From: a virus
IMG/VR virus record: IMGVR_UViG_3300021425_000049
Coordinates: 1 to 54,909 of that record
Length of the DNA: 54,909 bases
Reading direction: 5' to 3' (one strand)
Numbering within the stretch: the stretch's first letter is position 1; each line of letters begins with the position of its first letter. Shown piece by piece: positions 1 through 54,909 of the stretch. The position numbers were made by a program, and so were the translations under genes. The notes beneath the pieces are model-generated. The model did not search any database, had not been told where the DNA came from, and saw only the letters and a program-made list of their open reading frames with translations.

Positions 1-250
1 ATAGGCTTTAAAGGAATGGGCTCTGAGAAAAAGCAACCCAAGGGTAAGTGTTTTCGCTTGTTAGGGAATAACTGCCTTCCGTTGATATGACGAAGCTAGA
101 GTAGGGGGATACAGGTCAACCGCCTCCGACAACGAAAGTTGAATCTCTTTTAACAAGATGGCTGAAGCGACTCGAATGATGTTTCAAAGCTACCTTCGCC
201 CGGCAACGGGCGAATTATGACTTCACAATCTGAATGATATTAAAAGCAAT
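1..250 (+). ncRNA. Unidentified structured RNA segment (5' part outside window)
   Basis: No credible gene covers this stretch; the one open frame from base 1 closes at 88-90. The DNA is much more GC-rich and self-complementary than the flanks. Two hairpins carry GNRA tetraloops: 130-141 (CAAC-GAAA-GUUG) and 195-214 (an 8-bp stem closed by GCAA). Further pairings are 47-64 (stem with UUUU loop), 104-126 (GGGGG with CCUCC), and a possible long-range closure of 4-9 with 186-191. I could not match it to tmRNA, RNase P, a group I or II intron core, or a riboswitch. The strand is assumed from the downstream gene. It may be a non-coding RNA or a structured end of an upstream transcript. Confidence 0.4.
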
Positions 251-349
251 ACCACTTCGTTGTATTGCATTTCTCATTATCAATTAAGAAATTATAATTG
301 TGTTGAGTGTAAACGAAAACACAGTTGAACGTAGTTCAACTCAAATGTA
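251..349. other. AT-rich spacer with hairpins before the first gene
   Basis: Holds inverted repeats but no gene. GCAATAC...GTATTGC forms a stem around 255-277. A perfect 8-bp stem with a 3-nt loop lies at 323-341 (AGTTGAAC/GTTCAACT). The latter is just upstream of the late promoter and could help to end or process transcripts coming from the left; no U-run follows it. Confidence 0.4.
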
Positions 350-357
350 TATAAATA
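350..357 (+). promoter_or_regulatory. Late promoter octamer TATAAATA
   Basis: Exact match to the T4 late promoter -10 octamer, 30 nt before the ATG at 388. It sits at the centre of a palindrome (344-361, AATGTAT...ATACATT). The predicted start site is about 6 nt downstream. Confidence 0.65.
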
Positions 358-387
358 CATTATCAATTAATTGGATTAACACGAACA

Positions 388-2250
388 ATGGTAAAACTCC
401 TAGAAGTAATTTCGTATAATGACTATGAGATAGTGAATGAAGAAGAAACACCTGACGCATCACGAAGGCCTCCTGTTGGAACTATTATGTCAGCAGGTGG
501 AAACACTTACGAATTCAAAGGAGCTATGTGGGTTAAAATCAACTCTGATGGTAGTGATGGAAGACCTGCATCTCGAGATATACGAGCAGAACTAGATGCT
601 CAGTGGGATGAAGTAAGACGTAATCCTGCTGGAAGTGCTGATGATATGGAATCTGCAAGACGTGGCAGAGTCAATGTTGAAGCAAGAGCTGCCCTTTGGA
701 CAAGCAACAATACAAATCATTTTGTTAAAGTTGGATCTCATGCTTTTAAATTTGATACTGAAGATGCTGCAAAAGATTTCATGCGCACTTGGAATAGAGG
801 CAACAGCACAGTTAGAACTGACATGCTGGAGCAGTTTGGTAACAGGCGAGTAGGAGCAGGCACAAGATTTGCTGAAGGTTGGAGATCTGCCGGATTCCAA
901 AGCATCGATGAAGCTATTGATCGTATGCCTTTTGTTAGAACTATTCTTGCAAACAGATTTGTTCAATCAGTTTTTAAAGTTTTTGAAGTGTTTGGTTGGT
1001 CAACTCTGTTGTTGCAAACTCACGTTGTAAACGTAGCATACTGGAAAGACTTAGCCGACAAAGGCGAATTAACACAACAAGAAGCTGAAGATCTTATTAT
1101 GAGCAGCCAAGCAGCATTTGGTGCTCAAGTTACTGTGTTGCTTCTTGCTATGTTTAGAAGTGGCAGACAAATACGTTTGTTCCTCAGTGGCGCCCGTGTT
1201 ATTACAAACATGTGGGCAGCTGTCGCTGCCAGCACTGGTGTTGGTATACCTGGTGCATTAGCATTAATTGCTGCTAGAGAAACAGCATTTTTCCTAGTTC
1301 AATACCTGTTGACAAGACCTGCAATACAAAGAAAACTTGCAGAAACCATTTCAAGTTTCTTAGACTATACTATTATTAGATTTGCAGTTGAAAGTCTAGC
1401 TGGAATAACTGGCGCAGGACTTGGCGTAGCAAGTAGAGCACTGGATGACATAGGCTTGGGTTTTGAAAATCTCATTAGAGATGGCGGTTGGGAATACACT
1501 CCTAAAGATCAAGAAGATGTAACACAAGCATTTGCAAGCACAGAGTGGGCCAAGTTGATTTTCCAAGATGTGCTGTTTCCTCCTGATAGAAATTTTGAAG
1601 TTCCTTATATTGCTACAGGAGAACGTAGAAGATTATTGCAAAGCAAACTGGGCAGCATGTTTAGAATTACTTTTGAATCACAGTCTGATGCAGAACTGGG
1701 CACACCTTCAAATCCAAAACCAATGTCCAGTCAACAACTAGGACAGTTGAGAGATCATGTGTTTGTATTTTCGTCAACTGAGTATGAAAGATTGAAAGAC
1801 ACACACGAGGTTGTAGCTATATCGGATGTAATGGGCCAACGTCCAGGTGGTAGCAACGAAATGACATTCCTTGCACCAACACCAGAAGCACTTGCATCAG
1901 GACAACCGTTGCCTGAACCTGATAATGTTTTGTTTACATCTAGTGGACAAATGATAGAAAGACCTGCGCCGCAGGATGCAAGTGGAGACAACATTGTAAG
2001 GATTGCTCAAGATGCAATTGACAGTGTGCCTGCAGATCCAAGCACAAGCCCAAGACGTGGATACGAAAGCGGACAAGATACACAACAAGAATTACCCAGT
2101 TACTTACAAAGAGGCAATGATGTTTCGGCTATGAGAAATGCTCAAGCAAACGCTGATGCATATGGAGACATGGGCGACGATATGCCAAGACTGGCTGGAC
2201 CAGATACAATAGTCGGAAGAACTATTAGCAGAAATCAAAGAAGACGTTAA
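388..2250 (+). CDS. Virion-associated protein of unknown function with hydrophobic core
   Basis: A 620-aa protein with no family I can name. The N-terminal 180 residues are soluble and charged. Residues 183-215, 242-256, 270-308 and 328-348 are strongly hydrophobic and could form membrane-active helices. The C-terminal 200 residues are Pro/Gln/Asp-rich and look disordered. Placement among late structural genes, behind a late octamer, suggests a virion or ejected internal protein; membrane segments would fit a role in genome delivery, but that is inference. There is no clear Shine-Dalgarno before the ATG. It converges with the leftward gp26-like gene and the stop codons overlap by 3 nt, with no terminator between them. 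Confidence 0.6.
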   Translation: MVKLLEVISYNDYEIVNEEETPDASRRPPVGTIMSAGGNTYEFKGAMWVKINSDGSDGRPASRDIRAELDAQWDEVRRNPAGSADDMESARRGRVNVEARAALWTSNNTNHFVKVGSHAFKFDTEDAAKDFMRTWNRGNSTVRTDMLEQFGNRRVGAGTRFAEGWRSAGFQSIDEAIDRMPFVRTILANRFVQSVFKVFEVFGWSTLLLQTHVVNVAYWKDLADKGELTQQEAEDLIMSSQAAFGAQVTVLLLAMFRSGRQIRLFLSGARVITNMWAAVAASTGVGIPGALALIAARETAFFLVQYLLTRPAIQRKLAETISSFLDYTIIRFAVESLAGITGAGLGVASRALDDIGLGFENLIRDGGWEYTPKDQEDVTQAFASTEWAKLIFQDVLFPPDRNFEVPYIATGERRRLLQSKLGSMFRITFESQSDAELGTPSNPKPMSSQQLGQLRDHVFVFSSTEYERLKDTHEVVAISDVMGQRPGGSNEMTFLAPTPEALASGQPLPEPDNVLFTSSGQMIERPAPQDASGDNIVRIAQDAIDSVPADPSTSPRRGYESGQDTQQELPSYLQRGNDVSAMRNAQANADAYGDMGDDMPRLAGPDTIVGRTISRNQRRR

Positions 2251-2468
2251 ATCAACGGCAACTTTGTATTCTTAGTGTTCTCAACATTTTCTTTTATAAT
2301 TTTTTGTATTATTTCTCTATCTTCAAGATCCATGTCGTATAGATAATTTTCTACACTAACACCGCCACGCATATACCAAGACACTCGATAGGCTAGATCT
2401 TTTATTGCTTTAATATCTAGTTCGTATCCATCGGCTAGTGTCTGTATCTCGTCATCTTCAAGGAACAC
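2247..2468 (-). CDS. -1 frame extension of the gp26-like gene (tail-chaperone 'T' part)
   Basis: A 73-codon frame, open from a GTG at 2468 to a stop at 2247, in the -1 frame of the gp26-like gene and touching its TAG. The acidic product begins FLEDDEIQTLADGY. The GTG lies in the 5' arm of a perfect 9-bp stem and has only a weak AAAGG upstream, so independent initiation looks poor. The frame is open back through the slippery site at 2480-2486, so a -1 shift would give a fusion of about 353 residues (276 of the upstream protein, then RQRL, then this frame). The likely role is the minor frameshifted form of a tail assembly chaperone, as in lambda GT; a separately translated small protein is the alternative. 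Confidence 0.65.
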   Translation of the reverse strand: MFLEDDEIQTLADGYELDIKAIKDLAYRVSWYMRGGVSVENYLYDMDLEDREIIQKIIKENVENTKNTKLPLI

Positions 2469-2486
2469 TAGCCTTTGACGAAAAAA
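2433..2486 (-). promoter_or_regulatory. Programmed -1 ribosomal frameshift signal
   Basis: On the minus strand the zero frame reads GA-T TTT TTC, a canonical X XXY YYZ heptamer (2486 to 2480). After a 6-nt spacer (2479-2474) comes a perfect 9-bp stem, GGCTAGTGT (2473-2465) with ACACTAGCC (2441-2433), and a 23-nt loop. The zero-frame TAG lies inside the 5' arm. Heptamer, spacer length and stem follow the standard architecture for -1 frameshifting. Confidence 0.75.
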
Positions 2487-3307
2487 TCGGATTGATCAAT
2501 CCTAACTGCAACTTTATCTTCTTTTTCACAGGCTTCACACTGAACATTTTGCGTTGGCATTTGCCAAACTTCTACTTGAGATTCTATGTGTTCTTTTATT
2601 GTGTTATAGAAACTAATATCGTTGTCATCCAAAAATTCTTTTATTTCTAAAATATCAGTTTCTTCAATACCGTCAACGGTAATGCTTTTTATGCTTCTAA
2701 AAATAAACTCCACAGTTAAAGTTGCTATTTGTTGTAGTGTTTCATTTATAAATGCATCTCTCTTTTGTTCGTCGGTTATCTTTTGAGATTGTATTCTCAA
2801 TGCTCTAGACAATGCTATATTACGCTGTTGTGTTTCACTAAATTCTTGATAGGTCAATGGTCTAATTTGCACTACAAAATTTTCAATTTGTATTTGATCT
2901 TTGTATTCTAAACTGTTGTAATAATCCAAAAGTTTTTGAATATCAATGTCATAAGAATTTTCATGTTTACAATGTTTGCATTTATGATTTACAGTTAGAC
3001 CTGACCCGTATGTAGCTAGTCTAATAGCTAACAATAGATAGTCTATATCCAATGTAACCAACTGCATAGGATTTAAAACACTTGGAACACAACTTCTTAT
3101 GTTGTTTGCTGTTGCCTGTCCGTTGATAAGTGCATCTGGTGTTTTGAAAAGTATTTCGTCGTTTGCTGTCATGCTAAACACTGGCAATTCAGTGAAATCA
3201 CCGTTGTTAACCACAGTTGCATCATAAAATTTGCCTCTGCTGGGCAATGTTGCATAGATCTTAGGTTGTCTACGGTATTTCTTTAAGGGACTGATTTCAT
3301 TTTCCAT
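2468..3307 (-). CDS. 26: Baseplate hub / tail assembly protein, T4 gp26-like
   Basis: A 279-aa leftward gene. Features typical of the T4 gp26-like family in marine T4-type phages are LPSRGKFY at 21-28, SMTANDEIL at 45-53 followed by a Gly-containing helix, and the LDIDYLLLAIRLATYG segment at 86-101. Two CxxC pairs (C110/C113 and C257/C260) could bind zinc. The family acts in assembly of the baseplate hub and tail initiation, not as a major virion component. The gene is divergent from the tape-measure gene, the partner expected for a tail chaperone. The 3' end carries a -1 frameshift signal (2433-2486). A late octamer in reverse orientation lies at 3344-3351. Confidence 0.72.
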   Translation of the reverse strand: MENEISPLKKYRRQPKIYATLPSRGKFYDATVVNNGDFTELPVFSMTANDEILFKTPDALINGQATANNIRSCVPSVLNPMQLVTLDIDYLLLAIRLATYGSGLTVNHKCKHCKHENSYDIDIQKLLDYYNSLEYKDQIQIENFVVQIRPLTYQEFSETQQRNIALSRALRIQSQKITDEQKRDAFINETLQQIATLTVEFIFRSIKSITVDGIEETDILEIKEFLDDNDISFYNTIKEHIESQVEVWQMPTQNVQCEACEKEDKVAVRIDQSDFFVKG

Positions 3308-3321
3308 TGGTGTATCCTATA

Positions 3322-3329
3322 GGTAAATA
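3322..3329 (+). promoter_or_regulatory. Late promoter variant GGTAAATA (tape measure)
   Basis: The same GGTAAATA variant precedes the sheath gene. It lies 57 nt upstream of the TTG start at 3379. Confidence 0.5.
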
Positions 3330-3343
3330 GTTATATATCCATA

Positions 3344-3351
3344 TATTTATT
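3344..3351 (-). promoter_or_regulatory. Late promoter octamer AATAAATA, leftward (gp26-like)
   Basis: Reverse-strand near match to the late octamer, 36 nt upstream of the gp26-like ATG. With the rightward box at 3322 it makes this 71-bp gap a divergent promoter region. Confidence 0.5.
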
Positions 3352-3378
3352 TGGATATTTCAACACGAGGTTATAGAT

Positions 3379-5676
3379 TTGGCAGATGCAACAGACATAG
3401 GAATTTTAGGCGATGTAGCAAGATATGCTAGCAGTGCATTAGGCGATGCTGCAAAAGCGTCTTTAGGTCTAGCAGGTAACCTTTTATCTGGCAGTAGCAA
3501 GTTAAGTGATTATAGCGAAGCATTAGCTGTTAATACACCCTTACTTAAAGAATTTTCAACTGTTGTAAAAGGTTTAGTTAAGTTTGCAGAACAAAACTTA
3601 GAAGATTACGAAGGTCTAGCCAGCATGGGTGCGTCTTTTGATGCTGACACAACTCGCATGAGAACCGCAGCAACAAAAATGGGATTAACCATGGAGCAGA
3701 TGACCGAAATGGTTGCTAACAATAGAGAAGGGTTAGCAGCATTTGGTGGCACTGTAAACCAAAGCATGACAGACTTGATTAACTTTAATAATCAAATCTT
3801 AACCAGCGATACCGGAACCTACTTGCGTAGATTAGGAATGAATTTCCAAGATGTAAACGACACATTGATTGCATACCAAGAAATAATGGAAGCCGGAGGT
3901 AGAGGCAACAGTTTAACCGAGTTACAAAGACAACAGGCTGTTGAAGAATTTGCAACAGGCATTGACGAACTTGTAAAACTAACGGGCAAAAACCGTAAAG
4001 AAATAATGGAAGAAATGAAGGAACGTAGACGCTCTGGAGAAATGCAAGCGTTCCTTAATACTCTTGGACCAGAACAGGCTGCTGCTGTTCAAGAACAAAT
4101 CAACACAATGCAGCAAACACTCGGTCCTGTTGCTGCACAAGCATTCCAAGAAATACTTGCATTTGGTGCTCCTATTAACGAAGCTACACAAAATTTTGTA
4201 GCAGGTATGGGCGGCGCAGCTACTGATATGTATGCTGCTGGAGATTTATTTAGATCTGGTAACCTAGATGCATTTGCAGCACAAACCGATAATGCTATAG
4301 GCGCTATGACCGATTATCAAAACTCGACTGAGTTTGCACAAACAGCTATGCTTGGTGGAGTGGGAGGTCCGGTTGCTGAGGCACAGGCTTCTGCATTAGA
4401 AGGTAGTTACGTCTTTAGAAATCGCATGGCAGAACTTGCTGAAGAAACAGGAAGTGTTGTTGAAGCTATGAGATTAGCAAGACAACAAATTGCAGAAGAA
4501 CAAAACTTACAGAGAACTGCTGGCGATAGTGCTCCAAACTTAATTGCTGCTACACAAGACTTACAAGAAGCGACAAGGCAACTAGCAGAAGCTACTCAAC
4601 AGGCAGCATTTCCAAGATTAGAAGAAGCAGGTTTAAGAGCAATCGGAATGATAACAGATTCGTTACCACCTCCGGGAGAAGTTGCATCAATTGTTGCAAA
4701 CACTGCTGATAATTTATTCAATCTAGCAGAACGTGGAATTTACGGCGACATTGATACTGCAAACATGGGCAATGTTAACATTGGTAGTGCTAACGGAGAG
4801 TTAACTCCAGGAGATGTTGCAGGGCTTGGAGCAAGCGGAACACCAGACGACCCTCTTTCTGTTACACAAGTTGATCCGGCAGCTGAGCAAACTGTTGAAA
4901 ATATTGAAGCACTTGATAATAGAACAGCGGCAGTAAATGATGCAATTGAAAGATTGCGAGGCAGTAACGATGCAATGGATGCTACTAGAGTATTAGAAGC
5001 TGAACAAATAATGGAAGGCATAGTAACTGCTAGTGCTGAAAGAGCAGCCGCAGAAGAAACTTTAAATGAAGCAAATGCTACGCTAAGTGAAGCAATTGAT
5101 ACAGGTGTTATTCCTGAAATTAGAGCAGCACAAGATGCTGTAAATGCAGCAGAAGAAGCATTAAACACAAAAATAGAAGAAGAAACACAAATATTAAACG
5201 ATGCACTTGCAGCAACTAGTGATATGATAAGATCATCAATGGAATATACAAACAGACAAATTTCTAGATACGAATCTGATCCAAATTTTGTTGGAGGGTT
5301 TGATTCTGGAGGTAACATTCCTAGCGGAGCGTTTGGTATGGTTGGCGAGTATGGCCCTGAACTAATAGGTGGACCTGCTAACGTAGTAGGAAGAAGAGAA
5401 ACCAGTCAAATGATTTCTTCGATGATGAGAAACATCAGTAGTTTAGCAGATTTACCACAAATGATACAAGACCAAACTGTGCCTGACACCGACGTAAATG
5501 AGATAACTACTAGTAGCAACGATAGAACCATGCAAGCACTGGGATCATTGTTCAGTAGATTAGAAGGTAAGTTAGATCAATTGATTACAATAGAAGCTAG
5601 ATTATCTGACACAGGTGTTAAGACACTGAGAGCAACAAGAGGGCTAACTGGCAATCTCCACAGAGGAATAGGATAA
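3379..5676 (+). CDS. 29: Tail tape measure protein / baseplate hub, gp29-like
   Basis: A 765-aa, Ala/Gln/Glu-rich, mainly helical protein that would set tail length and sit at the hub tip inside the tube. Long heptad-like stretches occur at about 360-420 and 495-615. Near the C-terminus (about 640-675) is the recurrent tape-measure motif, a Gly-rich stretch followed by VGEYGPELIGGPANVV. T4 gp29 is 590 aa, so the tail may be longer or the protein carries extra domains. The start is TTG at 3379 with AGG 8 nt upstream. The stop overlaps the portal ATG (TAATG). The next gene leftward is the frameshifting gp26-like gene, on the other strand. Confidence 0.8.
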   Translation: MADATDIGILGDVARYASSALGDAAKASLGLAGNLLSGSSKLSDYSEALAVNTPLLKEFSTVVKGLVKFAEQNLEDYEGLASMGASFDADTTRMRTAATKMGLTMEQMTEMVANNREGLAAFGGTVNQSMTDLINFNNQILTSDTGTYLRRLGMNFQDVNDTLIAYQEIMEAGGRGNSLTELQRQQAVEEFATGIDELVKLTGKNRKEIMEEMKERRRSGEMQAFLNTLGPEQAAAVQEQINTMQQTLGPVAAQAFQEILAFGAPINEATQNFVAGMGGAATDMYAAGDLFRSGNLDAFAAQTDNAIGAMTDYQNSTEFAQTAMLGGVGGPVAEAQASALEGSYVFRNRMAELAEETGSVVEAMRLARQQIAEEQNLQRTAGDSAPNLIAATQDLQEATRQLAEATQQAAFPRLEEAGLRAIGMITDSLPPPGEVASIVANTADNLFNLAERGIYGDIDTANMGNVNIGSANGELTPGDVAGLGASGTPDDPLSVTQVDPAAEQTVENIEALDNRTAAVNDAIERLRGSNDAMDATRVLEAEQIMEGIVTASAERAAAEETLNEANATLSEAIDTGVIPEIRAAQDAVNAAEEALNTKIEEETQILNDALAATSDMIRSSMEYTNRQISRYESDPNFVGGFDSGGNIPSGAFGMVGEYGPELIGGPANVVGRRETSQMISSMMRNISSLADLPQMIQDQTVPDTDVNEITTSSNDRTMQALGSLFSRLEGKLDQLITIEARLSDTGVKTLRATRGLTGNLHRGIG

Positions 5677-7424
5677 TGAGCTGGAAAAAATATTTTACAC
5701 CTGTAAAAACAGGCAATAACCCAAACGGTAGTTATTCACCGTTTAGCGGCAGAGGAGTAGGAAATCCAGGACCTGCGTCTGCAAATTACAGCAGTCACCT
5801 CCCTGACGTTTATGTTGGCTCACCTAATCGTATTGAACGATACAATCAATACAACACTATGGACAGCGACAGTGAAGTAAATGCTGCATTGGATATTCTA
5901 GCAGAATTTACTACACAAAAAAACAAATCAAACGACACACATTTTAGATTAGATTTCAAAAAAGAAGCAACTGGTTCTGAAGTTAAAATTATTGGCGAAT
6001 ATCTGCGCCAATGGTGCAAATTAAATCAGTTTGAAACAAGAATGTTTCGAATATTGCGCAATTCTTTCAAATATGGAGACCAATTCTTTATTCGTGATCC
6101 AGAAACTCAAAAATGGTTTCATGTTGATCCTAGTCAAGTTACCAAAATCATTGTTAACGAAAGCGAAGGTAAACGTCCAGAGCAGTATGCAATAAAGAAT
6201 TTAAATTTCAGTTTTGGAAATTTAGAAGCAACACCGTTGAACCAAACAAACAGCTATGGTCCAGGAGGCACAGCAGGTTATCAGCAAGTGCCTAATCAAT
6301 TTGGAACAGGCGGCACTAACACTCCACCTGCAACAACTTCTAGATTTGAACAAGGCGAAAATGAAACTTTTGTAGATGCAGAACATGTTGTTCACTTGTC
6401 AATGAGCGAAGGATTGGATCAAAACTTTCCATTTGGCAATAGTTTACTAGAAAGTATTTTTAAAGTATACAAGCAAAAAGAATTGCTTGAGGATGCGATT
6501 ATTATCTATCGTGTCCAACGTGCGCCAGAGCGCAGAGTATTCTACGTTGATGTGGGCAACATGCCATCACACCTTGCTATGCAATTTGTGGAGCGTGTAA
6601 AAACGGAAATACATCAAAGACGAATCCCATCCAAGACAGGTGGCGGAACAAATGTCATAGACTCATCTTACAATCCACTGTCAATCAACGAAGACTACTT
6701 CTTTCCACAAACTGCAGAGGGCCGTGGATCAAAAGTTGAAACTCTACCAGGTGGCACCAACTTAGGAGAGATTGATGATCTTAGATACTTCACCAACAAA
6801 CTGGTTAGGGGTTTGCGTATTCCTTCAAGCTACCTACCTACTGGGGCTGATGATGGTGCATCGCAATACAATGACGGGCGAGTGGGCACAGCATATATTC
6901 AAGAATTGAGATTCAACAATTATTGCGAACGTTTGCAATCAATGCTTGAAGAAGTATTCAATAGAGAGTTTAAACTTTACTTGAATAGCAAAGGTGCAAA
7001 CATTGATTATGCAATGTTTGATCTAAAATTAACACCTCCGCAAAACTTTGCAGCATATAGACAGGCTGAACTTGATAACAATAGAATAAACACCTTTAGC
7101 CAAATGACAGCTATTCCGTTTGTTTCAAATAGATTTGCATTGAAGAGATTCTTAGGACTCAGTGATGAAGAAATCAAAGAAAATGAACAGCTATGGAAAG
7201 AGGAAAACGAAGATATTATTCAAGTTGACGTTGATCCGGCAGGAGAAATGCGCGGCGCTGGAATTAGTGCAGCAGGCATGGCAGGAGATGTTGGTGGCTT
7301 AGAAACTGACTTAGGTGGAGACTTAGGAGGAATCGAAGGAGGAGATGCTGCACCACCCGACACTAACACAGGTGCCGACTTAGGTGCTGCACCTGCTGGC
7401 GCAGAAACTGCTCAAACGATATAA
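5676..7424 (+). CDS. 20: Portal vertex protein gp20
   Basis: A 582-aa protein with the T4-type portal signature: MSWKKYFTPV start, an early segment on a tyrosine/asparagine-rich surface, LLEDAIIIYRVQRAPERRVFYVDVGN in the core, and YFTNKLVRGLRIPSSYLP in the C-terminal half. It forms the dodecameric ring at the head vertex through which DNA is packaged and to which neck and tail attach. T4 gp20 is 524 aa; the surplus here is a Gly/Asp-rich acidic tail after residue 525 and an inserted Asn/Gly/Thr-rich loop around 190-225. The gene is translationally coupled to the tape measure gene by a 1-nt overlap. Confidence 0.93.
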   Translation: MSWKKYFTPVKTGNNPNGSYSPFSGRGVGNPGPASANYSSHLPDVYVGSPNRIERYNQYNTMDSDSEVNAALDILAEFTTQKNKSNDTHFRLDFKKEATGSEVKIIGEYLRQWCKLNQFETRMFRILRNSFKYGDQFFIRDPETQKWFHVDPSQVTKIIVNESEGKRPEQYAIKNLNFSFGNLEATPLNQTNSYGPGGTAGYQQVPNQFGTGGTNTPPATTSRFEQGENETFVDAEHVVHLSMSEGLDQNFPFGNSLLESIFKVYKQKELLEDAIIIYRVQRAPERRVFYVDVGNMPSHLAMQFVERVKTEIHQRRIPSKTGGGTNVIDSSYNPLSINEDYFFPQTAEGRGSKVETLPGGTNLGEIDDLRYFTNKLVRGLRIPSSYLPTGADDGASQYNDGRVGTAYIQELRFNNYCERLQSMLEEVFNREFKLYLNSKGANIDYAMFDLKLTPPQNFAAYRQAELDNNRINTFSQMTAIPFVSNRFALKRFLGLSDEEIKENEQLWKEENEDIIQVDVDPAGEMRGAGISAAGMAGDVGGLETDLGGDLGGIEGGDAAPPDTNTGADLGAAPAGAETAQTI

Positions 7425-7427
7425 ATA
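7420..7427 (+). promoter_or_regulatory. Late promoter TATAAATA, 5 nt before an ATG
   Basis: Exact T4 late octamer overlapping the portal stop codon. Only 5 nt separate it from the ATG at 7433, and there is no Shine-Dalgarno; transcription would begin at about the A of the ATG. Confidence 0.55.
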
Positions 7428-7432
7428 ATAAT

Positions 7433-7681
7433 ATGCTACTACGTGAACTATATTATTTTGATCCAAAAACAATGGAACCTGTTGAAGATTCTACCTATGA
7501 AGAACAGGACGATACCAGTGTGATTACTGTTGATGACAATCGTAAAACACGATTAACATTAAAAGATATTAACAAAGCACGTAAAGCAACTGATGCTCAT
7601 ATCAAAGAAAAAGAAAAAGAGCAAGAGTTTATAAAACAAATGTATGGTCAGCCACCCGAAGGAGCAGCTGGCGGACTATAA
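7433..7681 (+). CDS. Small charged protein between portal and protease (gp67/68 position)
   Basis: An 82-aa, highly charged protein (MLLRELYYFDPKT start, a KEKEKEQEF helix in the C-terminal half, Gly/Ala end). T4 places the small prohead core proteins gp67 and gp68 between genes 20 and 21, so a core or assembly role is plausible by position only. No domain is recognised. The late octamer ends 5 nt before the ATG, so the monocistronic message would be leaderless; the gene could also be read through from the portal transcript. It abuts the next gene (stop at 7681, ATG at 7682). Confidence 0.6.
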   Translation: MLLRELYYFDPKTMEPVEDSTYEEQDDTSVITVDDNRKTRLTLKDINKARKATDAHIKEKEKEQEFIKQMYGQPPEGAAGGL

Positions 7682-8275
7682 ATGGAAATATCATTTGTTT
7701 TAGGCAATGGTGTAAGCAGACAATCAATTAATCCAGATAATTTAAAAGCACACGGAAAAGTTTACGGGTGCAATGCCCTGTATAGAGAGCACAAGCCAGA
7801 CTTTTTAGTTGCTGTTGATACAAAAATGATAATGGAAATTACAGATGCAGGGTATCATAAAGATAATGTAGTCTGGACAAATCCAAACAAACTTACCAAA
7901 AATTACAATGACTTAAATCTTTTCAACCCTAATAGAGGTTGGAGCAGCGGACCTACTGCACTATGGTTAGCAAGCAAACATGGTGCAAAAGAAATTTACA
8001 TTTTAGGATTTGATTACGCCGGTTTAGGCGTCAATAATGGCAGTGTAAACAACGTATATGCTGGCACAAAAAACTATAAAAGTGTTAACGATAGAGCCAC
8101 GTATTTTGGCAATTGGGAAAGACAAACTATGACTTGTATTAAAGAGTTTCCAAGAACTAAATACTATAGAGTGGTAGAACACGAACACAGTTTTATCCCT
8201 GATAAGCTAGAAGGATTAGCTAATTTAACGCACATAAGTATTGAAAAATTAAACAATAAATTTAATATTTCGTAA
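7682..8275 (+). CDS. Sialyltransferase/DUF115-like protein
   Basis: A 197-aa protein. FVLGNGVSR at 5-13, a GCNALYREHKPDFLVAVD block at 29-46, and SGPTALWLASKHGAKEIYILGFDY at about 83-107 resemble the nucleotide-sugar binding fold shared by GT29 sialyltransferases and DUF115-type glycosyltransferases. It could transfer a sugar to a virion or host-surface target; the acceptor is not evident. It is an accessory insertion in the head gene block, starting on the base after the preceding stop. The assignment rests on motif resemblance, and a non-catalytic relative is possible. A second set of glycosyltransferase-like genes lies at 32083-35300. Confidence 0.55.
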   Translation: MEISFVLGNGVSRQSINPDNLKAHGKVYGCNALYREHKPDFLVAVDTKMIMEITDAGYHKDNVVWTNPNKLTKNYNDLNLFNPNRGWSSGPTALWLASKHGAKEIYILGFDYAGLGVNNGSVNNVYAGTKNYKSVNDRATYFGNWERQTMTCIKEFPRTKYYRVVEHEHSFIPDKLEGLANLTHISIEKLNNKFNIS

Positions 8276-8284
8276 TAATATTTT

Positions 8285-8310
8285 AAAATGGGCTGTTTTG
8301 ACCCCATTTT
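8285..8310. terminator. Hairpin after the sialyltransferase-like gene
   Basis: AAAATGGG (8285-8292) pairs with CCCATTTT (8303-8310), 8 bp with a 10-nt loop. The U-run is only the four Ts of the stem, so termination may be weak. Confidence 0.45.
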
Positions 8311-8331
8311 CTGCGTATTTTTTCTAAAAAG

Positions 8332-8339
8332 TGTAAATA
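8332..8339 (+). promoter_or_regulatory. Possible late promoter TGTAAATA (core protein)
   Basis: Degenerate late octamer about 40 nt upstream of the ATG at 8380. The gene itself has a good AAGGAG Shine-Dalgarno. Confidence 0.35.
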
Positions 8340-8379
8340 TAATAGACAGCCTTGTAAACATATATAAAGGAGATAAACA

Positions 8380-9342
8380 ATGGCAAAAGCAAACAAATTT
8401 GAAGAAATGCTTGAGCGCCTAGTAAACGAAGATCGTGCAGGTGCAGAAGAGCTATTTCATGAAATCGTGGTAGAAAGATCACGTGAGATTTATGAAAACC
8501 TACTTGCAGAAGATGAAGAAGTTGAAGAAACAACTGACGAAGAAGTAGATGAGTCTGCAGAAGACGAGCTAGATGAATCAGATGATGAAGATCTAGATGA
8601 AGCAACTGACGAAGAAGTTGACGAAGCAACTGACGAAGAAGTTGACGAATCATTTTTTGATGAAATGGGCGGTGACCCAGCAGACGACATGATGGGTGAC
8701 GTTGAAATGCCTGGTGCTGACGAAATGGGCGGCGACATGGGCATGGCTGGCGATGACGACATTGAAGACCGTGTAATGGATCTAGAAGACGAACTAGAAG
8801 CATTAAAGCAAGAGTTTGAAGCTATGATGGACGGTGAAATGGACGACGAAGAGCCTGCAGATGACATGGACATGGACATGGACATGGGCGACGAAGAGCC
8901 TGCAGATGACATGCCAATGGATGTTGATTCAGAAGAAGGCGACGACGAAGAAGAAGCTGAAGAAGAATCAACTGAAGAAGCAGTTGATAAGTCAGAAACT
9001 GAAACAATGCGTGAATATGTTGAAAAAGTAACTGCTAAAATGGGCGACAATGGTGCAAACACTCAGTCAACTGTAGCAAGTGCAAACAACATGGGTGGCA
9101 CAGCAGGTAATATTGCTCAGTCAGCAACAGCTAGCGATCCAGAAGTAGGCGCTGGTAAAAAAGTTGCAGGTTCAGCATTAAATGATCAAAACCCAAAAGA
9201 AGATTCGGCTGGTAATATTAACACACCAGGCGGTAAAGCGGCAAAAGCAATGAAAGCTATGCCAAAAGGCCACGGCGCTGAGAAAAAAGGCGCAGGTGAG
9301 ACTGCCGACAGTAGTGCAGGAAGCACAATTAGCGGCAACTAA
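8380..9342 (+). CDS. Highly acidic prohead core protein, gp67/gp68-type
   Basis: A 320-aa protein with an extreme acidic centre. The N-terminal 40 residues (EEMLERLVNEDRAGAEELFH, then a helix with ERSREIYENLL) resemble the helical start of T4-type prohead core proteins. Residues 45-215 are Asp/Glu-dominated with internal repeats: EEVDEATD units at about 55-90 and MDMDMDMGDEEPADDM at about 163-178. The last 90 residues are Gly/Ala/Lys-rich. It lies directly before the protease and scaffold genes with AAGGAG before the ATG. The likely role is an internal core/scaffold component degraded during maturation. The assignment is by position, charge and N-terminal resemblance; low complexity prevents a firm call. 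Confidence 0.6.
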   Translation: MAKANKFEEMLERLVNEDRAGAEELFHEIVVERSREIYENLLAEDEEVEETTDEEVDESAEDELDESDDEDLDEATDEEVDEATDEEVDESFFDEMGGDPADDMMGDVEMPGADEMGGDMGMAGDDDIEDRVMDLEDELEALKQEFEAMMDGEMDDEEPADDMDMDMDMGDEEPADDMPMDVDSEEGDDEEEAEEESTEEAVDKSETETMREYVEKVTAKMGDNGANTQSTVASANNMGGTAGNIAQSATASDPEVGAGKKVAGSALNDQNPKEDSAGNINTPGGKAAKAMKAMPKGHGAEKKGAGETADSSAGSTISGN

Positions 9343-9352
9343 GGACTGATTG

Positions 9353-9976
9353 ATGAGATTACTAAACGAACATTTGAGTTTCGACCAAGCTAAAATAGTA
9401 GTTGAGTCTGCTAATGAAGGTAAAGATCTTTATATGAAAGGTATTTGCATTCAAGGCGGCGTTAGAAACGCAAACCAGCGTGTTTATCCCGTTAATGAAA
9501 TTGGCAGGGCTGTCACCACGCTCAGCGAGCAAATTAGCGGTGGCTACTCAGTGTTAGGTGAAGTTGATCATCCAGACGGTCTAAACATTAACCTTGACCG
9601 TGTGTCACACATGATTTCAGAAATGTGGATGGACGGACCAAATGGTTACGGAAAACTAAAAATCCTACCTACTCCGATGGGAAATCTAGTGAAAACAATG
9701 CTTGAAAGCGGCGTTAAACTAGGCGTCTCATCGAGAGGTAGCGGTAATGTTACAGAAGATGGTAGCGGTGAAGTTTCAGATTTTGAAATTATCACTGTAG
9801 ACGTTGTGGCGCAACCAAGCGCCCCAGGCGCATACCCAACACCGATTTACGAACACCTTATGAATGCTCGCGGTGGTTATAAGGCGTTTCAAACATCTAG
9901 GGAAGTTCAAGGCGATAAACAGGCACAGAAGTATTTAAAAGAGAGCTTATTAGGTATAATAAGCAAACTCCAATAA
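9353..9976 (+). CDS. 21: Prohead core protease gp21 (S77 family)
   Basis: A 207-aa serine protease that matures the prohead by cleaving scaffold and capsid proteins. GEVDHPD supplies the catalytic His (H73), GVSSRGSG the nucleophile (S126/S127), and FEIITVDVVAQPSAPGA is the following conserved strand. T4 gp21 is 212 aa, so it is full length. The frame is open from a TTG at 9350, but the ATG at 9353 sits 7 nt after AAGGA and is preferred. It follows the acidic core gene closely and precedes scaffold and capsid in the usual T4 order. Confidence 0.93.
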   Translation: MRLLNEHLSFDQAKIVVESANEGKDLYMKGICIQGGVRNANQRVYPVNEIGRAVTTLSEQISGGYSVLGEVDHPDGLNINLDRVSHMISEMWMDGPNGYGKLKILPTPMGNLVKTMLESGVKLGVSSRGSGNVTEDGSGEVSDFEIITVDVVAQPSAPGAYPTPIYEHLMNARGGYKAFQTSREVQGDKQAQKYLKESLLGIISKLQ

Positions 9977-9993
9977 CGAGGAGAGGATAGACA

Positions 9994-11088
9994 ATGTTAG
10001 ATGCTTTAAAATCACTCTTCGAAAACTCAGCACTATCGGAAGAAGTGCGCACTGAACTAGAAGAGGCATGGAACGCAAAGGTGAAAGAGAATCGCCTAGC
10101 TGTAACCGCTGAACTACGTGAAGAATTTGCTAAAAAATATGAGCATGATAAGAATACAATGGTAGAAGCTATTGATTCTATGATCTCAGAAAAACTTAGT
10201 GAAGAAATTGCAGAGTTCCAGGAAGATCGTAAACAACTTGCAGAAGCAAAAGCAAAGTTTGCGGTAGCAAAGCGTGAAAATGCCAATCTAATGAAGACTT
10301 TTGTTAGCGAACAGCTAGCCAAGGAAATCAAAGAACTACACAAAGATCAAAAAGCAACAGCAGATAAATTTGTTGCTCTTGAAGAATTTGTTGTAGAATC
10401 ACTAGCTAAAGAATTAGCAGAGTTTTACGAAGACAAAAAAGATCTTACGGAAACAAAGGTTCGCCTTGTCCGTGAAGGTAAAGCACACATTGACAAAGTT
10501 AAATCAGACTTTGTTAAGAAAAGTGCTAAACTTGTATCAGAAACTGTATCAAAAGGGCTTACTAAAGAGATTACAGCTCTTAAGGAAGACATTGAAGATG
10601 CACGTAGAAACGACTTTGGTCGCAAGCTATTCGAAGCGTTTGCTAACGAATATCAGCATTCTTATCTAAATGAAAAGAGTGAAACTGCAAAAATGTTGAA
10701 AGTAATTGCTGCAAAAGACAAGCAATTAAAAGAAGCAAAGCAGGCTGCGGGTAAAGCAATAGAACTTGCAGAAGCACAGGCTAATCAGAATAAAATGATT
10801 ACCGAAAGTGTTCAACGCAAAGACAAAATCACAGAGTTAGTTGCTCCATTAAGCAACGATCAACGTGAAATTATGACAGACTTACTGGAATCAGTTCAAA
10901 CTAGCAGACTACAATCTGCGTTTGACAAATACCTACCGTCAGTTATTGACAGTAAAGGTCCAGCGAAGAAGAAGGCAGTTTTAGCAGAAGGCAAAGAAGT
11001 AACAGGCAACAGACAACAAACAAATGACGTTAAAGCAGGCGCAGACCACAATGTGGTAGATCTAAAACGCCTTGCTGGATTGAGTTAA
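9994..11088 (+). CDS. 22: Prohead scaffold protein gp22
   Basis: A 364-aa, almost entirely helical, Lys/Glu-rich coiled-coil protein. Repeated segments such as KELAEFYEDKKDLTE and KEIKELHKDQK mark the coiled coil. The family forms the internal scaffold around which the capsid protein assembles and is destroyed by gp21. The C-terminal segment (DQREIMTDLLESVQTSRLQSAFDKYLP) is the part best conserved in T4-type gp22. AGGAGAGG lies upstream of the ATG. It is one transcription unit with gp21 and gp23. Confidence 0.88.
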   Translation: MLDALKSLFENSALSEEVRTELEEAWNAKVKENRLAVTAELREEFAKKYEHDKNTMVEAIDSMISEKLSEEIAEFQEDRKQLAEAKAKFAVAKRENANLMKTFVSEQLAKEIKELHKDQKATADKFVALEEFVVESLAKELAEFYEDKKDLTETKVRLVREGKAHIDKVKSDFVKKSAKLVSETVSKGLTKEITALKEDIEDARRNDFGRKLFEAFANEYQHSYLNEKSETAKMLKVIAAKDKQLKEAKQAAGKAIELAEAQANQNKMITESVQRKDKITELVAPLSNDQREIMTDLLESVQTSRLQSAFDKYLPSVIDSKGPAKKKAVLAEGKEVTGNRQQTNDVKAGADHNVVDLKRLAGLS

Positions 11089-11098
11089 GGAGATACCA

Positions 11099-12280
11099 AT
11101 GTCAGAACTATTAGAAAGCCGTTGGAATGATACCAAGTCAGCACTTCTTGAAGGCCTAGGTGGCACAAAGAAAGCAGTTATGGCTACTACACTTGAGAAT
11201 ACTCGCAAGTATTTGGCTGAGACTGCAACAGCAGGTGCTACTTCAGCAGGTAACATTGCAACTTTAAACCGTGTGATCCTACCAGTGATCAGACGTGTAA
11301 TGCCAACAGTTATTGCAAACGAACTAGTTGGTGTGCAACCAATGACTGGTCCAGTTGGCCAGATTCACACTCTACGTGTTCGTTATAGCGATACACAAAA
11401 CGCAACTGGAACAGACAATGATGTAACAGCAGGTGATGAAGCACTAAGCCCATTCAAAATTGCTGAAGCATATTCAGGTGATGGCACAGCCGGTAAAGCA
11501 GCAGCAACAGCAGCTCTTGAAGGTAGTGCAGGTAACCGTCTAAGCATCCAGATCTTAAAGCAAACAGTTGAAGCTAAAACTCGTAAGTTGAGCGCACGTT
11601 GGACTTTCGAAGCTGCACAAGACGCACAGTCACAGCACGGCATCGACGTAGAAGCAGAGATCATGGCTGCTCTAGCACAAGAAATCACTGCTGAAATTGA
11701 CCAAGAAGTTCTTGGTTCACTAGATTCACTAGCTGGTGGAGCTGCTGAAACATACAACCAATCAGCGGTATCAGGCACAGCCACTTTCGTTGGTGACGAA
11801 CATGCTGCTCTAGCTGTTCAGATCAACAGAGTGTCAAACCTAATCGCTCAGCGCACACGCCGTGGCGCTGGTAACTGGGCAGTTGTTAGCCCATTTGCGC
11901 TAACAATTCTACAGTCAGCGACAACTTCAGCATTTGCTCGCACAACTGAGGGCACATTTGAAGCACCAACAAACACTAAACTAGTTGGAACTCTAAACAA
12001 CGCAATGAAAGTATATGTAAACACATATGCTGGCGACGATGCAGCAGTTCTAATCGGTTACAAAGGTTCAAGCGAATCAGATGCAGCGGCATTCTACTGC
12101 CCATACATCCCGCTAATGAGCTCAGGTGTTGTTCTAGATCCGTCAACATTCGAACCAACCGTATCATTCATGACACGTTATGGTTATGTTGAACTAACAA
12201 ACACTGCGTCATCGCTAGGTAACGCAGCTGACTACCTAGGCAAAGTTGATATTACTGACACAGCAGTAAGCTTCAGCTAA
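11099..12280 (+). CDS. 23: Major capsid protein gp23
   Basis: A 393-aa precursor. The start of the folded part (NRVILPVIRRVMPTVIANELVGVQPMTGP), TRKLSARWTFEAAQDAQSQHGID in the middle and the closing SFMTRYGYVELTN segment are typical of T4-type capsid proteins. LAE at 39-41 fits the gp21 specificity (I/L-x-E), which would release a short propeptide. T4 gp23 is 521 aa; this version is compact and has no room for a T4-style long insertion domain. An AAGGAG ribosome site precedes the ATG. Codon use is less AT-biased than in the flanking genes, as expected for a highly expressed product. A strong terminator follows. Confidence 0.95.
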   Translation: MSELLESRWNDTKSALLEGLGGTKKAVMATTLENTRKYLAETATAGATSAGNIATLNRVILPVIRRVMPTVIANELVGVQPMTGPVGQIHTLRVRYSDTQNATGTDNDVTAGDEALSPFKIAEAYSGDGTAGKAAATAALEGSAGNRLSIQILKQTVEAKTRKLSARWTFEAAQDAQSQHGIDVEAEIMAALAQEITAEIDQEVLGSLDSLAGGAAETYNQSAVSGTATFVGDEHAALAVQINRVSNLIAQRTRRGAGNWAVVSPFALTILQSATTSAFARTTEGTFEAPTNTKLVGTLNNAMKVYVNTYAGDDAAVLIGYKGSSESDAAAFYCPYIPLMSSGVVLDPSTFEPTVSFMTRYGYVELTNTASSLGNAADYLGKVDITDTAVSFS

Positions 12281-12302
12281 GTCTATGTAGACATAAAAAT
12301 AC

Positions 12303-12329
12303 AAAATAGGCCCTACGGGGCCTATTTTT
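12303..12329 (+). terminator. Rho-independent terminator of the capsid operon
   Basis: Perfect 11-bp stem (12303-12313 with 12318-12328) closed by a TACG tetraloop of the UNCG class and ending in five Ts. Confidence 0.92.
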
Positions 12330-12358
12330 ATGATAAGTAGTTCTAGTGGAGATACAAT

Positions 12359-12556
12359 ATGCCAATTGGAACAATTTACAAATATAATTCAAAAAGAAAG
12401 TTCAGTGTAATTAGACCTAAAGAATGGAAGACTGAATTGTTTGATGTCTTGTTTGAAACAAAAAGTTTTGCATGTAAATTAGGGGACAAAGTTGAGTATG
12501 ATGAAAAAGTAGTCAACGGAAAAAAATATGCAGAAAATTTAAAAAAAGTTGAATAA
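12359..12556 (+). CDS. Small diverged cold-shock-domain protein
   Basis: A 65-aa protein whose whole length follows the cold-shock (OB) fold pattern: GTIYKYNSKRKFSVIRP aligns with the strand 1 to strand 2 region, LFDVLFETKSF with the RNP2 strand, and LGDKVEYDEKVVNGKKYAENLKKV with the last strands. RNP1 and RNP2 are degenerate: KGFGFI has become RKFSVI and VFVHFS is absent, so only one of the usual stacking aromatics is kept. It may still bind RNA or single-stranded DNA through its basic surface, or have lost that role. GGAG lies 7 nt before the ATG. It stands between the capsid terminator and the promoter of the ncRNA at 12597. Confidence 0.6.
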   Translation: MPIGTIYKYNSKRKFSVIRPKEWKTELFDVLFETKSFACKLGDKVEYDEKVVNGKKYAENLKKVE

Positions 12557-12561
12557 AAAGG

Positions 12562-12590
12562 TTGACCTACTTAGGTTTATTTGCTATATT
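12562..12590 (+). promoter_or_regulatory. Host-type (sigma70) promoter of the ncRNA
   Basis: TTGACC (12562-12567), a 17-nt spacer, then TATATT (12585-12590) preceded by TGC, an extended -10. The predicted start is near 12597. It differs from the late octamers around it, so early expression by host RNA polymerase is implied. Confidence 0.8.
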
Positions 12591-12596
12591 ATAAAC

Positions 12597-12847
12597 ATAA
12601 CAAAGACGACGGTCCGAGTTAGATAGTGCAAGGAAACGCTGCTTGGTAGAGGCAGTAACTTGGCTAGTAGCTGTAGTGGCAGCGCATGAGCATGGAGACA
12701 TGAAGATGCGTATTTTGGAAGTAACTATCCGATGCTAGGCTCCGCTGAATTAATGGACAGGATCTGTTGAGGCGGTTGTTGGTAATCCTTAATCCAACCT
12801 ATCAATATTATAAGGAAGGTCTGCTATATTTTAGCAGGCCTTTTTTT
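12597..12847 (+). ncRNA. Novel structured non-coding RNA, about 250 nt
   Basis: Bounded by the promoter at 12562-12590 and a strong terminator, with no ORF of note. The GC content is well above the flanks. Supported helices are CCGAGUUA with UAACUUGG enclosing a CUGCU/GGCAG hairpin (about 12614-12663); GCUG/CAGC; CGCAU/AUGCG enclosing CAUG-GAGA-CAUG with a GNRA loop (about 12686-12713); CCGC/GCGG enclosing ACAG/CUGU (about 12742-12776); and GUUGG/CCAAC near 12778-12798. It does not match tmRNA, RNase P, 6S, tRNA or self-splicing intron cores that I know. Its role is unknown; an early regulatory RNA acting on host or phage functions, or a packaged RNA, are possibilities only. Confidence 0.75.
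12816..12847 (+). terminator. Rho-independent terminator of the ncRNA
   Basis: GGTCTGCTA (12818-12826) pairs with TAGCAGGCC (12832-12840), extended by two A-T pairs, 5-nt loop, then a run of seven Ts (12841-12847). Confidence 0.92.
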
Positions 12848-12875
12848 ACACATTATAACCCATTTTTTCTTATTT

Positions 12876-12883
12876 GATAAATA
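12876..12883 (+). promoter_or_regulatory. Late promoter octamer GATAAATA with long structured leader
   Basis: The start is predicted near 12889, giving a 76-nt leader. The leader can fold as GUCUA/UAGAC (12889-12893 with 12935-12939) enclosing two hairpins, one with a GCGA tetraloop (12901-12910) and one UGCAG/CUGCG (12918-12934). It contains CTGCGTAGACCT (12930-12941), nearly repeated before the gene at 21680. Confidence 0.6.
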
Positions 12884-12964
12884 CTTATGTCTAACAGCGA
12901 GCCGCGAGGCGGACTTATGCAGGAACCCACTGCGTAGACCTAGAACGTCAAAAAGGAGAAAACA

Positions 12965-13330
12965 ATGGGACGTCCAGTAAATAAAAGAAACTTCGGTGCA
13001 ACCGGTGTTGATGCAACACCTACAGTGCCAATTAGATTCCACGATGGATCAAGCCTTATTGAAGGTAAAATACTTTCACAAAGAGGAACAAACAAATTTA
13101 ACTGCTCAAACGACGGTGATACAATCACAAGAATTTGCAGATTAACATCAGATGGTTCTGCTCCAAATGCAGAATTTGAAGCACAAATAATCGGTATAGC
13201 AGCAGGCGGTAATGCAGTAGCTATTAAAAAACTGTTTAACAGAACAGCAGTTGATTATGATAACAATCGTTATACATGGACAACTGAAGACGACTCGACA
13301 GAATCACTACTACGTTTGACAGCTATCTAA
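12965..13330 (+). CDS. Conserved small virion protein
   Basis: A 121-aa protein beginning MGRPVNKRNFG, a start I associate with small structural proteins of marine T4-type phages placed after the capsid gene. The rest is beta-rich and neutral (DGDTITRICRLTSDG, then YTWTTEDDSTESLLRL). No enzymatic motif. AAGGAG precedes the ATG, after a 76-nt structured leader with its own late promoter. It heads a run of appendage genes and could be a neck, whisker or fibre-attachment part; the exact role is unknown. Confidence 0.6.
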   Translation: MGRPVNKRNFGATGVDATPTVPIRFHDGSSLIEGKILSQRGTNKFNCSNDGDTITRICRLTSDGSAPNAEFEAQIIGIAAGGNAVAIKKLFNRTAVDYDNNRYTWTTEDDSTESLLRLTAI

Positions 13331-13341
13331 GGACTTTATAG

Positions 13342-14553
13342 ATGGCCAGCAAGATTCAACGATTAGGCGTAAAGGATTATAGGATTATTCTAGATACCGT
13401 AGGAGATGTCTCTGGCGGTGCTGATAATGCTTCAATCACATTGGATGTTGGTGAATTTGGTGCTGTTAATATAACCGGAGCACTAGATGTTGCCGGTGAA
13501 CTTACTTCTATTTCTAGCACAGATTTAGAAGTTTCTGACAACATTATCTACATCAACGTTGGAGGTGGATCAGCAGGTGGTATACCTAACACAAATCCAT
13601 TATTTGGACAAAGTGGTATCACTATAGAAAGATTTGCCATAGACGGTAATAATCCGCAGCTAGTCTTTGATGAAGCGTTAAGAACAATTGATGGTTCAAA
13701 CTTTGGTGACCCTAGTATTTTACCAGGTAGAAAAGGTGCATTCAGTTTCCAATCTGAAAATTCAGGAGCAGATCCTGATACTAGACTTAGAACAAATTTT
13801 GGTTTATGGACACAGAGTGTAAGTGTTGCAGATGATCAAAATCTATATTTGTTAAACAACCAAGCTACGGCAGGAGCAAATGTAGGAGATGCAGCTGAAG
13901 CTACCACAGGTATTGTTACAGTAAGAGGAACTGCATGGGAATTAGATGGTGGTAGCACTCTTGTTCCATATGAGGAAAGAGTATTTCCATATGAAAACAG
14001 AGATGCAACTAGAAAGATTATCAATGTAGACGGTAATCAGGATAGACTAGCAAGTCCTCCAGATCAGGATGCATTAGTAACAGTTAAAACATTAACAGAC
14101 TATGTAAGAGATTATCACGAGTTCAATTACCAAGGTAAAATTGCAAAAGATTATATTTTTGGTAGTGAAACCAAAGTTGAAATTTTTGATGATGACGCCG
14201 ACGGATTAGGTTCATTTAGAATCGACGTAGACGTTAACGGATCACCAAGTGCAAAGTTTTATTCTACAAGAGTAGAATTAAATCAAATACAAGTTTCGGC
14301 AACTGAAATATCTTCTATCGGTGCTAATACAAGTGTAACACTTAGAGGCAACGGCGAAGGTGTTGTAGTAGACGACTTCCAAGAGTTTACAGTTCAAGAT
14401 CCTCTTACTGTTGATACACCAGTAGCAGGAACAAGAGTTTATGCTAATACTTTAGCAGACGGAGGCACAGGACTTTACTTTGCACATCAAGACGGAACCA
14501 GAGATGAATTAGTTAGTAGAAATAAAGCATTACTTTTCAGTATAATATTTTAA
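13342..14553 (+). CDS. Tail-fibre-like virion protein
   Basis: A 403-aa, beta-rich, Gly/Asn/Asp-rich protein. The N-terminal segment holds a fibre-type repeat (VNITGALDVAGELTSISSTDLEVSDNIIYINVGG) common in marine phage fibres and baseplate appendages, and DNASITLDVGEFGAVNI precedes it. Later segments (LVTVKTLTDYVRDYHEFNY; GTGLYFAHQDGTRDELVSRNKAL) resemble modules in other cyanophage fibre genes. It probably forms a trimeric fibre or part of one. AAGGAC is the ribosome site. The next gene follows after 10 nt. Confidence 0.6.
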   Translation: MASKIQRLGVKDYRIILDTVGDVSGGADNASITLDVGEFGAVNITGALDVAGELTSISSTDLEVSDNIIYINVGGGSAGGIPNTNPLFGQSGITIERFAIDGNNPQLVFDEALRTIDGSNFGDPSILPGRKGAFSFQSENSGADPDTRLRTNFGLWTQSVSVADDQNLYLLNNQATAGANVGDAAEATTGIVTVRGTAWELDGGSTLVPYEERVFPYENRDATRKIINVDGNQDRLASPPDQDALVTVKTLTDYVRDYHEFNYQGKIAKDYIFGSETKVEIFDDDADGLGSFRIDVDVNGSPSAKFYSTRVELNQIQVSATEISSIGANTSVTLRGNGEGVVVDDFQEFTVQDPLTVDTPVAGTRVYANTLADGGTGLYFAHQDGTRDELVSRNKALLFSIIF

Positions 14554-14563
14554 GGAAGCAAAA

Positions 14564-14896
14564 ATGGCAATAGCGAATACAACAATAAATTTAACAGACA
14601 CTTTGATACTAACTGTTCCTGCTGATAAGTCTTATGCTATTACTACTATTTTGGTTTGCAACACTGCGGTAGACGACGGAACCGGTTTAAGCGATACAGG
14701 ATTTGACATGCATGTTATTCCAAATGGACAAACAAAAACTGATACAAATCTAGTTATCAATAATGTAAGAGTAGCAGCGGAAGATACATTTACTTTTAAT
14801 GTAGAAAGAATAGTATTAGAACAAGGCGATAGCGTGGTATTTGTTGGTAGAACACCGACAAATTTAAGTGCAACAATTAGTTATTTGGAAGTGTAA
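14564..14896 (+). CDS. Small beta-sandwich virion protein
   Basis: A 110-aa, Thr/Val/Asp-rich, all-beta protein. The layout (NTTINLTDTLILTVPADKSYAI, then TFNVERIVLEQGDSVVFVG) looks like a compact beta-sandwich used for decoration or fibre-tip trimers in phage virions. No catalytic motif. AAGGAAG precedes the ATG. It is closely spaced in the fibre operon and its stop directly precedes the ATG of the giant gene at 14897. Fibre-associated is the best inference; the family is not identified. Confidence 0.55.
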   Translation: MAIANTTINLTDTLILTVPADKSYAITTILVCNTAVDDGTGLSDTGFDMHVIPNGQTKTDTNLVINNVRVAAEDTFTFNVERIVLEQGDSVVFVGRTPTNLSATISYLEV

Positions 14897-17800
14897 ATGA
14901 AGTTTTTTAAGAGACAAACCATACATGAGAGAAAGGTCGGAGACGGTAGTATAATACTGACTGCTGACGGTAATGTTGAAATTACTCCTCCAAGCGGAGA
15001 GGTAACAATAGATGGTAATGTCAACATTTCCGGAGATGCCTCTGGACCAAAAACAACTGATGTATTATATGTTAGCCAAGATGGCGACGATGCAAACGAT
15101 GGGCGCAGCGAAGGAAAGTTTGGTGCTAAAAGAACTATCAAAAGTGCAGTAGAACAGTCTGTTCCTGGAACAACAATTATTGTTGCACCAGGTGATTACT
15201 ATGAAAACAATCCAATTACTTTACCTGACTTTGTAACTATAACAGGGCAAGGCGAACTACGTAATACAAGAATATTTCCAAAAAATAACACACAAACAAT
15301 TTTTTATGTAGGTAACGGTTGTTATCTATACCAGTTAACATTCCGTGGTTTAAGATATCCAGGCTGGTGTGCAGAAATACGTCCAGGCACACTTTGCACA
15401 ACCTCACCTTATATTCAAAACTGCACAAACATGAATGGTCCTTGGCTTAATGATGGAACAGAATTTATACCTTTTGAAACAGTTCAAATAGAAGGCATCG
15501 AACCTAGTGCAAGACCACTGATGGTTGAGGATTATCCAGATTTACCATTTGACAAACAAATAAATGACACTGGCGGCGGTGGAGGTATGTATGTCGATGG
15601 TGACGCATACGATCCTGCTTCGCTTGTGTTTTCATTTGTTGCAGACGCATTTACGCAGATTGCTCAGGGTGGTATAGGATTCTGGATTGATAACTTTGGT
15701 TATACTCAAATCGTTTCTTGCTTTACAGTTTTCTGTTCAACAGGATTTAAAACTACAAACGGCGGTTACCTGTCAATTTCAAACTCAGTTAGTGACTTTG
15801 GATTAGAAGGTTGTGTTGCTGACGGGTTTTATCCAATTGCATACACCACAGCAAAACCTACCCAAGACTATTTTTCAAGTGTAGCTAGTGTGACTGTAGA
15901 TAATCCTGGCGCAGGGTATACATCAGCACCTACAGTTACTTTTGAAGCACCTGAAGGTGCTGGCGGAATTACTGCTACAGGCACAGCAGACATTGATAAC
16001 ACAACAGGTAGAGTTTCTGGAGTAACAATTCTAAATGGAGGAAGCGGGTATACTAGAATTCCTTCAGTTACATTTTCAGGAGGCGGACCTACTGTTGACG
16101 CCCAAGGTATTGTAAACTTATCAAGTAACACAGTTATACAAATTGACAGTTTGAGAGACAAGCCGGCAACAGGTAGTATTATAAAATTCCAAGAGGACGA
16201 CACATACTATTTCATTACTGGTTCTGAAATAGTTCAGCCTCCTTTTGTTTACGATGAGGACGTATGTAGAAGAGATACAAGGCGAATAATTGATGCTGTA
16301 ACCGGGGATGTTGTTCTAGGAACAACCTATCAATCTCAAGCAGCAGCTACAAGTTATTTACGTGCTACAGCAAGCAAAGTTTTACTCGATCAATTAGCAC
16401 CTACAGTTTATGCATTAGAAGCAGCTAGAGACTACATGAAAGCTGAAATTACTAATGAAGCAATGAAGGATGAAATTGATCAGCGCTTTAACATTATTAC
16501 CAGCACATTAAATGCGGGTGATAGCAGTGTTATACCAGAAGCTGGCAGTGATTTGGTTTTAAATGATCTACCAGATATTGATCCAGGTATAAAACAAGCT
16601 AAAGACAACATCTTAGATAATAGAGATTTTATTATTGAAGAAGTAACTGCATACATAAACGATCAGTTTACAGAACTCAGCTACAACCAATTGCAATATG
16701 AAGAAGATATGCAAAATCTAATAAAAGGTATTGCAATGTATGTTGCTTTAGGCAGCAATCAACATGTTGTTAGATTAGGACAAGAAATTGAGATTAGAGC
16801 TAGATTTAAAACATTGTATATCAACAGTTTTAAATTTATACAAAATGCACTAGAAAATCTTGCTCAAGTCCAAGCAGATGCTACAGCTTTAGAGCGTGTA
16901 ACTGAAGGAATGAATACGTTTGTTAACATCACAGACGATGGCGATAGCAGTCTTATTGTAATCGATATTCCAAATCACGATGGTGCATCAGGAACTTCAA
17001 ATCCAAAAGACGCAAAGGATCAATTGCTTGCAAACAAAGATTTTATAACAGCTGAATTTGTTGCCTATATACAAAATGAAAATCCTGATTTTACAATTGA
17101 TGCAGCACAGTTTGAATTAGACTTTGAAAGATTTGTAGAAGCATTAGCATTTGACGTGTTGTATGGTGGCGATAGTGCTACAGTGCAAGAAACCAAATAC
17201 TATTATGGAAATTTTGATTTTACTGCTCTAGAGTCAACTGAATTACAAACAATGGTTGATGCATTTGCAAGAATGAGATTTGTATTAGGAAGAGTTGTTA
17301 GAGGACTATTTGTAACAAAAACACCAGGCAATGCTGAATCACAGGACTTTTCACAACTAACAGCAACAGCCAGTGAAGCTGATGCTATTGATGCTTTGTT
17401 ATTCAACACACAAGATGTTATTGAAAATCTTACACTTACAAGATTGCCTACTGAAAAAACATATCCAGTTTTTGAAACAGAAGCGCAAGCATTGCAAGAT
17501 GCAGCAAACACAGTATTAGGCCAAGAAACAATAATTATAGCTAATGCACAAGCAGATATAAATGCTACATATCCTACGCTTACTTACAACATAGACAAGT
17601 GTAAACGTGATGTAGGATATATTATTGATGCTGTGTATATTGATGCACAATTGGAATCAAACCACAACAGTATTACAGCCGGTCTTGCTTATCACAGAGC
17701 AAACACTGCGTATTTGAATGTTGAACAAAAGCCAGCAACAATTATAGCATTATTAGAAGCTAAAAGATTGAGTGTAGATGCAGCAGCTAGAGATGTAAAT

Positions 17801-20800
17801 TTTGCTAATAGAGTAGATGCTCTTTGGACAGATGTAATCAATCTAATACAATATGATCAGTTACCAAGCGAAGGAACTGAATATACTGTTCCTGGCCCAG
17901 CAAGCAATGAACTTATATACACACGAGATCAGTTGGTAGCCAACAGAGATTTCTTAAAAGCAGAAACCACTGCATACATTAACAACAACTACTTTGTATA
18001 CGACCAAGCCAAGTGCGAAAGAGACACTGGTTTAATTATTGATGCTGCTTATTATGATGCTGCATTAGGAACGAATTACAATGCAGTAACAGCAGGTCTT
18101 GCTTATCAGAGAGCAAACAGTGCATATGTTCAAAGCGATCAACAAACAGAAACTGTTGCTGCAATCAATTTTGCAAAAGGCGAAGCTAGCACAGCAACAG
18201 CAGGCGATGCTACTGCACAAAGTCGTGTTGAAGCAGCATTTGATGAAGTAGTTGATATTATTGTTAACGGAACAACCAGCACAGATGATGCTGCTGATAC
18301 ACTAGTATGGAACACAGTAAACTTACAAACTGCATTTCAGGTTCAAGCAAAAAATCAACTGCAAAATAACAGAGAATTTTTAGCAGCAGAAGCAGTAGCA
18401 TTTATTGAAAATAACTATGTAAACTTTACTTACGACCAGGCCAAGTGTGAAAGAGATATTGGCCTAATGTTGGATGCAGTAGCACTTGATGTTGCACTTG
18501 GAACAAACTATAACAGTGTTACAGCAGGTCTTGCTTATCAGAGAGCAAGTAGCAGTGTAGTTCAAGACGGTCAGCTATTACAGACAAAAGCAGCAATTGA
18601 ATTTTTAAGAGATGCAACAGTTCTTTTAGGATTTACTCAAGATGCAGAAACAAGAGTATTAGCAGGTTTTAACGAAATAATTGATATACTTGAAAATGGA
18701 GTTGTTAGCACAGATACAGCAGCAGATGCATTGGTATTTCCAACTCCAACAGGAGCAAGTGCAGACAAAGTTGCAGCAAAAGATCAATTAATTGCAAATA
18801 AAGAATTTATAAAAGATGAAATTATAGCATGGATTGCTGCAAACTTTCCAAGTCTAACATATGACTCAACCAAATGCGAAAGAGATGTTGGTTATATTGT
18901 TGATGCATTGTGTCATGATATTTTATACGGAGGAAACTTTGCAACTCGAACAGTGGCAAACAGCTACTTTGTAGATGGAGTCAGTCAACTAGGCGATCCT
19001 GCAGAAGAAGCTGCAACGGCAGATGCTTATGGAAGATTAGCAGATATTGTAGGCGATATTGTAATTGAAGCTGCTGTAGTTAAAACACCAGCAAACGCAT
19101 TAAATCAAGACACAACAGGCACTCCAGCAAGCTCTACAGAAGCAGATGAAGTATCGGGCTTAGTCCAAGTTATAAGACAAGTTATTGCAGATGGCAATTT
19201 AACAAGTCTTCCAACAGAACAACTTCCTAGTGTGCTTTGGGCAACAGTAGATTATCAGCAAGGTTACAATACTATTAAAGGCAACAAAGTATTGCTTCAA
19301 ACTGATACAACTGACTTTATATCAGATACCTTCCAAAGTTTTACATTTAACACTGATAAATGTAATAGAGACACAAAATACATTGTTGATGCACTAACGT
19401 ATGATATCTTTTATGGTGGTAATAGTGCAAGTGTTGAAGCAGCAAGAAGCTACTTTGTTGGTGCCGTTAGTCAAGTTGCTGGACAGCAAACCGAAACAGC
19501 AAATGCCTTAGCATATATTTCTACAATAATTAGAGATGTGTTACTAGATGTAGCGGTTGCAAATCCAGAACAAACTGATGAAACACAAGATACAACTGCA
19601 AGCACTGCTACTAATGATGAAGTTACAAAAGCACAATCATTACTACAGACTTTCCAGGATGTAATTATCAACGGAATTGATAATCTTCCTACTGTAACTT
19701 ATCCAAATGCAAATCCAATTACACCAAGTGAATTAAGCATACAGGCTGCTGTTGATAATTTAGCATCTGAAAAATCTACTATTATTACAGATACAATAGA
19801 CTTTATTTCAACTACATACAATGGATTTAGTTATGACGAAGATAAATGTGCTAGAGATGTAGGATACATTGTTGACGCTGTTGTTCACGATGCATTATAC
19901 ACAGGTAATTATGCTACACTGGTAGCAACTAATGCTTATTTCTTAGGAGCAGCGCAATACATTCCTCCTAGTCAGGTTTCACAAACTGTAGATGCATTTA
20001 CACATTTGAAATCAGTAGCAGGTGAATGTATTAAAGGTGTTGCTGTTACTCCTACACCAGGAAATGCAGAAACACAAGTTTTAGGTGGAAATTACGGCAC
20101 CACAATAGAAGAAGCAACATGCGATGATTTATTTGATCTTGTAATTGATGCTATTAATACAGGTGGCACAGTAGGACCTCAGTATACACAAGTATTACCA
20201 GACTTTACTTGGTTAAGTGATGCAACAAAATTGGTTGCAGCAGATCTACTAAGTCAAAAAGCCATAATACAAAACACTGTTATTACATACATTACTGATA
20301 ACTTAATTGGTTTCGAATACAATATTGACAAGTGTAAAAGAGATACAGGTTATATTATTGATTCTGCAATATACGATATGATGTATGGCGGTAACAAGCA
20401 AACTAAACGTGCAGCAGAAGCATATTATAATGGAGCAATCCTAGGTGCTGCAAAAGTCGGAAATGCAGATCAAACCTTAGTAACTGCCTATACATATTAT
20501 CATTTGGCAAATGTAATGCAAAAGGTAGCAAACAATGTTGCTATCACAAAGAGTTATAATAACCCGGAAACGCAAGATTTAAGTATACCAGATGGATCTA
20601 CCATAGGCGGTGATACATTAAAAATACTAGTTGATAGAATAGGTTTAGCTATACAACAAGAGTATACTACAGGTTGGACACAACTAGAACACAACTATCT
20701 ATTAGGTAGTAGTGAATACTTAGAAGATCGAAATACAATTCTCGAAGCCGAAGATTCAATTGTAGATAATACTATTGCAGACTTGAATTTACAATTTGGT

Positions 20801-21571
20801 GGTATTGCTAACATTACAGTATTCCCAGGAGTTGTAAGTGTAACTACAGATAAATTTGCTGCACTTTATAACGTGTCAACTATTTCAACATCGGGTCATG
20901 CCTTTGAATACGTAGGTGCTGGTATAACATACAATGCACTTCCGTTCTTTGGCGGAACTGCAATACCTGAAGAAGAAATTAAAGAATCAAACCAAGGTAA
21001 AGTGTTTGCCGGAGGCACAGTTGACCAAATTGGTAACTTTAGAGTTGGTAACTTCTTTGCAGTAAATGCTCTTAATGGTAGTATTACACTTAACGCTAAT
21101 CAATTAAACCTAAGCGGTTTAACAAGTATTGGACCACTGATTAGAGACGGTGTGCCAGTTGGTGTTGAGATGAAAGAAATCAGCAACAACCCAGCATTGT
21201 TAGCAAGCACAGGTGCAATAGATGCAAACACTGTTCCTACACAAGCAGCAGTTTCAACATATGTTGAAAACAGATACTTAAACAAACTTACAGGTGGCAC
21301 TGTAAACGGTAGCACAACGTTTGATATTGACGTAACTGTTGACGGAACTTTAATTCTAACAAATAACGATTTAGAAGTTCAATACGGCGGAACGGGTGTA
21401 AGCGAATTCACAGAAGATGGTATTTTGTATGGTGACACTGCTAACCCTATAAAAGTTACGGCAGCAGCAGGCACATCCGATGCAACAGACAGTTTCCAAA
21501 TACTCACTGTAACAAGTGATGTTGATAGCACTCCAATATGGACTGACACAATTGATGGTGGTAGCTTCTAA
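14897..21571 (+). CDS. Giant fibre/appendage protein 1 with beta-helix and KCxRD repeats
   Basis: A 2224-aa protein. Residues 50-270 have the DGDDANDGRS...TIIVAPGDYYENNPI...FVTITGQGE pattern of a right-handed beta-helix (pectate-lyase-like) head. About 325-420 holds two short Gly-rich repeats (NPGAGYTSAPTVTFE and NGGSGYTRIPSVTFSGG). From 452 to about 1900 run repeats of a helical module with the motif Y-x3-KC-x-RD-x4-I-x-DA. A C-terminal part (HAFEYVGAGITYNALPFFGG onward) resembles a segment of the next giant gene, so the two are paralogues. No enzyme active site is visible. It probably forms an appendage or fibre for host contact. GGAAG lies 7 nt before the ATG. A terminator overlaps its stop codon. 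Confidence 0.7.
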   Translation: MKFFKRQTIHERKVGDGSIILTADGNVEITPPSGEVTIDGNVNISGDASGPKTTDVLYVSQDGDDANDGRSEGKFGAKRTIKSAVEQSVPGTTIIVAPGDYYENNPITLPDFVTITGQGELRNTRIFPKNNTQTIFYVGNGCYLYQLTFRGLRYPGWCAEIRPGTLCTTSPYIQNCTNMNGPWLNDGTEFIPFETVQIEGIEPSARPLMVEDYPDLPFDKQINDTGGGGGMYVDGDAYDPASLVFSFVADAFTQIAQGGIGFWIDNFGYTQIVSCFTVFCSTGFKTTNGGYLSISNSVSDFGLEGCVADGFYPIAYTTAKPTQDYFSSVASVTVDNPGAGYTSAPTVTFEAPEGAGGITATGTADIDNTTGRVSGVTILNGGSGYTRIPSVTFSGGGPTVDAQGIVNLSSNTVIQIDSLRDKPATGSIIKFQEDDTYYFITGSEIVQPPFVYDEDVCRRDTRRIIDAVTGDVVLGTTYQSQAAATSYLRATASKVLLDQLAPTVYALEAARDYMKAEITNEAMKDEIDQRFNIITSTLNAGDSSVIPEAGSDLVLNDLPDIDPGIKQAKDNILDNRDFIIEEVTAYINDQFTELSYNQLQYEEDMQNLIKGIAMYVALGSNQHVVRLGQEIEIRARFKTLYINSFKFIQNALENLAQVQADATALERVTEGMNTFVNITDDGDSSLIVIDIPNHDGASGTSNPKDAKDQLLANKDFITAEFVAYIQNENPDFTIDAAQFELDFERFVEALAFDVLYGGDSATVQETKYYYGNFDFTALESTELQTMVDAFARMRFVLGRVVRGLFVTKTPGNAESQDFSQLTATASEADAIDALLFNTQDVIENLTLTRLPTEKTYPVFETEAQALQDAANTVLGQETIIIANAQADINATYPTLTYNIDKCKRDVGYIIDAVYIDAQLESNHNSITAGLAYHRANTAYLNVEQKPATIIALLEAKRLSVDAAARDVNFANRVDALWTDVINLIQYDQLPSEGTEYTVPGPASNELIYTRDQLVANRDFLKAETTAYINNNYFVYDQAKCERDTGLIIDAAYYDAALGTNYNAVTAGLAYQRANSAYVQSDQQTETVAAINFAKGEASTATAGDATAQSRVEAAFDEVVDIIVNGTTSTDDAADTLVWNTVNLQTAFQVQAKNQLQNNREFLAAEAVAFIENNYVNFTYDQAKCERDIGLMLDAVALDVALGTNYNSVTAGLAYQRASSSVVQDGQLLQTKAAIEFLRDATVLLGFTQDAETRVLAGFNEIIDILENGVVSTDTAADALVFPTPTGASADKVAAKDQLIANKEFIKDEIIAWIAANFPSLTYDSTKCERDVGYIVDALCHDILYGGNFATRTVANSYFVDGVSQLGDPAEEAATADAYGRLADIVGDIVIEAAVVKTPANALNQDTTGTPASSTEADEVSGLVQVIRQVIADGNLTSLPTEQLPSVLWATVDYQQGYNTIKGNKVLLQTDTTDFISDTFQSFTFNTDKCNRDTKYIVDALTYDIFYGGNSASVEAARSYFVGAVSQVAGQQTETANALAYISTIIRDVLLDVAVANPEQTDETQDTTASTATNDEVTKAQSLLQTFQDVIINGIDNLPTVTYPNANPITPSELSIQAAVDNLASEKSTIITDTIDFISTTYNGFSYDEDKCARDVGYIVDAVVHDALYTGNYATLVATNAYFLGAAQYIPPSQVSQTVDAFTHLKSVAGECIKGVAVTPTPGNAETQVLGGNYGTTIEEATCDDLFDLVIDAINTGGTVGPQYTQVLPDFTWLSDATKLVAADLLSQKAIIQNTVITYITDNLIGFEYNIDKCKRDTGYIIDSAIYDMMYGGNKQTKRAAEAYYNGAILGAAKVGNADQTLVTAYTYYHLANVMQKVANNVAITKSYNNPETQDLSIPDGSTIGGDTLKILVDRIGLAIQQEYTTGWTQLEHNYLLGSSEYLEDRNTILEAEDSIVDNTIADLNLQFGGIANITVFPGVVSVTTDKFAALYNVSTISTSGHAFEYVGAGITYNALPFFGGTAIPEEEIKESNQGKVFAGGTVDQIGNFRVGNFFAVNALNGSITLNANQLNLSGLTSIGPLIRDGVPVGVEMKEISNNPALLASTGAIDANTVPTQAAVSTYVENRYLNKLTGGTVNGSTTFDIDVTVDGTLILTNNDLEVQYGGTGVSEFTEDGILYGDTANPIKVTAAAGTSDATDSFQILTVTSDVDSTPIWTDTIDGGSF
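16250..20700 (+). repeat. KCxRD repeats in giant protein 1
   Basis: Clear copies of Y/F-x3-KC-x-RD begin at residues 897, 1035, 1179, 1322, 1484, 1646 and 1808, with a variant at 452 (VCRRD) and worn copies near 595 and 733. The last four are spaced exactly 162 residues apart; earlier ones are 138-144 apart. The short type continues AGLAYxRA, the long type continues with an aromatic-rich Y-F segment. The DNA copies have diverged, so the duplications are old. Confidence 0.8.
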
Positions 21572-21586
21572 AAAGCTACCACTTTT
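21558..21586 (+). terminator. Terminator overlapping the stop of giant protein 1
   Basis: GTGGTAGCTT (21558-21567) pairs with AAGCTACCAC (21573-21582), 10 bp, followed by TTTT. The stop codon (21569-21571) lies in the loop. Confidence 0.82.
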
Positions 21587-21594
21587 ACTCCTAT

Positions 21595-21602
21595 GATAAA
21601 TA
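21595..21602 (+). promoter_or_regulatory. Late promoter octamer GATAAATA with 77-nt leader
   Basis: Follows the terminator. The leader has the hairpins ACGAT/ATCGT (21611-21624) and GTCT/AGAC (21637-21648), the latter flanked by GGG and CCC. CTGCATAGACCT (21639-21650) nearly repeats the leader motif at 12930. Confidence 0.6.
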
Positions 21603-21679
21603 ACTTTATAACGATTTCTATCGTATAAAAACGGGCGTCTGCATAGACCTGACCCAGACCTAAATAGGAGGCAGCCGTA

Positions 21680-24600
21680 ATGGCAACAAAGATTAGACAC
21701 AAGCGAAGTGCGGTCGCGGGTAAACAACCCCTAGTATCTCAATTAGATTCAGGCGAATTAGCAATTAACACAGCAGATGGTAAAGTTTTCCTACTGCGTG
21801 ACGATTCAACAGTTCAAGATATTACAAAACGTATTTTTGACAATGATACAGAAATTGTTGTCACCGATCAAGGTGCAGAGAATGTAGCAGAAATAAATGT
21901 TAGAATGAACGGAGTTGATACTGCTCAATTTACAGCAGCAGGTATGAACTTGTATAATGATTTAGATATCGAAAATGCAAAAACTTTAACATTCAAAGAA
22001 CTTACCGCAGCAGGCGACGACGGTGTAGGTATTAAAGCACCGGATGTGTTAGACTCAGGTTACAATATGACATTGCCTCCGTCACAAGGAACAGTGGGTC
22101 AGATATTAGCAACAAACGGAAGCGGTGAATTATTTTTCCAAGATGCTGATATCTTTGGAGGAAACACAGTATATGTTTCGCAAGAACAAGGTGATGATGC
22201 TAACGATGGACAGAGCGCTCCAGTTAGAACTGTTAAAAGAGCCTGTCAAATTGCCTCCGGGTTGGTTTACAATGCAGACGGTAGTATCAACTTTAAACGT
22301 GTAAACATCAAAGTTGCGGTTGGCGACTATACAGAACAAAACCCAATTATTGTTCCAGATAACACAGTTATCAAAGGCGACGGTTTGCGTGGTTGTATTA
22401 TCCGTCCTGCAAACGCCAACTTGGACATGCTACGTGTTCGTAACGCATGTTACTTTGGTGAATTTACGTTCCGTGATGGTGTAGACAACAACTTTGTTCC
22501 TACTATTACAGCAGACTATGCCGTGGCATTTGACGATCCTTTTGATCCTGCTGTAACAGACCGTGCAGATTATACAAATCTACCAGATACAAGACCAACA
22601 ATCTTTACATCACCATATATTCAGAACTGTTCGATTATTTCGTTCTTAGGTATGAACGGTGCTAAGATTGACGGTTCAAAAGTTGAATCACCCAACGTTC
22701 CGACATACGGTATTGAGGCTGAGAATCCGGTTATTGGTGCTATACCTGAACAAGGTAAGTCAATGGTTGCTAACGCATTTACTATTCTATCATTTGGTGG
22801 AACAGCGTGGCGACTAACCAACGATGCTTATGCACAGATCGTGTCTTGTTTCGAAATTTTCCTACTCAACGGTGTTTACTGTCAGTCAGGCGGATATTGT
22901 TCAATTACCAACTCTGCTACAAACTTTGGTTTATATGCTCTTAGAGCTAGTGGGTTTTCGCCAAAAGCATTCCAATTTGATAGAAGTTTTGTTACAGCAA
23001 CCGGTGCTGCTGACGGAAAACAAACAGTAAGCATTGTAGGTATTAATCGTGACGCTCCTGTTGAAGAATTTGTTTTACGCTTTAGAGAATCAGAATATAA
23101 GAAAGCATATGAGTTACTTTTATCAAACAAAGATCTAATTGCTTCAGATGTTGTTACATGGATTAACGGACAAATCAGTGCAGCAACACCTAGTATCTGG
23201 GCAGGCTTTACATACAATGAAGACAAATGTAAAAGAGATGTTCAAAAAATATTAGATGCAATTAGATATGATATTTTATTCAACAGTAATTACAGAACAA
23301 TTAGTGCAGCATTACGCTATTTTAACGGTAATGGAACATATTTCTTAAACAACCAAGTCGACCAAACTGTTGCAGCTTTTGCTCAAGCAAAAACGTATAC
23401 AGCTAACTATTTGTCAGATGCAACTGCGACCAGCAGAGCAAATGCGCTGTGGGATGAAGTAATTGACATTATTCAAAATGGTGAAGGTAATGCTGATGCA
23501 TACAGCTATCCTACACCAACAAGCGGCACTGATAATGCTAGTGATACTGGTTATTTAAATGCAGCTACCCAATTAACAAACAACACTGCATTTATAAAAG
23601 ACGAAGTAAACAGCTGGATTGCAGATCAGGTATCCGGAGAAATAGCACCTTTTACAAGTAGTTTTGTTTACGACACTGCAAAATGTGCAAGAGACATTGG
23701 TCTTATAATTGATGCGTTAATTTATGACTTAACCTACGGCGGTAATTTACAAACTTACGAAGCAGCACTTGCATACTTTGTTGACGGTGTAGCACAATAC
23801 GGTAGCGGCCAGTTAGAAGAAACTGTTGCTGCTTATGGTAGATTGAAAACAGTAGTTGAACAAGTTATTGTTGAAACTGCGGTAACAACATCAAGTGGAA
23901 CTGTAGAAACACAAGACACAACAGCAGATGCTGGTAGTGCAGCCGCAGCAACCACAGCCGGCGATAGAATACAAGAAATTATTGATTACCTAAACGATTC
24001 GTCAACTCTTCCAACTAGAATTGAGCCGGATCTTACTTGGGTAAACAGTAATCCGGAATATAGTGCCTATGCAGAATTAGACACCACAGGTCAAATTAAT
24101 ATAGCACAAAATGTTACACAATGGATTAATGAACAAATCCAGGCTAACATTTGGTATGGATTTACATACGATGCATCCAAGTGTAACAGAGATACTCAAC
24201 TTATTGTAGAAGCTGTTGCAAAGGACACTTGGGACACAGGTAACAGATATTCACGTAGTGCTGGTCTTGCATACTATACACGTAACTTGCAAGATAGTTC
24301 TCAGATAACAATCAGTGGGCAGGAATTACAAACTATTGCTGCTATTGATTATGCTAAAACAGAAGCATTAACGTATATTTCAAGTTTGGCAACAGCAGTG
24401 CAAGATTTTGTCGGAGCAAGTTTTGATATTGTTACTACAATTATTAATGATCCTAATGACTTGCCAGATCCTACTGAAGTAAGTAGTGCAGGCGATATTA
24501 CAAATAATTACAAAACTACTCCTACAGAAACAACATTTAATGCTGCCACAGCAGTCAATGCAACTACTAACATTATAACAATTGTAGGACATGGATTTAC

Positions 24601-27600
24601 AAACGGACAAAAAGTTATTTACGATCCAAATGGTAATGCAGTAATACAAGGACTTGACGACGAACAACAATATTATGTCAAACTTCTTAGTGAAGATGAA
24701 TTTACACTAGCGTTTGACGATAGTTTGGATTTTGATGTTAACATTATTTCTACAAGCACAGGCACACACAAATTCCTTTCTGGTGTAATAGAATTCTTTG
24801 TTGACGAGATTTTAAGTAGTCACACAACTTACCAAACACTAGAATTAGAATCTGGATCTGAAGGATTTGAATTTGTTCCTGGTAGAGCAATTACAGGCAC
24901 AACAGGATCAAATAATAACAGTGCTATTGTTACAAGTTGGACACCTAGAGATCGTTTACTTGTAGTCAGTATTGAAGAGGTTGCAGTAGGACAAAGTCTA
25001 CTGCGTATCCAATTTGACGAAACAAGTGTTATTGATTCGGACCATACAAGTGGCACACCTAATACTAATATTGGTGTTAACGAAGCTGCTTCTAAACTAG
25101 GACTAGGCACAGCAACATTCAGTGTTACAGCTACAGACGGAAGTAGTGCATTGTCTAATCTATCAAACCTGCCAGAAGTGCAATGTTGGTTCCACAGGCC
25201 TTCTGTTGTTAACTCATCTGCACACACTTGGGAATATGCAGGTTCTGGAACAGACTATAATGCATTACCACAAAACGGTGGTAACACTAGATCAGAATAC
25301 GAACAGTTTGAAGAATTGCCAGGACGAGTTTATTCATCAGGAACAAACGAACTTGGTGACTTTAAAGTTGGTGACTTTATTACAGCGTTTAACAGAACTG
25401 GTAATATTACCTTTAGAAACAAAGTGCAGGTGGACGAACTTGATGCACTGAGATTGAGCTTGTCAGATGTTGCTATTGAAGAAATTTCAACCAGTGTTAA
25501 CTTGGGTGACGATGAAATTGGCGGACCTGCTGATAGTAGACTTCCTACACAGTTAGCAGTAAGAAGCTTTATTAGTAACAGACTAGGTGGCTTTGTTGAC
25601 AAAACTGTATCTACTGCGGCCGTGCCGGGTGCTATTGTTCAGTTGAACGTCAATGGCCAGCTAAACCCTGATTTGATTCCGGCCACACGTCAGTTTACAA
25701 ACACAAATACACCAGGTTACCAATCACGACTAGAACAAGTAGACGATATTCCAGCTGTTGATTTGAAAGCTGGTGATATTGCTACTGAGAACTACGAACA
25801 GGTAGAACTTGCATTGAGCGGCATCATCACCGCTAATGACGGCGATGAAATAACACAACCTGGTGTAGCAGGAGCCGTGGCGTATTCAAAAGGCAACTAC
25901 AGCCTAAGCACTAACATACTTGTTGTTACACAGGGCGGTGCCTGGGATGATAACGAAGACTCAACAGGAGATCCATGGGAAGTAAGTGCAGGAAATCTTT
26001 TTGTAAATGGCGTAGATTCAGGCGTAAACATTACATCTAAAGGACCAAGCACAGAGATTGTTGACAACTGGTTCTTACGTAGTTCAAATTCAAGTCAGTT
26101 CTTGGTATTAGATGCAACTCAAAGTTATACGTTTACCACTGATGAAACATGTAGTTTGACATTTGCAGAACGTAACAGCGATATTGCAACTGTAACAACC
26201 AGTGCTGCACACAATCTACAAGTAGGTAATACAGTTCAAATTTTGAACACAACAGACGAAACATTTAATGAAAATGGTCTAGTTTTAAGTGTTCCTAGCT
26301 CTACGACATTTACTTACACAAACGTAGACAGTGCTGATCCTACAAAAGCAAGTGCAGCAGCAACAGGAACAGTTAGAACTATTGTTACCTCTGCAGACGG
26401 TAATGCTCAAGGTGCTGTTACAGAATTCCGCAGTGGTATTGCTGTAAACGTAGACAACGCAAATATCGTAGGCGGTAGTGGTTACCAGCCTGTTTTAGGA
26501 ACACTGGTTTACGAAAGTGTGCCATTACAAGCCAAAACAGGGTCAGGAACAGGAGCAACAGCTAACCTTACAATCACAGCAGGACAGGTAACAGATGTTG
26601 ATGTAAACAGAGGTGGAACCGGGTATGCTGTGGGCGATCTATTAGAAATCAATGCCAGTGATGTGGGTGGCACAGGAAGCGGATTTGAAATAGAAGTAAC
26701 AGCTATTGAAAAACGTGCATATGTGAATATTTTAGGTGGCGAACTGTTTGTTGCTAGTGCATCATCATTAGACTTTGTGGAAGATAACACTGCTGTTGCT
26801 ACTGCAAAAGAAATAAACCTAGACGATGTTATAACACATAATTTCTTAGCTGGTGATGTAAGTGGTGGCGGTAATGTTGACTATACAACTTATAGAATAA
26901 CAATTCCAAACCACGGAATGAAAAATGGCGATCCGGTATTGTATGATACTATAGGAAACGTTCCAATTGGCGGATTGTTAAACGAACAGGTATACTATGT
27001 AAAGCGTATTGATAGTAATACTATTGAATTATATGAAGGCTTTGCACTACTTAATCAAGTTGAATTTACAAGCACACCGGCTAACAACAATCATAACATC
27101 ACACGTCAAACAATAAACATAACAGATAATAGTATTATTGTTGAGGATCACGGTTTAACCACAGGTGATGCTATACGTTTTGAATCATTAACTGATGGAT
27201 CAAGTGCTAACGAACTGTTCGGCACAGTTGGCGCAGGCGGACCAGTTGACACCGGCTCTAGATTCTTTGTTGGTTCTGTTACTACAAACTCATTTACAAT
27301 ACACGCACTGCGTTCTGACGCATTGAGTAGCATAAACGACTTGGTAACAAATGCTCAAGATATTACAACAATAGGTGTAGGAACTGCTGAAGTTATTACT
27401 AACAATGTTCAAGTTGAAAGTGTAATTAATACATCAAGTAGATTGCTTGATAACTGGAACACACTTGCTGTTACAAACATTGACGCAGAAAATATTATTT
27501 CGGGAACTATTTCACCTTCGAGATTGGCAAGTGCAGGAACACCTAACACAGATACTTTCTTGCGTGGTGATAGTAGCTATCAAACTGTTGTTCAAAGTCT

Positions 27601-30600
27601 TAAAGTTGCAAATACAACAGACAACCCAATTACACTTACAGGATCGAGTTTAAGTGGCGAATTCTATGGTGATCCAGTTAACATTGGTATTTCCAACGTC
27701 GACCTAGATGTTCTTGGAACATTTTCAACATTAGGTGTTGCTAGATTCTTACAGTCACAATTTGATGTGGATGCAGGCGGATCAGGACAAGTATTCATCA
27801 AAGACGGTGTTGTTGACGCAGGAACGTTGGATAGTTTAGACAGTGCTTACTTCCTCAATCCAAACAACCTAACCAGTCTTGTTCCTGTAACTAGAGGCGG
27901 AACAGGCATTGGAACTTATACTGTTGGTGCTATTGTATATGCACAATCAACATCAACACTAAATGAATTAGAAATAGGAAGACAAAATACTTTCTTAAGA
28001 TCAAACGGCACTACACCAGAGTGGGGCACAGCACTTGATCTTGCTGAAGGATTGGACGTTGGATCAGCAGCACTTACATCATCAAGCACAGGTGCTGGTA
28101 GAGTTTATAACAGCAATGTAAGTAGTTTAAAAATTGGAGGCGATGCAACCAATATTACAATTGGTAGTGCAGCAGGATCAAGAAATTTATTTACATTTAT
28201 TGCTAGCTATGAAGCAACAATTTCTAGAGATGTTGCAGTAAATTTAGAAAGCATAGTTGCAAACACTGCTGAAGCAGCAGGCAATGGCGACAAAGAAATT
28301 ATCTTATCAGATACAACTGGCATTTTGGCTGGAATGATTGTAACTGGTAGTGTGGCTATTCCTGCTAATACAACTGTAAGTGGTGTCACTGACGATGCAA
28401 TATATCTAAGTAATGCTACAACAGGAAGTATACTTACTAGCACTGCACTAACCTTTACTTATACTCCTTATACTTTAGGTATATCAGTTGGTGATAGAAT
28501 TAATATTGCAACCAGTGGTGTAACCAATCTAGACGGAACATGGCCTGTTAGTGGTGCTACGGCAACTGCTACATCTTTTACAATTAGAACAGACGATCTG
28601 GTTACAGCAGATCCGTTAGATGTTCCTGCAGGATCAGCTACCATTAACGGTAACCTAGTTCTTCGTAACGAAAGTATTGTAATAGGACAAGCAGAAACAG
28701 ATACTGCACCTAACGATGGAATTATAAAAGGGGTAAACGCACTTGGAACAGATGTTTCAGGTGGTGATCTTACTATACAAGCAGGGTTAGGCACAGGCGC
28801 TGCTACAGGCGGAGATGTTATTATCAAAACGGGAGACGTAGGTTCTACCGGTGATATACAAAATGATGCACAAGTAAGAATGCGTTTTAATGCAGGCGGC
28901 GATACAGAAGTTACTGGATACACAAATTTCTCAACAGATGGTGCAATAAACTTTCCTGTTGGTAATACCGCAGCTAGAACATCCCCACCAGCAGCAGGTG
29001 ATGCAAGATTCAACAGTGAGATTGTAGCATTTGAAGGCTACGATGGAACAAACTGGGCACCACTAGGTGGTGTAATTGATGTCGATCAAGACACAAAAAT
29101 CATTGCAGAGACAAGTGCAGGTGCTGATAACGATGACTTAGACTTCTTTACAGCAGGTGTCCAAAGATTGTCGATTGACCAGGATGGTGATTTTAGATTT
29201 GGTGCATCTATTAACAAAGTTATAATGGACGGCGCAACCGGCGACACTAACATTGCAGGCACATTAACTGTAGAAGGTGACTTTGTTGTAAATGGAACAA
29301 CCACAACAATCAACGCTACAACACTTACAGTTGATGATAAAAATATTGAACTAGGATCGGTTGCATCACCAACAGATGCAACAGCTAACGGTGGTGGTAT
29401 AACACTAAAAGGTGCTACAGATCACACAATAACATGGTCAAATGCTAACGCTAGTTGGGATTTCAGTGAACATGTAAATATTGTTAGCAACAAAGAATAC
29501 AGAATTGCAGATACCAAAGTGTTAGATGCAACATCTCTAGGTGCTAACATTGTTGATAGTAGCCTAGTAACCAGTGCGTTAACAACTGTTGGAGCTCTAG
29601 ACTCAGGTAGCATTACCAGCGGCTTTGGAAATGTTAATATCGGAACAAATACATTTACTGGTAACGGTAGTGGATTGACTACGCTAAATGCTAGCCAACT
29701 TACAACTGGCACTGTTGCAGGTGCTCGCTTAGGCGGTAATCAAACAATGGCAGGTGTTAAAACATTCAGTAACACCAGTTCTGCAACTTCAACTACAACA
29801 GGTGCTGTTAGAATAAGCGGAGGCTTAGGTGTTGCAGGAGCATTGTTTGCTGGTAGTCTAAACACAGCAGACGGTAGTGGTATAGGAAACTTGAATGCAA
29901 GTAACCTGGATAGCGGAACTGTTCCAAACGGTAGAATCACAGGCATATACAGTAACCTAACTGGAACTGGTGCTTTAAACCAAGGTAGTATTACAAGCGG
30001 CTTTGGAAATATTAATATTGGAACAAGCACATTTACAGGTAACGGTAGCGGTCTAACAAACGTGGATGCAGAAACACTAGATGGGTTAGATAGCACAGAC
30101 TTCTTACAACGCACTGGCGGAACAATGACTGGTAACATCACTTTCAGTGATGACCAAGAAGGTGTTGTTTGGAGTAGAAACACCGACGGTGCAAGTATTA
30201 GATTCTACAACACAGGTGATGGCGATAGTAACAGTAGACTAGAATTTAACATCAACGACAACGCCAACGAAGACTTCCGTTTCACATATACTCAAAGTGG
30301 AACAACAACAGAACTGCTTCGTATGTTACCAGATGGTGGACAAAATGGTATCACATTCCGTGGAAACACTGTTTGGCATGCTGGCAACGATGGACCAGGG
30401 TCAGGACTAAATGCAGACCTATTTGATAACCTAGGTAGCGGATCATTCTTACGCAGTGATGCAAATGACAGTTTCTCAGGAACACTTAGTGGTAGCGGCG
30501 CTATCAACATCAGCGGTAATATTACAGCTAATGTATTCACCGGAGATGGTAGCGGACTAACAGGTATCAGTGCCGACAATGCTAACACATTAGATGGATT

Positions 30601-31441
30601 AGATAGCACACAGTTCTTACGTAGCGATGCAACTGATATCATGACAGGTTGTTTGGTATTTAGAGGACAAGTTGACAACTATGACGGTAACGACAGAAGT
30701 GCCTACTGGGATTATGACAACAAAGTTGCAGCAGCTTTTGAACCAGCTGCTAACGACGGTGCTGTTGCTATACTATTCAAATCGGTAGGTAACTCACCAA
30801 GTGACTTTGCATACATTGTTTATGACGAAGATTATCCAGAAGCAGGAGTTTCTGCTGGTGAAATTGGTTGTTTACTTTTAAGTTCACAAAATGACGGAAC
30901 AGGATCATCTGACCATGTGCGTGTGAAATCTCGTTTGGTTGTTGAAGCTGATATCTCAAGTAGTGATCCTACCAATGCTTTCCAAGTTAAAGCAACCAAC
31001 ACCACAACAGACTTGTTTAGAGTTGCACGTGGCGGCGGAGTTTTCTCATCCGGCGAAGTTACAGCTTATTCATCAGATGCCAGATTGAAAACAAATATAA
31101 GCCCAATTACAAATGCTATTGAAAAAGTAAAACGCTTGAATGGTGTAAATTATGATTGGGTTGAAAACATCGAAGAGTTAGGATTTAATCCTAAAATCAA
31201 ATACAATGATGCAGGTGTGTTAGCACAAGAAGTGCAAAAAGTGCTTCCACAGGCTGTTGCACCAGCACCGTTTGATGTAAGTGTTAATCCGTCAACTGGA
31301 GAAGAAACCAGCAAGTCAGGCGAAGAATACTTAACAGTTAAGTATGAAAAGATGGTTCCGTTGCTTATAGAAGCAATCAAAGAACAGCAAAACGAAATCG
31401 ACGAACTCAAGGAGATGGTTAAGAAACTACTCGATAAATAA
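21680..31441 (+). CDS. Giant tail fibre protein 2 with C-terminal S74 chaperone
   Basis: A 3253-aa protein. The N-terminal 120 residues start MATKIRHKRSAVAGKQP, a common start of marine phage fibres. A beta-helix head (about 155-420: TVYVSQEQGDDANDGQS, then VAVGDYTEQNPIIVPDNTVI) parallels giant protein 1. KCxRD repeats start at 512, 664 and 830. Residues about 1800-3000 are a shaft of short beta repeats such as FTGNGSGLT, ETLDGLDSTDFLQ and TSGFGNVNIGT. The last 120 residues are an intramolecular chaperone: YSSDARLKTNI gives the S3132/K3137 dyad (Ser and Lys five apart), followed by GVLAQEVQKVLP and a final coiled coil. Such domains trimerise the fibre and then cut themselves off before the serine. 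AGGAGG is the ribosome site. Confidence 0.82.
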   Translation: MATKIRHKRSAVAGKQPLVSQLDSGELAINTADGKVFLLRDDSTVQDITKRIFDNDTEIVVTDQGAENVAEINVRMNGVDTAQFTAAGMNLYNDLDIENAKTLTFKELTAAGDDGVGIKAPDVLDSGYNMTLPPSQGTVGQILATNGSGELFFQDADIFGGNTVYVSQEQGDDANDGQSAPVRTVKRACQIASGLVYNADGSINFKRVNIKVAVGDYTEQNPIIVPDNTVIKGDGLRGCIIRPANANLDMLRVRNACYFGEFTFRDGVDNNFVPTITADYAVAFDDPFDPAVTDRADYTNLPDTRPTIFTSPYIQNCSIISFLGMNGAKIDGSKVESPNVPTYGIEAENPVIGAIPEQGKSMVANAFTILSFGGTAWRLTNDAYAQIVSCFEIFLLNGVYCQSGGYCSITNSATNFGLYALRASGFSPKAFQFDRSFVTATGAADGKQTVSIVGINRDAPVEEFVLRFRESEYKKAYELLLSNKDLIASDVVTWINGQISAATPSIWAGFTYNEDKCKRDVQKILDAIRYDILFNSNYRTISAALRYFNGNGTYFLNNQVDQTVAAFAQAKTYTANYLSDATATSRANALWDEVIDIIQNGEGNADAYSYPTPTSGTDNASDTGYLNAATQLTNNTAFIKDEVNSWIADQVSGEIAPFTSSFVYDTAKCARDIGLIIDALIYDLTYGGNLQTYEAALAYFVDGVAQYGSGQLEETVAAYGRLKTVVEQVIVETAVTTSSGTVETQDTTADAGSAAAATTAGDRIQEIIDYLNDSSTLPTRIEPDLTWVNSNPEYSAYAELDTTGQINIAQNVTQWINEQIQANIWYGFTYDASKCNRDTQLIVEAVAKDTWDTGNRYSRSAGLAYYTRNLQDSSQITISGQELQTIAAIDYAKTEALTYISSLATAVQDFVGASFDIVTTIINDPNDLPDPTEVSSAGDITNNYKTTPTETTFNAATAVNATTNIITIVGHGFTNGQKVIYDPNGNAVIQGLDDEQQYYVKLLSEDEFTLAFDDSLDFDVNIISTSTGTHKFLSGVIEFFVDEILSSHTTYQTLELESGSEGFEFVPGRAITGTTGSNNNSAIVTSWTPRDRLLVVSIEEVAVGQSLLRIQFDETSVIDSDHTSGTPNTNIGVNEAASKLGLGTATFSVTATDGSSALSNLSNLPEVQCWFHRPSVVNSSAHTWEYAGSGTDYNALPQNGGNTRSEYEQFEELPGRVYSSGTNELGDFKVGDFITAFNRTGNITFRNKVQVDELDALRLSLSDVAIEEISTSVNLGDDEIGGPADSRLPTQLAVRSFISNRLGGFVDKTVSTAAVPGAIVQLNVNGQLNPDLIPATRQFTNTNTPGYQSRLEQVDDIPAVDLKAGDIATENYEQVELALSGIITANDGDEITQPGVAGAVAYSKGNYSLSTNILVVTQGGAWDDNEDSTGDPWEVSAGNLFVNGVDSGVNITSKGPSTEIVDNWFLRSSNSSQFLVLDATQSYTFTTDETCSLTFAERNSDIATVTTSAAHNLQVGNTVQILNTTDETFNENGLVLSVPSSTTFTYTNVDSADPTKASAAATGTVRTIVTSADGNAQGAVTEFRSGIAVNVDNANIVGGSGYQPVLGTLVYESVPLQAKTGSGTGATANLTITAGQVTDVDVNRGGTGYAVGDLLEINASDVGGTGSGFEIEVTAIEKRAYVNILGGELFVASASSLDFVEDNTAVATAKEINLDDVITHNFLAGDVSGGGNVDYTTYRITIPNHGMKNGDPVLYDTIGNVPIGGLLNEQVYYVKRIDSNTIELYEGFALLNQVEFTSTPANNNHNITRQTINITDNSIIVEDHGLTTGDAIRFESLTDGSSANELFGTVGAGGPVDTGSRFFVGSVTTNSFTIHALRSDALSSINDLVTNAQDITTIGVGTAEVITNNVQVESVINTSSRLLDNWNTLAVTNIDAENIISGTISPSRLASAGTPNTDTFLRGDSSYQTVVQSLKVANTTDNPITLTGSSLSGEFYGDPVNIGISNVDLDVLGTFSTLGVARFLQSQFDVDAGGSGQVFIKDGVVDAGTLDSLDSAYFLNPNNLTSLVPVTRGGTGIGTYTVGAIVYAQSTSTLNELEIGRQNTFLRSNGTTPEWGTALDLAEGLDVGSAALTSSSTGAGRVYNSNVSSLKIGGDATNITIGSAAGSRNLFTFIASYEATISRDVAVNLESIVANTAEAAGNGDKEIILSDTTGILAGMIVTGSVAIPANTTVSGVTDDAIYLSNATTGSILTSTALTFTYTPYTLGISVGDRINIATSGVTNLDGTWPVSGATATATSFTIRTDDLVTADPLDVPAGSATINGNLVLRNESIVIGQAETDTAPNDGIIKGVNALGTDVSGGDLTIQAGLGTGAATGGDVIIKTGDVGSTGDIQNDAQVRMRFNAGGDTEVTGYTNFSTDGAINFPVGNTAARTSPPAAGDARFNSEIVAFEGYDGTNWAPLGGVIDVDQDTKIIAETSAGADNDDLDFFTAGVQRLSIDQDGDFRFGASINKVIMDGATGDTNIAGTLTVEGDFVVNGTTTTINATTLTVDDKNIELGSVASPTDATANGGGITLKGATDHTITWSNANASWDFSEHVNIVSNKEYRIADTKVLDATSLGANIVDSSLVTSALTTVGALDSGSITSGFGNVNIGTNTFTGNGSGLTTLNASQLTTGTVAGARLGGNQTMAGVKTFSNTSSATSTTTGAVRISGGLGVAGALFAGSLNTADGSGIGNLNASNLDSGTVPNGRITGIYSNLTGTGALNQGSITSGFGNINIGTSTFTGNGSGLTNVDAETLDGLDSTDFLQRTGGTMTGNITFSDDQEGVVWSRNTDGASIRFYNTGDGDSNSRLEFNINDNANEDFRFTYTQSGTTTELLRMLPDGGQNGITFRGNTVWHAGNDGPGSGLNADLFDNLGSGSFLRSDANDSFSGTLSGSGAINISGNITANVFTGDGSGLTGISADNANTLDGLDSTQFLRSDATDIMTGCLVFRGQVDNYDGNDRSAYWDYDNKVAAAFEPAANDGAVAILFKSVGNSPSDFAYIVYDEDYPEAGVSAGEIGCLLLSSQNDGTGSSDHVRVKSRLVVEADISSSDPTNAFQVKATNTTTDLFRVARGGGVFSSGEVTAYSSDARLKTNISPITNAIEKVKRLNGVNYDWVENIEELGFNPKIKYNDAGVLAQEVQKVLPQAVAPAPFDVSVNPSTGEETSKSGEEYLTVKYEKMVPLLIEAIKEQQNEIDELKEMVKKLLDK
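23213..24400 (+). repeat. KCxRD repeats in giant protein 2
   Basis: Three copies of the same module as in the preceding gene, starting at residues 512, 664 and 830 (spacing 152 and 166), with KCKRD, KCARD and KCNRD. The shared modules, similar head domains and related post-repeat segments mark the two genes as products of duplication followed by module gain or loss. Confidence 0.78.
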
Positions 31442-31444
31442 AAG

Positions 31445-31473
31445 GATAGCCAGATTTACTGGCTATCTTTCTT
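31445..31473 (+). terminator. Terminator of the giant fibre gene
   Basis: GATAGCCAG (31445-31453) pairs with CTGGCTATC (31459-31467), 9 bp with a 5-nt loop, then TTTCTT. Confidence 0.85.
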
Positions 31474-31500
31474 GACACGTTTTAAATAGTGTGTTAGCAT
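31472..31500 (+). promoter_or_regulatory. Host-type promoter with nested late-like box
   Basis: TTGACA (31472-31477), 17-nt spacer, TAGCAT (31495-31500) with TG one base before it. TTTAAATA at 31481-31488 lies in the spacer, 9 nt after the start of the -35, the same offset as the late box nested in the gp32 promoter. The start is predicted near 31507. Confidence 0.65.
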
Positions 31501-31522
31501 AAACTAAGAAACAGGAAAAATA

Positions 31523-31699
31523 ATGCCATTACCTCCTACCGGAAGCCAAATTACAATGAGTCAGATCCGCAACTACTTTGGATCATCAACAACTCCGATA
31601 AACCTAGGCGGAACATTGGGCCCTTTTATTGGCATTTCAAATGGTAATACTATTTCAATGAGTAGTAGTTTTGGTGGTTATTATTTCCCAGCAACATAA
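31523..31699 (+). CDS. Small tail-associated protein, 58 aa
   Basis: A short gene encoding a 58-aa protein that starts MPLPPTGSQITMSQIRNYFG and ends SFGGYYFPAT. The pattern of Pro/Gly start, then an I-x-M/L-SQI helix, then short Gly/Ser-rich strands ending in an aromatic tail, is one I recognise from small phage tail or fibre proteins that are often appended to or placed after fibre genes. AGGA lies 7 nt before the ATG. It has its own host-type promoter right after the fibre terminator and is followed by an AGGAG-led gene 12 nt later. Its role is unknown; a fibre tip or adaptor is a guess. Confidence 0.65.
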   Translation: MPLPPTGSQITMSQIRNYFGSSTTPINLGGTLGPFIGISNGNTISMSSSFGGYYFPAT

Positions 31700-31711
31700 T
31701 AGGAGCACACT

Positions 31712-32083
31712 ATGAAAACACTTTATGAAGTCTTGAATGTAGACTTGGCCGAAGAATATACAAAGGTAAGAAAAGAAAACACTTTACTTGCTCTTGATCT
31801 AGACGACGAACTAGAAGCACAAGTTATTGCAGAAATTCAAGCTATGGATATTCCAGAAGATGATGAAAGTTATCACTGGACACACAAATTTGGAAAATTA
31901 GCAGGAGCAGATCTTTTAACCTTAGGAAAAGTTCAACCAGAAAACATGTTGGCTATGGCTAATCTAGGAGACGAAGATTTCCAAAAAGCAGTGAAAATTG
32001 CAACAACTTCTGCACGTTCAATGAATACGCTTACAGTAGAAGCAGAAAAAGAACTTAATCAAGAGACAGCACCAACACTATAA
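31712..32083 (+). CDS. Uncharacterised acidic protein
   Basis: A 123-aa, acidic, mostly helical protein (VNVDLAEEYTKVRKENTLLALDLDDELEAQVIAEIQ in the first half, then a Leu/Ala-rich helix). I do not recognise a family. AGGAG precedes the ATG. Its stop overlaps the start of the glycosyltransferase gene (TAATG), so the two are translationally coupled and may work together, for example as a fibre chaperone or partner of the sugar-transfer genes; that is inference from linkage only. Confidence 0.55.
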   Translation: MKTLYEVLNVDLAEEYTKVRKENTLLALDLDDELEAQVIAEIQAMDIPEDDESYHWTHKFGKLAGADLLTLGKVQPENMLAMANLGDEDFQKAVKIATTSARSMNTLTVEAEKELNQETAPTL

Positions 32084-32673
32084 TGCAATTAAGTATTTGT
32101 ATTCCTGCTCGAGATCAGGTTCATACAGTATTTGCTCGTAGTCTTGCGTATCTTACAAGTAAACTTACTGCAAAGAATATAAATTATGATTTGCATATTG
32201 TGTCAAGCAGCGTTATTGCTGAATCAAGAACACGGTTAGCAAATGAAGCATTGAATGCAAATGCTACTCATTTGCTTTGGTTAGATACTGATTTACATTT
32301 TCCACCAACTATAGTAGATACCTTTTTAAAACACGACAAAGATATTGTAGCAGCAAACTATAGCACTAGATACAGTCCTTACCAATCTGTTGCATTTACT
32401 GATCCTGACAATATAGAGGAAAGATTGGATGCTACTCGTGGTTTACACAAGGTGTGGGCAGTGGGTATGGGATGTATGATGATAAAAGCAGAAGTTTTTG
32501 ACAAACTTCCTAAACCTTGGTTTGCTCATCAATATAATAATGAAACCGATAACTTCAGCGGCGAGGATATATATTTTTGTAATCTAGCATACAAACACAA
32601 CATTGATGTTTGGATTGATGCAGATGTAAGTATGCAAATGGCACATATAGGAATAAAGGCTAATAAGTTATGA
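32083..32673 (+). CDS. GT-A type glycosyltransferase-like protein
   Basis: A 196-aa protein with the core of a GT-A (family 2-like) fold: an opening SICIPARDQVHTVFARSL strand-helix, an IAESRTRLANEAL helix, THLLWLDTDLHF with the metal-binding D68-x-D70, and a late SGEDIYFCNLA motif (about 160-170) that fits the acceptor-side acidic residue. It could transfer a nucleotide-activated sugar to DNA, a virion protein or a host glycan. It is coupled to the genes on both sides (TAATG at the start; the next ATG lies 4 nt inside its end). Such genes are common in marine T4-type phages but the substrate is not known. Confidence 0.75.
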   Translation: MQLSICIPARDQVHTVFARSLAYLTSKLTAKNINYDLHIVSSSVIAESRTRLANEALNANATHLLWLDTDLHFPPTIVDTFLKHDKDIVAANYSTRYSPYQSVAFTDPDNIEERLDATRGLHKVWAVGMGCMMIKAEVFDKLPKPWFAHQYNNETDNFSGEDIYFCNLAYKHNIDVWIDADVSMQMAHIGIKANKL

Positions 32674-35300
32674 GAGCTATAGACAGATTTGAAAAATATG
32701 GTAGTCCGACTTTTAATGGACAAGATTATTTAAAAAATCATATTTTGGATAAATTTCCAATTGTAAAAACTGGAGATACAAATAATCTCGAACAAGTATG
32801 GAAAAACAATTATGATAGCGAATATGTATGGCTTGTTGATGACAGTATAAGAACCTTTGATACATTTCCTTGGTATTTTAGGCCTAGACAAGAAGAAGAA
32901 ACGTGTATTCATAAATTTCCATATGTGCATAAGAATAGCAAGAAAATTATCAGTTATGATAAAGTAAAACTGGTTCCTACACAAAAACAAAAGTATAAAG
33001 AAATAGAACACAATTATATTTGCGGATGTTACGATCCTTATTATGGAAAAGAAAAGTTTGATATTTTCTTTATAGACGGCGACAGCACTCAAAAAGAATG
33101 GGCTATGAATAATATTCCTAATGTGCAAATCGTAGAATCTTTTGAACAAGCACAGCAAAGATCGTTTACTGATATGTTTTGGGTTGTATGGCATGATACA
33201 ATAATGCGTCCAACATTTAAGTTTTCATATGTGCCAGACGATTGGAGTTTAGATTATGTTCATACTTTTGGCAATGGAGATTTAGATCAGCTTGATGGCA
33301 TTATACTTTGTCCAAAAAACTATGCAATGACTGATAAAGAGTTAGAACACAGATTTTTTGCCAAAAAGAAAGAAATAAGAATTGTAGCTAGCGATCCAAG
33401 AAAGTTTGATCAATTTAAAATAAACAATTACAATGATTATCAACACGCATTCAAATACAGCACTACAGAAATGTTTTGGGGAATACCCGACTGTATTGAC
33501 ATTGTAAATGATGATATTTTTTCAATGTATATTTCTTATCATAATAAAGCTGATAGAAAACAAAATCATGTGTTTAAAAATGGAACACGCTACGACGGGC
33601 TTGTGTTGTATAGCAAGCATAGCATAGTGACCGAAAAAGAAATAATTTATAAATTTATTGCATCTAGAATTGAACACGATTTAGAAGTAAGTAAACCTAA
33701 ACCATTTGATAGATTTACTATAAACACTTACGAAGATTATCTCAATGCTATAAAAGATACTACCACAGATATGTTCTGGGGCATTCCGGATGACGTTGAT
33801 GTAAAAAAAGATTTTAAATGGGACGAAGAATTAGACAAAGATGAAATAGATAGAAGAACAAATTACATTTTCTTAAATGGTGAGCATAGAGACGGTGTAG
33901 TGCTGTTTAATAAGTTTGAAGAAGTTACAGTTAAAGAAATTGAGAATAGATTTTTTGTTAACAAAAAAGAATTAGATATTGTTGCCAGCGAACCAAAGAA
34001 GTATGATAAATTTACCATAGATACTTATGAAGATTATACTAATGCATTGTATAGCAGCAAGACAAATATGTTTTGGGGAGTGCCTAGCGATGTAATTGTT
34101 AGAGACGATTTTGATTTTTCATTGTATTTTAGTCATTATAATAACCATGATAGAAATACTAATCATATTTTCAATAATGGAAAATACAAAGACGGAGTTG
34201 TGCTTTTTAGTAAAAATTCTTTAGTCAGTGAAAAAGAAATAGAACATAGATTTTATATTACAAAAAAAGAATGGAATATAGTTGCTAGCGATCCTAAGCC
34301 GTATCCTGTTTTTAATGTTAATAATTACAAACAGTATTTAGAAGCATTTGATAAATCTCCTACTGATTTATTTTTTATTAAACCTGATGATATCATTGTA
34401 AATGATGATTTCAATTGGAATTTTTATATCGATCATCATAATCAATACGAAAGAAAAATAAATCATGTTTGGAAAAACGGCGAGTATTTTGACGGTATTG
34501 CATTAACTAGTAAATCTTTGAATTTAACAGATAGAGAAATTGAGCATAGATTTTATGCCATCAAAAAAGAATACGACACACAAGCCAGCAAACCTAAACC
34601 TTTTGATATTGTTTTTATAAGTTACAATGAGCCTAATGCAGATGAAAATTTTAAAAAACTTACTGAAAAATTTCCTAATGCAAAAAGAGTAAATGGTGTA
34701 AAAGGAATACACCAAGCACATATTGCTGCTGCCAAAATAGCAAAAACAGATATGTTTTGGGTTGTAGATGCAGATGCACAAATTATTGATGACTTTGAAT
34801 TTGATTATCAAATTAGTCATTACGATTTAGATGGACGAAACACAGTGTATGTATGGAGAAGTTTAAATCCTATAAACGGATTAATTTATGGGTATGGCGG
34901 AGTTAAATTATTACCTAAGCATTTAACTTTGAATATGAATACAAACACGCCTGATATGACTACAAGTATAAGTCGAAACTTCAAAAGTGTGCCACAAATG
35001 AGCAACATAAGTGCATTTAACACTGACGAGTTTTCTACATGGAAAAGTGCATTTAGAGAATGTGTAAAGTTAGCCAGCAAATCTATAGACAGACAAAATG
35101 ACGAAGAAACTGAGTTTAGATTAAATGCATGGTGCACCAGAGGTATTGACAAACCATTCGGTGATGCGGCGATTAGCGGTGCTATTCACGGCAAAAAATA
35201 CGGTGAATTTGCGGCGAATAATACTGAAGCATTGAAAAAGATAAATGATTTTGAATGGCTAGAAGAACAGTTTAAGCAATCATATCAACAAGACGTATAA
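32670..35300 (+). CDS. Glycosyltransferase-derived repeat protein
   Basis: An 876-aa protein. About six copies of a ~100-residue unit run from about 100 to 800. Each has TDMFW-G-I/V-P-D-D-V, an H-x3-DR-x3-NHIF-x-NG segment, DGVVLFSK, and EIEHRFY-x3-KKE-x3-AS-x-PK-x-D. The MFW motifs start near residues 168, 267, 368, 466, 565 and 692. The last copy reads TDMFWVVDADAQI and is followed by a GT-A-like C-terminus (GYGGVKLLPKHL, TSISRNFKSV, a final helical EFRLNAWCTRG segment), so only this unit keeps a DxD-like metal site; the others have WGIPDD or WVVWHD. It could be a glycosyltransferase with a degenerate repeat arm. The 3' end overlaps the opposite-strand Nudix gene by 29 nt. Confidence 0.65.
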   Translation: MRAIDRFEKYGSPTFNGQDYLKNHILDKFPIVKTGDTNNLEQVWKNNYDSEYVWLVDDSIRTFDTFPWYFRPRQEEETCIHKFPYVHKNSKKIISYDKVKLVPTQKQKYKEIEHNYICGCYDPYYGKEKFDIFFIDGDSTQKEWAMNNIPNVQIVESFEQAQQRSFTDMFWVVWHDTIMRPTFKFSYVPDDWSLDYVHTFGNGDLDQLDGIILCPKNYAMTDKELEHRFFAKKKEIRIVASDPRKFDQFKINNYNDYQHAFKYSTTEMFWGIPDCIDIVNDDIFSMYISYHNKADRKQNHVFKNGTRYDGLVLYSKHSIVTEKEIIYKFIASRIEHDLEVSKPKPFDRFTINTYEDYLNAIKDTTTDMFWGIPDDVDVKKDFKWDEELDKDEIDRRTNYIFLNGEHRDGVVLFNKFEEVTVKEIENRFFVNKKELDIVASEPKKYDKFTIDTYEDYTNALYSSKTNMFWGVPSDVIVRDDFDFSLYFSHYNNHDRNTNHIFNNGKYKDGVVLFSKNSLVSEKEIEHRFYITKKEWNIVASDPKPYPVFNVNNYKQYLEAFDKSPTDLFFIKPDDIIVNDDFNWNFYIDHHNQYERKINHVWKNGEYFDGIALTSKSLNLTDREIEHRFYAIKKEYDTQASKPKPFDIVFISYNEPNADENFKKLTEKFPNAKRVNGVKGIHQAHIAAAKIAKTDMFWVVDADAQIIDDFEFDYQISHYDLDGRNTVYVWRSLNPINGLIYGYGGVKLLPKHLTLNMNTNTPDMTTSISRNFKSVPQMSNISAFNTDEFSTWKSAFRECVKLASKSIDRQNDEETEFRLNAWCTRGIDKPFGDAAISGAIHGKKYGEFAANNTEALKKINDFEWLEEQFKQSYQQDV
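33160..34860 (+). repeat. ~100-residue TDMFW repeats within the glycosyltransferase-like gene
   Basis: Six units, with the conserved MFW starting near 33173, 33471, 33773, 34069, 34365 and 34747. The spacing is close to 300 nt for five units and about 380 nt before the last. Confidence 0.75.
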
Positions 35301-35709
35301 CTGTTTCTAATTTGCTTTGATTTGTTTTATTTCTTAACGTATTGTTTAGACCTTGATGCAAAGGCTTGGGCCATTTTTTAAATGCTACCCATGCATATCC
35401 ATCATGTTCGTTGTTTAATTTTGGAATAAATTCGTTTTCTACTACACACAAATATGTGTGAAAATGGAAAAACTGATCATTAGAAATAAAACTTTCCAAC
35501 GGAACAGTTTTCTTTATTTCGGGTGTTTCGCCTATCTCTTCTACGATTTCTCTTTGCAAACCTTCCCAAGGAGTTTCGCCGTCTTCATTAGTGCCTCCAA
35601 CTAGTCCCCATAATTCTTTTTGTTTACCTTGGGTTCTATGGAGTAGCAAAAAACGTTTAGTTTTTAAACTATAGAATAAGGTTCCGCTGCATGTAATTTT
35701 TTTATTCAT
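35272..35709 (-). CDS. Nudix hydrolase
   Basis: A 145-aa protein with a complete Nudix box, G39-x5-E45-x7-R53-E54-x2-E57-E58-x-G60, inside the usual alpha/beta/alpha fold (LLLHRTQGKQKELWGLVGG before it, FHFHTYLCVV after). It hydrolyses a nucleoside diphosphate linked to another group; substrates in phages include damaged nucleotides, NAD-type cofactors and RNA caps, and the sequence does not decide which. It follows gp15 on the minus strand (13-nt gap) and its 3' end overlaps the rightward glycosyltransferase-like gene by 29 nt. No Shine-Dalgarno is visible before the ATG; TATAAT lies 14 nt upstream. Confidence 0.85.
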   Translation of the reverse strand: MNKKITCSGTLFYSLKTKRFLLLHRTQGKQKELWGLVGGTNEDGETPWEGLQREIVEEIGETPEIKKTVPLESFISNDQFFHFHTYLCVVENEFIPKLNNEHDGYAWVAFKKWPKPLHQGLNNTLRNKTNQSKLETVIRLVDMIA

Positions 35710-35722
35710 AAAAATAGTTATA

Positions 35723-37573
35723 TTATAAAACCAAATCCCAGGTGCCGTTTGAATAGTAACCGTCGATGGCTTTTTGCCAAAAATAACTGTTGAAATAGTA
35801 TTGTGTGTTTGTTGTAAGATTTGTTATGTAAACAGTTTCTGTCGATTCGCTTGCGTCAAATACTATATTCCACTTGCTACCATCCCATTCTACAATATCA
35901 TAATGGTCTGCAATAAAGTCATCACCTGATACACTCTTCCAGGCATCAGCCCCATCTTCGTTCAAGTATAATACATAACGAACAGTTACATCAGCAGGCG
36001 CTGGCGAGTCTAGTTTAATCACATACTTGTCGTCTTTGTTAATTGCAGTAGATGTTACCTTAACACCGTTAACAAAAATATCATGTCCATATACAGCATC
36101 AAAGTCTGTTTCTGTATCAATAGTATTATCAGGCAACAAGAAAGATTGCTTGCGCTCAACTTTACCGCCAATAGGTGCTAACATAAGCAAACGTGCTCCT
36201 AAAGGAATATCTGATTTAGTAGCACCGTAGTGTGTAATAGGATTAAATGTTCTAGGATTAATTATATAATCAATTGTGCCTTCATCGTTTGCGCTACGAG
36301 CAATACCCGGTATTAGCGTATCTGTAGGCAAAGTATCTACATCCCATTCAATGTCTAATGTATATTTGTCGGATGCGTTAATAGTAAATGTTCCAACAAT
36401 TGGATTTATTAATTCGGCTCTTTTTAATCTTATTTGACTAATACCTTCTTGATATGTAGCAAACTCCTCAGCCTCTATTACATTAAGCCATGTAACTTCA
36501 CCTATGCGTAATTTTTTATTAATACTTAGTTTAGCAGTATCACTATCAATAATTATATCAAGATTTCTGTAAGTTGTAACTAATGGAGCCTTTAATGTTA
36601 ACTGCGTATCAGAAGCCACGCCATAAACATTTCGTGGTCTTGAATCGTCATCTGGATCGACAATTACATCGTCAAATTCGCCTTTGACTAATCCATCTTT
36701 TGGAGCAACTGTTCCTGGTTCGACAGTGTTAGCACCAACACCTATCACTGTATTAGATGGATCTGTTAAATCTGTTAATCCGTTGCCTATGTTTGTTTGA
36801 CCATCGTTAATAACACTTCCATCAGGTAAAACTGTTATATCGGAGGTGTTAGACACATCTGTTCCTGTATCTGGATTGAAGCCATCTAGTTCAACTGTTC
36901 CTGTATCTACGTTGAATACACTTGTAATAATACTTGTAATTACACCTAGCTTCTTAACTTTTGCAGGAGGTGAAATGTATATAGGAGCAGTAAATGCCAT
37001 TGTAGCAACATCTATATCTGATTCGGTGCCAGTAGGTATACTTCTACTGCTAAACGTCAGGCTGTCCATATTTAATACAGTAAGACTTGTCCAGTCAACA
37101 TAATTGTCACTGGTTTGTAATTCTAAATCAGGATTAAAGATCATTAGTATCTGTTCCATGATTTGCAATTTTTGTTCTGTGTTTGTAGTCCATAAATCTA
37201 CATTAACGCTGAGATTATAAGGCGTAGGATGCAAACGTTCTACTGTATAACCATTGCCTTGTGTGGTTTTATATTCTTTAGCAACAGGATCCCATTCACG
37301 CTCTCTTACATTGACCTTGCTAACAAAACTACTGTCGCTCAAACGTGTTCTATCCATTTCTAATGCAGTAATATAAACTGCCATGCGAGGAGCACTTGGC
37401 ATTTTGTTTTCACTATTATCTCGCATGATATTAGAAACTTGTCTAGTCAAGTCTCCATACATAACAGGAACATTTGTTAAGTTACCGTCACTGTCCTTGT
37501 ATTGGAAATAACTGAAAGCTCTTATAATTTGGCTTATATATCTACGTATTTGTCCATCATAAAAAAATTGCAT
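35723..37573 (-). CDS. 15: Tail sheath stabiliser / completion protein gp15, extended
   Basis: A 616-aa protein whose first ~210 residues match the T4-type gp15 pattern: FFYDGQIRRYISQIIRAFSYFQYK, VPVMYGDLTRQVSNIM, SAPRMAVYITALEMDR, HPTPYNLSVNVDLWTTN, and a helix ending in ILMIFNPDLEL. gp15 caps the tail tube and sheath and joins it to the neck. T4 gp15 is only 272 aa; the extra ~350 residues are beta-rich (for example LRIGEVTWLNVIEAEEF, VRYVLYLNEDGADAWKS) and end with a segment like an appended adhesin domain. The start overlaps the end of gp14 (TAATG on the minus strand). The neck genes gp14 and gp15 run opposite to the other structural genes. Confidence 0.78.
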   Translation of the reverse strand: MQFFYDGQIRRYISQIIRAFSYFQYKDSDGNLTNVPVMYGDLTRQVSNIMRDNSENKMPSAPRMAVYITALEMDRTRLSDSSFVSKVNVREREWDPVAKEYKTTQGNGYTVERLHPTPYNLSVNVDLWTTNTEQKLQIMEQILMIFNPDLELQTSDNYVDWTSLTVLNMDSLTFSSRSIPTGTESDIDVATMAFTAPIYISPPAKVKKLGVITSIITSVFNVDTGTVELDGFNPDTGTDVSNTSDITVLPDGSVINDGQTNIGNGLTDLTDPSNTVIGVGANTVEPGTVAPKDGLVKGEFDDVIVDPDDDSRPRNVYGVASDTQLTLKAPLVTTYRNLDIIIDSDTAKLSINKKLRIGEVTWLNVIEAEEFATYQEGISQIRLKRAELINPIVGTFTINASDKYTLDIEWDVDTLPTDTLIPGIARSANDEGTIDYIINPRTFNPITHYGATKSDIPLGARLLMLAPIGGKVERKQSFLLPDNTIDTETDFDAVYGHDIFVNGVKVTSTAINKDDKYVIKLDSPAPADVTVRYVLYLNEDGADAWKSVSGDDFIADHYDIVEWDGSKWNIVFDASESTETVYITNLTTNTQYYFNSYFWQKAIDGYYSNGTWDLVL

Positions 37574-38991
37574 TAGTAATCTGACCTCGGTCTAAGTGCT
37601 TTAGAAATAGCTTGTCTTTCGGCCTCACGTCTTGCATATATGTAGATATCATACCTACCAGTAAGTTCAAGTTTTTCTTGAACGTTGTTGATAATGGGCA
37701 ACTGAATACGCAATTTTCCGGTTCCATCGTCAGAAAATAGATCTGGATGATCTTCTAAAGCATAATCATATTCTAACAATGTGTTTTGGTTTTTTATCAC
37801 TACAAAAAGAGCTGTTGTAGGATAACTTATATCAGTATCGATAATTATATCATCCTTTTCTGCATTAACAACGTCTGCACCTAATTTATTAAAATACATA
37901 TAGTTTGTATTATTAATAAATGTGCCTTTTTGTGTATCTCGTGTATCGTTTGGTGTCATTGTAGTGCGAACATCGTCTTCAACTTTTTTCCATGTTCTTC
38001 CTGTATAGTAAAATAAACGGTTTGGAAAAAAATCTTTTCTTAAAAAATAATCTCCTTGTGAACTTAAATTACTTGCAGGAAAATTTACTCCTTCGCCATA
38101 AGGAACACCATTTGGTGGCAACCCATCGCCAACTAAGTATCCCAAATATGCACTATTAGGAGGATTCATCATCAACATATCAGCAGATATTAATCCGTCC
38201 GCAGTTAATTCTGTAGTGTCTGCACTGAGTATATATACTTCTCCGTTTTCTCTAACTGTAACTGTAAAGAATTGAGTTGTATCATATCCGCTTGCTTTTA
38301 CATCTAATTCTGCTTGTGCAATAACAGCCTCATTAATTTCCATTTCTTTGCTATACGTGCTAAGAACATCACGTAAAGTATTGCCTTCAGGATTGTCTTC
38401 GTCTGCTGGCAAGTTCAAAATATCTTTGTATTCTTGAGAATCAACAAGTTGTTTTAGTTTAAGTCTATACAAGTGCGGATACCAAGTCTGACTAAATCCT
38501 TCTGCTGCACGATTTACATCTTCTACTACATAAAATCTTTTTAGTGCAACGTCAAAATCATTAAGTGCATACTCATCTTTAAGGTGCGGTAATTCAATTA
38601 CATCACCACTAATAAATTTTCTACCTAATGTTTTTACACTGCTGTTAATATGCACGGTCAAGAATATCATATCATTGCTTAAAAAAATACCAAACTGACT
38701 AAGATCAAAGTCGGCATCTTGGACACTGTAATGTCCTCTAAGCGTATAAACGTCTTCGTCATACTTTCTGTCACGATTCTCTAAAAAAAGTAAGTCTTGT
38801 ATGTTCTTAACGCTAACATTTTCATACTGAGGTTTGTCAGCAGTGGCATCACCTTCGCTGGCTAATTTTGGACCTAGATACTTATGCACAACTACATCTG
38901 TTCCACCTACAGTGAATTGTTCAAAGATAATATTATCTATAAAATCGTAGTCGTTGCTTTTAGTTGGTCTATATAAACTTAATCGTGGCAT
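37573..38991 (-). CDS. 14: Neck protein gp14
   Basis: A 472-aa protein. FGIFLSNDMIFLTVHINS, SGDVIELPHLKDEYALNDFDVALKRFYVVEDVNRAAEGFSQTW and YPHLYRLKLKQLVDSQEYKDIL are the segments that mark T4-type gp14, a head-completion/neck protein that binds the portal side and accepts the tail. T4 gp14 is 256 aa; the extra length is in the C-terminal half. The late octamer GATAAATA on the minus strand lies only 4 nt before the ATG, with no room for a Shine-Dalgarno, and no other in-frame Met is near, so a leaderless message is predicted. gp13, its neck partner, runs divergently. Confidence 0.8.
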   Translation of the reverse strand: MPRLSLYRPTKSNDYDFIDNIIFEQFTVGGTDVVVHKYLGPKLASEGDATADKPQYENVSVKNIQDLLFLENRDRKYDEDVYTLRGHYSVQDADFDLSQFGIFLSNDMIFLTVHINSSVKTLGRKFISGDVIELPHLKDEYALNDFDVALKRFYVVEDVNRAAEGFSQTWYPHLYRLKLKQLVDSQEYKDILNLPADEDNPEGNTLRDVLSTYSKEMEINEAVIAQAELDVKASGYDTTQFFTVTVRENGEVYILSADTTELTADGLISADMLMMNPPNSAYLGYLVGDGLPPNGVPYGEGVNFPASNLSSQGDYFLRKDFFPNRLFYYTGRTWKKVEDDVRTTMTPNDTRDTQKGTFINNTNYMYFNKLGADVVNAEKDDIIIDTDISYPTTALFVVIKNQNTLLEYDYALEDHPDLFSDDGTGKLRIQLPIINNVQEKLELTGRYDIYIYARREAERQAISKALRPRSDY

Positions 38992-38995
38992 ACTA

Positions 38996-39016
38996 TATTT
39001 ATCGACACGATAAATA
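38996..39016. promoter_or_regulatory. Divergent palindromic late promoters (gp14 left, gp13 right)
   Basis: Two GATAAATA octamers face away from each other, 39003-38996 (minus) and 39009-39016 (plus). With flanking bases they make a perfect inverted repeat, 9-bp arms around ACA. The leftward box is 4 nt from the gp14 ATG; the rightward one is 16 nt from the gp13 ATG, which has a TTGGAG ribosome site. Confidence 0.7.
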
Positions 39017-39032
39017 CTATTGGAGATAACTT

Positions 39033-39794
39033 ATGGCTGATACTACTACAGAGAAACAAGAAATTTTTAATTATGTTAATACCTTCTTGGGTGGAGGTAT
39101 GGTTGATGTAGAATTGGATCCTATACATTATGAAACAGCGTTGGAAAAATCACTAAGCAAATATAGACAACGCAGTGAAAACAGTGTAGAAGAAAGTTAC
39201 ATTACTTTACCTTTAGAGCAAGACAAGAACGAATATATACTTCCGCAAGAAATAATCGAAGTTAGAAAAATATACAGACGTAGTATAGGAAGTAGACTTG
39301 GCGGAAGCGCCGACGGTGGTAGTTTGTTTGAGCCATTTAACCTAGCATATACAAACACATATTTGCTAGCAGGCAGTGGCATAGGCGGATTAGCCACATA
39401 CGATTTCTTTGCACAGCAACAAGAACTTGTAGGACGTATGTTTGGTAGTTTTTTAGAATTTACTTGGAACACCAGCAATAAAAAATTAACAGTATTACAA
39501 AGACCACGAGCAGATGAGGAAGTATTACTTTGGTGCTACAACTATAGACCAGACTTTGAACTGTTTAAAGATTATAAAGCATACCAGTGGATCAAAGATT
39601 ATACACTTGCTAACTGCAAATATATGTTAGGCGAAGCACGTAGTAAATTCTCAACAATTGCTGGCCCAGGCGGCGGAACAACATTAAACGGTGATACGCT
39701 AAAAGCCGAAGCACAGCAAGAAATGGAAAAACTTGAAATGGATCTTGCAATGGCTGTTGCAGGTGGAACAGGATACGGGTTCTTAATTGGATAA
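39033..39794 (+). CDS. 13: Neck protein gp13
   Basis: A 253-aa protein with the layout of T4-type gp13: an N-terminal helix after EIFNYVNTFLGG, LDPIHYETALEKSLSKYRQRSENSVEESYITLPLEQDKNEYILP, the DNA-side segment EFTWNTSNKKLTVLQRPRADEEVLLWCYNY, and a helical end from YQWIKDYTLANCKYMLGEAR. It forms the neck ring below the portal together with gp14. Size is close to T4 gp13 (309 aa). Late octamer and ribosome site lie upstream. It overlaps the next gene's TTG start by 8 nt. Confidence 0.85.
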   Translation: MADTTTEKQEIFNYVNTFLGGGMVDVELDPIHYETALEKSLSKYRQRSENSVEESYITLPLEQDKNEYILPQEIIEVRKIYRRSIGSRLGGSADGGSLFEPFNLAYTNTYLLAGSGIGGLATYDFFAQQQELVGRMFGSFLEFTWNTSNKKLTVLQRPRADEEVLLWCYNYRPDFELFKDYKAYQWIKDYTLANCKYMLGEARSKFSTIAGPGGGTTLNGDTLKAEAQQEMEKLEMDLAMAVAGGTGYGFLIG

Positions 39795-40287
39795 ACGTAA
39801 CAGAATTGCTGTTGAACAAACAATTGAATACACAGGAAAAACACATCGGAGACATTTTTTAAATTGGTTTGTAAAAGAAAACAATATAAAAAGTATGGCC
39901 GAAGTTGGAGTAAGGCACGGTAGCACTTGTTTTCATTTGCTAAACAATAATCCAGAATTAAAAATATATGCTATAGATAAAAGCATAAATGGATTTTACA
40001 ATGAAACAATTAAAAAAAGATATGGTAATAGATTAATTGCTATAGAAGCATTTAGTCACATAGCTGCTGATTCAATCAAAGACGGTTGCTTAGATTTAGT
40101 TTTTATCGATGCAGACCATAGTTATGAATGTGTAAAAAATGATATTCTAGCATACACACCTAAACTGAAAGCAGGAGGATGGCTTACTGGTCATGACATA
40201 GATTTTCCTGGTGTGAATAAAGCAGTAAATGAATTAGTAAAACATTACGAAGTTGGAACCAATAATGTTTGGTTGACAAGCATTTAA
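39787..40287 (+). CDS. Class I SAM methyltransferase-like protein
   Basis: A 166-aa protein with a Rossmann methyltransferase pattern: motif I AEVGVRHGSTC (38-48), an acidic strand end YAIDKS (D64), LDLVFIDADHSY (102-113), then LKAGGWLTGHDIDFPGV (127-143). This is the Methyltransf_24 type, frequent in phage and polysaccharide loci, where it methylates sugars. The start is the TTG at 39787, within gp13; upstream there is only a weak ACGGG. The last 19 bases hold a host-type promoter for the next gene. Substrate not evident; a link to the glycosyltransferase-like genes in this window is a guess. Confidence 0.7.
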   Translation: MDKRNRIAVEQTIEYTGKTHRRHFLNWFVKENNIKSMAEVGVRHGSTCFHLLNNNPELKIYAIDKSINGFYNETIKKRYGNRLIAIEAFSHIAADSIKDGCLDLVFIDADHSYECVKNDILAYTPKLKAGGWLTGHDIDFPGVNKAVNELVKHYEVGTNNVWLTSI

Positions 40288-40301
40288 TTTTCATATATTA
40301 T
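40273..40301 (+). promoter_or_regulatory. Host-type promoter placing the start on the kinase ATG
   Basis: TTGACA (40273-40278), 17-nt spacer, TATTAT (40296-40301). The seventh base after the -10 is 40308, the A of the ATG of the P-loop kinase, so a leaderless message is predicted. No Shine-Dalgarno is present. Confidence 0.75.
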
Positions 40302-40307
40302 GTAACA

Positions 40308-40811
40308 ATGCAAAAATTAAAATTACTAGTAATCGGTCACGGCAGGCACGGTAAAGATACTGTTTGTGAAATATTACGTGATAAGTATGATTATAGTTTT
40401 GAGAGCAGTTCTCGGTTCTGCTCTAAGTTGTTTATATACGATATGTTGAAGGACAAATATGGATATACTGATGAAGAACAGTGCTACGCTGACAGGCATA
40501 ATCACCGAGCAGAATGGTATGATGCTATCTGCGATTATAATGTTCCTGACGCGGCACGTCTAGGCAGAGAAATATTTAAAGCGCATGATATCTACTGTGG
40601 ATTGAGAAACAAGCGTGAATTTTTTGCTATGAAGAATACAGGTGTATTTGACCATGTTATTTGGGTAGACCGCAGCGACTATCTTCCTCCAGAAGACAAA
40701 AACAGCATGAGTTTAGAACCTTGGATGGCAGACTATCATATTGACAACAACGGAACACTTAATGATTTAAAATTTTGGGTTAAAGATTTGATGTCATATT
40801 TACATAGTTAA
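40308..40811 (+). CDS. P-loop kinase, deoxynucleotide-monophosphate-kinase-like
   Basis: A 167-aa protein beginning MQKLKLLVIGHGRHGKDTVCEIL, a Walker A loop (G10 to T18, K16) of the dNMP kinase type. RFCSKLFIYDMLKDKYGYTDEEQCYADRHNHRAEWYDAICDY and DHVIWVDRSDYLP are further segments; SLEPWMADYHIDNNGTLNDL near the end is the base-binding/lid end often seen in this family. It could supply nucleotides for phage DNA synthesis. The frame is open from a TTG at 40269, but the ATG at 40308 is preferred because the P-loop then sits at the usual position and a promoter leads straight to it. An early enzyme gene among late genes, with its own host-type promoter, fits an early function. Confidence 0.75.
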   Translation: MQKLKLLVIGHGRHGKDTVCEILRDKYDYSFESSSRFCSKLFIYDMLKDKYGYTDEEQCYADRHNHRAEWYDAICDYNVPDAARLGREIFKAHDIYCGLRNKREFFAMKNTGVFDHVIWVDRSDYLPPEDKNSMSLEPWMADYHIDNNGTLNDLKFWVKDLMSYLHS

Positions 40812-40855
40812 ACACGCATTTTTCTTGTTATAAACCCCATTTTCTATGCGGATCA

Positions 40856-40863
40856 GGTAAATA
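40856..40863 (+). promoter_or_regulatory. Late promoter variant GGTAAATA (sheath)
   Basis: The same variant as at 3322, 32 nt before the sheath ATG at 40896, which has an AGGAG ribosome site. An upstream ACCCCATTTTCT (40834-40845) resembles sequences before 8380 and 12965. Confidence 0.5.
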
Positions 40864-40895
40864 ATAGTAATAATGACCCATAGGAGAAAAAAACA

Positions 40896-43800
40896 ATGGT
40901 AGGATTAGTATCACCAGGCGTTCAGGTAAATGTAATTGACGAGAGTTTTTACACACCGGCCGAACCTGGCACAACGCCAATTATTTTTGTTGCTACAGAA
41001 CAAAATAAAGTTAACGGAGCAGGCACAGGTATAGCTCCAGGAACACTAAAAGCAAATGCAGATAAAGTTTACTTGATTAGTTCACAAAGAGAACTTGTTG
41101 AAACTTTTGGTGATCCTAAATTTATTACTGATGCAAATAACAATCCTGTTCACGGAGGGGAACAGAATGAATACGGACTTCAAGCAGCATACAGCTACTT
41201 AGGCGTAAGTAATCTTGCTTATGTAGTAAGAGCCGATGTTGATCTTGCTGCACTAAATGGTAGTCCTATTCCTACTGCGGCTGATCCAGATGATGGCACA
41301 TACTGGTTAGACACAGAATCATCTACTTACGGTGTATTTGAGTGGAATGGTGCTAGCATTTTGACAGCAGGCGGACAAACATTTACAAATAAATTACCAA
41401 TAGTAATTTACGACGAAACACAACTTGTAGGTAACAGTGTTACAGGTATACCAAAAGGGTCAGTTGGTGCTGTAGGCGATTATGCACTTGTTGCAACTAC
41501 AAACATTGTGAAATCATATTATAAATCTCCAGGTAACGCTACAGGACTTTCAGCAGGACAATGGGTCGAAGTTGGTAGCGCAAATTGGAAAGCAAGCTGG
41601 CCTGTAGTAACAGCAGCTAATCCAAATGTAACTATCGTTGCAGGTGATGCATTTGACATCATTACAAATGTAGGAACAACAACAGTTACATCAACTGGAG
41701 ACTTAGAGCAATTTGTTATTGACATTAACACAGCATGTGTAAGTGCTGCAAACGGTGTAAGTGTTGCACTAGTTGATGGCAAAATGGAATTTTATGTGGA
41801 TGGTAGTGATGGCGAAATGACACTAGCAGATGGTAATAACACACCGCTTGCTACACTAGGTATCACAGCTGGACAATATGTAACTCCTAAGTTACAAATT
41901 ACTCCTCACACAGAAGTTCCAGAATACAAAACAAATGACACAACACCACGTCCGACAGGTTCGCTTTGGATTAAAACCACAGAACCAAATCTAGGCGCAC
42001 GTTGGAGAGTAAGACGTTGGAACGAAAGCACAGAGCTTTGGGATTCAGTAGATGCACCAATTTATGATTCAAACGTAGATGCATTATATGAGTTAGATCG
42101 CTCTGGTGGCGGATCAAACTTAGCAGCAGGTGATTTATATATTCAAGCAAACGTTGCAGCAGATACAAGCCCAATTGGTAATTTCAGAATTTATGTAAGA
42201 AATGCTAGCGGTGCAACAACTGTAACAACAGGAAAGTTTGATACAACAACATTAACTGCTGGTTCAAAATCTTTTGATATTGCAGAAAGTGATGCAGGCT
42301 CAGGCACAATGGGTGCAGCGAAAACAGCAACATTTGTTGCCACTGGTAGCTCAGACGATGCAGACTTAATGGCAGAAGCAATCAACTCATTAAACTTTGA
42401 AAACATTGTAGCAAGTGTTGACAGCCAAGATAGGGTTACAATCACTCATAGAGACGGCGGTGAAATACACTTTGTTGATACAAGCAATGCATTAACTGAT
42501 GCAGGGTTTACACCATATGATACGTCTGCACTAACAGGCACAGTAAACTTGTATTGGCAAGATGGCGCATCTGGATCAGATCCAGAGCAATATAAAGCAT
42601 CTCTTTGGAAGCCACTAACATATACTGCAAGCGATGATGCACCAACAGCACTAGCAGCTGACGGCGCATTATGGTATAGCAGCGTCATTGACGAAGTAGA
42701 TATTATGGTTCACAACGGTGAAAAGTGGGTAGGTTTACTATATGATGGTGCTTCTGGACAAAGCAATATTGCTAGCCCATACTATGATGTAGATCCAGCA
42801 CAAGCACCAGATCCAGCAGGACCTTTTGTAAGAGTTACAGCACCAGAAGACGGTGATCGTTCAGACGGCGGTAACCTAGTAGATGGCGATATTTGGGTAA
42901 GCACAGCAGATATGGATAACTATCCAAGAGTTTACCGTTATAATACTTTACTAGCACAATGGGTAGAGCTAGACGGAACAGATCAAACAACTGAAAATGG
43001 CGTCTTATTTGCAGACGCACGTTACAACACAAACGGTGCAAACAGTGACGAAGCAGGTGATATAGCAGACTTGATGACAACTGATTACGTTGATCCAGAC
43101 TGCCCAGATCCAGCACTATATCCAAAAGGAATGTTGCTTTGGAACCTGCGTAGAAGCGGATTTAATGTAAAGCGTTTTGTGCGTAACTATATTGACACTG
43201 CGCAAGACAACCCACAGTATGGTCCAGGTGATGGCGAATCAATGATTAACTATTATCCAAACCGTTGGGTTACAGAATCAGCTAACCAAGAAGACGGAAA
43301 AGGTAGCTTTGGTAGAAAAGCACAAAGAAAAGTTGTTGTGCAAGCACTACAAGCTACTGTAAACAGTAATGAAGATATTAGAGACGAAGAAAGACGTATC
43401 TTTAACTTGATTGCTACTCCAGGATATCCAGAGCTAATTGGTGAAATGATTAGTTTAAACTACGACAGAAACTTAACAGCATTTGTTGTTGGCGATACAC
43501 CATCTAGACTAGCACCTAACACTACAGAACTAAACGATTGGGCAACTAATGCTGCACTAGCATTAGAAGACAATGATAACGGTTTAGTTAGTAGAGACGA
43601 ATACATGGGTGTTTGGTATCCATGGGGCTTTACAAGTGATAATGTAGGTAACAACATTGTTGTTCCTCCGAGTCATATGGTTCTTAGAGTAATTGCGCTT
43701 AATGACCAAGTTGCATTTCCTTGGTTCGCACCAGCAGGAACAAGACGCGGCGGTGTTACAAACGCAACCAGCGTAGGATATGTAAACAGCGAAGGCGAGT

Positions 43801-44258
43801 TTGAGAGTATTTCTCTTAACGAAGGACAGCGTGATACACTGTATACACAAAATGTAAACCCAATTACATTCTTAGTAGGCGCAGGACTAGTTGTCTTTGG
43901 ACAAAAGACTCGAGCAAGAAACGCAAGTGCGCTAGACAGAGTGAACGTAGCAAGACTTATCATTTACATGAGAAGTCAACTTACAAAACTTGCTAAACCT
44001 TATCTATTTGAACCAAATGATAAGATTACAAGAGACGAAGTAAAACAAGCAGTAGAAAGTTTGTTAGTTGAGCTTGTAAGTTTGAGAGCACTATATGACT
44101 TCTTAGTTGTATGTGACGAATCAAACAACACACCGGCTAGAATTGACAGAAACGAACTATATGTTGATATTGCAATCGAACCAGTCAAAGCAATTGAATT
44201 TATTTACATTCCATTGCGTATTAAAAATACTGGTGAAATATCTGGACTATCTGCTTAA
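40896..44258 (+). CDS. 18: Tail sheath protein gp18, enlarged
   Basis: An 1120-aa protein. The N-terminus (LVSPGVQVNVIDESFYTP, PIIFVATEQNKVNGAGTG) and the C-terminal third (WGFTSDNVGNNIVVPPSHMVLRVIALNDQVAFPWFAPAGTRRGG, RARNASALDRVNVARLIIYMRSQL, ARIDRNELYVDIAIEPVKAIEFIYIPLRI) are typical of T4-type contractile sheath subunits. T4 gp18 is 659 aa; the extra ~450 residues lie in the outer part, about 120-700, and are Asp/Thr/Gly-rich with repeated elements such as DGxxW...W and YKASLWKPLTYTASDDAPT. They probably decorate the sheath surface. It is followed by a stem-loop and then gp19. Confidence 0.9.
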   Translation: MVGLVSPGVQVNVIDESFYTPAEPGTTPIIFVATEQNKVNGAGTGIAPGTLKANADKVYLISSQRELVETFGDPKFITDANNNPVHGGEQNEYGLQAAYSYLGVSNLAYVVRADVDLAALNGSPIPTAADPDDGTYWLDTESSTYGVFEWNGASILTAGGQTFTNKLPIVIYDETQLVGNSVTGIPKGSVGAVGDYALVATTNIVKSYYKSPGNATGLSAGQWVEVGSANWKASWPVVTAANPNVTIVAGDAFDIITNVGTTTVTSTGDLEQFVIDINTACVSAANGVSVALVDGKMEFYVDGSDGEMTLADGNNTPLATLGITAGQYVTPKLQITPHTEVPEYKTNDTTPRPTGSLWIKTTEPNLGARWRVRRWNESTELWDSVDAPIYDSNVDALYELDRSGGGSNLAAGDLYIQANVAADTSPIGNFRIYVRNASGATTVTTGKFDTTTLTAGSKSFDIAESDAGSGTMGAAKTATFVATGSSDDADLMAEAINSLNFENIVASVDSQDRVTITHRDGGEIHFVDTSNALTDAGFTPYDTSALTGTVNLYWQDGASGSDPEQYKASLWKPLTYTASDDAPTALAADGALWYSSVIDEVDIMVHNGEKWVGLLYDGASGQSNIASPYYDVDPAQAPDPAGPFVRVTAPEDGDRSDGGNLVDGDIWVSTADMDNYPRVYRYNTLLAQWVELDGTDQTTENGVLFADARYNTNGANSDEAGDIADLMTTDYVDPDCPDPALYPKGMLLWNLRRSGFNVKRFVRNYIDTAQDNPQYGPGDGESMINYYPNRWVTESANQEDGKGSFGRKAQRKVVVQALQATVNSNEDIRDEERRIFNLIATPGYPELIGEMISLNYDRNLTAFVVGDTPSRLAPNTTELNDWATNAALALEDNDNGLVSRDEYMGVWYPWGFTSDNVGNNIVVPPSHMVLRVIALNDQVAFPWFAPAGTRRGGVTNATSVGYVNSEGEFESISLNEGQRDTLYTQNVNPITFLVGAGLVVFGQKTRARNASALDRVNVARLIIYMRSQLTKLAKPYLFEPNDKITRDEVKQAVESLLVELVSLRALYDFLVVCDESNNTPARIDRNELYVDIAIEPVKAIEFIYIPLRIKNTGEISGLSA

Positions 44259-44266
44259 TATCATAA

Positions 44267-44294
44267 TGAGGGGGCAAAAATAAATGTCCCCTCA
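44267..44294 (+). terminator. Stem-loop between sheath and tube genes
   Basis: TGAGGGGGCA pairs with TGTCCCCTCA (10 bp including one G-T), with an A-rich 8-nt loop. No U-run follows, so it may attenuate or protect an RNA end rather than fully terminate. A late box lies immediately downstream. Confidence 0.5.
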
Positions 44295-44297
44295 AAT

Positions 44298-44305
44298 GAT
44301 AAATA
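44298..44305 (+). promoter_or_regulatory. Late promoter octamer GATAAATA (tail tube)
   Basis: 24 nt before the gp19 ATG at 44330, with AGGAG in the short leader. Confidence 0.65.
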
Positions 44306-44329
44306 CATGTGAATAGGAGAATAGATTAA

Positions 44330-44956
44330 ATGGCAATCTCAACACTTACAAATATCACAGTTCCATTAGCAAACGATACAAGTGCTAATAACCAAGGCCT
44401 ATTAATGCCTAAGCTACAGTATCGTTTCCGTGTAACGTTAGAAAATTTTGGAGTTTCTGCAGATACACAAGAACTAACAAAACAAGTTGTAGACGTATCG
44501 CGTCCAAATGTAAACTTTGAACAAATGACACTTGATGTGTATAACTCAAAAGTATTCCTTGCCGGTAAACACACATGGCAAGAAGTATCACTTAACCTAC
44601 GTGACGATGTAAACGGTAACGTTCAAAAATTAGTAGGTGAGCAATTACAAAAGCAGTTCGACTTCTTTGAACAAGCAAGTGCTGCTTCAGGCTTAGATTA
44701 CAAATTTACAATGCGTATGGAAATCCTAGACGGTGGCAACGGAACCGCTGCACCTATCGTATTAGACACATGGGAATTATACGGTTGTTACCTAACTAGT
44801 GCAAACTACGGAACATTAGATTATTCGCAGAGCGCACCTGTTCAAGTTGAACTAAGCATCCAATATGATAATGCAGTTCAAACACCGCAAGGCTCAGGCG
44901 TTGGAGCACCAGTTCCACGTAACGTTAGCTCGTTAACAACAGGCGGCGGTATATAA
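44330..44956 (+). CDS. 19: Tail tube protein gp19
   Basis: A 208-aa protein. The pattern KLQYRFRVTLENFG, KQVVDVSRPNVNFEQMTLDVYNSKVFLAGKHTWQEVSLNLRDDVNG, FTMRMEILDGG and LDTWELYGCYLTSANYGTLDYSQ is that of T4-type gp19, the hexameric tube through which DNA passes. T4 gp19 is 163 aa; the extra ~45 residues are at both ends. Own late promoter upstream and a strong terminator downstream make it a single-gene unit, as fits a high-copy product. Confidence 0.93.
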   Translation: MAISTLTNITVPLANDTSANNQGLLMPKLQYRFRVTLENFGVSADTQELTKQVVDVSRPNVNFEQMTLDVYNSKVFLAGKHTWQEVSLNLRDDVNGNVQKLVGEQLQKQFDFFEQASAASGLDYKFTMRMEILDGGNGTAAPIVLDTWELYGCYLTSANYGTLDYSQSAPVQVELSIQYDNAVQTPQGSGVGAPVPRNVSSLTTGGGI

Positions 44957-44985
44957 ATTAATTAAGAGATTGCTAACTAAATTAA

Positions 44986-45007
44986 GGAGCCTATGGCTCC
45001 TTTTTTT
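44986..45007 (+). terminator. Rho-independent terminator of the tube gene
   Basis: GGAGCC (44986-44991), loop TAT, GGCTCC (44995-45000), then seven Ts. Two flanking A-T pairs extend the stem. Confidence 0.93.
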
Positions 45008-45031
45008 ATAATCTACGCACTTATATAATAA

Positions 45032-45039
45032 GATAAATA
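45032..45039 (+). promoter_or_regulatory. Late promoter GATAAATA, 5 nt before an ATG
   Basis: Follows the tube terminator; only 5 nt (TTAAT) separate it from the ATG at 45045. No Shine-Dalgarno can fit, so the message would start at the ATG. Confidence 0.65.
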
Positions 45040-45044
45040 TTAAT

Positions 45045-46337
45045 ATGAGTAACTCGGCACAATTTGACAATTTAGGAGCAATAGGTGCGCCCAAAGGTGA
45101 TGTAGGCGATTACGCCCATGCGGCTGCATTATATTTACGTAGTAATTATAGACTAACTCCAAAAACAAAATTTCTTTATCATGTTGTATTCAATCTGAAT
45201 CAAGAAGCATTGTCTACATTGGGTTCTGCTGGTAACAGTTTCAACAAGAAAGAATTAAATCTATTGTGTAGCCAGGCTGAAGCACCAAAGTATTCAATTG
45301 ATACAGATACAAAAAATCAATACAATAGAAAAAAAGTTATACAGACTAGAATGCGCTATATGCCATTGCGTTTTACATTTCACGATGACAGACAAGGAAC
45401 AACCAACTTGTTTTGGGAATCTTACTTTAGATACAATTACCAAGATCCTAATTTAAAAGAAAGTGATTTTAATCCTAGAAATTTATATGCAGGAAGTTTG
45501 AATAGCCGTTATGGACTTGATAAATTAAAGTCGGCCGGTCCGTTGATAAAATCTATAACAGTAAATCAAATATACAGCATTGCAGCTAATCCAAAATTTG
45601 AAGCATTTACACTTGTTAATCCTATCATAGCATCTTGGGATCACGACGAATTAGATCAAACTGATGGCGCCAACTTTTTACAAAATACCATGTCTATCGA
45701 ATATGAAAGTGTGTATTATGAACGAGGTAATACTGGAGAAGACAATCCTGTCGGGTTCAGAGATCCAGCACATTATGATACTGGACAAAGTAAATTATCA
45801 ACCGGCGGCGGCACTAACACAGGATTTATCGCAGATAATAGTAATGCATTTTCTGATCTTGTAAAAGGAAATATTCCTATATCTACACTACTTGCTGGGT
45901 TTAATATATTCAATCAAAACTTGCCTACAAACAATACTGGATTTAGTATATCAGGACAACCAACTACAAATCCTATCCCAGCAGGACAAAATAGTTTTCA
46001 ATTTCCTAGACAGACTACCTACAGTTCAAGCACAGAATCAACTCAAGCATCTTCACCTGTTATAAACGGTATTACAGGAAGAAGTAGAGGAGAAATTGCA
46101 CAAGCAGCTTCACAAAATAGTTTGTTTGCATCTGAACTAGCACAGAGCGCTTTCGCTGTATTGCCTAGTTCTTCGTTTGATAGCGACTTACAAAACGCAC
46201 TACAAGACTATTCACTTGCAGGTAATATAACAGAACGTAATGCAGTATTTGCCAGTTTAAGCGAATCTCAAAAACAGAGTGCTGTAAATACAGCAATAGA
46301 AAACATACCTAATATACAAAGAAGGTTATCGGCATGA
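45045..46337 (+). CDS. Tube-fold virion protein (tail tube or baseplate-tube relative)
   Basis: A 430-aa protein. The first ~230 residues have features of the tail-tube fold: TPKTKFLYHVVFNLN, APKYSIDTDTKNQYNRKKVIQTRMRYMPLRFTFHDD, a WESYFRYNYQDPN segment, and FTLVNPIIASWDHDELDQTDGANFLQNTMSIEYESVYYE. The rest is Asn/Gln/Ser-rich and likely disordered, ending in a helix. By position next to gp19 it may be a tube-initiator or terminal tube subunit (a role like T4 gp48/gp54/gp3), but it was not matched to one of them. Its 3' end overlaps the next gene's ATG by 4 nt. Confidence 0.6.
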   Translation: MSNSAQFDNLGAIGAPKGDVGDYAHAAALYLRSNYRLTPKTKFLYHVVFNLNQEALSTLGSAGNSFNKKELNLLCSQAEAPKYSIDTDTKNQYNRKKVIQTRMRYMPLRFTFHDDRQGTTNLFWESYFRYNYQDPNLKESDFNPRNLYAGSLNSRYGLDKLKSAGPLIKSITVNQIYSIAANPKFEAFTLVNPIIASWDHDELDQTDGANFLQNTMSIEYESVYYERGNTGEDNPVGFRDPAHYDTGQSKLSTGGGTNTGFIADNSNAFSDLVKGNIPISTLLAGFNIFNQNLPTNNTGFSISGQPTTNPIPAGQNSFQFPRQTTYSSSTESTQASSPVINGITGRSRGEIAQAASQNSLFASELAQSAFAVLPSSSFDSDLQNALQDYSLAGNITERNAVFASLSESQKQSAVNTAIENIPNIQRRLSA

Positions 46338-46717
46338 GTAGTTTAACAGATCCTAGTATTAATCCAGAAACAGATCCTAATAATCCCAAAGGCAGTGTAA
46401 AAGCCTTTTTTGACAAATACTTTGTTAAAAAAATCAGCATGAGTGCTAACGAAGTAGACAGTGTAGTTGGATTTTTTGAAAAACGAGGGTTTGATAAACA
46501 AAGTGCAATTGCAACAGCAAGTGTTTTACTTCAGCAGGCTAAGATTGACAATGTAAAAGTTTTTAGTTTACTTGATACTTTGAGAGGATTAAATGAAGTT
46601 CAAATAAGTCAGTTGGTAGCAGCAATACTTAACAGTAACAGAAGTGCAGTTAGCGGATTAGGCTATAGAATTAACAGCGACTTTATTACAAAAGAACAAA
46701 GAAATATTAAACTATAA
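46334..46717 (+). CDS. Uncharacterised conserved tail-region protein
   Basis: A 127-aa protein. The N-terminal half has a short Pro-rich start then VKAFFDKYFVKKISMSANEVDSVVGFFEKRGFDKQSAIATASVLLQQAKIDN, a helical repeat; the end is SGLGYRINSDFITKEQRNIKL. I associate this layout with unnamed tail proteins of marine T4-type phages, but the function is not known to me. Overlap with the preceding gene (ATGA) and with the next (TAATG) makes a tight three-gene run, tube-like, this, and the gp4-like nuclease. AGAAGG is upstream. Confidence 0.6.
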   Translation: MSSLTDPSINPETDPNNPKGSVKAFFDKYFVKKISMSANEVDSVVGFFEKRGFDKQSAIATASVLLQQAKIDNVKVFSLLDTLRGLNEVQISQLVAAILNSNRSAVSGLGYRINSDFITKEQRNIKL

Positions 46718-47154
46718 TGTCACGTTTTGCCCAAGGAAAATACACATGCAAAAACCCTGACAAGTATATTGGAGGAAGAAATCCTACATATCGTAGCAGC
46801 TGGGAATTTGCATTTATGCGTTTTTGTGACACAAATGAAAGCGTAGAACAGTGGGCTAGTGAAGCAATAAAGATTCCTTATAGAAATCCTCTAAGTGGAA
46901 AATATACAATTTACGTGCCAGACTTTTTTATTGTTTATGCAGATAAGACTGGCAAAAAGCATGTGGAACTTATAGAAATAAAACCTGCTAACCAAACAAT
47001 ATTAGAAAAAACAGGAAAAAGTAGAGCTAATCAATTACATTTTGCTGTAAATCAAGCTAAATGGGCAGCAGCAAGAGCATACTGCAAACAAAAAGGCATT
47101 ACCTTTCGTATTGTAAACGAAGGAGATATTTTCCATCAAGGCAAGCGTAGATAA
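46717..47154 (+). CDS. 4: Head completion nuclease, T4 gp4-like
   Basis: A 145-aa protein with a PD-(D/E)xK nuclease fold: E30 in PTYRSSWEFAF, D69 in VPDFFIVY, and E87-x-K89 in ELIEIKPANQ. The RSSWEFAFMRFCD and EQWASEAIKIPYRNPLSGK stretches are as in T4 gp4 (gp50) head-completion protein and its relatives, which act on the packaged head before tail joining. T4 gp4 is about 150 aa. A TAATG overlap couples it to the preceding gene; a late octamer overlaps its end for the next gene. Confidence 0.78.
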   Translation: MSRFAQGKYTCKNPDKYIGGRNPTYRSSWEFAFMRFCDTNESVEQWASEAIKIPYRNPLSGKYTIYVPDFFIVYADKTGKKHVELIEIKPANQTILEKTGKSRANQLHFAVNQAKWAAARAYCKQKGITFRIVNEGDIFHQGKRR

Positions 47155-47157
47155 ATA
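47150..47157 (+). promoter_or_regulatory. Late promoter octamer GATAAATA (gp16)
   Basis: Overlaps the stop region of the gp4-like gene and lies 26 nt before the gp16 ATG at 47184. Confidence 0.6.
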
Positions 47158-47183
47158 ATAGTAGTATTTAATGGACTACAACA

Positions 47184-47669
47184 ATGACAAAAAAACTTGA
47201 AGAAATGTTAAATTTGCCAGAAAACAAAGATTTACCGGAAACTGAGCCCGAAATTGAATTGCCTGCCGAACACGAATCGACATTTAGAGACATAGAAGAA
47301 TTTGATAAAATTGCTAGTGCGCTGCCAACTGTAAAAGGGCTAGGTGACATGGCAGACAAAGAACTAAACGAAGTAGCTAACAAGGCAATGAGTGCATATG
47401 AAGATTTAATGGACCTTGGAATGAATGTTGAAAGTAGATATTCAGGTAGAGTATTTGAAGTTGCCGGCACTATGTTAAAAACAAACCTAGATGCTAAAGT
47501 TGCAAAATTAGATAAAAAACTTAAAATGGTCGAACTACAACTTAAAAAAGAAAAGATGGATAGAGATAGTGGACCAGGTGATGGCGATATTGTCAATGGC
47601 GAAGGCTATGTTGTCACAGATAGAAACAGTCTGTTAGAGCGTCTAAAAGGTCTTGATAAAGATAAATAG
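47184..47669 (+). CDS. 16: Terminase small subunit gp16
   Basis: A 161-aa protein. The core FDKIASALPTVKGLGDMADKELNEVANKAMSAYEDLMDLGMNVESRYSGRVFEVAGTMLKTNLDAK, followed by the KLDKKLKMVELQLKKEK coiled coil, is the T4-type small terminase layout (T4 gp16, 164 aa). It would recognise DNA for packaging and regulate the gp17 motor. It is encoded 1.5 kb upstream of gp17 with two unknown genes between, an order seen in marine T4-type phages. A late box overlaps its stop. Confidence 0.83.
   Translation: MTKKLEEMLNLPENKDLPETEPEIELPAEHESTFRDIEEFDKIASALPTVKGLGDMADKELNEVANKAMSAYEDLMDLGMNVESRYSGRVFEVAGTMLKTNLDAKVAKLDKKLKMVELQLKKEKMDRDSGPGDGDIVNGEGYVVTDRNSLLERLKGLDKDK
47661..47668 (+). promoter_or_regulatory. 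Late promoter octamer GATAAATA (before 47691)
   Basis: Overlaps the gp16 stop; 22 nt from the next ATG, with AGGA in between. Confidence 0.55.
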
Positions 47670-47690
47670 TATATAATAGGATCCATTAAA

Positions 47691-48248
47691 ATGAAAAAAT
47701 TTGCTGATTATTTAACTGAGTCTAAAAAGACATATGAATTTAAAATTGGAATTGCAGGAGAGTTGCCCGAAGATTGTGCAGACCGTATGGAAACAGCCAT
47801 GCAAAAATTTGGTTGCATTAAATTATCAGATGGTAAGAAAACTCCAATTCAAGAACGTCCATTAGATTTTCCACAGTTGGAAAACATGGAAGTAACATAT
47901 TTTGAAACAGAATGCACTTATCCCACAACTCCTCAAGTGCTACAACACTACTTAGGAAGTTGCTGCAATATTCCACAAAGCCATTTGATTGTGCGTAATC
48001 CAAACGAACAGCAAGAACTTTATCAGCAAGAAAAAATGGAAGAAGTATACGAGCCTATGCTAACAAAAGAAGACATGGGCGGCGAGAGTGCGCAAGAATC
48101 AGTTGGCGGCAATCGTGTAATGGATCTACTAAAAGAATTAGAAACTGCTCGCAGTGAACGCGGCAACGACTATGTAGGCGATGCGCCAGTGGGCGAAAGT
48201 GCTGATATTAGCGATGCTGAAAATACAAAAAGCACTATAGGAGCCTAA
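47691..48248 (+). CDS. Uncharacterised protein between gp16 and gp17
   Basis: A 185-aa protein. The N-terminal 110 residues look folded (MKKFADYLTESKKTYEFKIG, GELPEDCADRMETAMQKFGCIKL, DFPQLENMEVTYFETECTYPTTPQVLQHYLGSCC), a ferredoxin-like pattern with four Cys; the rest is acidic and disordered. I recognise it as part of the block between the small and large terminase genes in marine T4-type phages, but its function is not known to me. It is followed by the next gene after 1 nt, so the two may act as partners. Confidence 0.6.
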   Translation: MKKFADYLTESKKTYEFKIGIAGELPEDCADRMETAMQKFGCIKLSDGKKTPIQERPLDFPQLENMEVTYFETECTYPTTPQVLQHYLGSCCNIPQSHLIVRNPNEQQELYQQEKMEEVYEPMLTKEDMGGESAQESVGGNRVMDLLKELETARSERGNDYVGDAPVGESADISDAENTKSTIGA

Positions 48249-48249
48249 A

Positions 48250-49104
48250 ATGACAAAAATAAACGAAGAAATTAATATCAGCGGTAGTGCAGAAGAATTA
48301 TTACAGTTAATGAAATTAGCTGGAGCCGATAATGCAAAAGCAGTAGACGCTGGCGATATCAGTAGTCATACTCATGCAGAACCAGAAACAGGCAGCTGCG
48401 GAAGTTCGCCTGAAATGGACATGGGCGATTATATACGCATGGTATCTACAGAGGAAGAAGAAGTAGACGGCGAGTTTCAAGATGCAAGCACAGAACCAGA
48501 CGAAGAATATATGAATGACGTAAGTGCTAGTATTCCTGCAGGTAACGATTTAAATAGAAAGAAAGGTTCGCATCCTCCTACTAATGGCGCCGATAATCCA
48601 ATGGCATTAGAAGACAAACTACGTGCAGAATTAAAAGGTGTGTTGGCCGAAAAAATGGCAGCGTTACAAGAACATGAGGATGAGCCAGAATGGATGCGTA
48701 TGTTTATGCCAGGAGTAGCTAATGCACTTCGTGGTCATCCTGACTTTAGAACAATGTCATCTGACAAAATGCGTTTACCAGGAACAAAAGGTAACAAGCC
48801 TGGCAAGTTTTATAATCCAGATGAACTAGCAATGCCAGATCCAGAATTAGATAATCCACTAGCAAGAATGATAAGCAAACTTTATGCTGCTGGCAAAATT
48901 ACACATGACGAATACGAAGATAGCATGGAAAAAATTACAGCCTATACTGGAGACCCAGAAGACTTTCAATGGTCAGGGCATCCTAAAGAATCGAAAAATG
49001 AACAAGGCAAAGAACAAGGTGCAGACGGCAAGGCCTGCTGGGACGGTTATAGATATGCCGGAACAGAAGATGGCAAAGACAAGTGTGTGCCAACCGGCAG
49101 ATAA
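48250..49104 (+). CDS. Uncharacterised acidic protein between gp16 and gp17
   Basis: A 284-aa protein. The N-terminal INISGSAEELLQLMKLAGADNAKAV is a short conserved-looking helix; a long acidic, low-complexity part follows (30-130); residues 130-235 hold a globular helical region (DEPEWMRMFMPGVANALRGH and NPLARMISKLYAAGKITHDEYEDSMEKITAYTGDPEDFQW); the end is GKACWDGYRYAGTEDGKDKCVPTG. The last motif, with two Cys and aromatic residues, also occurs in other phage structural proteins and might be a small metal or disulfide unit. No known function. AGGAG lies close upstream (GGAGCCTAAA). Confidence 0.6.
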   Translation: MTKINEEINISGSAEELLQLMKLAGADNAKAVDAGDISSHTHAEPETGSCGSSPEMDMGDYIRMVSTEEEEVDGEFQDASTEPDEEYMNDVSASIPAGNDLNRKKGSHPPTNGADNPMALEDKLRAELKGVLAEKMAALQEHEDEPEWMRMFMPGVANALRGHPDFRTMSSDKMRLPGTKGNKPGKFYNPDELAMPDPELDNPLARMISKLYAAGKITHDEYEDSMEKITAYTGDPEDFQWSGHPKESKNEQGKEQGADGKACWDGYRYAGTEDGKDKCVPTGR

Positions 49105-49122
49105 TTAATCCCCCCAGAACTC

Positions 49123-49148
49123 AATAGCGCCCTTGGGCGCTATTTTTT
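49123..49148 (+). terminator. Rho-independent terminator before the large terminase gene
   Basis: AATAGCGCCC (49123-49132) pairs with GGGCGCTATT (49135-49144), then TTTT. It sits just ahead of the late-like box of gp17. Confidence 0.88.
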
Positions 49149-49150
49149 TG

Positions 49151-49158
49151 ATTAAATA
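49151..49158 (+). promoter_or_regulatory. Late-like box ATTAAATA, 4 nt before the terminase ATG
   Basis: One mismatch from the late octamer. The CAGT that follows is the only leader before the ATG at 49163; no Shine-Dalgarno. Confidence 0.5.
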
Positions 49159-49162
49159 CAGT

Positions 49163-50740
49163 ATGAGTAAAAGTTTAGACGGTGTTTTAACCAAAAAAGC
49201 AAATCAAAGAGAAACTTATACAGAAGATCAAATACAAGATCTTATGAAATGCATGGATCCTGATTTAGGATATTTGCATTTTGCTAGACACTTTGCACAC
49301 ATACAGCATCCTATACAAGGAAAACTTTTGTTTGATCCGTTTGAGTATCAACTAGGACTCATGCACAGTTATCACACTTATAGATTTAACATAAACATGA
49401 TGCCTAGACAAACAGGTAAGACTACTTGTGCAAGCATATACCTTGCGTGGTATGCAATGTTCAAGCCTGATCAAACTATTCTAATTGCTGCACACAAATA
49501 CACAGGTGCGCAAGAAATCATGCAGCGCATACGCTATGTATATGAATTGTGTCCTGATCATATACGTGCAGGCGTTACAAGCTACAACAAAGGCAGTATT
49601 GAATTCGAGAATGGATCACGTATAATTAGTCAAACTACCACAGGAACTACAGGACGTGGTTTGAGTATTTCATTGTTATACTGTGACGAGTTTGCATTTG
49701 TGCAGCCTAATATTGCAGAAGAATTTTGGACTTCGATTTCACCTACGCTAGCAACAGGTGGTCGTGCTATTATTACCAGCACACCTAACAGCGACGAAGA
49801 TACGTTTGCAACTATTTGGAAACAAGCAGAACAAAAGTTTGACGAGCATGGAAATGAAAGCGATGTTGGTATAAACGGATTTCACGCTTTCAAAGCACAT
49901 TGGAGCGAACATCCTGACAGAGATGAAGAATGGATGAAGAACGAAATTGGTCGTATTGGCGAGGAAATGTTTAGACGAGAATACGAATGCGAATTCTTGG
50001 TATTTGATGAAACATTAATCAACAGTATTAAATTAGCAGCAATGGAAGCAAGAGATCCTATAGTAAAAATGGGAGAGGTGCGCTGGTATAAAAAATTGGA
50101 TAGCAAAAAGTCTTATGTAGTAGGCTTAGATCCTGCAATGGGCACAGGAGGAGATTTTGCTGCAATACAAGTTATTGAGTTACCAACCTATGAACAAGTA
50201 GGAGAATGGCAACACAATACAACTGCTATACCAGGACAAGTTAGAGTATTAAGAGATGTATGTTCATACATTTACGAGCAAACTAACTCAAACAACATTT
50301 ATTGGAGCGTAGAAAACAACGGTATTGGCGAAGCTGCACTATTAGTAATACAAGATTTTGGAGAGGAAAATATACCAGGATTGTTTATTAGCGAACCTAT
50401 ACGTAAAGGACATGTGCGCAAGTTTCGCAAAGGATTTAACACTACGCATGGCAGCAAAACCACAACCTGTGCAAGATTAAAAACCATGGTTGAAAATGAC
50501 AAACTAATTGTCAACAGCAAACCTTTGCTCAGTGAGCTAAAAGCATACATTGCATCAGGCAGTAGTTTTCAAGCCAAGCCTGGACATAATGATGACCTTG
50601 TTAGCAGTCTTTTATTAACATTAAGAATGATGACAGTGATGAAGGACTGGGATCCTACAGTGTATAATACCTTTAGTCAAATTGAACACGAGGACGATTA
50701 TGAGATGCCCATGCCTATCTTTATAAGTAGCAATTATTGA
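49163..50740 (+). CDS. 17: Terminase large subunit gp17
   Basis: A 525-aa packaging motor. ATPase domain: Walker A MPRQTGKTT (80-88, K86), Walker B LLYCDE (171-176, E176 catalytic), coupling motif TSTPN near 206-210. Nuclease domain: VGLDPAMGTGGDFA (D323), WSVENNGIGE (E384) and GHNDDLVSSLL near the C-terminus, the three acidic positions of an RNase-H-like headful nuclease. T4 gp17 is 610 aa. The frame is open from a TTG at 49133 inside the terminator, but the ATG at 49163 is the sensible start: it follows a late-like box by 4 nt and gives a normal N-terminus (MSKSLDGVLTKKANQRE). Confidence 0.94.
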   Translation: MSKSLDGVLTKKANQRETYTEDQIQDLMKCMDPDLGYLHFARHFAHIQHPIQGKLLFDPFEYQLGLMHSYHTYRFNINMMPRQTGKTTCASIYLAWYAMFKPDQTILIAAHKYTGAQEIMQRIRYVYELCPDHIRAGVTSYNKGSIEFENGSRIISQTTTGTTGRGLSISLLYCDEFAFVQPNIAEEFWTSISPTLATGGRAIITSTPNSDEDTFATIWKQAEQKFDEHGNESDVGINGFHAFKAHWSEHPDRDEEWMKNEIGRIGEEMFRREYECEFLVFDETLINSIKLAAMEARDPIVKMGEVRWYKKLDSKKSYVVGLDPAMGTGGDFAAIQVIELPTYEQVGEWQHNTTAIPGQVRVLRDVCSYIYEQTNSNNIYWSVENNGIGEAALLVIQDFGEENIPGLFISEPIRKGHVRKFRKGFNTTHGSKTTTCARLKTMVENDKLIVNSKPLLSELKAYIASGSSFQAKPGHNDDLVSSLLLTLRMMTVMKDWDPTVYNTFSQIEHEDDYEMPMPIFISSNY

Positions 50741-50746
50741 TAAATA
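50739..50746 (+). promoter_or_regulatory. Late promoter GATAAATA, 7 nt before an ATG
   Basis: Overlaps the terminase stop region. ACATATA separates it from the ATG at 50754; no Shine-Dalgarno. Confidence 0.6.
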
Positions 50747-50753
50747 ACATATA

Positions 50754-53700
50754 ATGATTAAATTAGATAACATAGCAGAACAACTGTTCAATAAAATTCG
50801 CGGAAGATTTTCCAAAGTAACAATTGGCGATAGCGAAGGCAACGTGACCAATGAACCTAACCTAGCACGATACTTTGACTTTGATTACACAGTCGGAGGT
50901 GACAAAAGTTTAGGAAATGTAAGTGTTAGTTTAGACGAGGAAGAAGGTCTTGTTGTTATGTTCAGCAAAGATTTTGTAGAAGGCAGTTATGGTTCTACTA
51001 AAGACGATTGGTATAATTTTTTAAAAGAAATGCGCCAGTTTGCAAAGAAGCGTTTAATGAAATTTGAAGTTCGTGATTTGAACAGATCTAATTTAACACG
51101 TAGAGATTATCAATTTCTAGCACAGAACCGCCCTGGAGATAAAACAATGCAAGAATCAAAAATGTATGGAACAAACAAAACCAGTTTCCAAAAAATAGGA
51201 AATGCAAAGATACATATAAAACATTCAGCACCTATTAACACTGAATCTGTTAACAGCAGAACAGGGAAAATTGGTAGCATATTCATTGAATCTCCTGATG
51301 GTGAAAAATTTAAATATCCATTTAAACATTTAAGCGGTGCTAGAGCTCTTGCTCGTCATGTTGCAGAAGGCGGACATGCATATGACGATTTTGGCAAGCA
51401 TATCACTGGGCTAAGTGGCGAGATGGCTAAACTACGCAAATTTAACACATACATGAATCGTAGTAGTGTAATGGCAGAAGCATTACAAGAATACACTGAT
51501 ATTGTTAAAGAGCGTGTTAATAATATAAAGAAAGAAATACAAAATTTACAAAAACCAGCATACTATACATCGGCATTAGAAAGTTTTGAACCATCTATTG
51601 TAGAAGATGTTCCTACAGATGTTGCAGATGCTTGGATTGACCAATTAACTGTCAAGCAGTTTAATGAAGAATTAAAAGATGTATTTCCTTACATATACAA
51701 TCTAGTAGGCGAAACAAAAGTAAAAGAAATTGCACTAGAAGATATTATTACAGAAGCTGATCAATATGTAGTTAAGGCAGGAGACACTGTTGCATCTATT
51801 GCTAGAAAAGCTGGTGTGCCTGTTGATACAATTATCAAGAATAACAATTTAGATGATAAGGCAACAATCTATCCAGGACAAAAACTAGCTATTCCACCAA
51901 AAGGTGTAGCAGAAGAAGTTGGCGTAGACGATGTGACTAAAACCGGCAGTATAGATAAACTTGAAGGCCCAGCTGCCACTGTAAAAATTAGACCAGGAAT
52001 GACACTGTTTGCTATAGCAAAAATGTTCAATGATTTGAACAATCATGGCGGCGACATTGAAGAGTTTATCAAAGAGATAATGCAAGCAAATGGTATAATG
52101 GATCCACGTAAATTGCAAGTAGGTGATGTAATTGAAATACCATATTCAATGGGCACTAATGCAAGTGGATCAAGCAGAGGCTTACCACCAGGTGGATTTA
52201 CTGCATACGAAACAGCAGTAGATGAAGCAATTGAAGGCTTAATGGGACAGTTTGCAGAACCTATAACAGAAGCAAGAGCATGTAACTGTAACGAAGATTG
52301 TGCATGTGGAGGCAACTGCGGCCCAGACTGTAACTGCGGCCCAGGATGTGGATCAGTTACAGAATCAAAAAAAAAATTAAGTGAGCACGATACAGGTCTC
52401 CAACTAAACACTGAAAAAGTTAAAGACTTAATCAATCGCTTTGTTGCATGGGCAAACAAAGAAACACCTCCGCCCGCAGATGTAGATCCTGCAGATGTAG
52501 ACGCTGCTATACGTTTCAATGACATAACTCCTATGAGTGAAATAAGCCAAGAAATTTGGGATACTGCACACGAACTAGCAGGAGAAGGTGCAGTAACTCT
52601 TGACCATTGGGATAAAGCTACAGAACAGGTTATTTCTGCTTTACCAGAAGATGAGCAAGCATTTGTTAGACAACAGTTAAATGTTCCCGATCCAACAGAT
52701 AGCAAAGGCAATATAGATCTTAGCAAGTTGCCACCTGAGTTTGCAAAATGGTTTAAAAAACTAAAAGATTGGGCAGCAGAAACATACAAAAATATTGATC
52801 CTCGTAATCCTAATGTAGACCCAGGTGCGGATGAACAGTTTAACGACTACCCGGATGCAATACGTAGACTAGGCGAAGACGGCCACGACGAGGCCACCGC
52901 CAAAATAATTGAAAGATTAACCAAACTATTAAAAAAAGCCGAAGCAGCAGGTGATAAAGAAAAAGCAGAAAAAATAAAAGCAACAATAGACAGCTTGATG
53001 CCTAATTATGGCATCGAAGATCCAAGAGGACCAGAATATACAGGTATAGGACTTGGAACTAAATTAAGTTCTAGCATGTATGATGAAGCGTCAGTGCGCG
53101 GTGGCCAAAAAGCATGGAACGCAAGATACAAAAAGCATGAGACTGCTTTACAACAAGCTATAGATTTATACACTCCAAAAGACCCAAGTCGTTTTGTGAC
53201 TGCACTAAGAAAATTATTAATGTCAGACGATGATTTTAGAGATTGGTATACTGCTAGTAAAACTTCATCTCATGTTTTAGACAAAGCAATGGCTATTGTG
53301 GATGAAATCGGTTCATCAAAGTCAGAAGGCAATGAATTTACCAAAGCACTAGCAAAGGCAAGAGCAAACAACGATGACGAAATGGAAGTAGATGGAAAGA
53401 AGATTCCAGTAACAGAATTTATTCTATCATATTTTGATCGTCATACAGGCCAGTTTCCAAAAGGCGAAACAGCCGTATTGACAATGGTAGAAAAAGAATA
53501 CGGCGAAAACTTTATTAAGCCAGCTCAAGAGTTCATAGAACAAATTCATAACAAAGTATCAGAGATAATGGGATATAAAGACAACGAATTAGGCGAAGGG
53601 TTTGATCCAGAGCATTTTGACGACGAAGTTGAAATGGAAATACCAGGCGACGACGGTGAAATGGATGATGCAACTATTAGTTACACAGCTACAATAATAG

Positions 53701-53942
53701 ATGGTAAACCTGTAGTTCATCCAAGATCAATTCGTGCATCTGCACATGGTAACAATCCAAATGCAAAACTAGCTAACGATGACGAGACTGCAACATACAT
53801 AGCACAACAAGATAAAGAAGTTTTAGCTATTCTACAGCAACATGCAGAAGAATTATGGGCAGAGCGAGACAACGACTACAAAGGCGGTTATGGCGAAAGC
53901 GAAGAACTAAACAGAATTACAGCGTTAGCCGGTATAAGATAA
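50754..53942 (+). CDS. LysM and Cys-rich virion protein
   Basis: A 1062-aa protein. Two LysM-like modules lie at about 337-382 (YVVKAGDTVASIARKAGV, then YPGQKLAIP) and about 408-463 (IRPGMTLFAIAKMF, then VGDVIEIP), which could hold it to peptidoglycan or to another virion protein. At 510-532 there are eight Cys in 23 residues in CxC and Cx3C spacing, a metallothionein-like cluster. The rest is helical and acidic, with several ~100-residue helical regions and a final EEFHDDEVEMEIPGDDG-like acidic tract; no lytic active site is seen. Placed straight after gp17, it is probably a large virion-associated or ejected protein. A late box 7 nt before the ATG implies a leaderless message. Confidence 0.6.
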   Translation: MIKLDNIAEQLFNKIRGRFSKVTIGDSEGNVTNEPNLARYFDFDYTVGGDKSLGNVSVSLDEEEGLVVMFSKDFVEGSYGSTKDDWYNFLKEMRQFAKKRLMKFEVRDLNRSNLTRRDYQFLAQNRPGDKTMQESKMYGTNKTSFQKIGNAKIHIKHSAPINTESVNSRTGKIGSIFIESPDGEKFKYPFKHLSGARALARHVAEGGHAYDDFGKHITGLSGEMAKLRKFNTYMNRSSVMAEALQEYTDIVKERVNNIKKEIQNLQKPAYYTSALESFEPSIVEDVPTDVADAWIDQLTVKQFNEELKDVFPYIYNLVGETKVKEIALEDIITEADQYVVKAGDTVASIARKAGVPVDTIIKNNNLDDKATIYPGQKLAIPPKGVAEEVGVDDVTKTGSIDKLEGPAATVKIRPGMTLFAIAKMFNDLNNHGGDIEEFIKEIMQANGIMDPRKLQVGDVIEIPYSMGTNASGSSRGLPPGGFTAYETAVDEAIEGLMGQFAEPITEARACNCNEDCACGGNCGPDCNCGPGCGSVTESKKKLSEHDTGLQLNTEKVKDLINRFVAWANKETPPPADVDPADVDAAIRFNDITPMSEISQEIWDTAHELAGEGAVTLDHWDKATEQVISALPEDEQAFVRQQLNVPDPTDSKGNIDLSKLPPEFAKWFKKLKDWAAETYKNIDPRNPNVDPGADEQFNDYPDAIRRLGEDGHDEATAKIIERLTKLLKKAEAAGDKEKAEKIKATIDSLMPNYGIEDPRGPEYTGIGLGTKLSSSMYDEASVRGGQKAWNARYKKHETALQQAIDLYTPKDPSRFVTALRKLLMSDDDFRDWYTASKTSSHVLDKAMAIVDEIGSSKSEGNEFTKALAKARANNDDEMEVDGKKIPVTEFILSYFDRHTGQFPKGETAVLTMVEKEYGENFIKPAQEFIEQIHNKVSEIMGYKDNELGEGFDPEHFDDEVEMEIPGDDGEMDDATISYTATIIDGKPVVHPRSIRASAHGNNPNAKLANDDETATYIAQQDKEVLAILQQHAEELWAERDNDYKGGYGESEELNRITALAGIR
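52281..52349 (+). other. Eight-cysteine cluster
   Basis: Codons 510-532 encode Cys at 510, 512, 516, 518, 522, 526, 528 and 532, spaced mainly by Asn, Gly, Asp and Pro. It lies between the LysM part and the helical C-terminal half. Confidence 0.75.
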
Positions 53943-53951
53943 TCGGCTAAC
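53924..53951. other. Inverted repeat spanning the stop of the LysM gene
   Basis: GTTAGCCG (53924-53931) and CGGCTAAC (53944-53951), a perfect 8-bp stem with a 12-nt loop that contains the stop codon. No U-run follows, so it is more likely an RNA-stability or processing element than a terminator. It lies just ahead of the ATG at 53959 and could mask its ribosome site. Confidence 0.5.
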
Positions 53952-53958
53952 TCCTACT

Positions 53959-54666
53959 ATGGCAAACAAGCTATGGATATTTGGCGATAGTTATGCTGAT
54001 CCTAAATACAACGATCCATTATCTTGGCCTTATCTAATACAAGAAAATTTTGATGTTGTTAACAAAGCAAAAATAGGAACCGGCATTGACTGGTCTTTGC
54101 AAAAATTTTATTGGTCTACACACTACACATACGAAAATAATATAGACACAAGCAATATAAATGTTCTTTTTTTCATGTCTGGCCTTAGTCGTAACAACCT
54201 AAAATTTTACGATCCTCCATCAGATCAAGTTTGGGATTTTGATGCGTCCTGGACAGGTAACAAAGAATATAATCTGCATATGCTTAAAAAATACAAACAT
54301 GAAAAAAAATATTATAATTGGTTTTTAAAAAATTGGTTTTTTCATTCTTCTTACATACAAACAGAAAATTTAAAAATATTATCATATTTACAACAGTGGA
54401 GTAAAAAATTTAATAAAATATTGGTGTTCAACAATTTTGAAGAGTTTGATTTTATGGATATGGAAATTTGGCCGGAATCTACAAAGAAGTTTCACGCAGA
54501 AAGCAAGCCTTTGGCTACAGTGTTTGGACATGTTGACGGTTACGCAACAGACCAACGTGCGAACCATATGGATGCAGAACATCATCCAATCTTTGCTAAA
54601 CAACTAGTAGATCACTTCATATATGATAAAAAAATTAATTTGTCAAGTTTCAAAAAAAATATTTGA
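53959..54666 (+). CDS. SGNH-hydrolase-like protein
   Basis: A 235-aa protein opening MANKLWIFGDSYADP: GDS with S11 is the block I motif of SGNH/GDSL hydrolases. The end (GYATDQRANHMDAEHHPIFAKQLVDHFIY) has D205-x2-H208, the block V dyad. Blocks II and III are less clear (a Gly at GTGID near 42, and FFMSGLSRN, where the usual GxND is degenerate). It could be an esterase acting on O-acetyl groups of cell-surface glycans. No Shine-Dalgarno before the ATG. Some phage relatives may be inactive, so catalysis is uncertain. It follows the LysM gene after 16 nt. Confidence 0.65.
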   Translation: MANKLWIFGDSYADPKYNDPLSWPYLIQENFDVVNKAKIGTGIDWSLQKFYWSTHYTYENNIDTSNINVLFFMSGLSRNNLKFYDPPSDQVWDFDASWTGNKEYNLHMLKKYKHEKKYYNWFLKNWFFHSSYIQTENLKILSYLQQWSKKFNKILVFNNFEEFDFMDMEIWPESTKKFHAESKPLATVFGHVDGYATDQRANHMDAEHHPIFAKQLVDHFIYDKKINLSSFKKNI

Positions 54667-54691
54667 CTTTTGATAAATAAGAATGTATAGT
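54663..54691 (+). promoter_or_regulatory. Dual early/late promoter of gp32
   Basis: TTGACT (54663-54668), 17-nt spacer, TATAGT (54686-54691), and GATAAATA (54672-54679) within the spacer. Host-type expression would give early gp32, and the late octamer continued expression late. The early start is predicted near 54698 and the late start near 54685. Confidence 0.7.
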
Positions 54692-54696
54692 AACAA

Positions 54697-54744
54697 TTGT
54701 GCTATACGAATAAGGCACAAGCACATAGGCAATTTATAAGGAGG
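54697..54744 (+). promoter_or_regulatory. Structured gp32 leader
   Basis: TTGTGC (54697-54702) pairs with GCACAA (54715-54720) across a 12-nt loop. Loop bases ATAAG (54710-54714) could pair with TTTAT (54733-54737), directly before the AAGGAGG ribosome site (54738-54744), giving a possible pseudoknot. T4 gene 32 is autoregulated through a leader pseudoknot; a similar role here is inference. Confidence 0.4.
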
Positions 54745-54751
54745 CATAACT

Positions 54752-54909
54752 ATGGCATCATTAGCAGAAATTCGAGCAAAGCTCAAAGAACAAGAAAATC
54801 GTTCAAGCGGTGGCAACACAGGCGGTGGCGATAACGCAATTTACCCATTTTGGAATATGAAAGAAGGCGAGCAAGCAACGCTACGCTTTTTGCCTGACGG
54901 CGATGATTC
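54752..54909 (+). CDS. 32: Single-stranded DNA-binding protein gp32 (5' part)
   Basis: The first 52 codons, cut by the window end. MASLAEIRAKLKEQENRSSGG is the basic N-terminal (B) segment that gives cooperative binding, followed by a Gly-rich linker and the start of the OB core (IYPFWNMKEGEQATLRFLPDGD), which matches the T4 gp32 layout. It coats single-stranded DNA in replication, recombination and repair. AAGGAGG lies 7 nt before the ATG. It is the first replication gene after the structural block, with both host-type and late promoters. Confidence 0.88.
   Translation, partial: MASLAEIRAKLKEQENRSSGGNTGGGDNAIYPFWNMKEGEQATLRFLPDGDD

Follow-up and report, generated by a model that had tools for sequence, protein, structure and literature searches.

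In phage lambda, the proteins G and GT are a short, abundant form and a longer −1 fusion made near the 3′ end of a gene that lies beside the tape-measure gene, with the stop codon of the short form just past the slip site (PMC5009743). The lambda heptamer is G GGA AAG, and the chaperone gene is located upstream of the tape-measure gene in one operon. In T4, two forms are produced from separate genes without any slip site, namely gp26 and its paralogue gp51, which possesses an extra C-terminus. In 2022, Vladimirov, Gautam and Davidson recognised both proteins as the tail-assembly chaperones of T4-like phages, according to two later papers that cite their work (PMC10885494, PMC12846349). The passages of these papers on T4-like phages also mention that some members carry a short gene plus a longer fusion gene in place of frameshifting (PMC10885494), and attribute poly-T slippery sequences to the TAC-N genes of T4-like phages (PMC12846349). 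Finally, the chaperones of the Vandenendeviridae and Andersonviridae, such as those of phage Adele, have a conserved −1 extension at a poly-T site (PMC12846349).

The window, i.e., the whole stretch of 54,909 nucleotides that was analysed (IMG/VR virus record IMGVR_UViG_3300021425_000049), carries a gp26-like gene whose predicted frameshift belongs with the known G/GT-type chaperone frameshifts, the protein family being gp26/gp51. Like lambda G/GT, the locus combines a short form and a predicted longer −1 fusion near the 3′ end of the gene, a stop codon of the short form just past the slip site, and a position beside a probable tape-measure gene. It differs from lambda in the heptamer, T TTT TTC, which is followed after about 6 nt by a stem-loop, in the protein family, which looks unrelated (PF12322, with two CxxC pairs), and in the orientation of the chaperone gene, which is divergent from the tape-measure gene. 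T4 gp26 is homologous to the short form, whereas the two forms would come from a single gene in the window. The cyanophages have a matching gene pair with a T TTT TTC site, gp26 and a short “gp51 hub assembly catalyst”, their −1 extension being annotated as a small separate gene ahead of a large gene of tape-measure size. Unlike the window, the cyanophages have a shorter extension that stands closer to gp51 (the extra C-terminus of T4 gp51 is the counterpart of this extension), the heptamer is always at −10, and the gp26 gene is co-directional with the large gene that follows. The Vandenendeviridae and Andersonviridae are other phage families with a GTTTTT motif, and are likened here by description.

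The Slip Site and Its Two Predicted Products

The features of the locus, in positions of the window and with their support, are:

2468..3307, minus strand: gp26-like zero-frame ORF, 279 aa, putative short form (G- or TAC-N-like); ORF, PF12322, phrog_150 and AF2 model
2480..2486, minus strand: slippery heptamer T TTT TTC, phase 0; sequence, invariant in 95/95 relatives and 76/76 cyanophage-type loci
2474..2479, minus strand: spacer GTCAAA, 6 nt, from heptamer to stem; sequence, equal length across the window's clade
2465..2473, minus strand: 5′ arm of the stem, GGCTAGTGT, holding TAG 2470..2468 and GTG 2468..2466; covariation in 14 unique sequences
2433..2441, minus strand: 3′ arm, ACACTAGCC, of the same stem; covarying pairs across 14 unique sequences
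2247..2480, minus strand: −1 extension, 77 codons plus stop, helical domain of the predicted 353-aa fusion (GT- or TAC-NC-like); open frame, homologous extension in relatives, AF2 pLDDT 86
3379..5676, plus strand: gene next door in divergent orientation, probably for the tape-measure protein (765 aa), the presumed client; phrog_1538, motif GMVGEYGPELIGG, position beside gp26 in most jumbo relatives

The heptamer (2486..2480) is read in the zero frame with the phase X XXY YYZ, the minus-strand codons across the site being GAT TTT TTC GTC AAA GGC TAG, and it sits 16 nt ahead of the stop codon of the gp26-like ORF (TAG 2470..2468). Open from 25 nt ahead of this stop to 221 nt past it, the −1 frame ends at 2247. 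A slip at the heptamer would join 276 residues to 77 at the junction SDFF/RQRL (F-F-R-Q-R-L), and the resulting fusion of 353 aa would share its N-terminus with the 279-aa form. This agrees with the fusion of about 353 aa proposed in the first-pass annotation of this DNA. The extension was given there as 73 codons; the open −1 frame is confirmed, with 77 residues from the slip, 73 being the count from the GTG. Likewise, the limits of 2433–3307 proposed for the element hold as positions, but the element runs on to 2247.

Downstream of the heptamer, GGCTAGTGT (2473..2465) pairs with ACACTAGCC (2441..2433) in a perfect 9-bp stem with a 23-nt loop, at a distance of 6 nt that falls within the 5–9 nt for a stimulatory structure. 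The first-pass annotation had described this same heptamer in the right phase, spacer, stem and loop, all of which are present, and had noticed that the stem hides both the stop codon and the GTG, which the 5′ arm does contain; it had placed the stem before the zero-frame stop, and here it was mistaken, as the stem lies across it. The stretch behind the heptamer has a folding energy of −17.9 kcal/mol (z −2.9) in RNA folding. A search of Rfam gave no match at the slip site, the only one (E 0.33) being elsewhere on the plus strand. At its other end, the −1-frame ORF overlaps by 4 bp (2247–2250), stop to stop, with a convergent ORF of 620 aa (388..2250) that has no profile match except one of E 0.48.

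The reading favoured here, with a probability of roughly 0.9 judged from the sequence, is a programmed −1 ribosomal frameshift that yields two tail-assembly chaperones, one short (G-like) and one long (GT-like). Most ribosomes would terminate at TAG 2470..2468, giving the 279-aa short form. Some ribosomes would pause at the stem with tRNA-Phe on the TTT and TTC of the heptamer; both tRNAs would slip one base back (to TTT TTT), and the −1 frame would then be read to 2247, giving the 353-aa form. The sequences themselves show the signal, how it is conserved and covaries, that the extension is homologous between relatives, and that the product matches T4 gp51; we infer that frameshifting occurs in this phage, and its efficiency.

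Gene Identity and Proposed Chaperone Function

The window gene is a gp26 homologue by its sequence: the 279-aa product matches PF12322 (T4_baseplate) with an E-value of 9.8e-16 and 58.5 bits (cut-off 24.5), and phrog_150 (baseplate hub, gp26 family) with an E-value of 3.3e-17 and 63.8 bits. Its AF2 model (pLDDT 90) has significant matches to T4-like gp26 and hub-assembly proteins in BFVD, while solved structures gave no match by sequence or fold. The −1 extension is modelled as helical (pLDDT 86), and a fold search with the extension alone found no significant match. The gp26-like protein contains two CxxC pairs (C110/C113 and C257/C260), which are invariant in 11 fusions and almost invariant in 40 relatives; the pairs suggest metal sites, and CxxC-type motifs also occur in part of T4 gp26/gp51.

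The gp26-like gene has T4-type structural genes as neighbours in the window: portal gp20, protease, major head protein, sheath and terminase. The tail sheath protein (40896–44258; phrog_10581, E 2e-237) has 1120 aa, far above the usual T4-type sheath size, and a second sheath/stabiliser-like protein of 616 aa is encoded on the opposite strand from it (35723–37573). Two giant tandem ORFs of 2224 and 3253 aa (14897–21571 and 21680–31441) are also located inside the structural module.

The divergent neighbour of 765 aa is probably the tape-measure protein, as judged from a weak match to phrog_1538 (tape measure; E 7.4e-5, residues 636–688) and a tape-measure-like C-terminal motif, GMVGEYGPELIGG, of the GEYGPEL type; profile comparison with T4 gp29 and the cyanophage neighbours was uninformative between clades. 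The tape measure had been presented earlier as the immediate, divergent neighbour; the gene is indeed divergent and adjoining, and its identity as a tape measure is only probable. By tblastn, the gp26-like gene was found in 62 phage records at 24–35% identity, mostly of jumbo phages, whose hosts include Pseudomonas, Klebsiella, Salmonella, Escherichia and Agrobacterium. Among the jumbo relatives whose loci were retrieved, most show the portal, a large structural protein, and then a divergent gp26 with a small ORF behind it. When the small second-frame product was used as the query, a match at the corresponding place was obtained only in Atu_ph07 and Phosso.

If the pair acts as lambda G and GT do, the tape-measure protein would be coated by the N-terminal part, the helical C-terminal extension, present on a minority of the subunits, would recruit tail-tube subunits, and both forms would leave before the virion is completed. 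This chaperone action is an inference, and a different role can be considered, in which gp26 is a structural subunit of the baseplate hub and some hub copies gain a C-terminal domain through the frameshift, with no chaperone pair being made. The databases name the gp26 family “baseplate hub”, and the CBB record labels CBB_250 a “structural protein”. The gp26 homologue CBB_250 does not appear in the mass spectrometry table of the CBB virion, in which its neighbour in the tape-measure position, CBB_251, is represented by 29 peptides (PMC5259590). The record of PA5oct gp336 carries no mass spectrometry note, whereas those of the portal and the large neighbour do. Both facts are consistent with a chaperone. 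Nor is the gp26 homologue among the proteins detected around the portal of phAPEC6, where the list has portal gp230c and gp231c and then goes on to gp238, gp232 being identified by gene order (PMC7247149). The lack of a match of the family to solved structures by sequence or fold also speaks against a structural role, as does the reassignment of gp26/gp51 to tail-assembly chaperones in 2022 as cited in the later papers; such a role is improbable.

Conservation of the Slip Site and of the −1 Extension

The comparison comprised 95 homologous loci with an intact 3′ end (the window, IMG/VR contigs and eight cultured jumbo phages), or 81 after dereplication. The heptamer T TTT TTC is present in phase in all 95, down to about 25% protein identity, at 10 to 43 nt before the stop codon, and the −1 frame continues for about 194–227 nt beyond the stop except at contig ends. 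A homologous −1 extension stands behind the heptamer in nearly all relatives. At the codon level, xxT TTT TTC is kept in 81/81 dereplicated loci: the two phenylalanines are always encoded by TTT TTC, and the codon before them always ends in T although its residue varies (N, D, S, H, R or Y). The codon usage of the same genes leads to an expectation of about 0.11 per sequence for T TTT TTC, a figure for which no p-value is claimed because the sequences are related. As a background, 165 of the 738 unique ORFs of at least 150 aa in the same loci contain an in-phase heptamer in their last 45 nt; inspection of the C-terminal residues showed that all but two are family members, which leaves two among about 575 other ORFs, neither with a long −1 extension. 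A chance heptamer is ruled out by this background and by the codon-usage expectation.

A separate survey of cyanophage-type loci, in which the query was the cyanophage-centred zero frame with the extension left out, showed that T TTT TTC precedes the stop by exactly 10 nt in 76/76 unique loci. The frame relation is thus constant over 95 plus 76 loci, and a sequencing error or a pseudogene is ruled out. The same heptamer is found in Munch, CBB and Cassandra, and also in S-RIM8, ACG-2014f and Vibrio phage D486. Some distant members have variants at the matching place that are all slippery as well, T TTT TTT in XacN1 and Caulobacter phage Cr30, and T TTT TTG in Rhizobium phage RL38J1. There are two groups with a gp51-like −1 extension and no canonical heptamer before the stop: the Ackermannviridae (loci L100 and L193), which show GAR ATT TTC ATT TAA, and Vibrio phage D503 (L195), which shows CTT TTC AAG TAA. 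By these sequences, the feature is not specific to the window phage: apart from the Straboviridae examined, it is general in the T4 superfamily, the exceptions being the Ackermannviridae and Vibrio phage D503, which have no canonical heptamer.

The Stimulatory Structure

Within the window's clade, the stem is located at a constant distance from the heptamer and is fully paired in 14/14 unique sequences, with compensatory double changes in four of its nine pairs. Its covariation reaches 0.376, against a mean of 0.141 in shuffled data (0/500 as high) and no more than 0.129 with the partner slid. Another stem is found in a second clade, e.g., GCCTAACAAG/CTTGTTAGGC, with a 6-nt spacer, a 28-nt loop and compensations of its own. 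More generally, the 60 nt starting 3 nt past the heptamer have a mean folding z of −2.29 over 79 unique loci, compared with −0.24 in matched upstream flanks and −0.10 in downstream ones (Wilcoxon p ~2e-10 and ~8e-11, respectively). The z is below −2 at the stem position in 54% of the relatives, so that a strong stem is not found in every one of them, and the contrast is weaker in 73 cyanophage-type loci (−1.41 vs. −0.01). A stimulatory structure behind the heptamer is therefore usual, not universal.

The first-pass annotation had proposed a G/GT-type chaperone frameshift in the gp26-like gene and had pointed to covarying stem bases in relatives as a way to verify it. The heptamer, spacer and stem are conserved where the second frame is kept, the stem bases covary in the window's clade as described above, and relatives do not keep the GTG as a start codon; with these three results, all derived from comparison of relatives, the proposal is supported.

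Frameshifting Versus Other Ways to Read the Second Frame

The second frame could instead be a separate gene, translated through coupled termination and reinitiation at the GTG that overlaps the stop codon (TAGTG), or at an ATG in relatives (ATGA). Overlapping start and stop codons do exist in the window, Atu_ph07, Phosso and 121Q, and several jumbo phage and cyanophage records annotate a separate small ORF. Nevertheless, 43 of the 81 loci have no ATG, GTG or TTG from −12 to +30 of the stop, and in the other 38 no Shine-Dalgarno-like sequence precedes the first candidate start. In PA5oct there is no candidate −1-frame start up to 80 nt past the stop, and in RaK2 one is found only deep inside the frame. 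Moreover, the extension opens with a conserved FFR exactly at the slip point, and reinitiation leaves both this homology across the junction and the invariant in-phase heptamer unexplained. Because of the loci without a start, the missing Shine-Dalgarno sequences and the FFR at the slip point, separate initiation cannot be the general mechanism, and reinitiation is very improbable. An independent start at the GTG, neither conserved nor preceded by a Shine-Dalgarno sequence, is ruled out.

Poly-T runs can induce slippage of the RNA polymerase, and a run of six T is present at the site, but the least probable account, a transcriptional slippage that fuses the two frames in the mRNA, has against it that six T are short for bacterial slippage and that the invariant trailing C, the codon phase and the covarying stem, which lies about 6 nt further on, agree with tandem slippage on the ribosome. 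Programmed −1 ribosomal frameshifting fits all the loci, and the support for it is as strong as sequence evidence allows.

Relation to gp26 and gp51 of T4 and Cyanophages

In T4, gene 26, which encodes 208 aa, lies directly against gene 25, while its divergent neighbour is gene 51 (249 aa). No slip site was found in T4 or the other Straboviridae examined, where the two forms are separate genes. With hhalign, T4 gp26 aligns with residues 1–203 of gp51 (E 1e-21), the alignment between gp51 and the cyanophage fusion runs from one end to the other (E 1e-16), and the cyanophage extension alone aligns with the gp51 C-terminus (E 3e-10). By profile comparison, cyanophage gp26 matches T4 gp26 (E 1e-20) and the window's family matches the cyanophage proteins, FFR junction included (E 1e-12). 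According to these profile alignments, gp51 is the counterpart of the frameshift product, and gp26 that of the normal one. The direct link from the jumbo/marine phages to T4 is fainter: their fusion profile is weak against single T4 gp51 or gp26 sequences in hhalign and becomes clear only via the cyanophage sequences, and their extension is marginal against T4 gp51 C-termini, with a global score of 14.3, where 60 shuffles reached 7.1 at most, and no significance in local mode.

A comparison published in 2010 described cyanophage and marine vibriophage gp51 as being without the first ~200 residues (PMC3037559). Several cyanophage records (L098, L103 and others) contain short “baseplate hub assembly catalyst / gp51” genes, annotated separately from gp26 in the records sampled. 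These short genes are probably the −1 half of gp26, and if so, this explains why the first ~200 residues are missing from them. On the whole, it seems somewhat likely that jumbo phages, marine phages, cyanophages and Pootjesviridae represent the general and ancestral state of the T4 superfamily, in which the chaperones come from a frameshifting gp26 gene, that T4 and its close kin, as the exception, lost the frameshift after a gene duplication which fixed the long form as gp51, and that the “truncated gp51” of cyanophages is the −1 half of gp26.

Concluding Remarks

The first-pass annotation knew of no frameshifted pair in the gp26 family. This novelty is reduced by the naming of gp26/gp51 as T4-like chaperones in 2022 and by the attribution of poly-T sites to T4-like TAC-N genes, as far as the citing passages tell. 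What is added here is the breadth of an almost unchanged signal, the covarying stems and a simple account of the “truncated” gp51, part of which may already be in the 2022 work. The wider family of T4 keeps the frameshift signal almost unchanged, and in many phage records a pair of ORFs labelled “hypothetical” or “hub catalyst” should be merged into a single frameshifted gene. The apparent loss of the first ~200 residues in cyanophage and marine vibriophage gp51 (PMC3037559) would be accounted for in the same way. Finally, the genetics available in T4 allow a direct test of how evolution switched between a single gene with a frameshift and a pair of genes.
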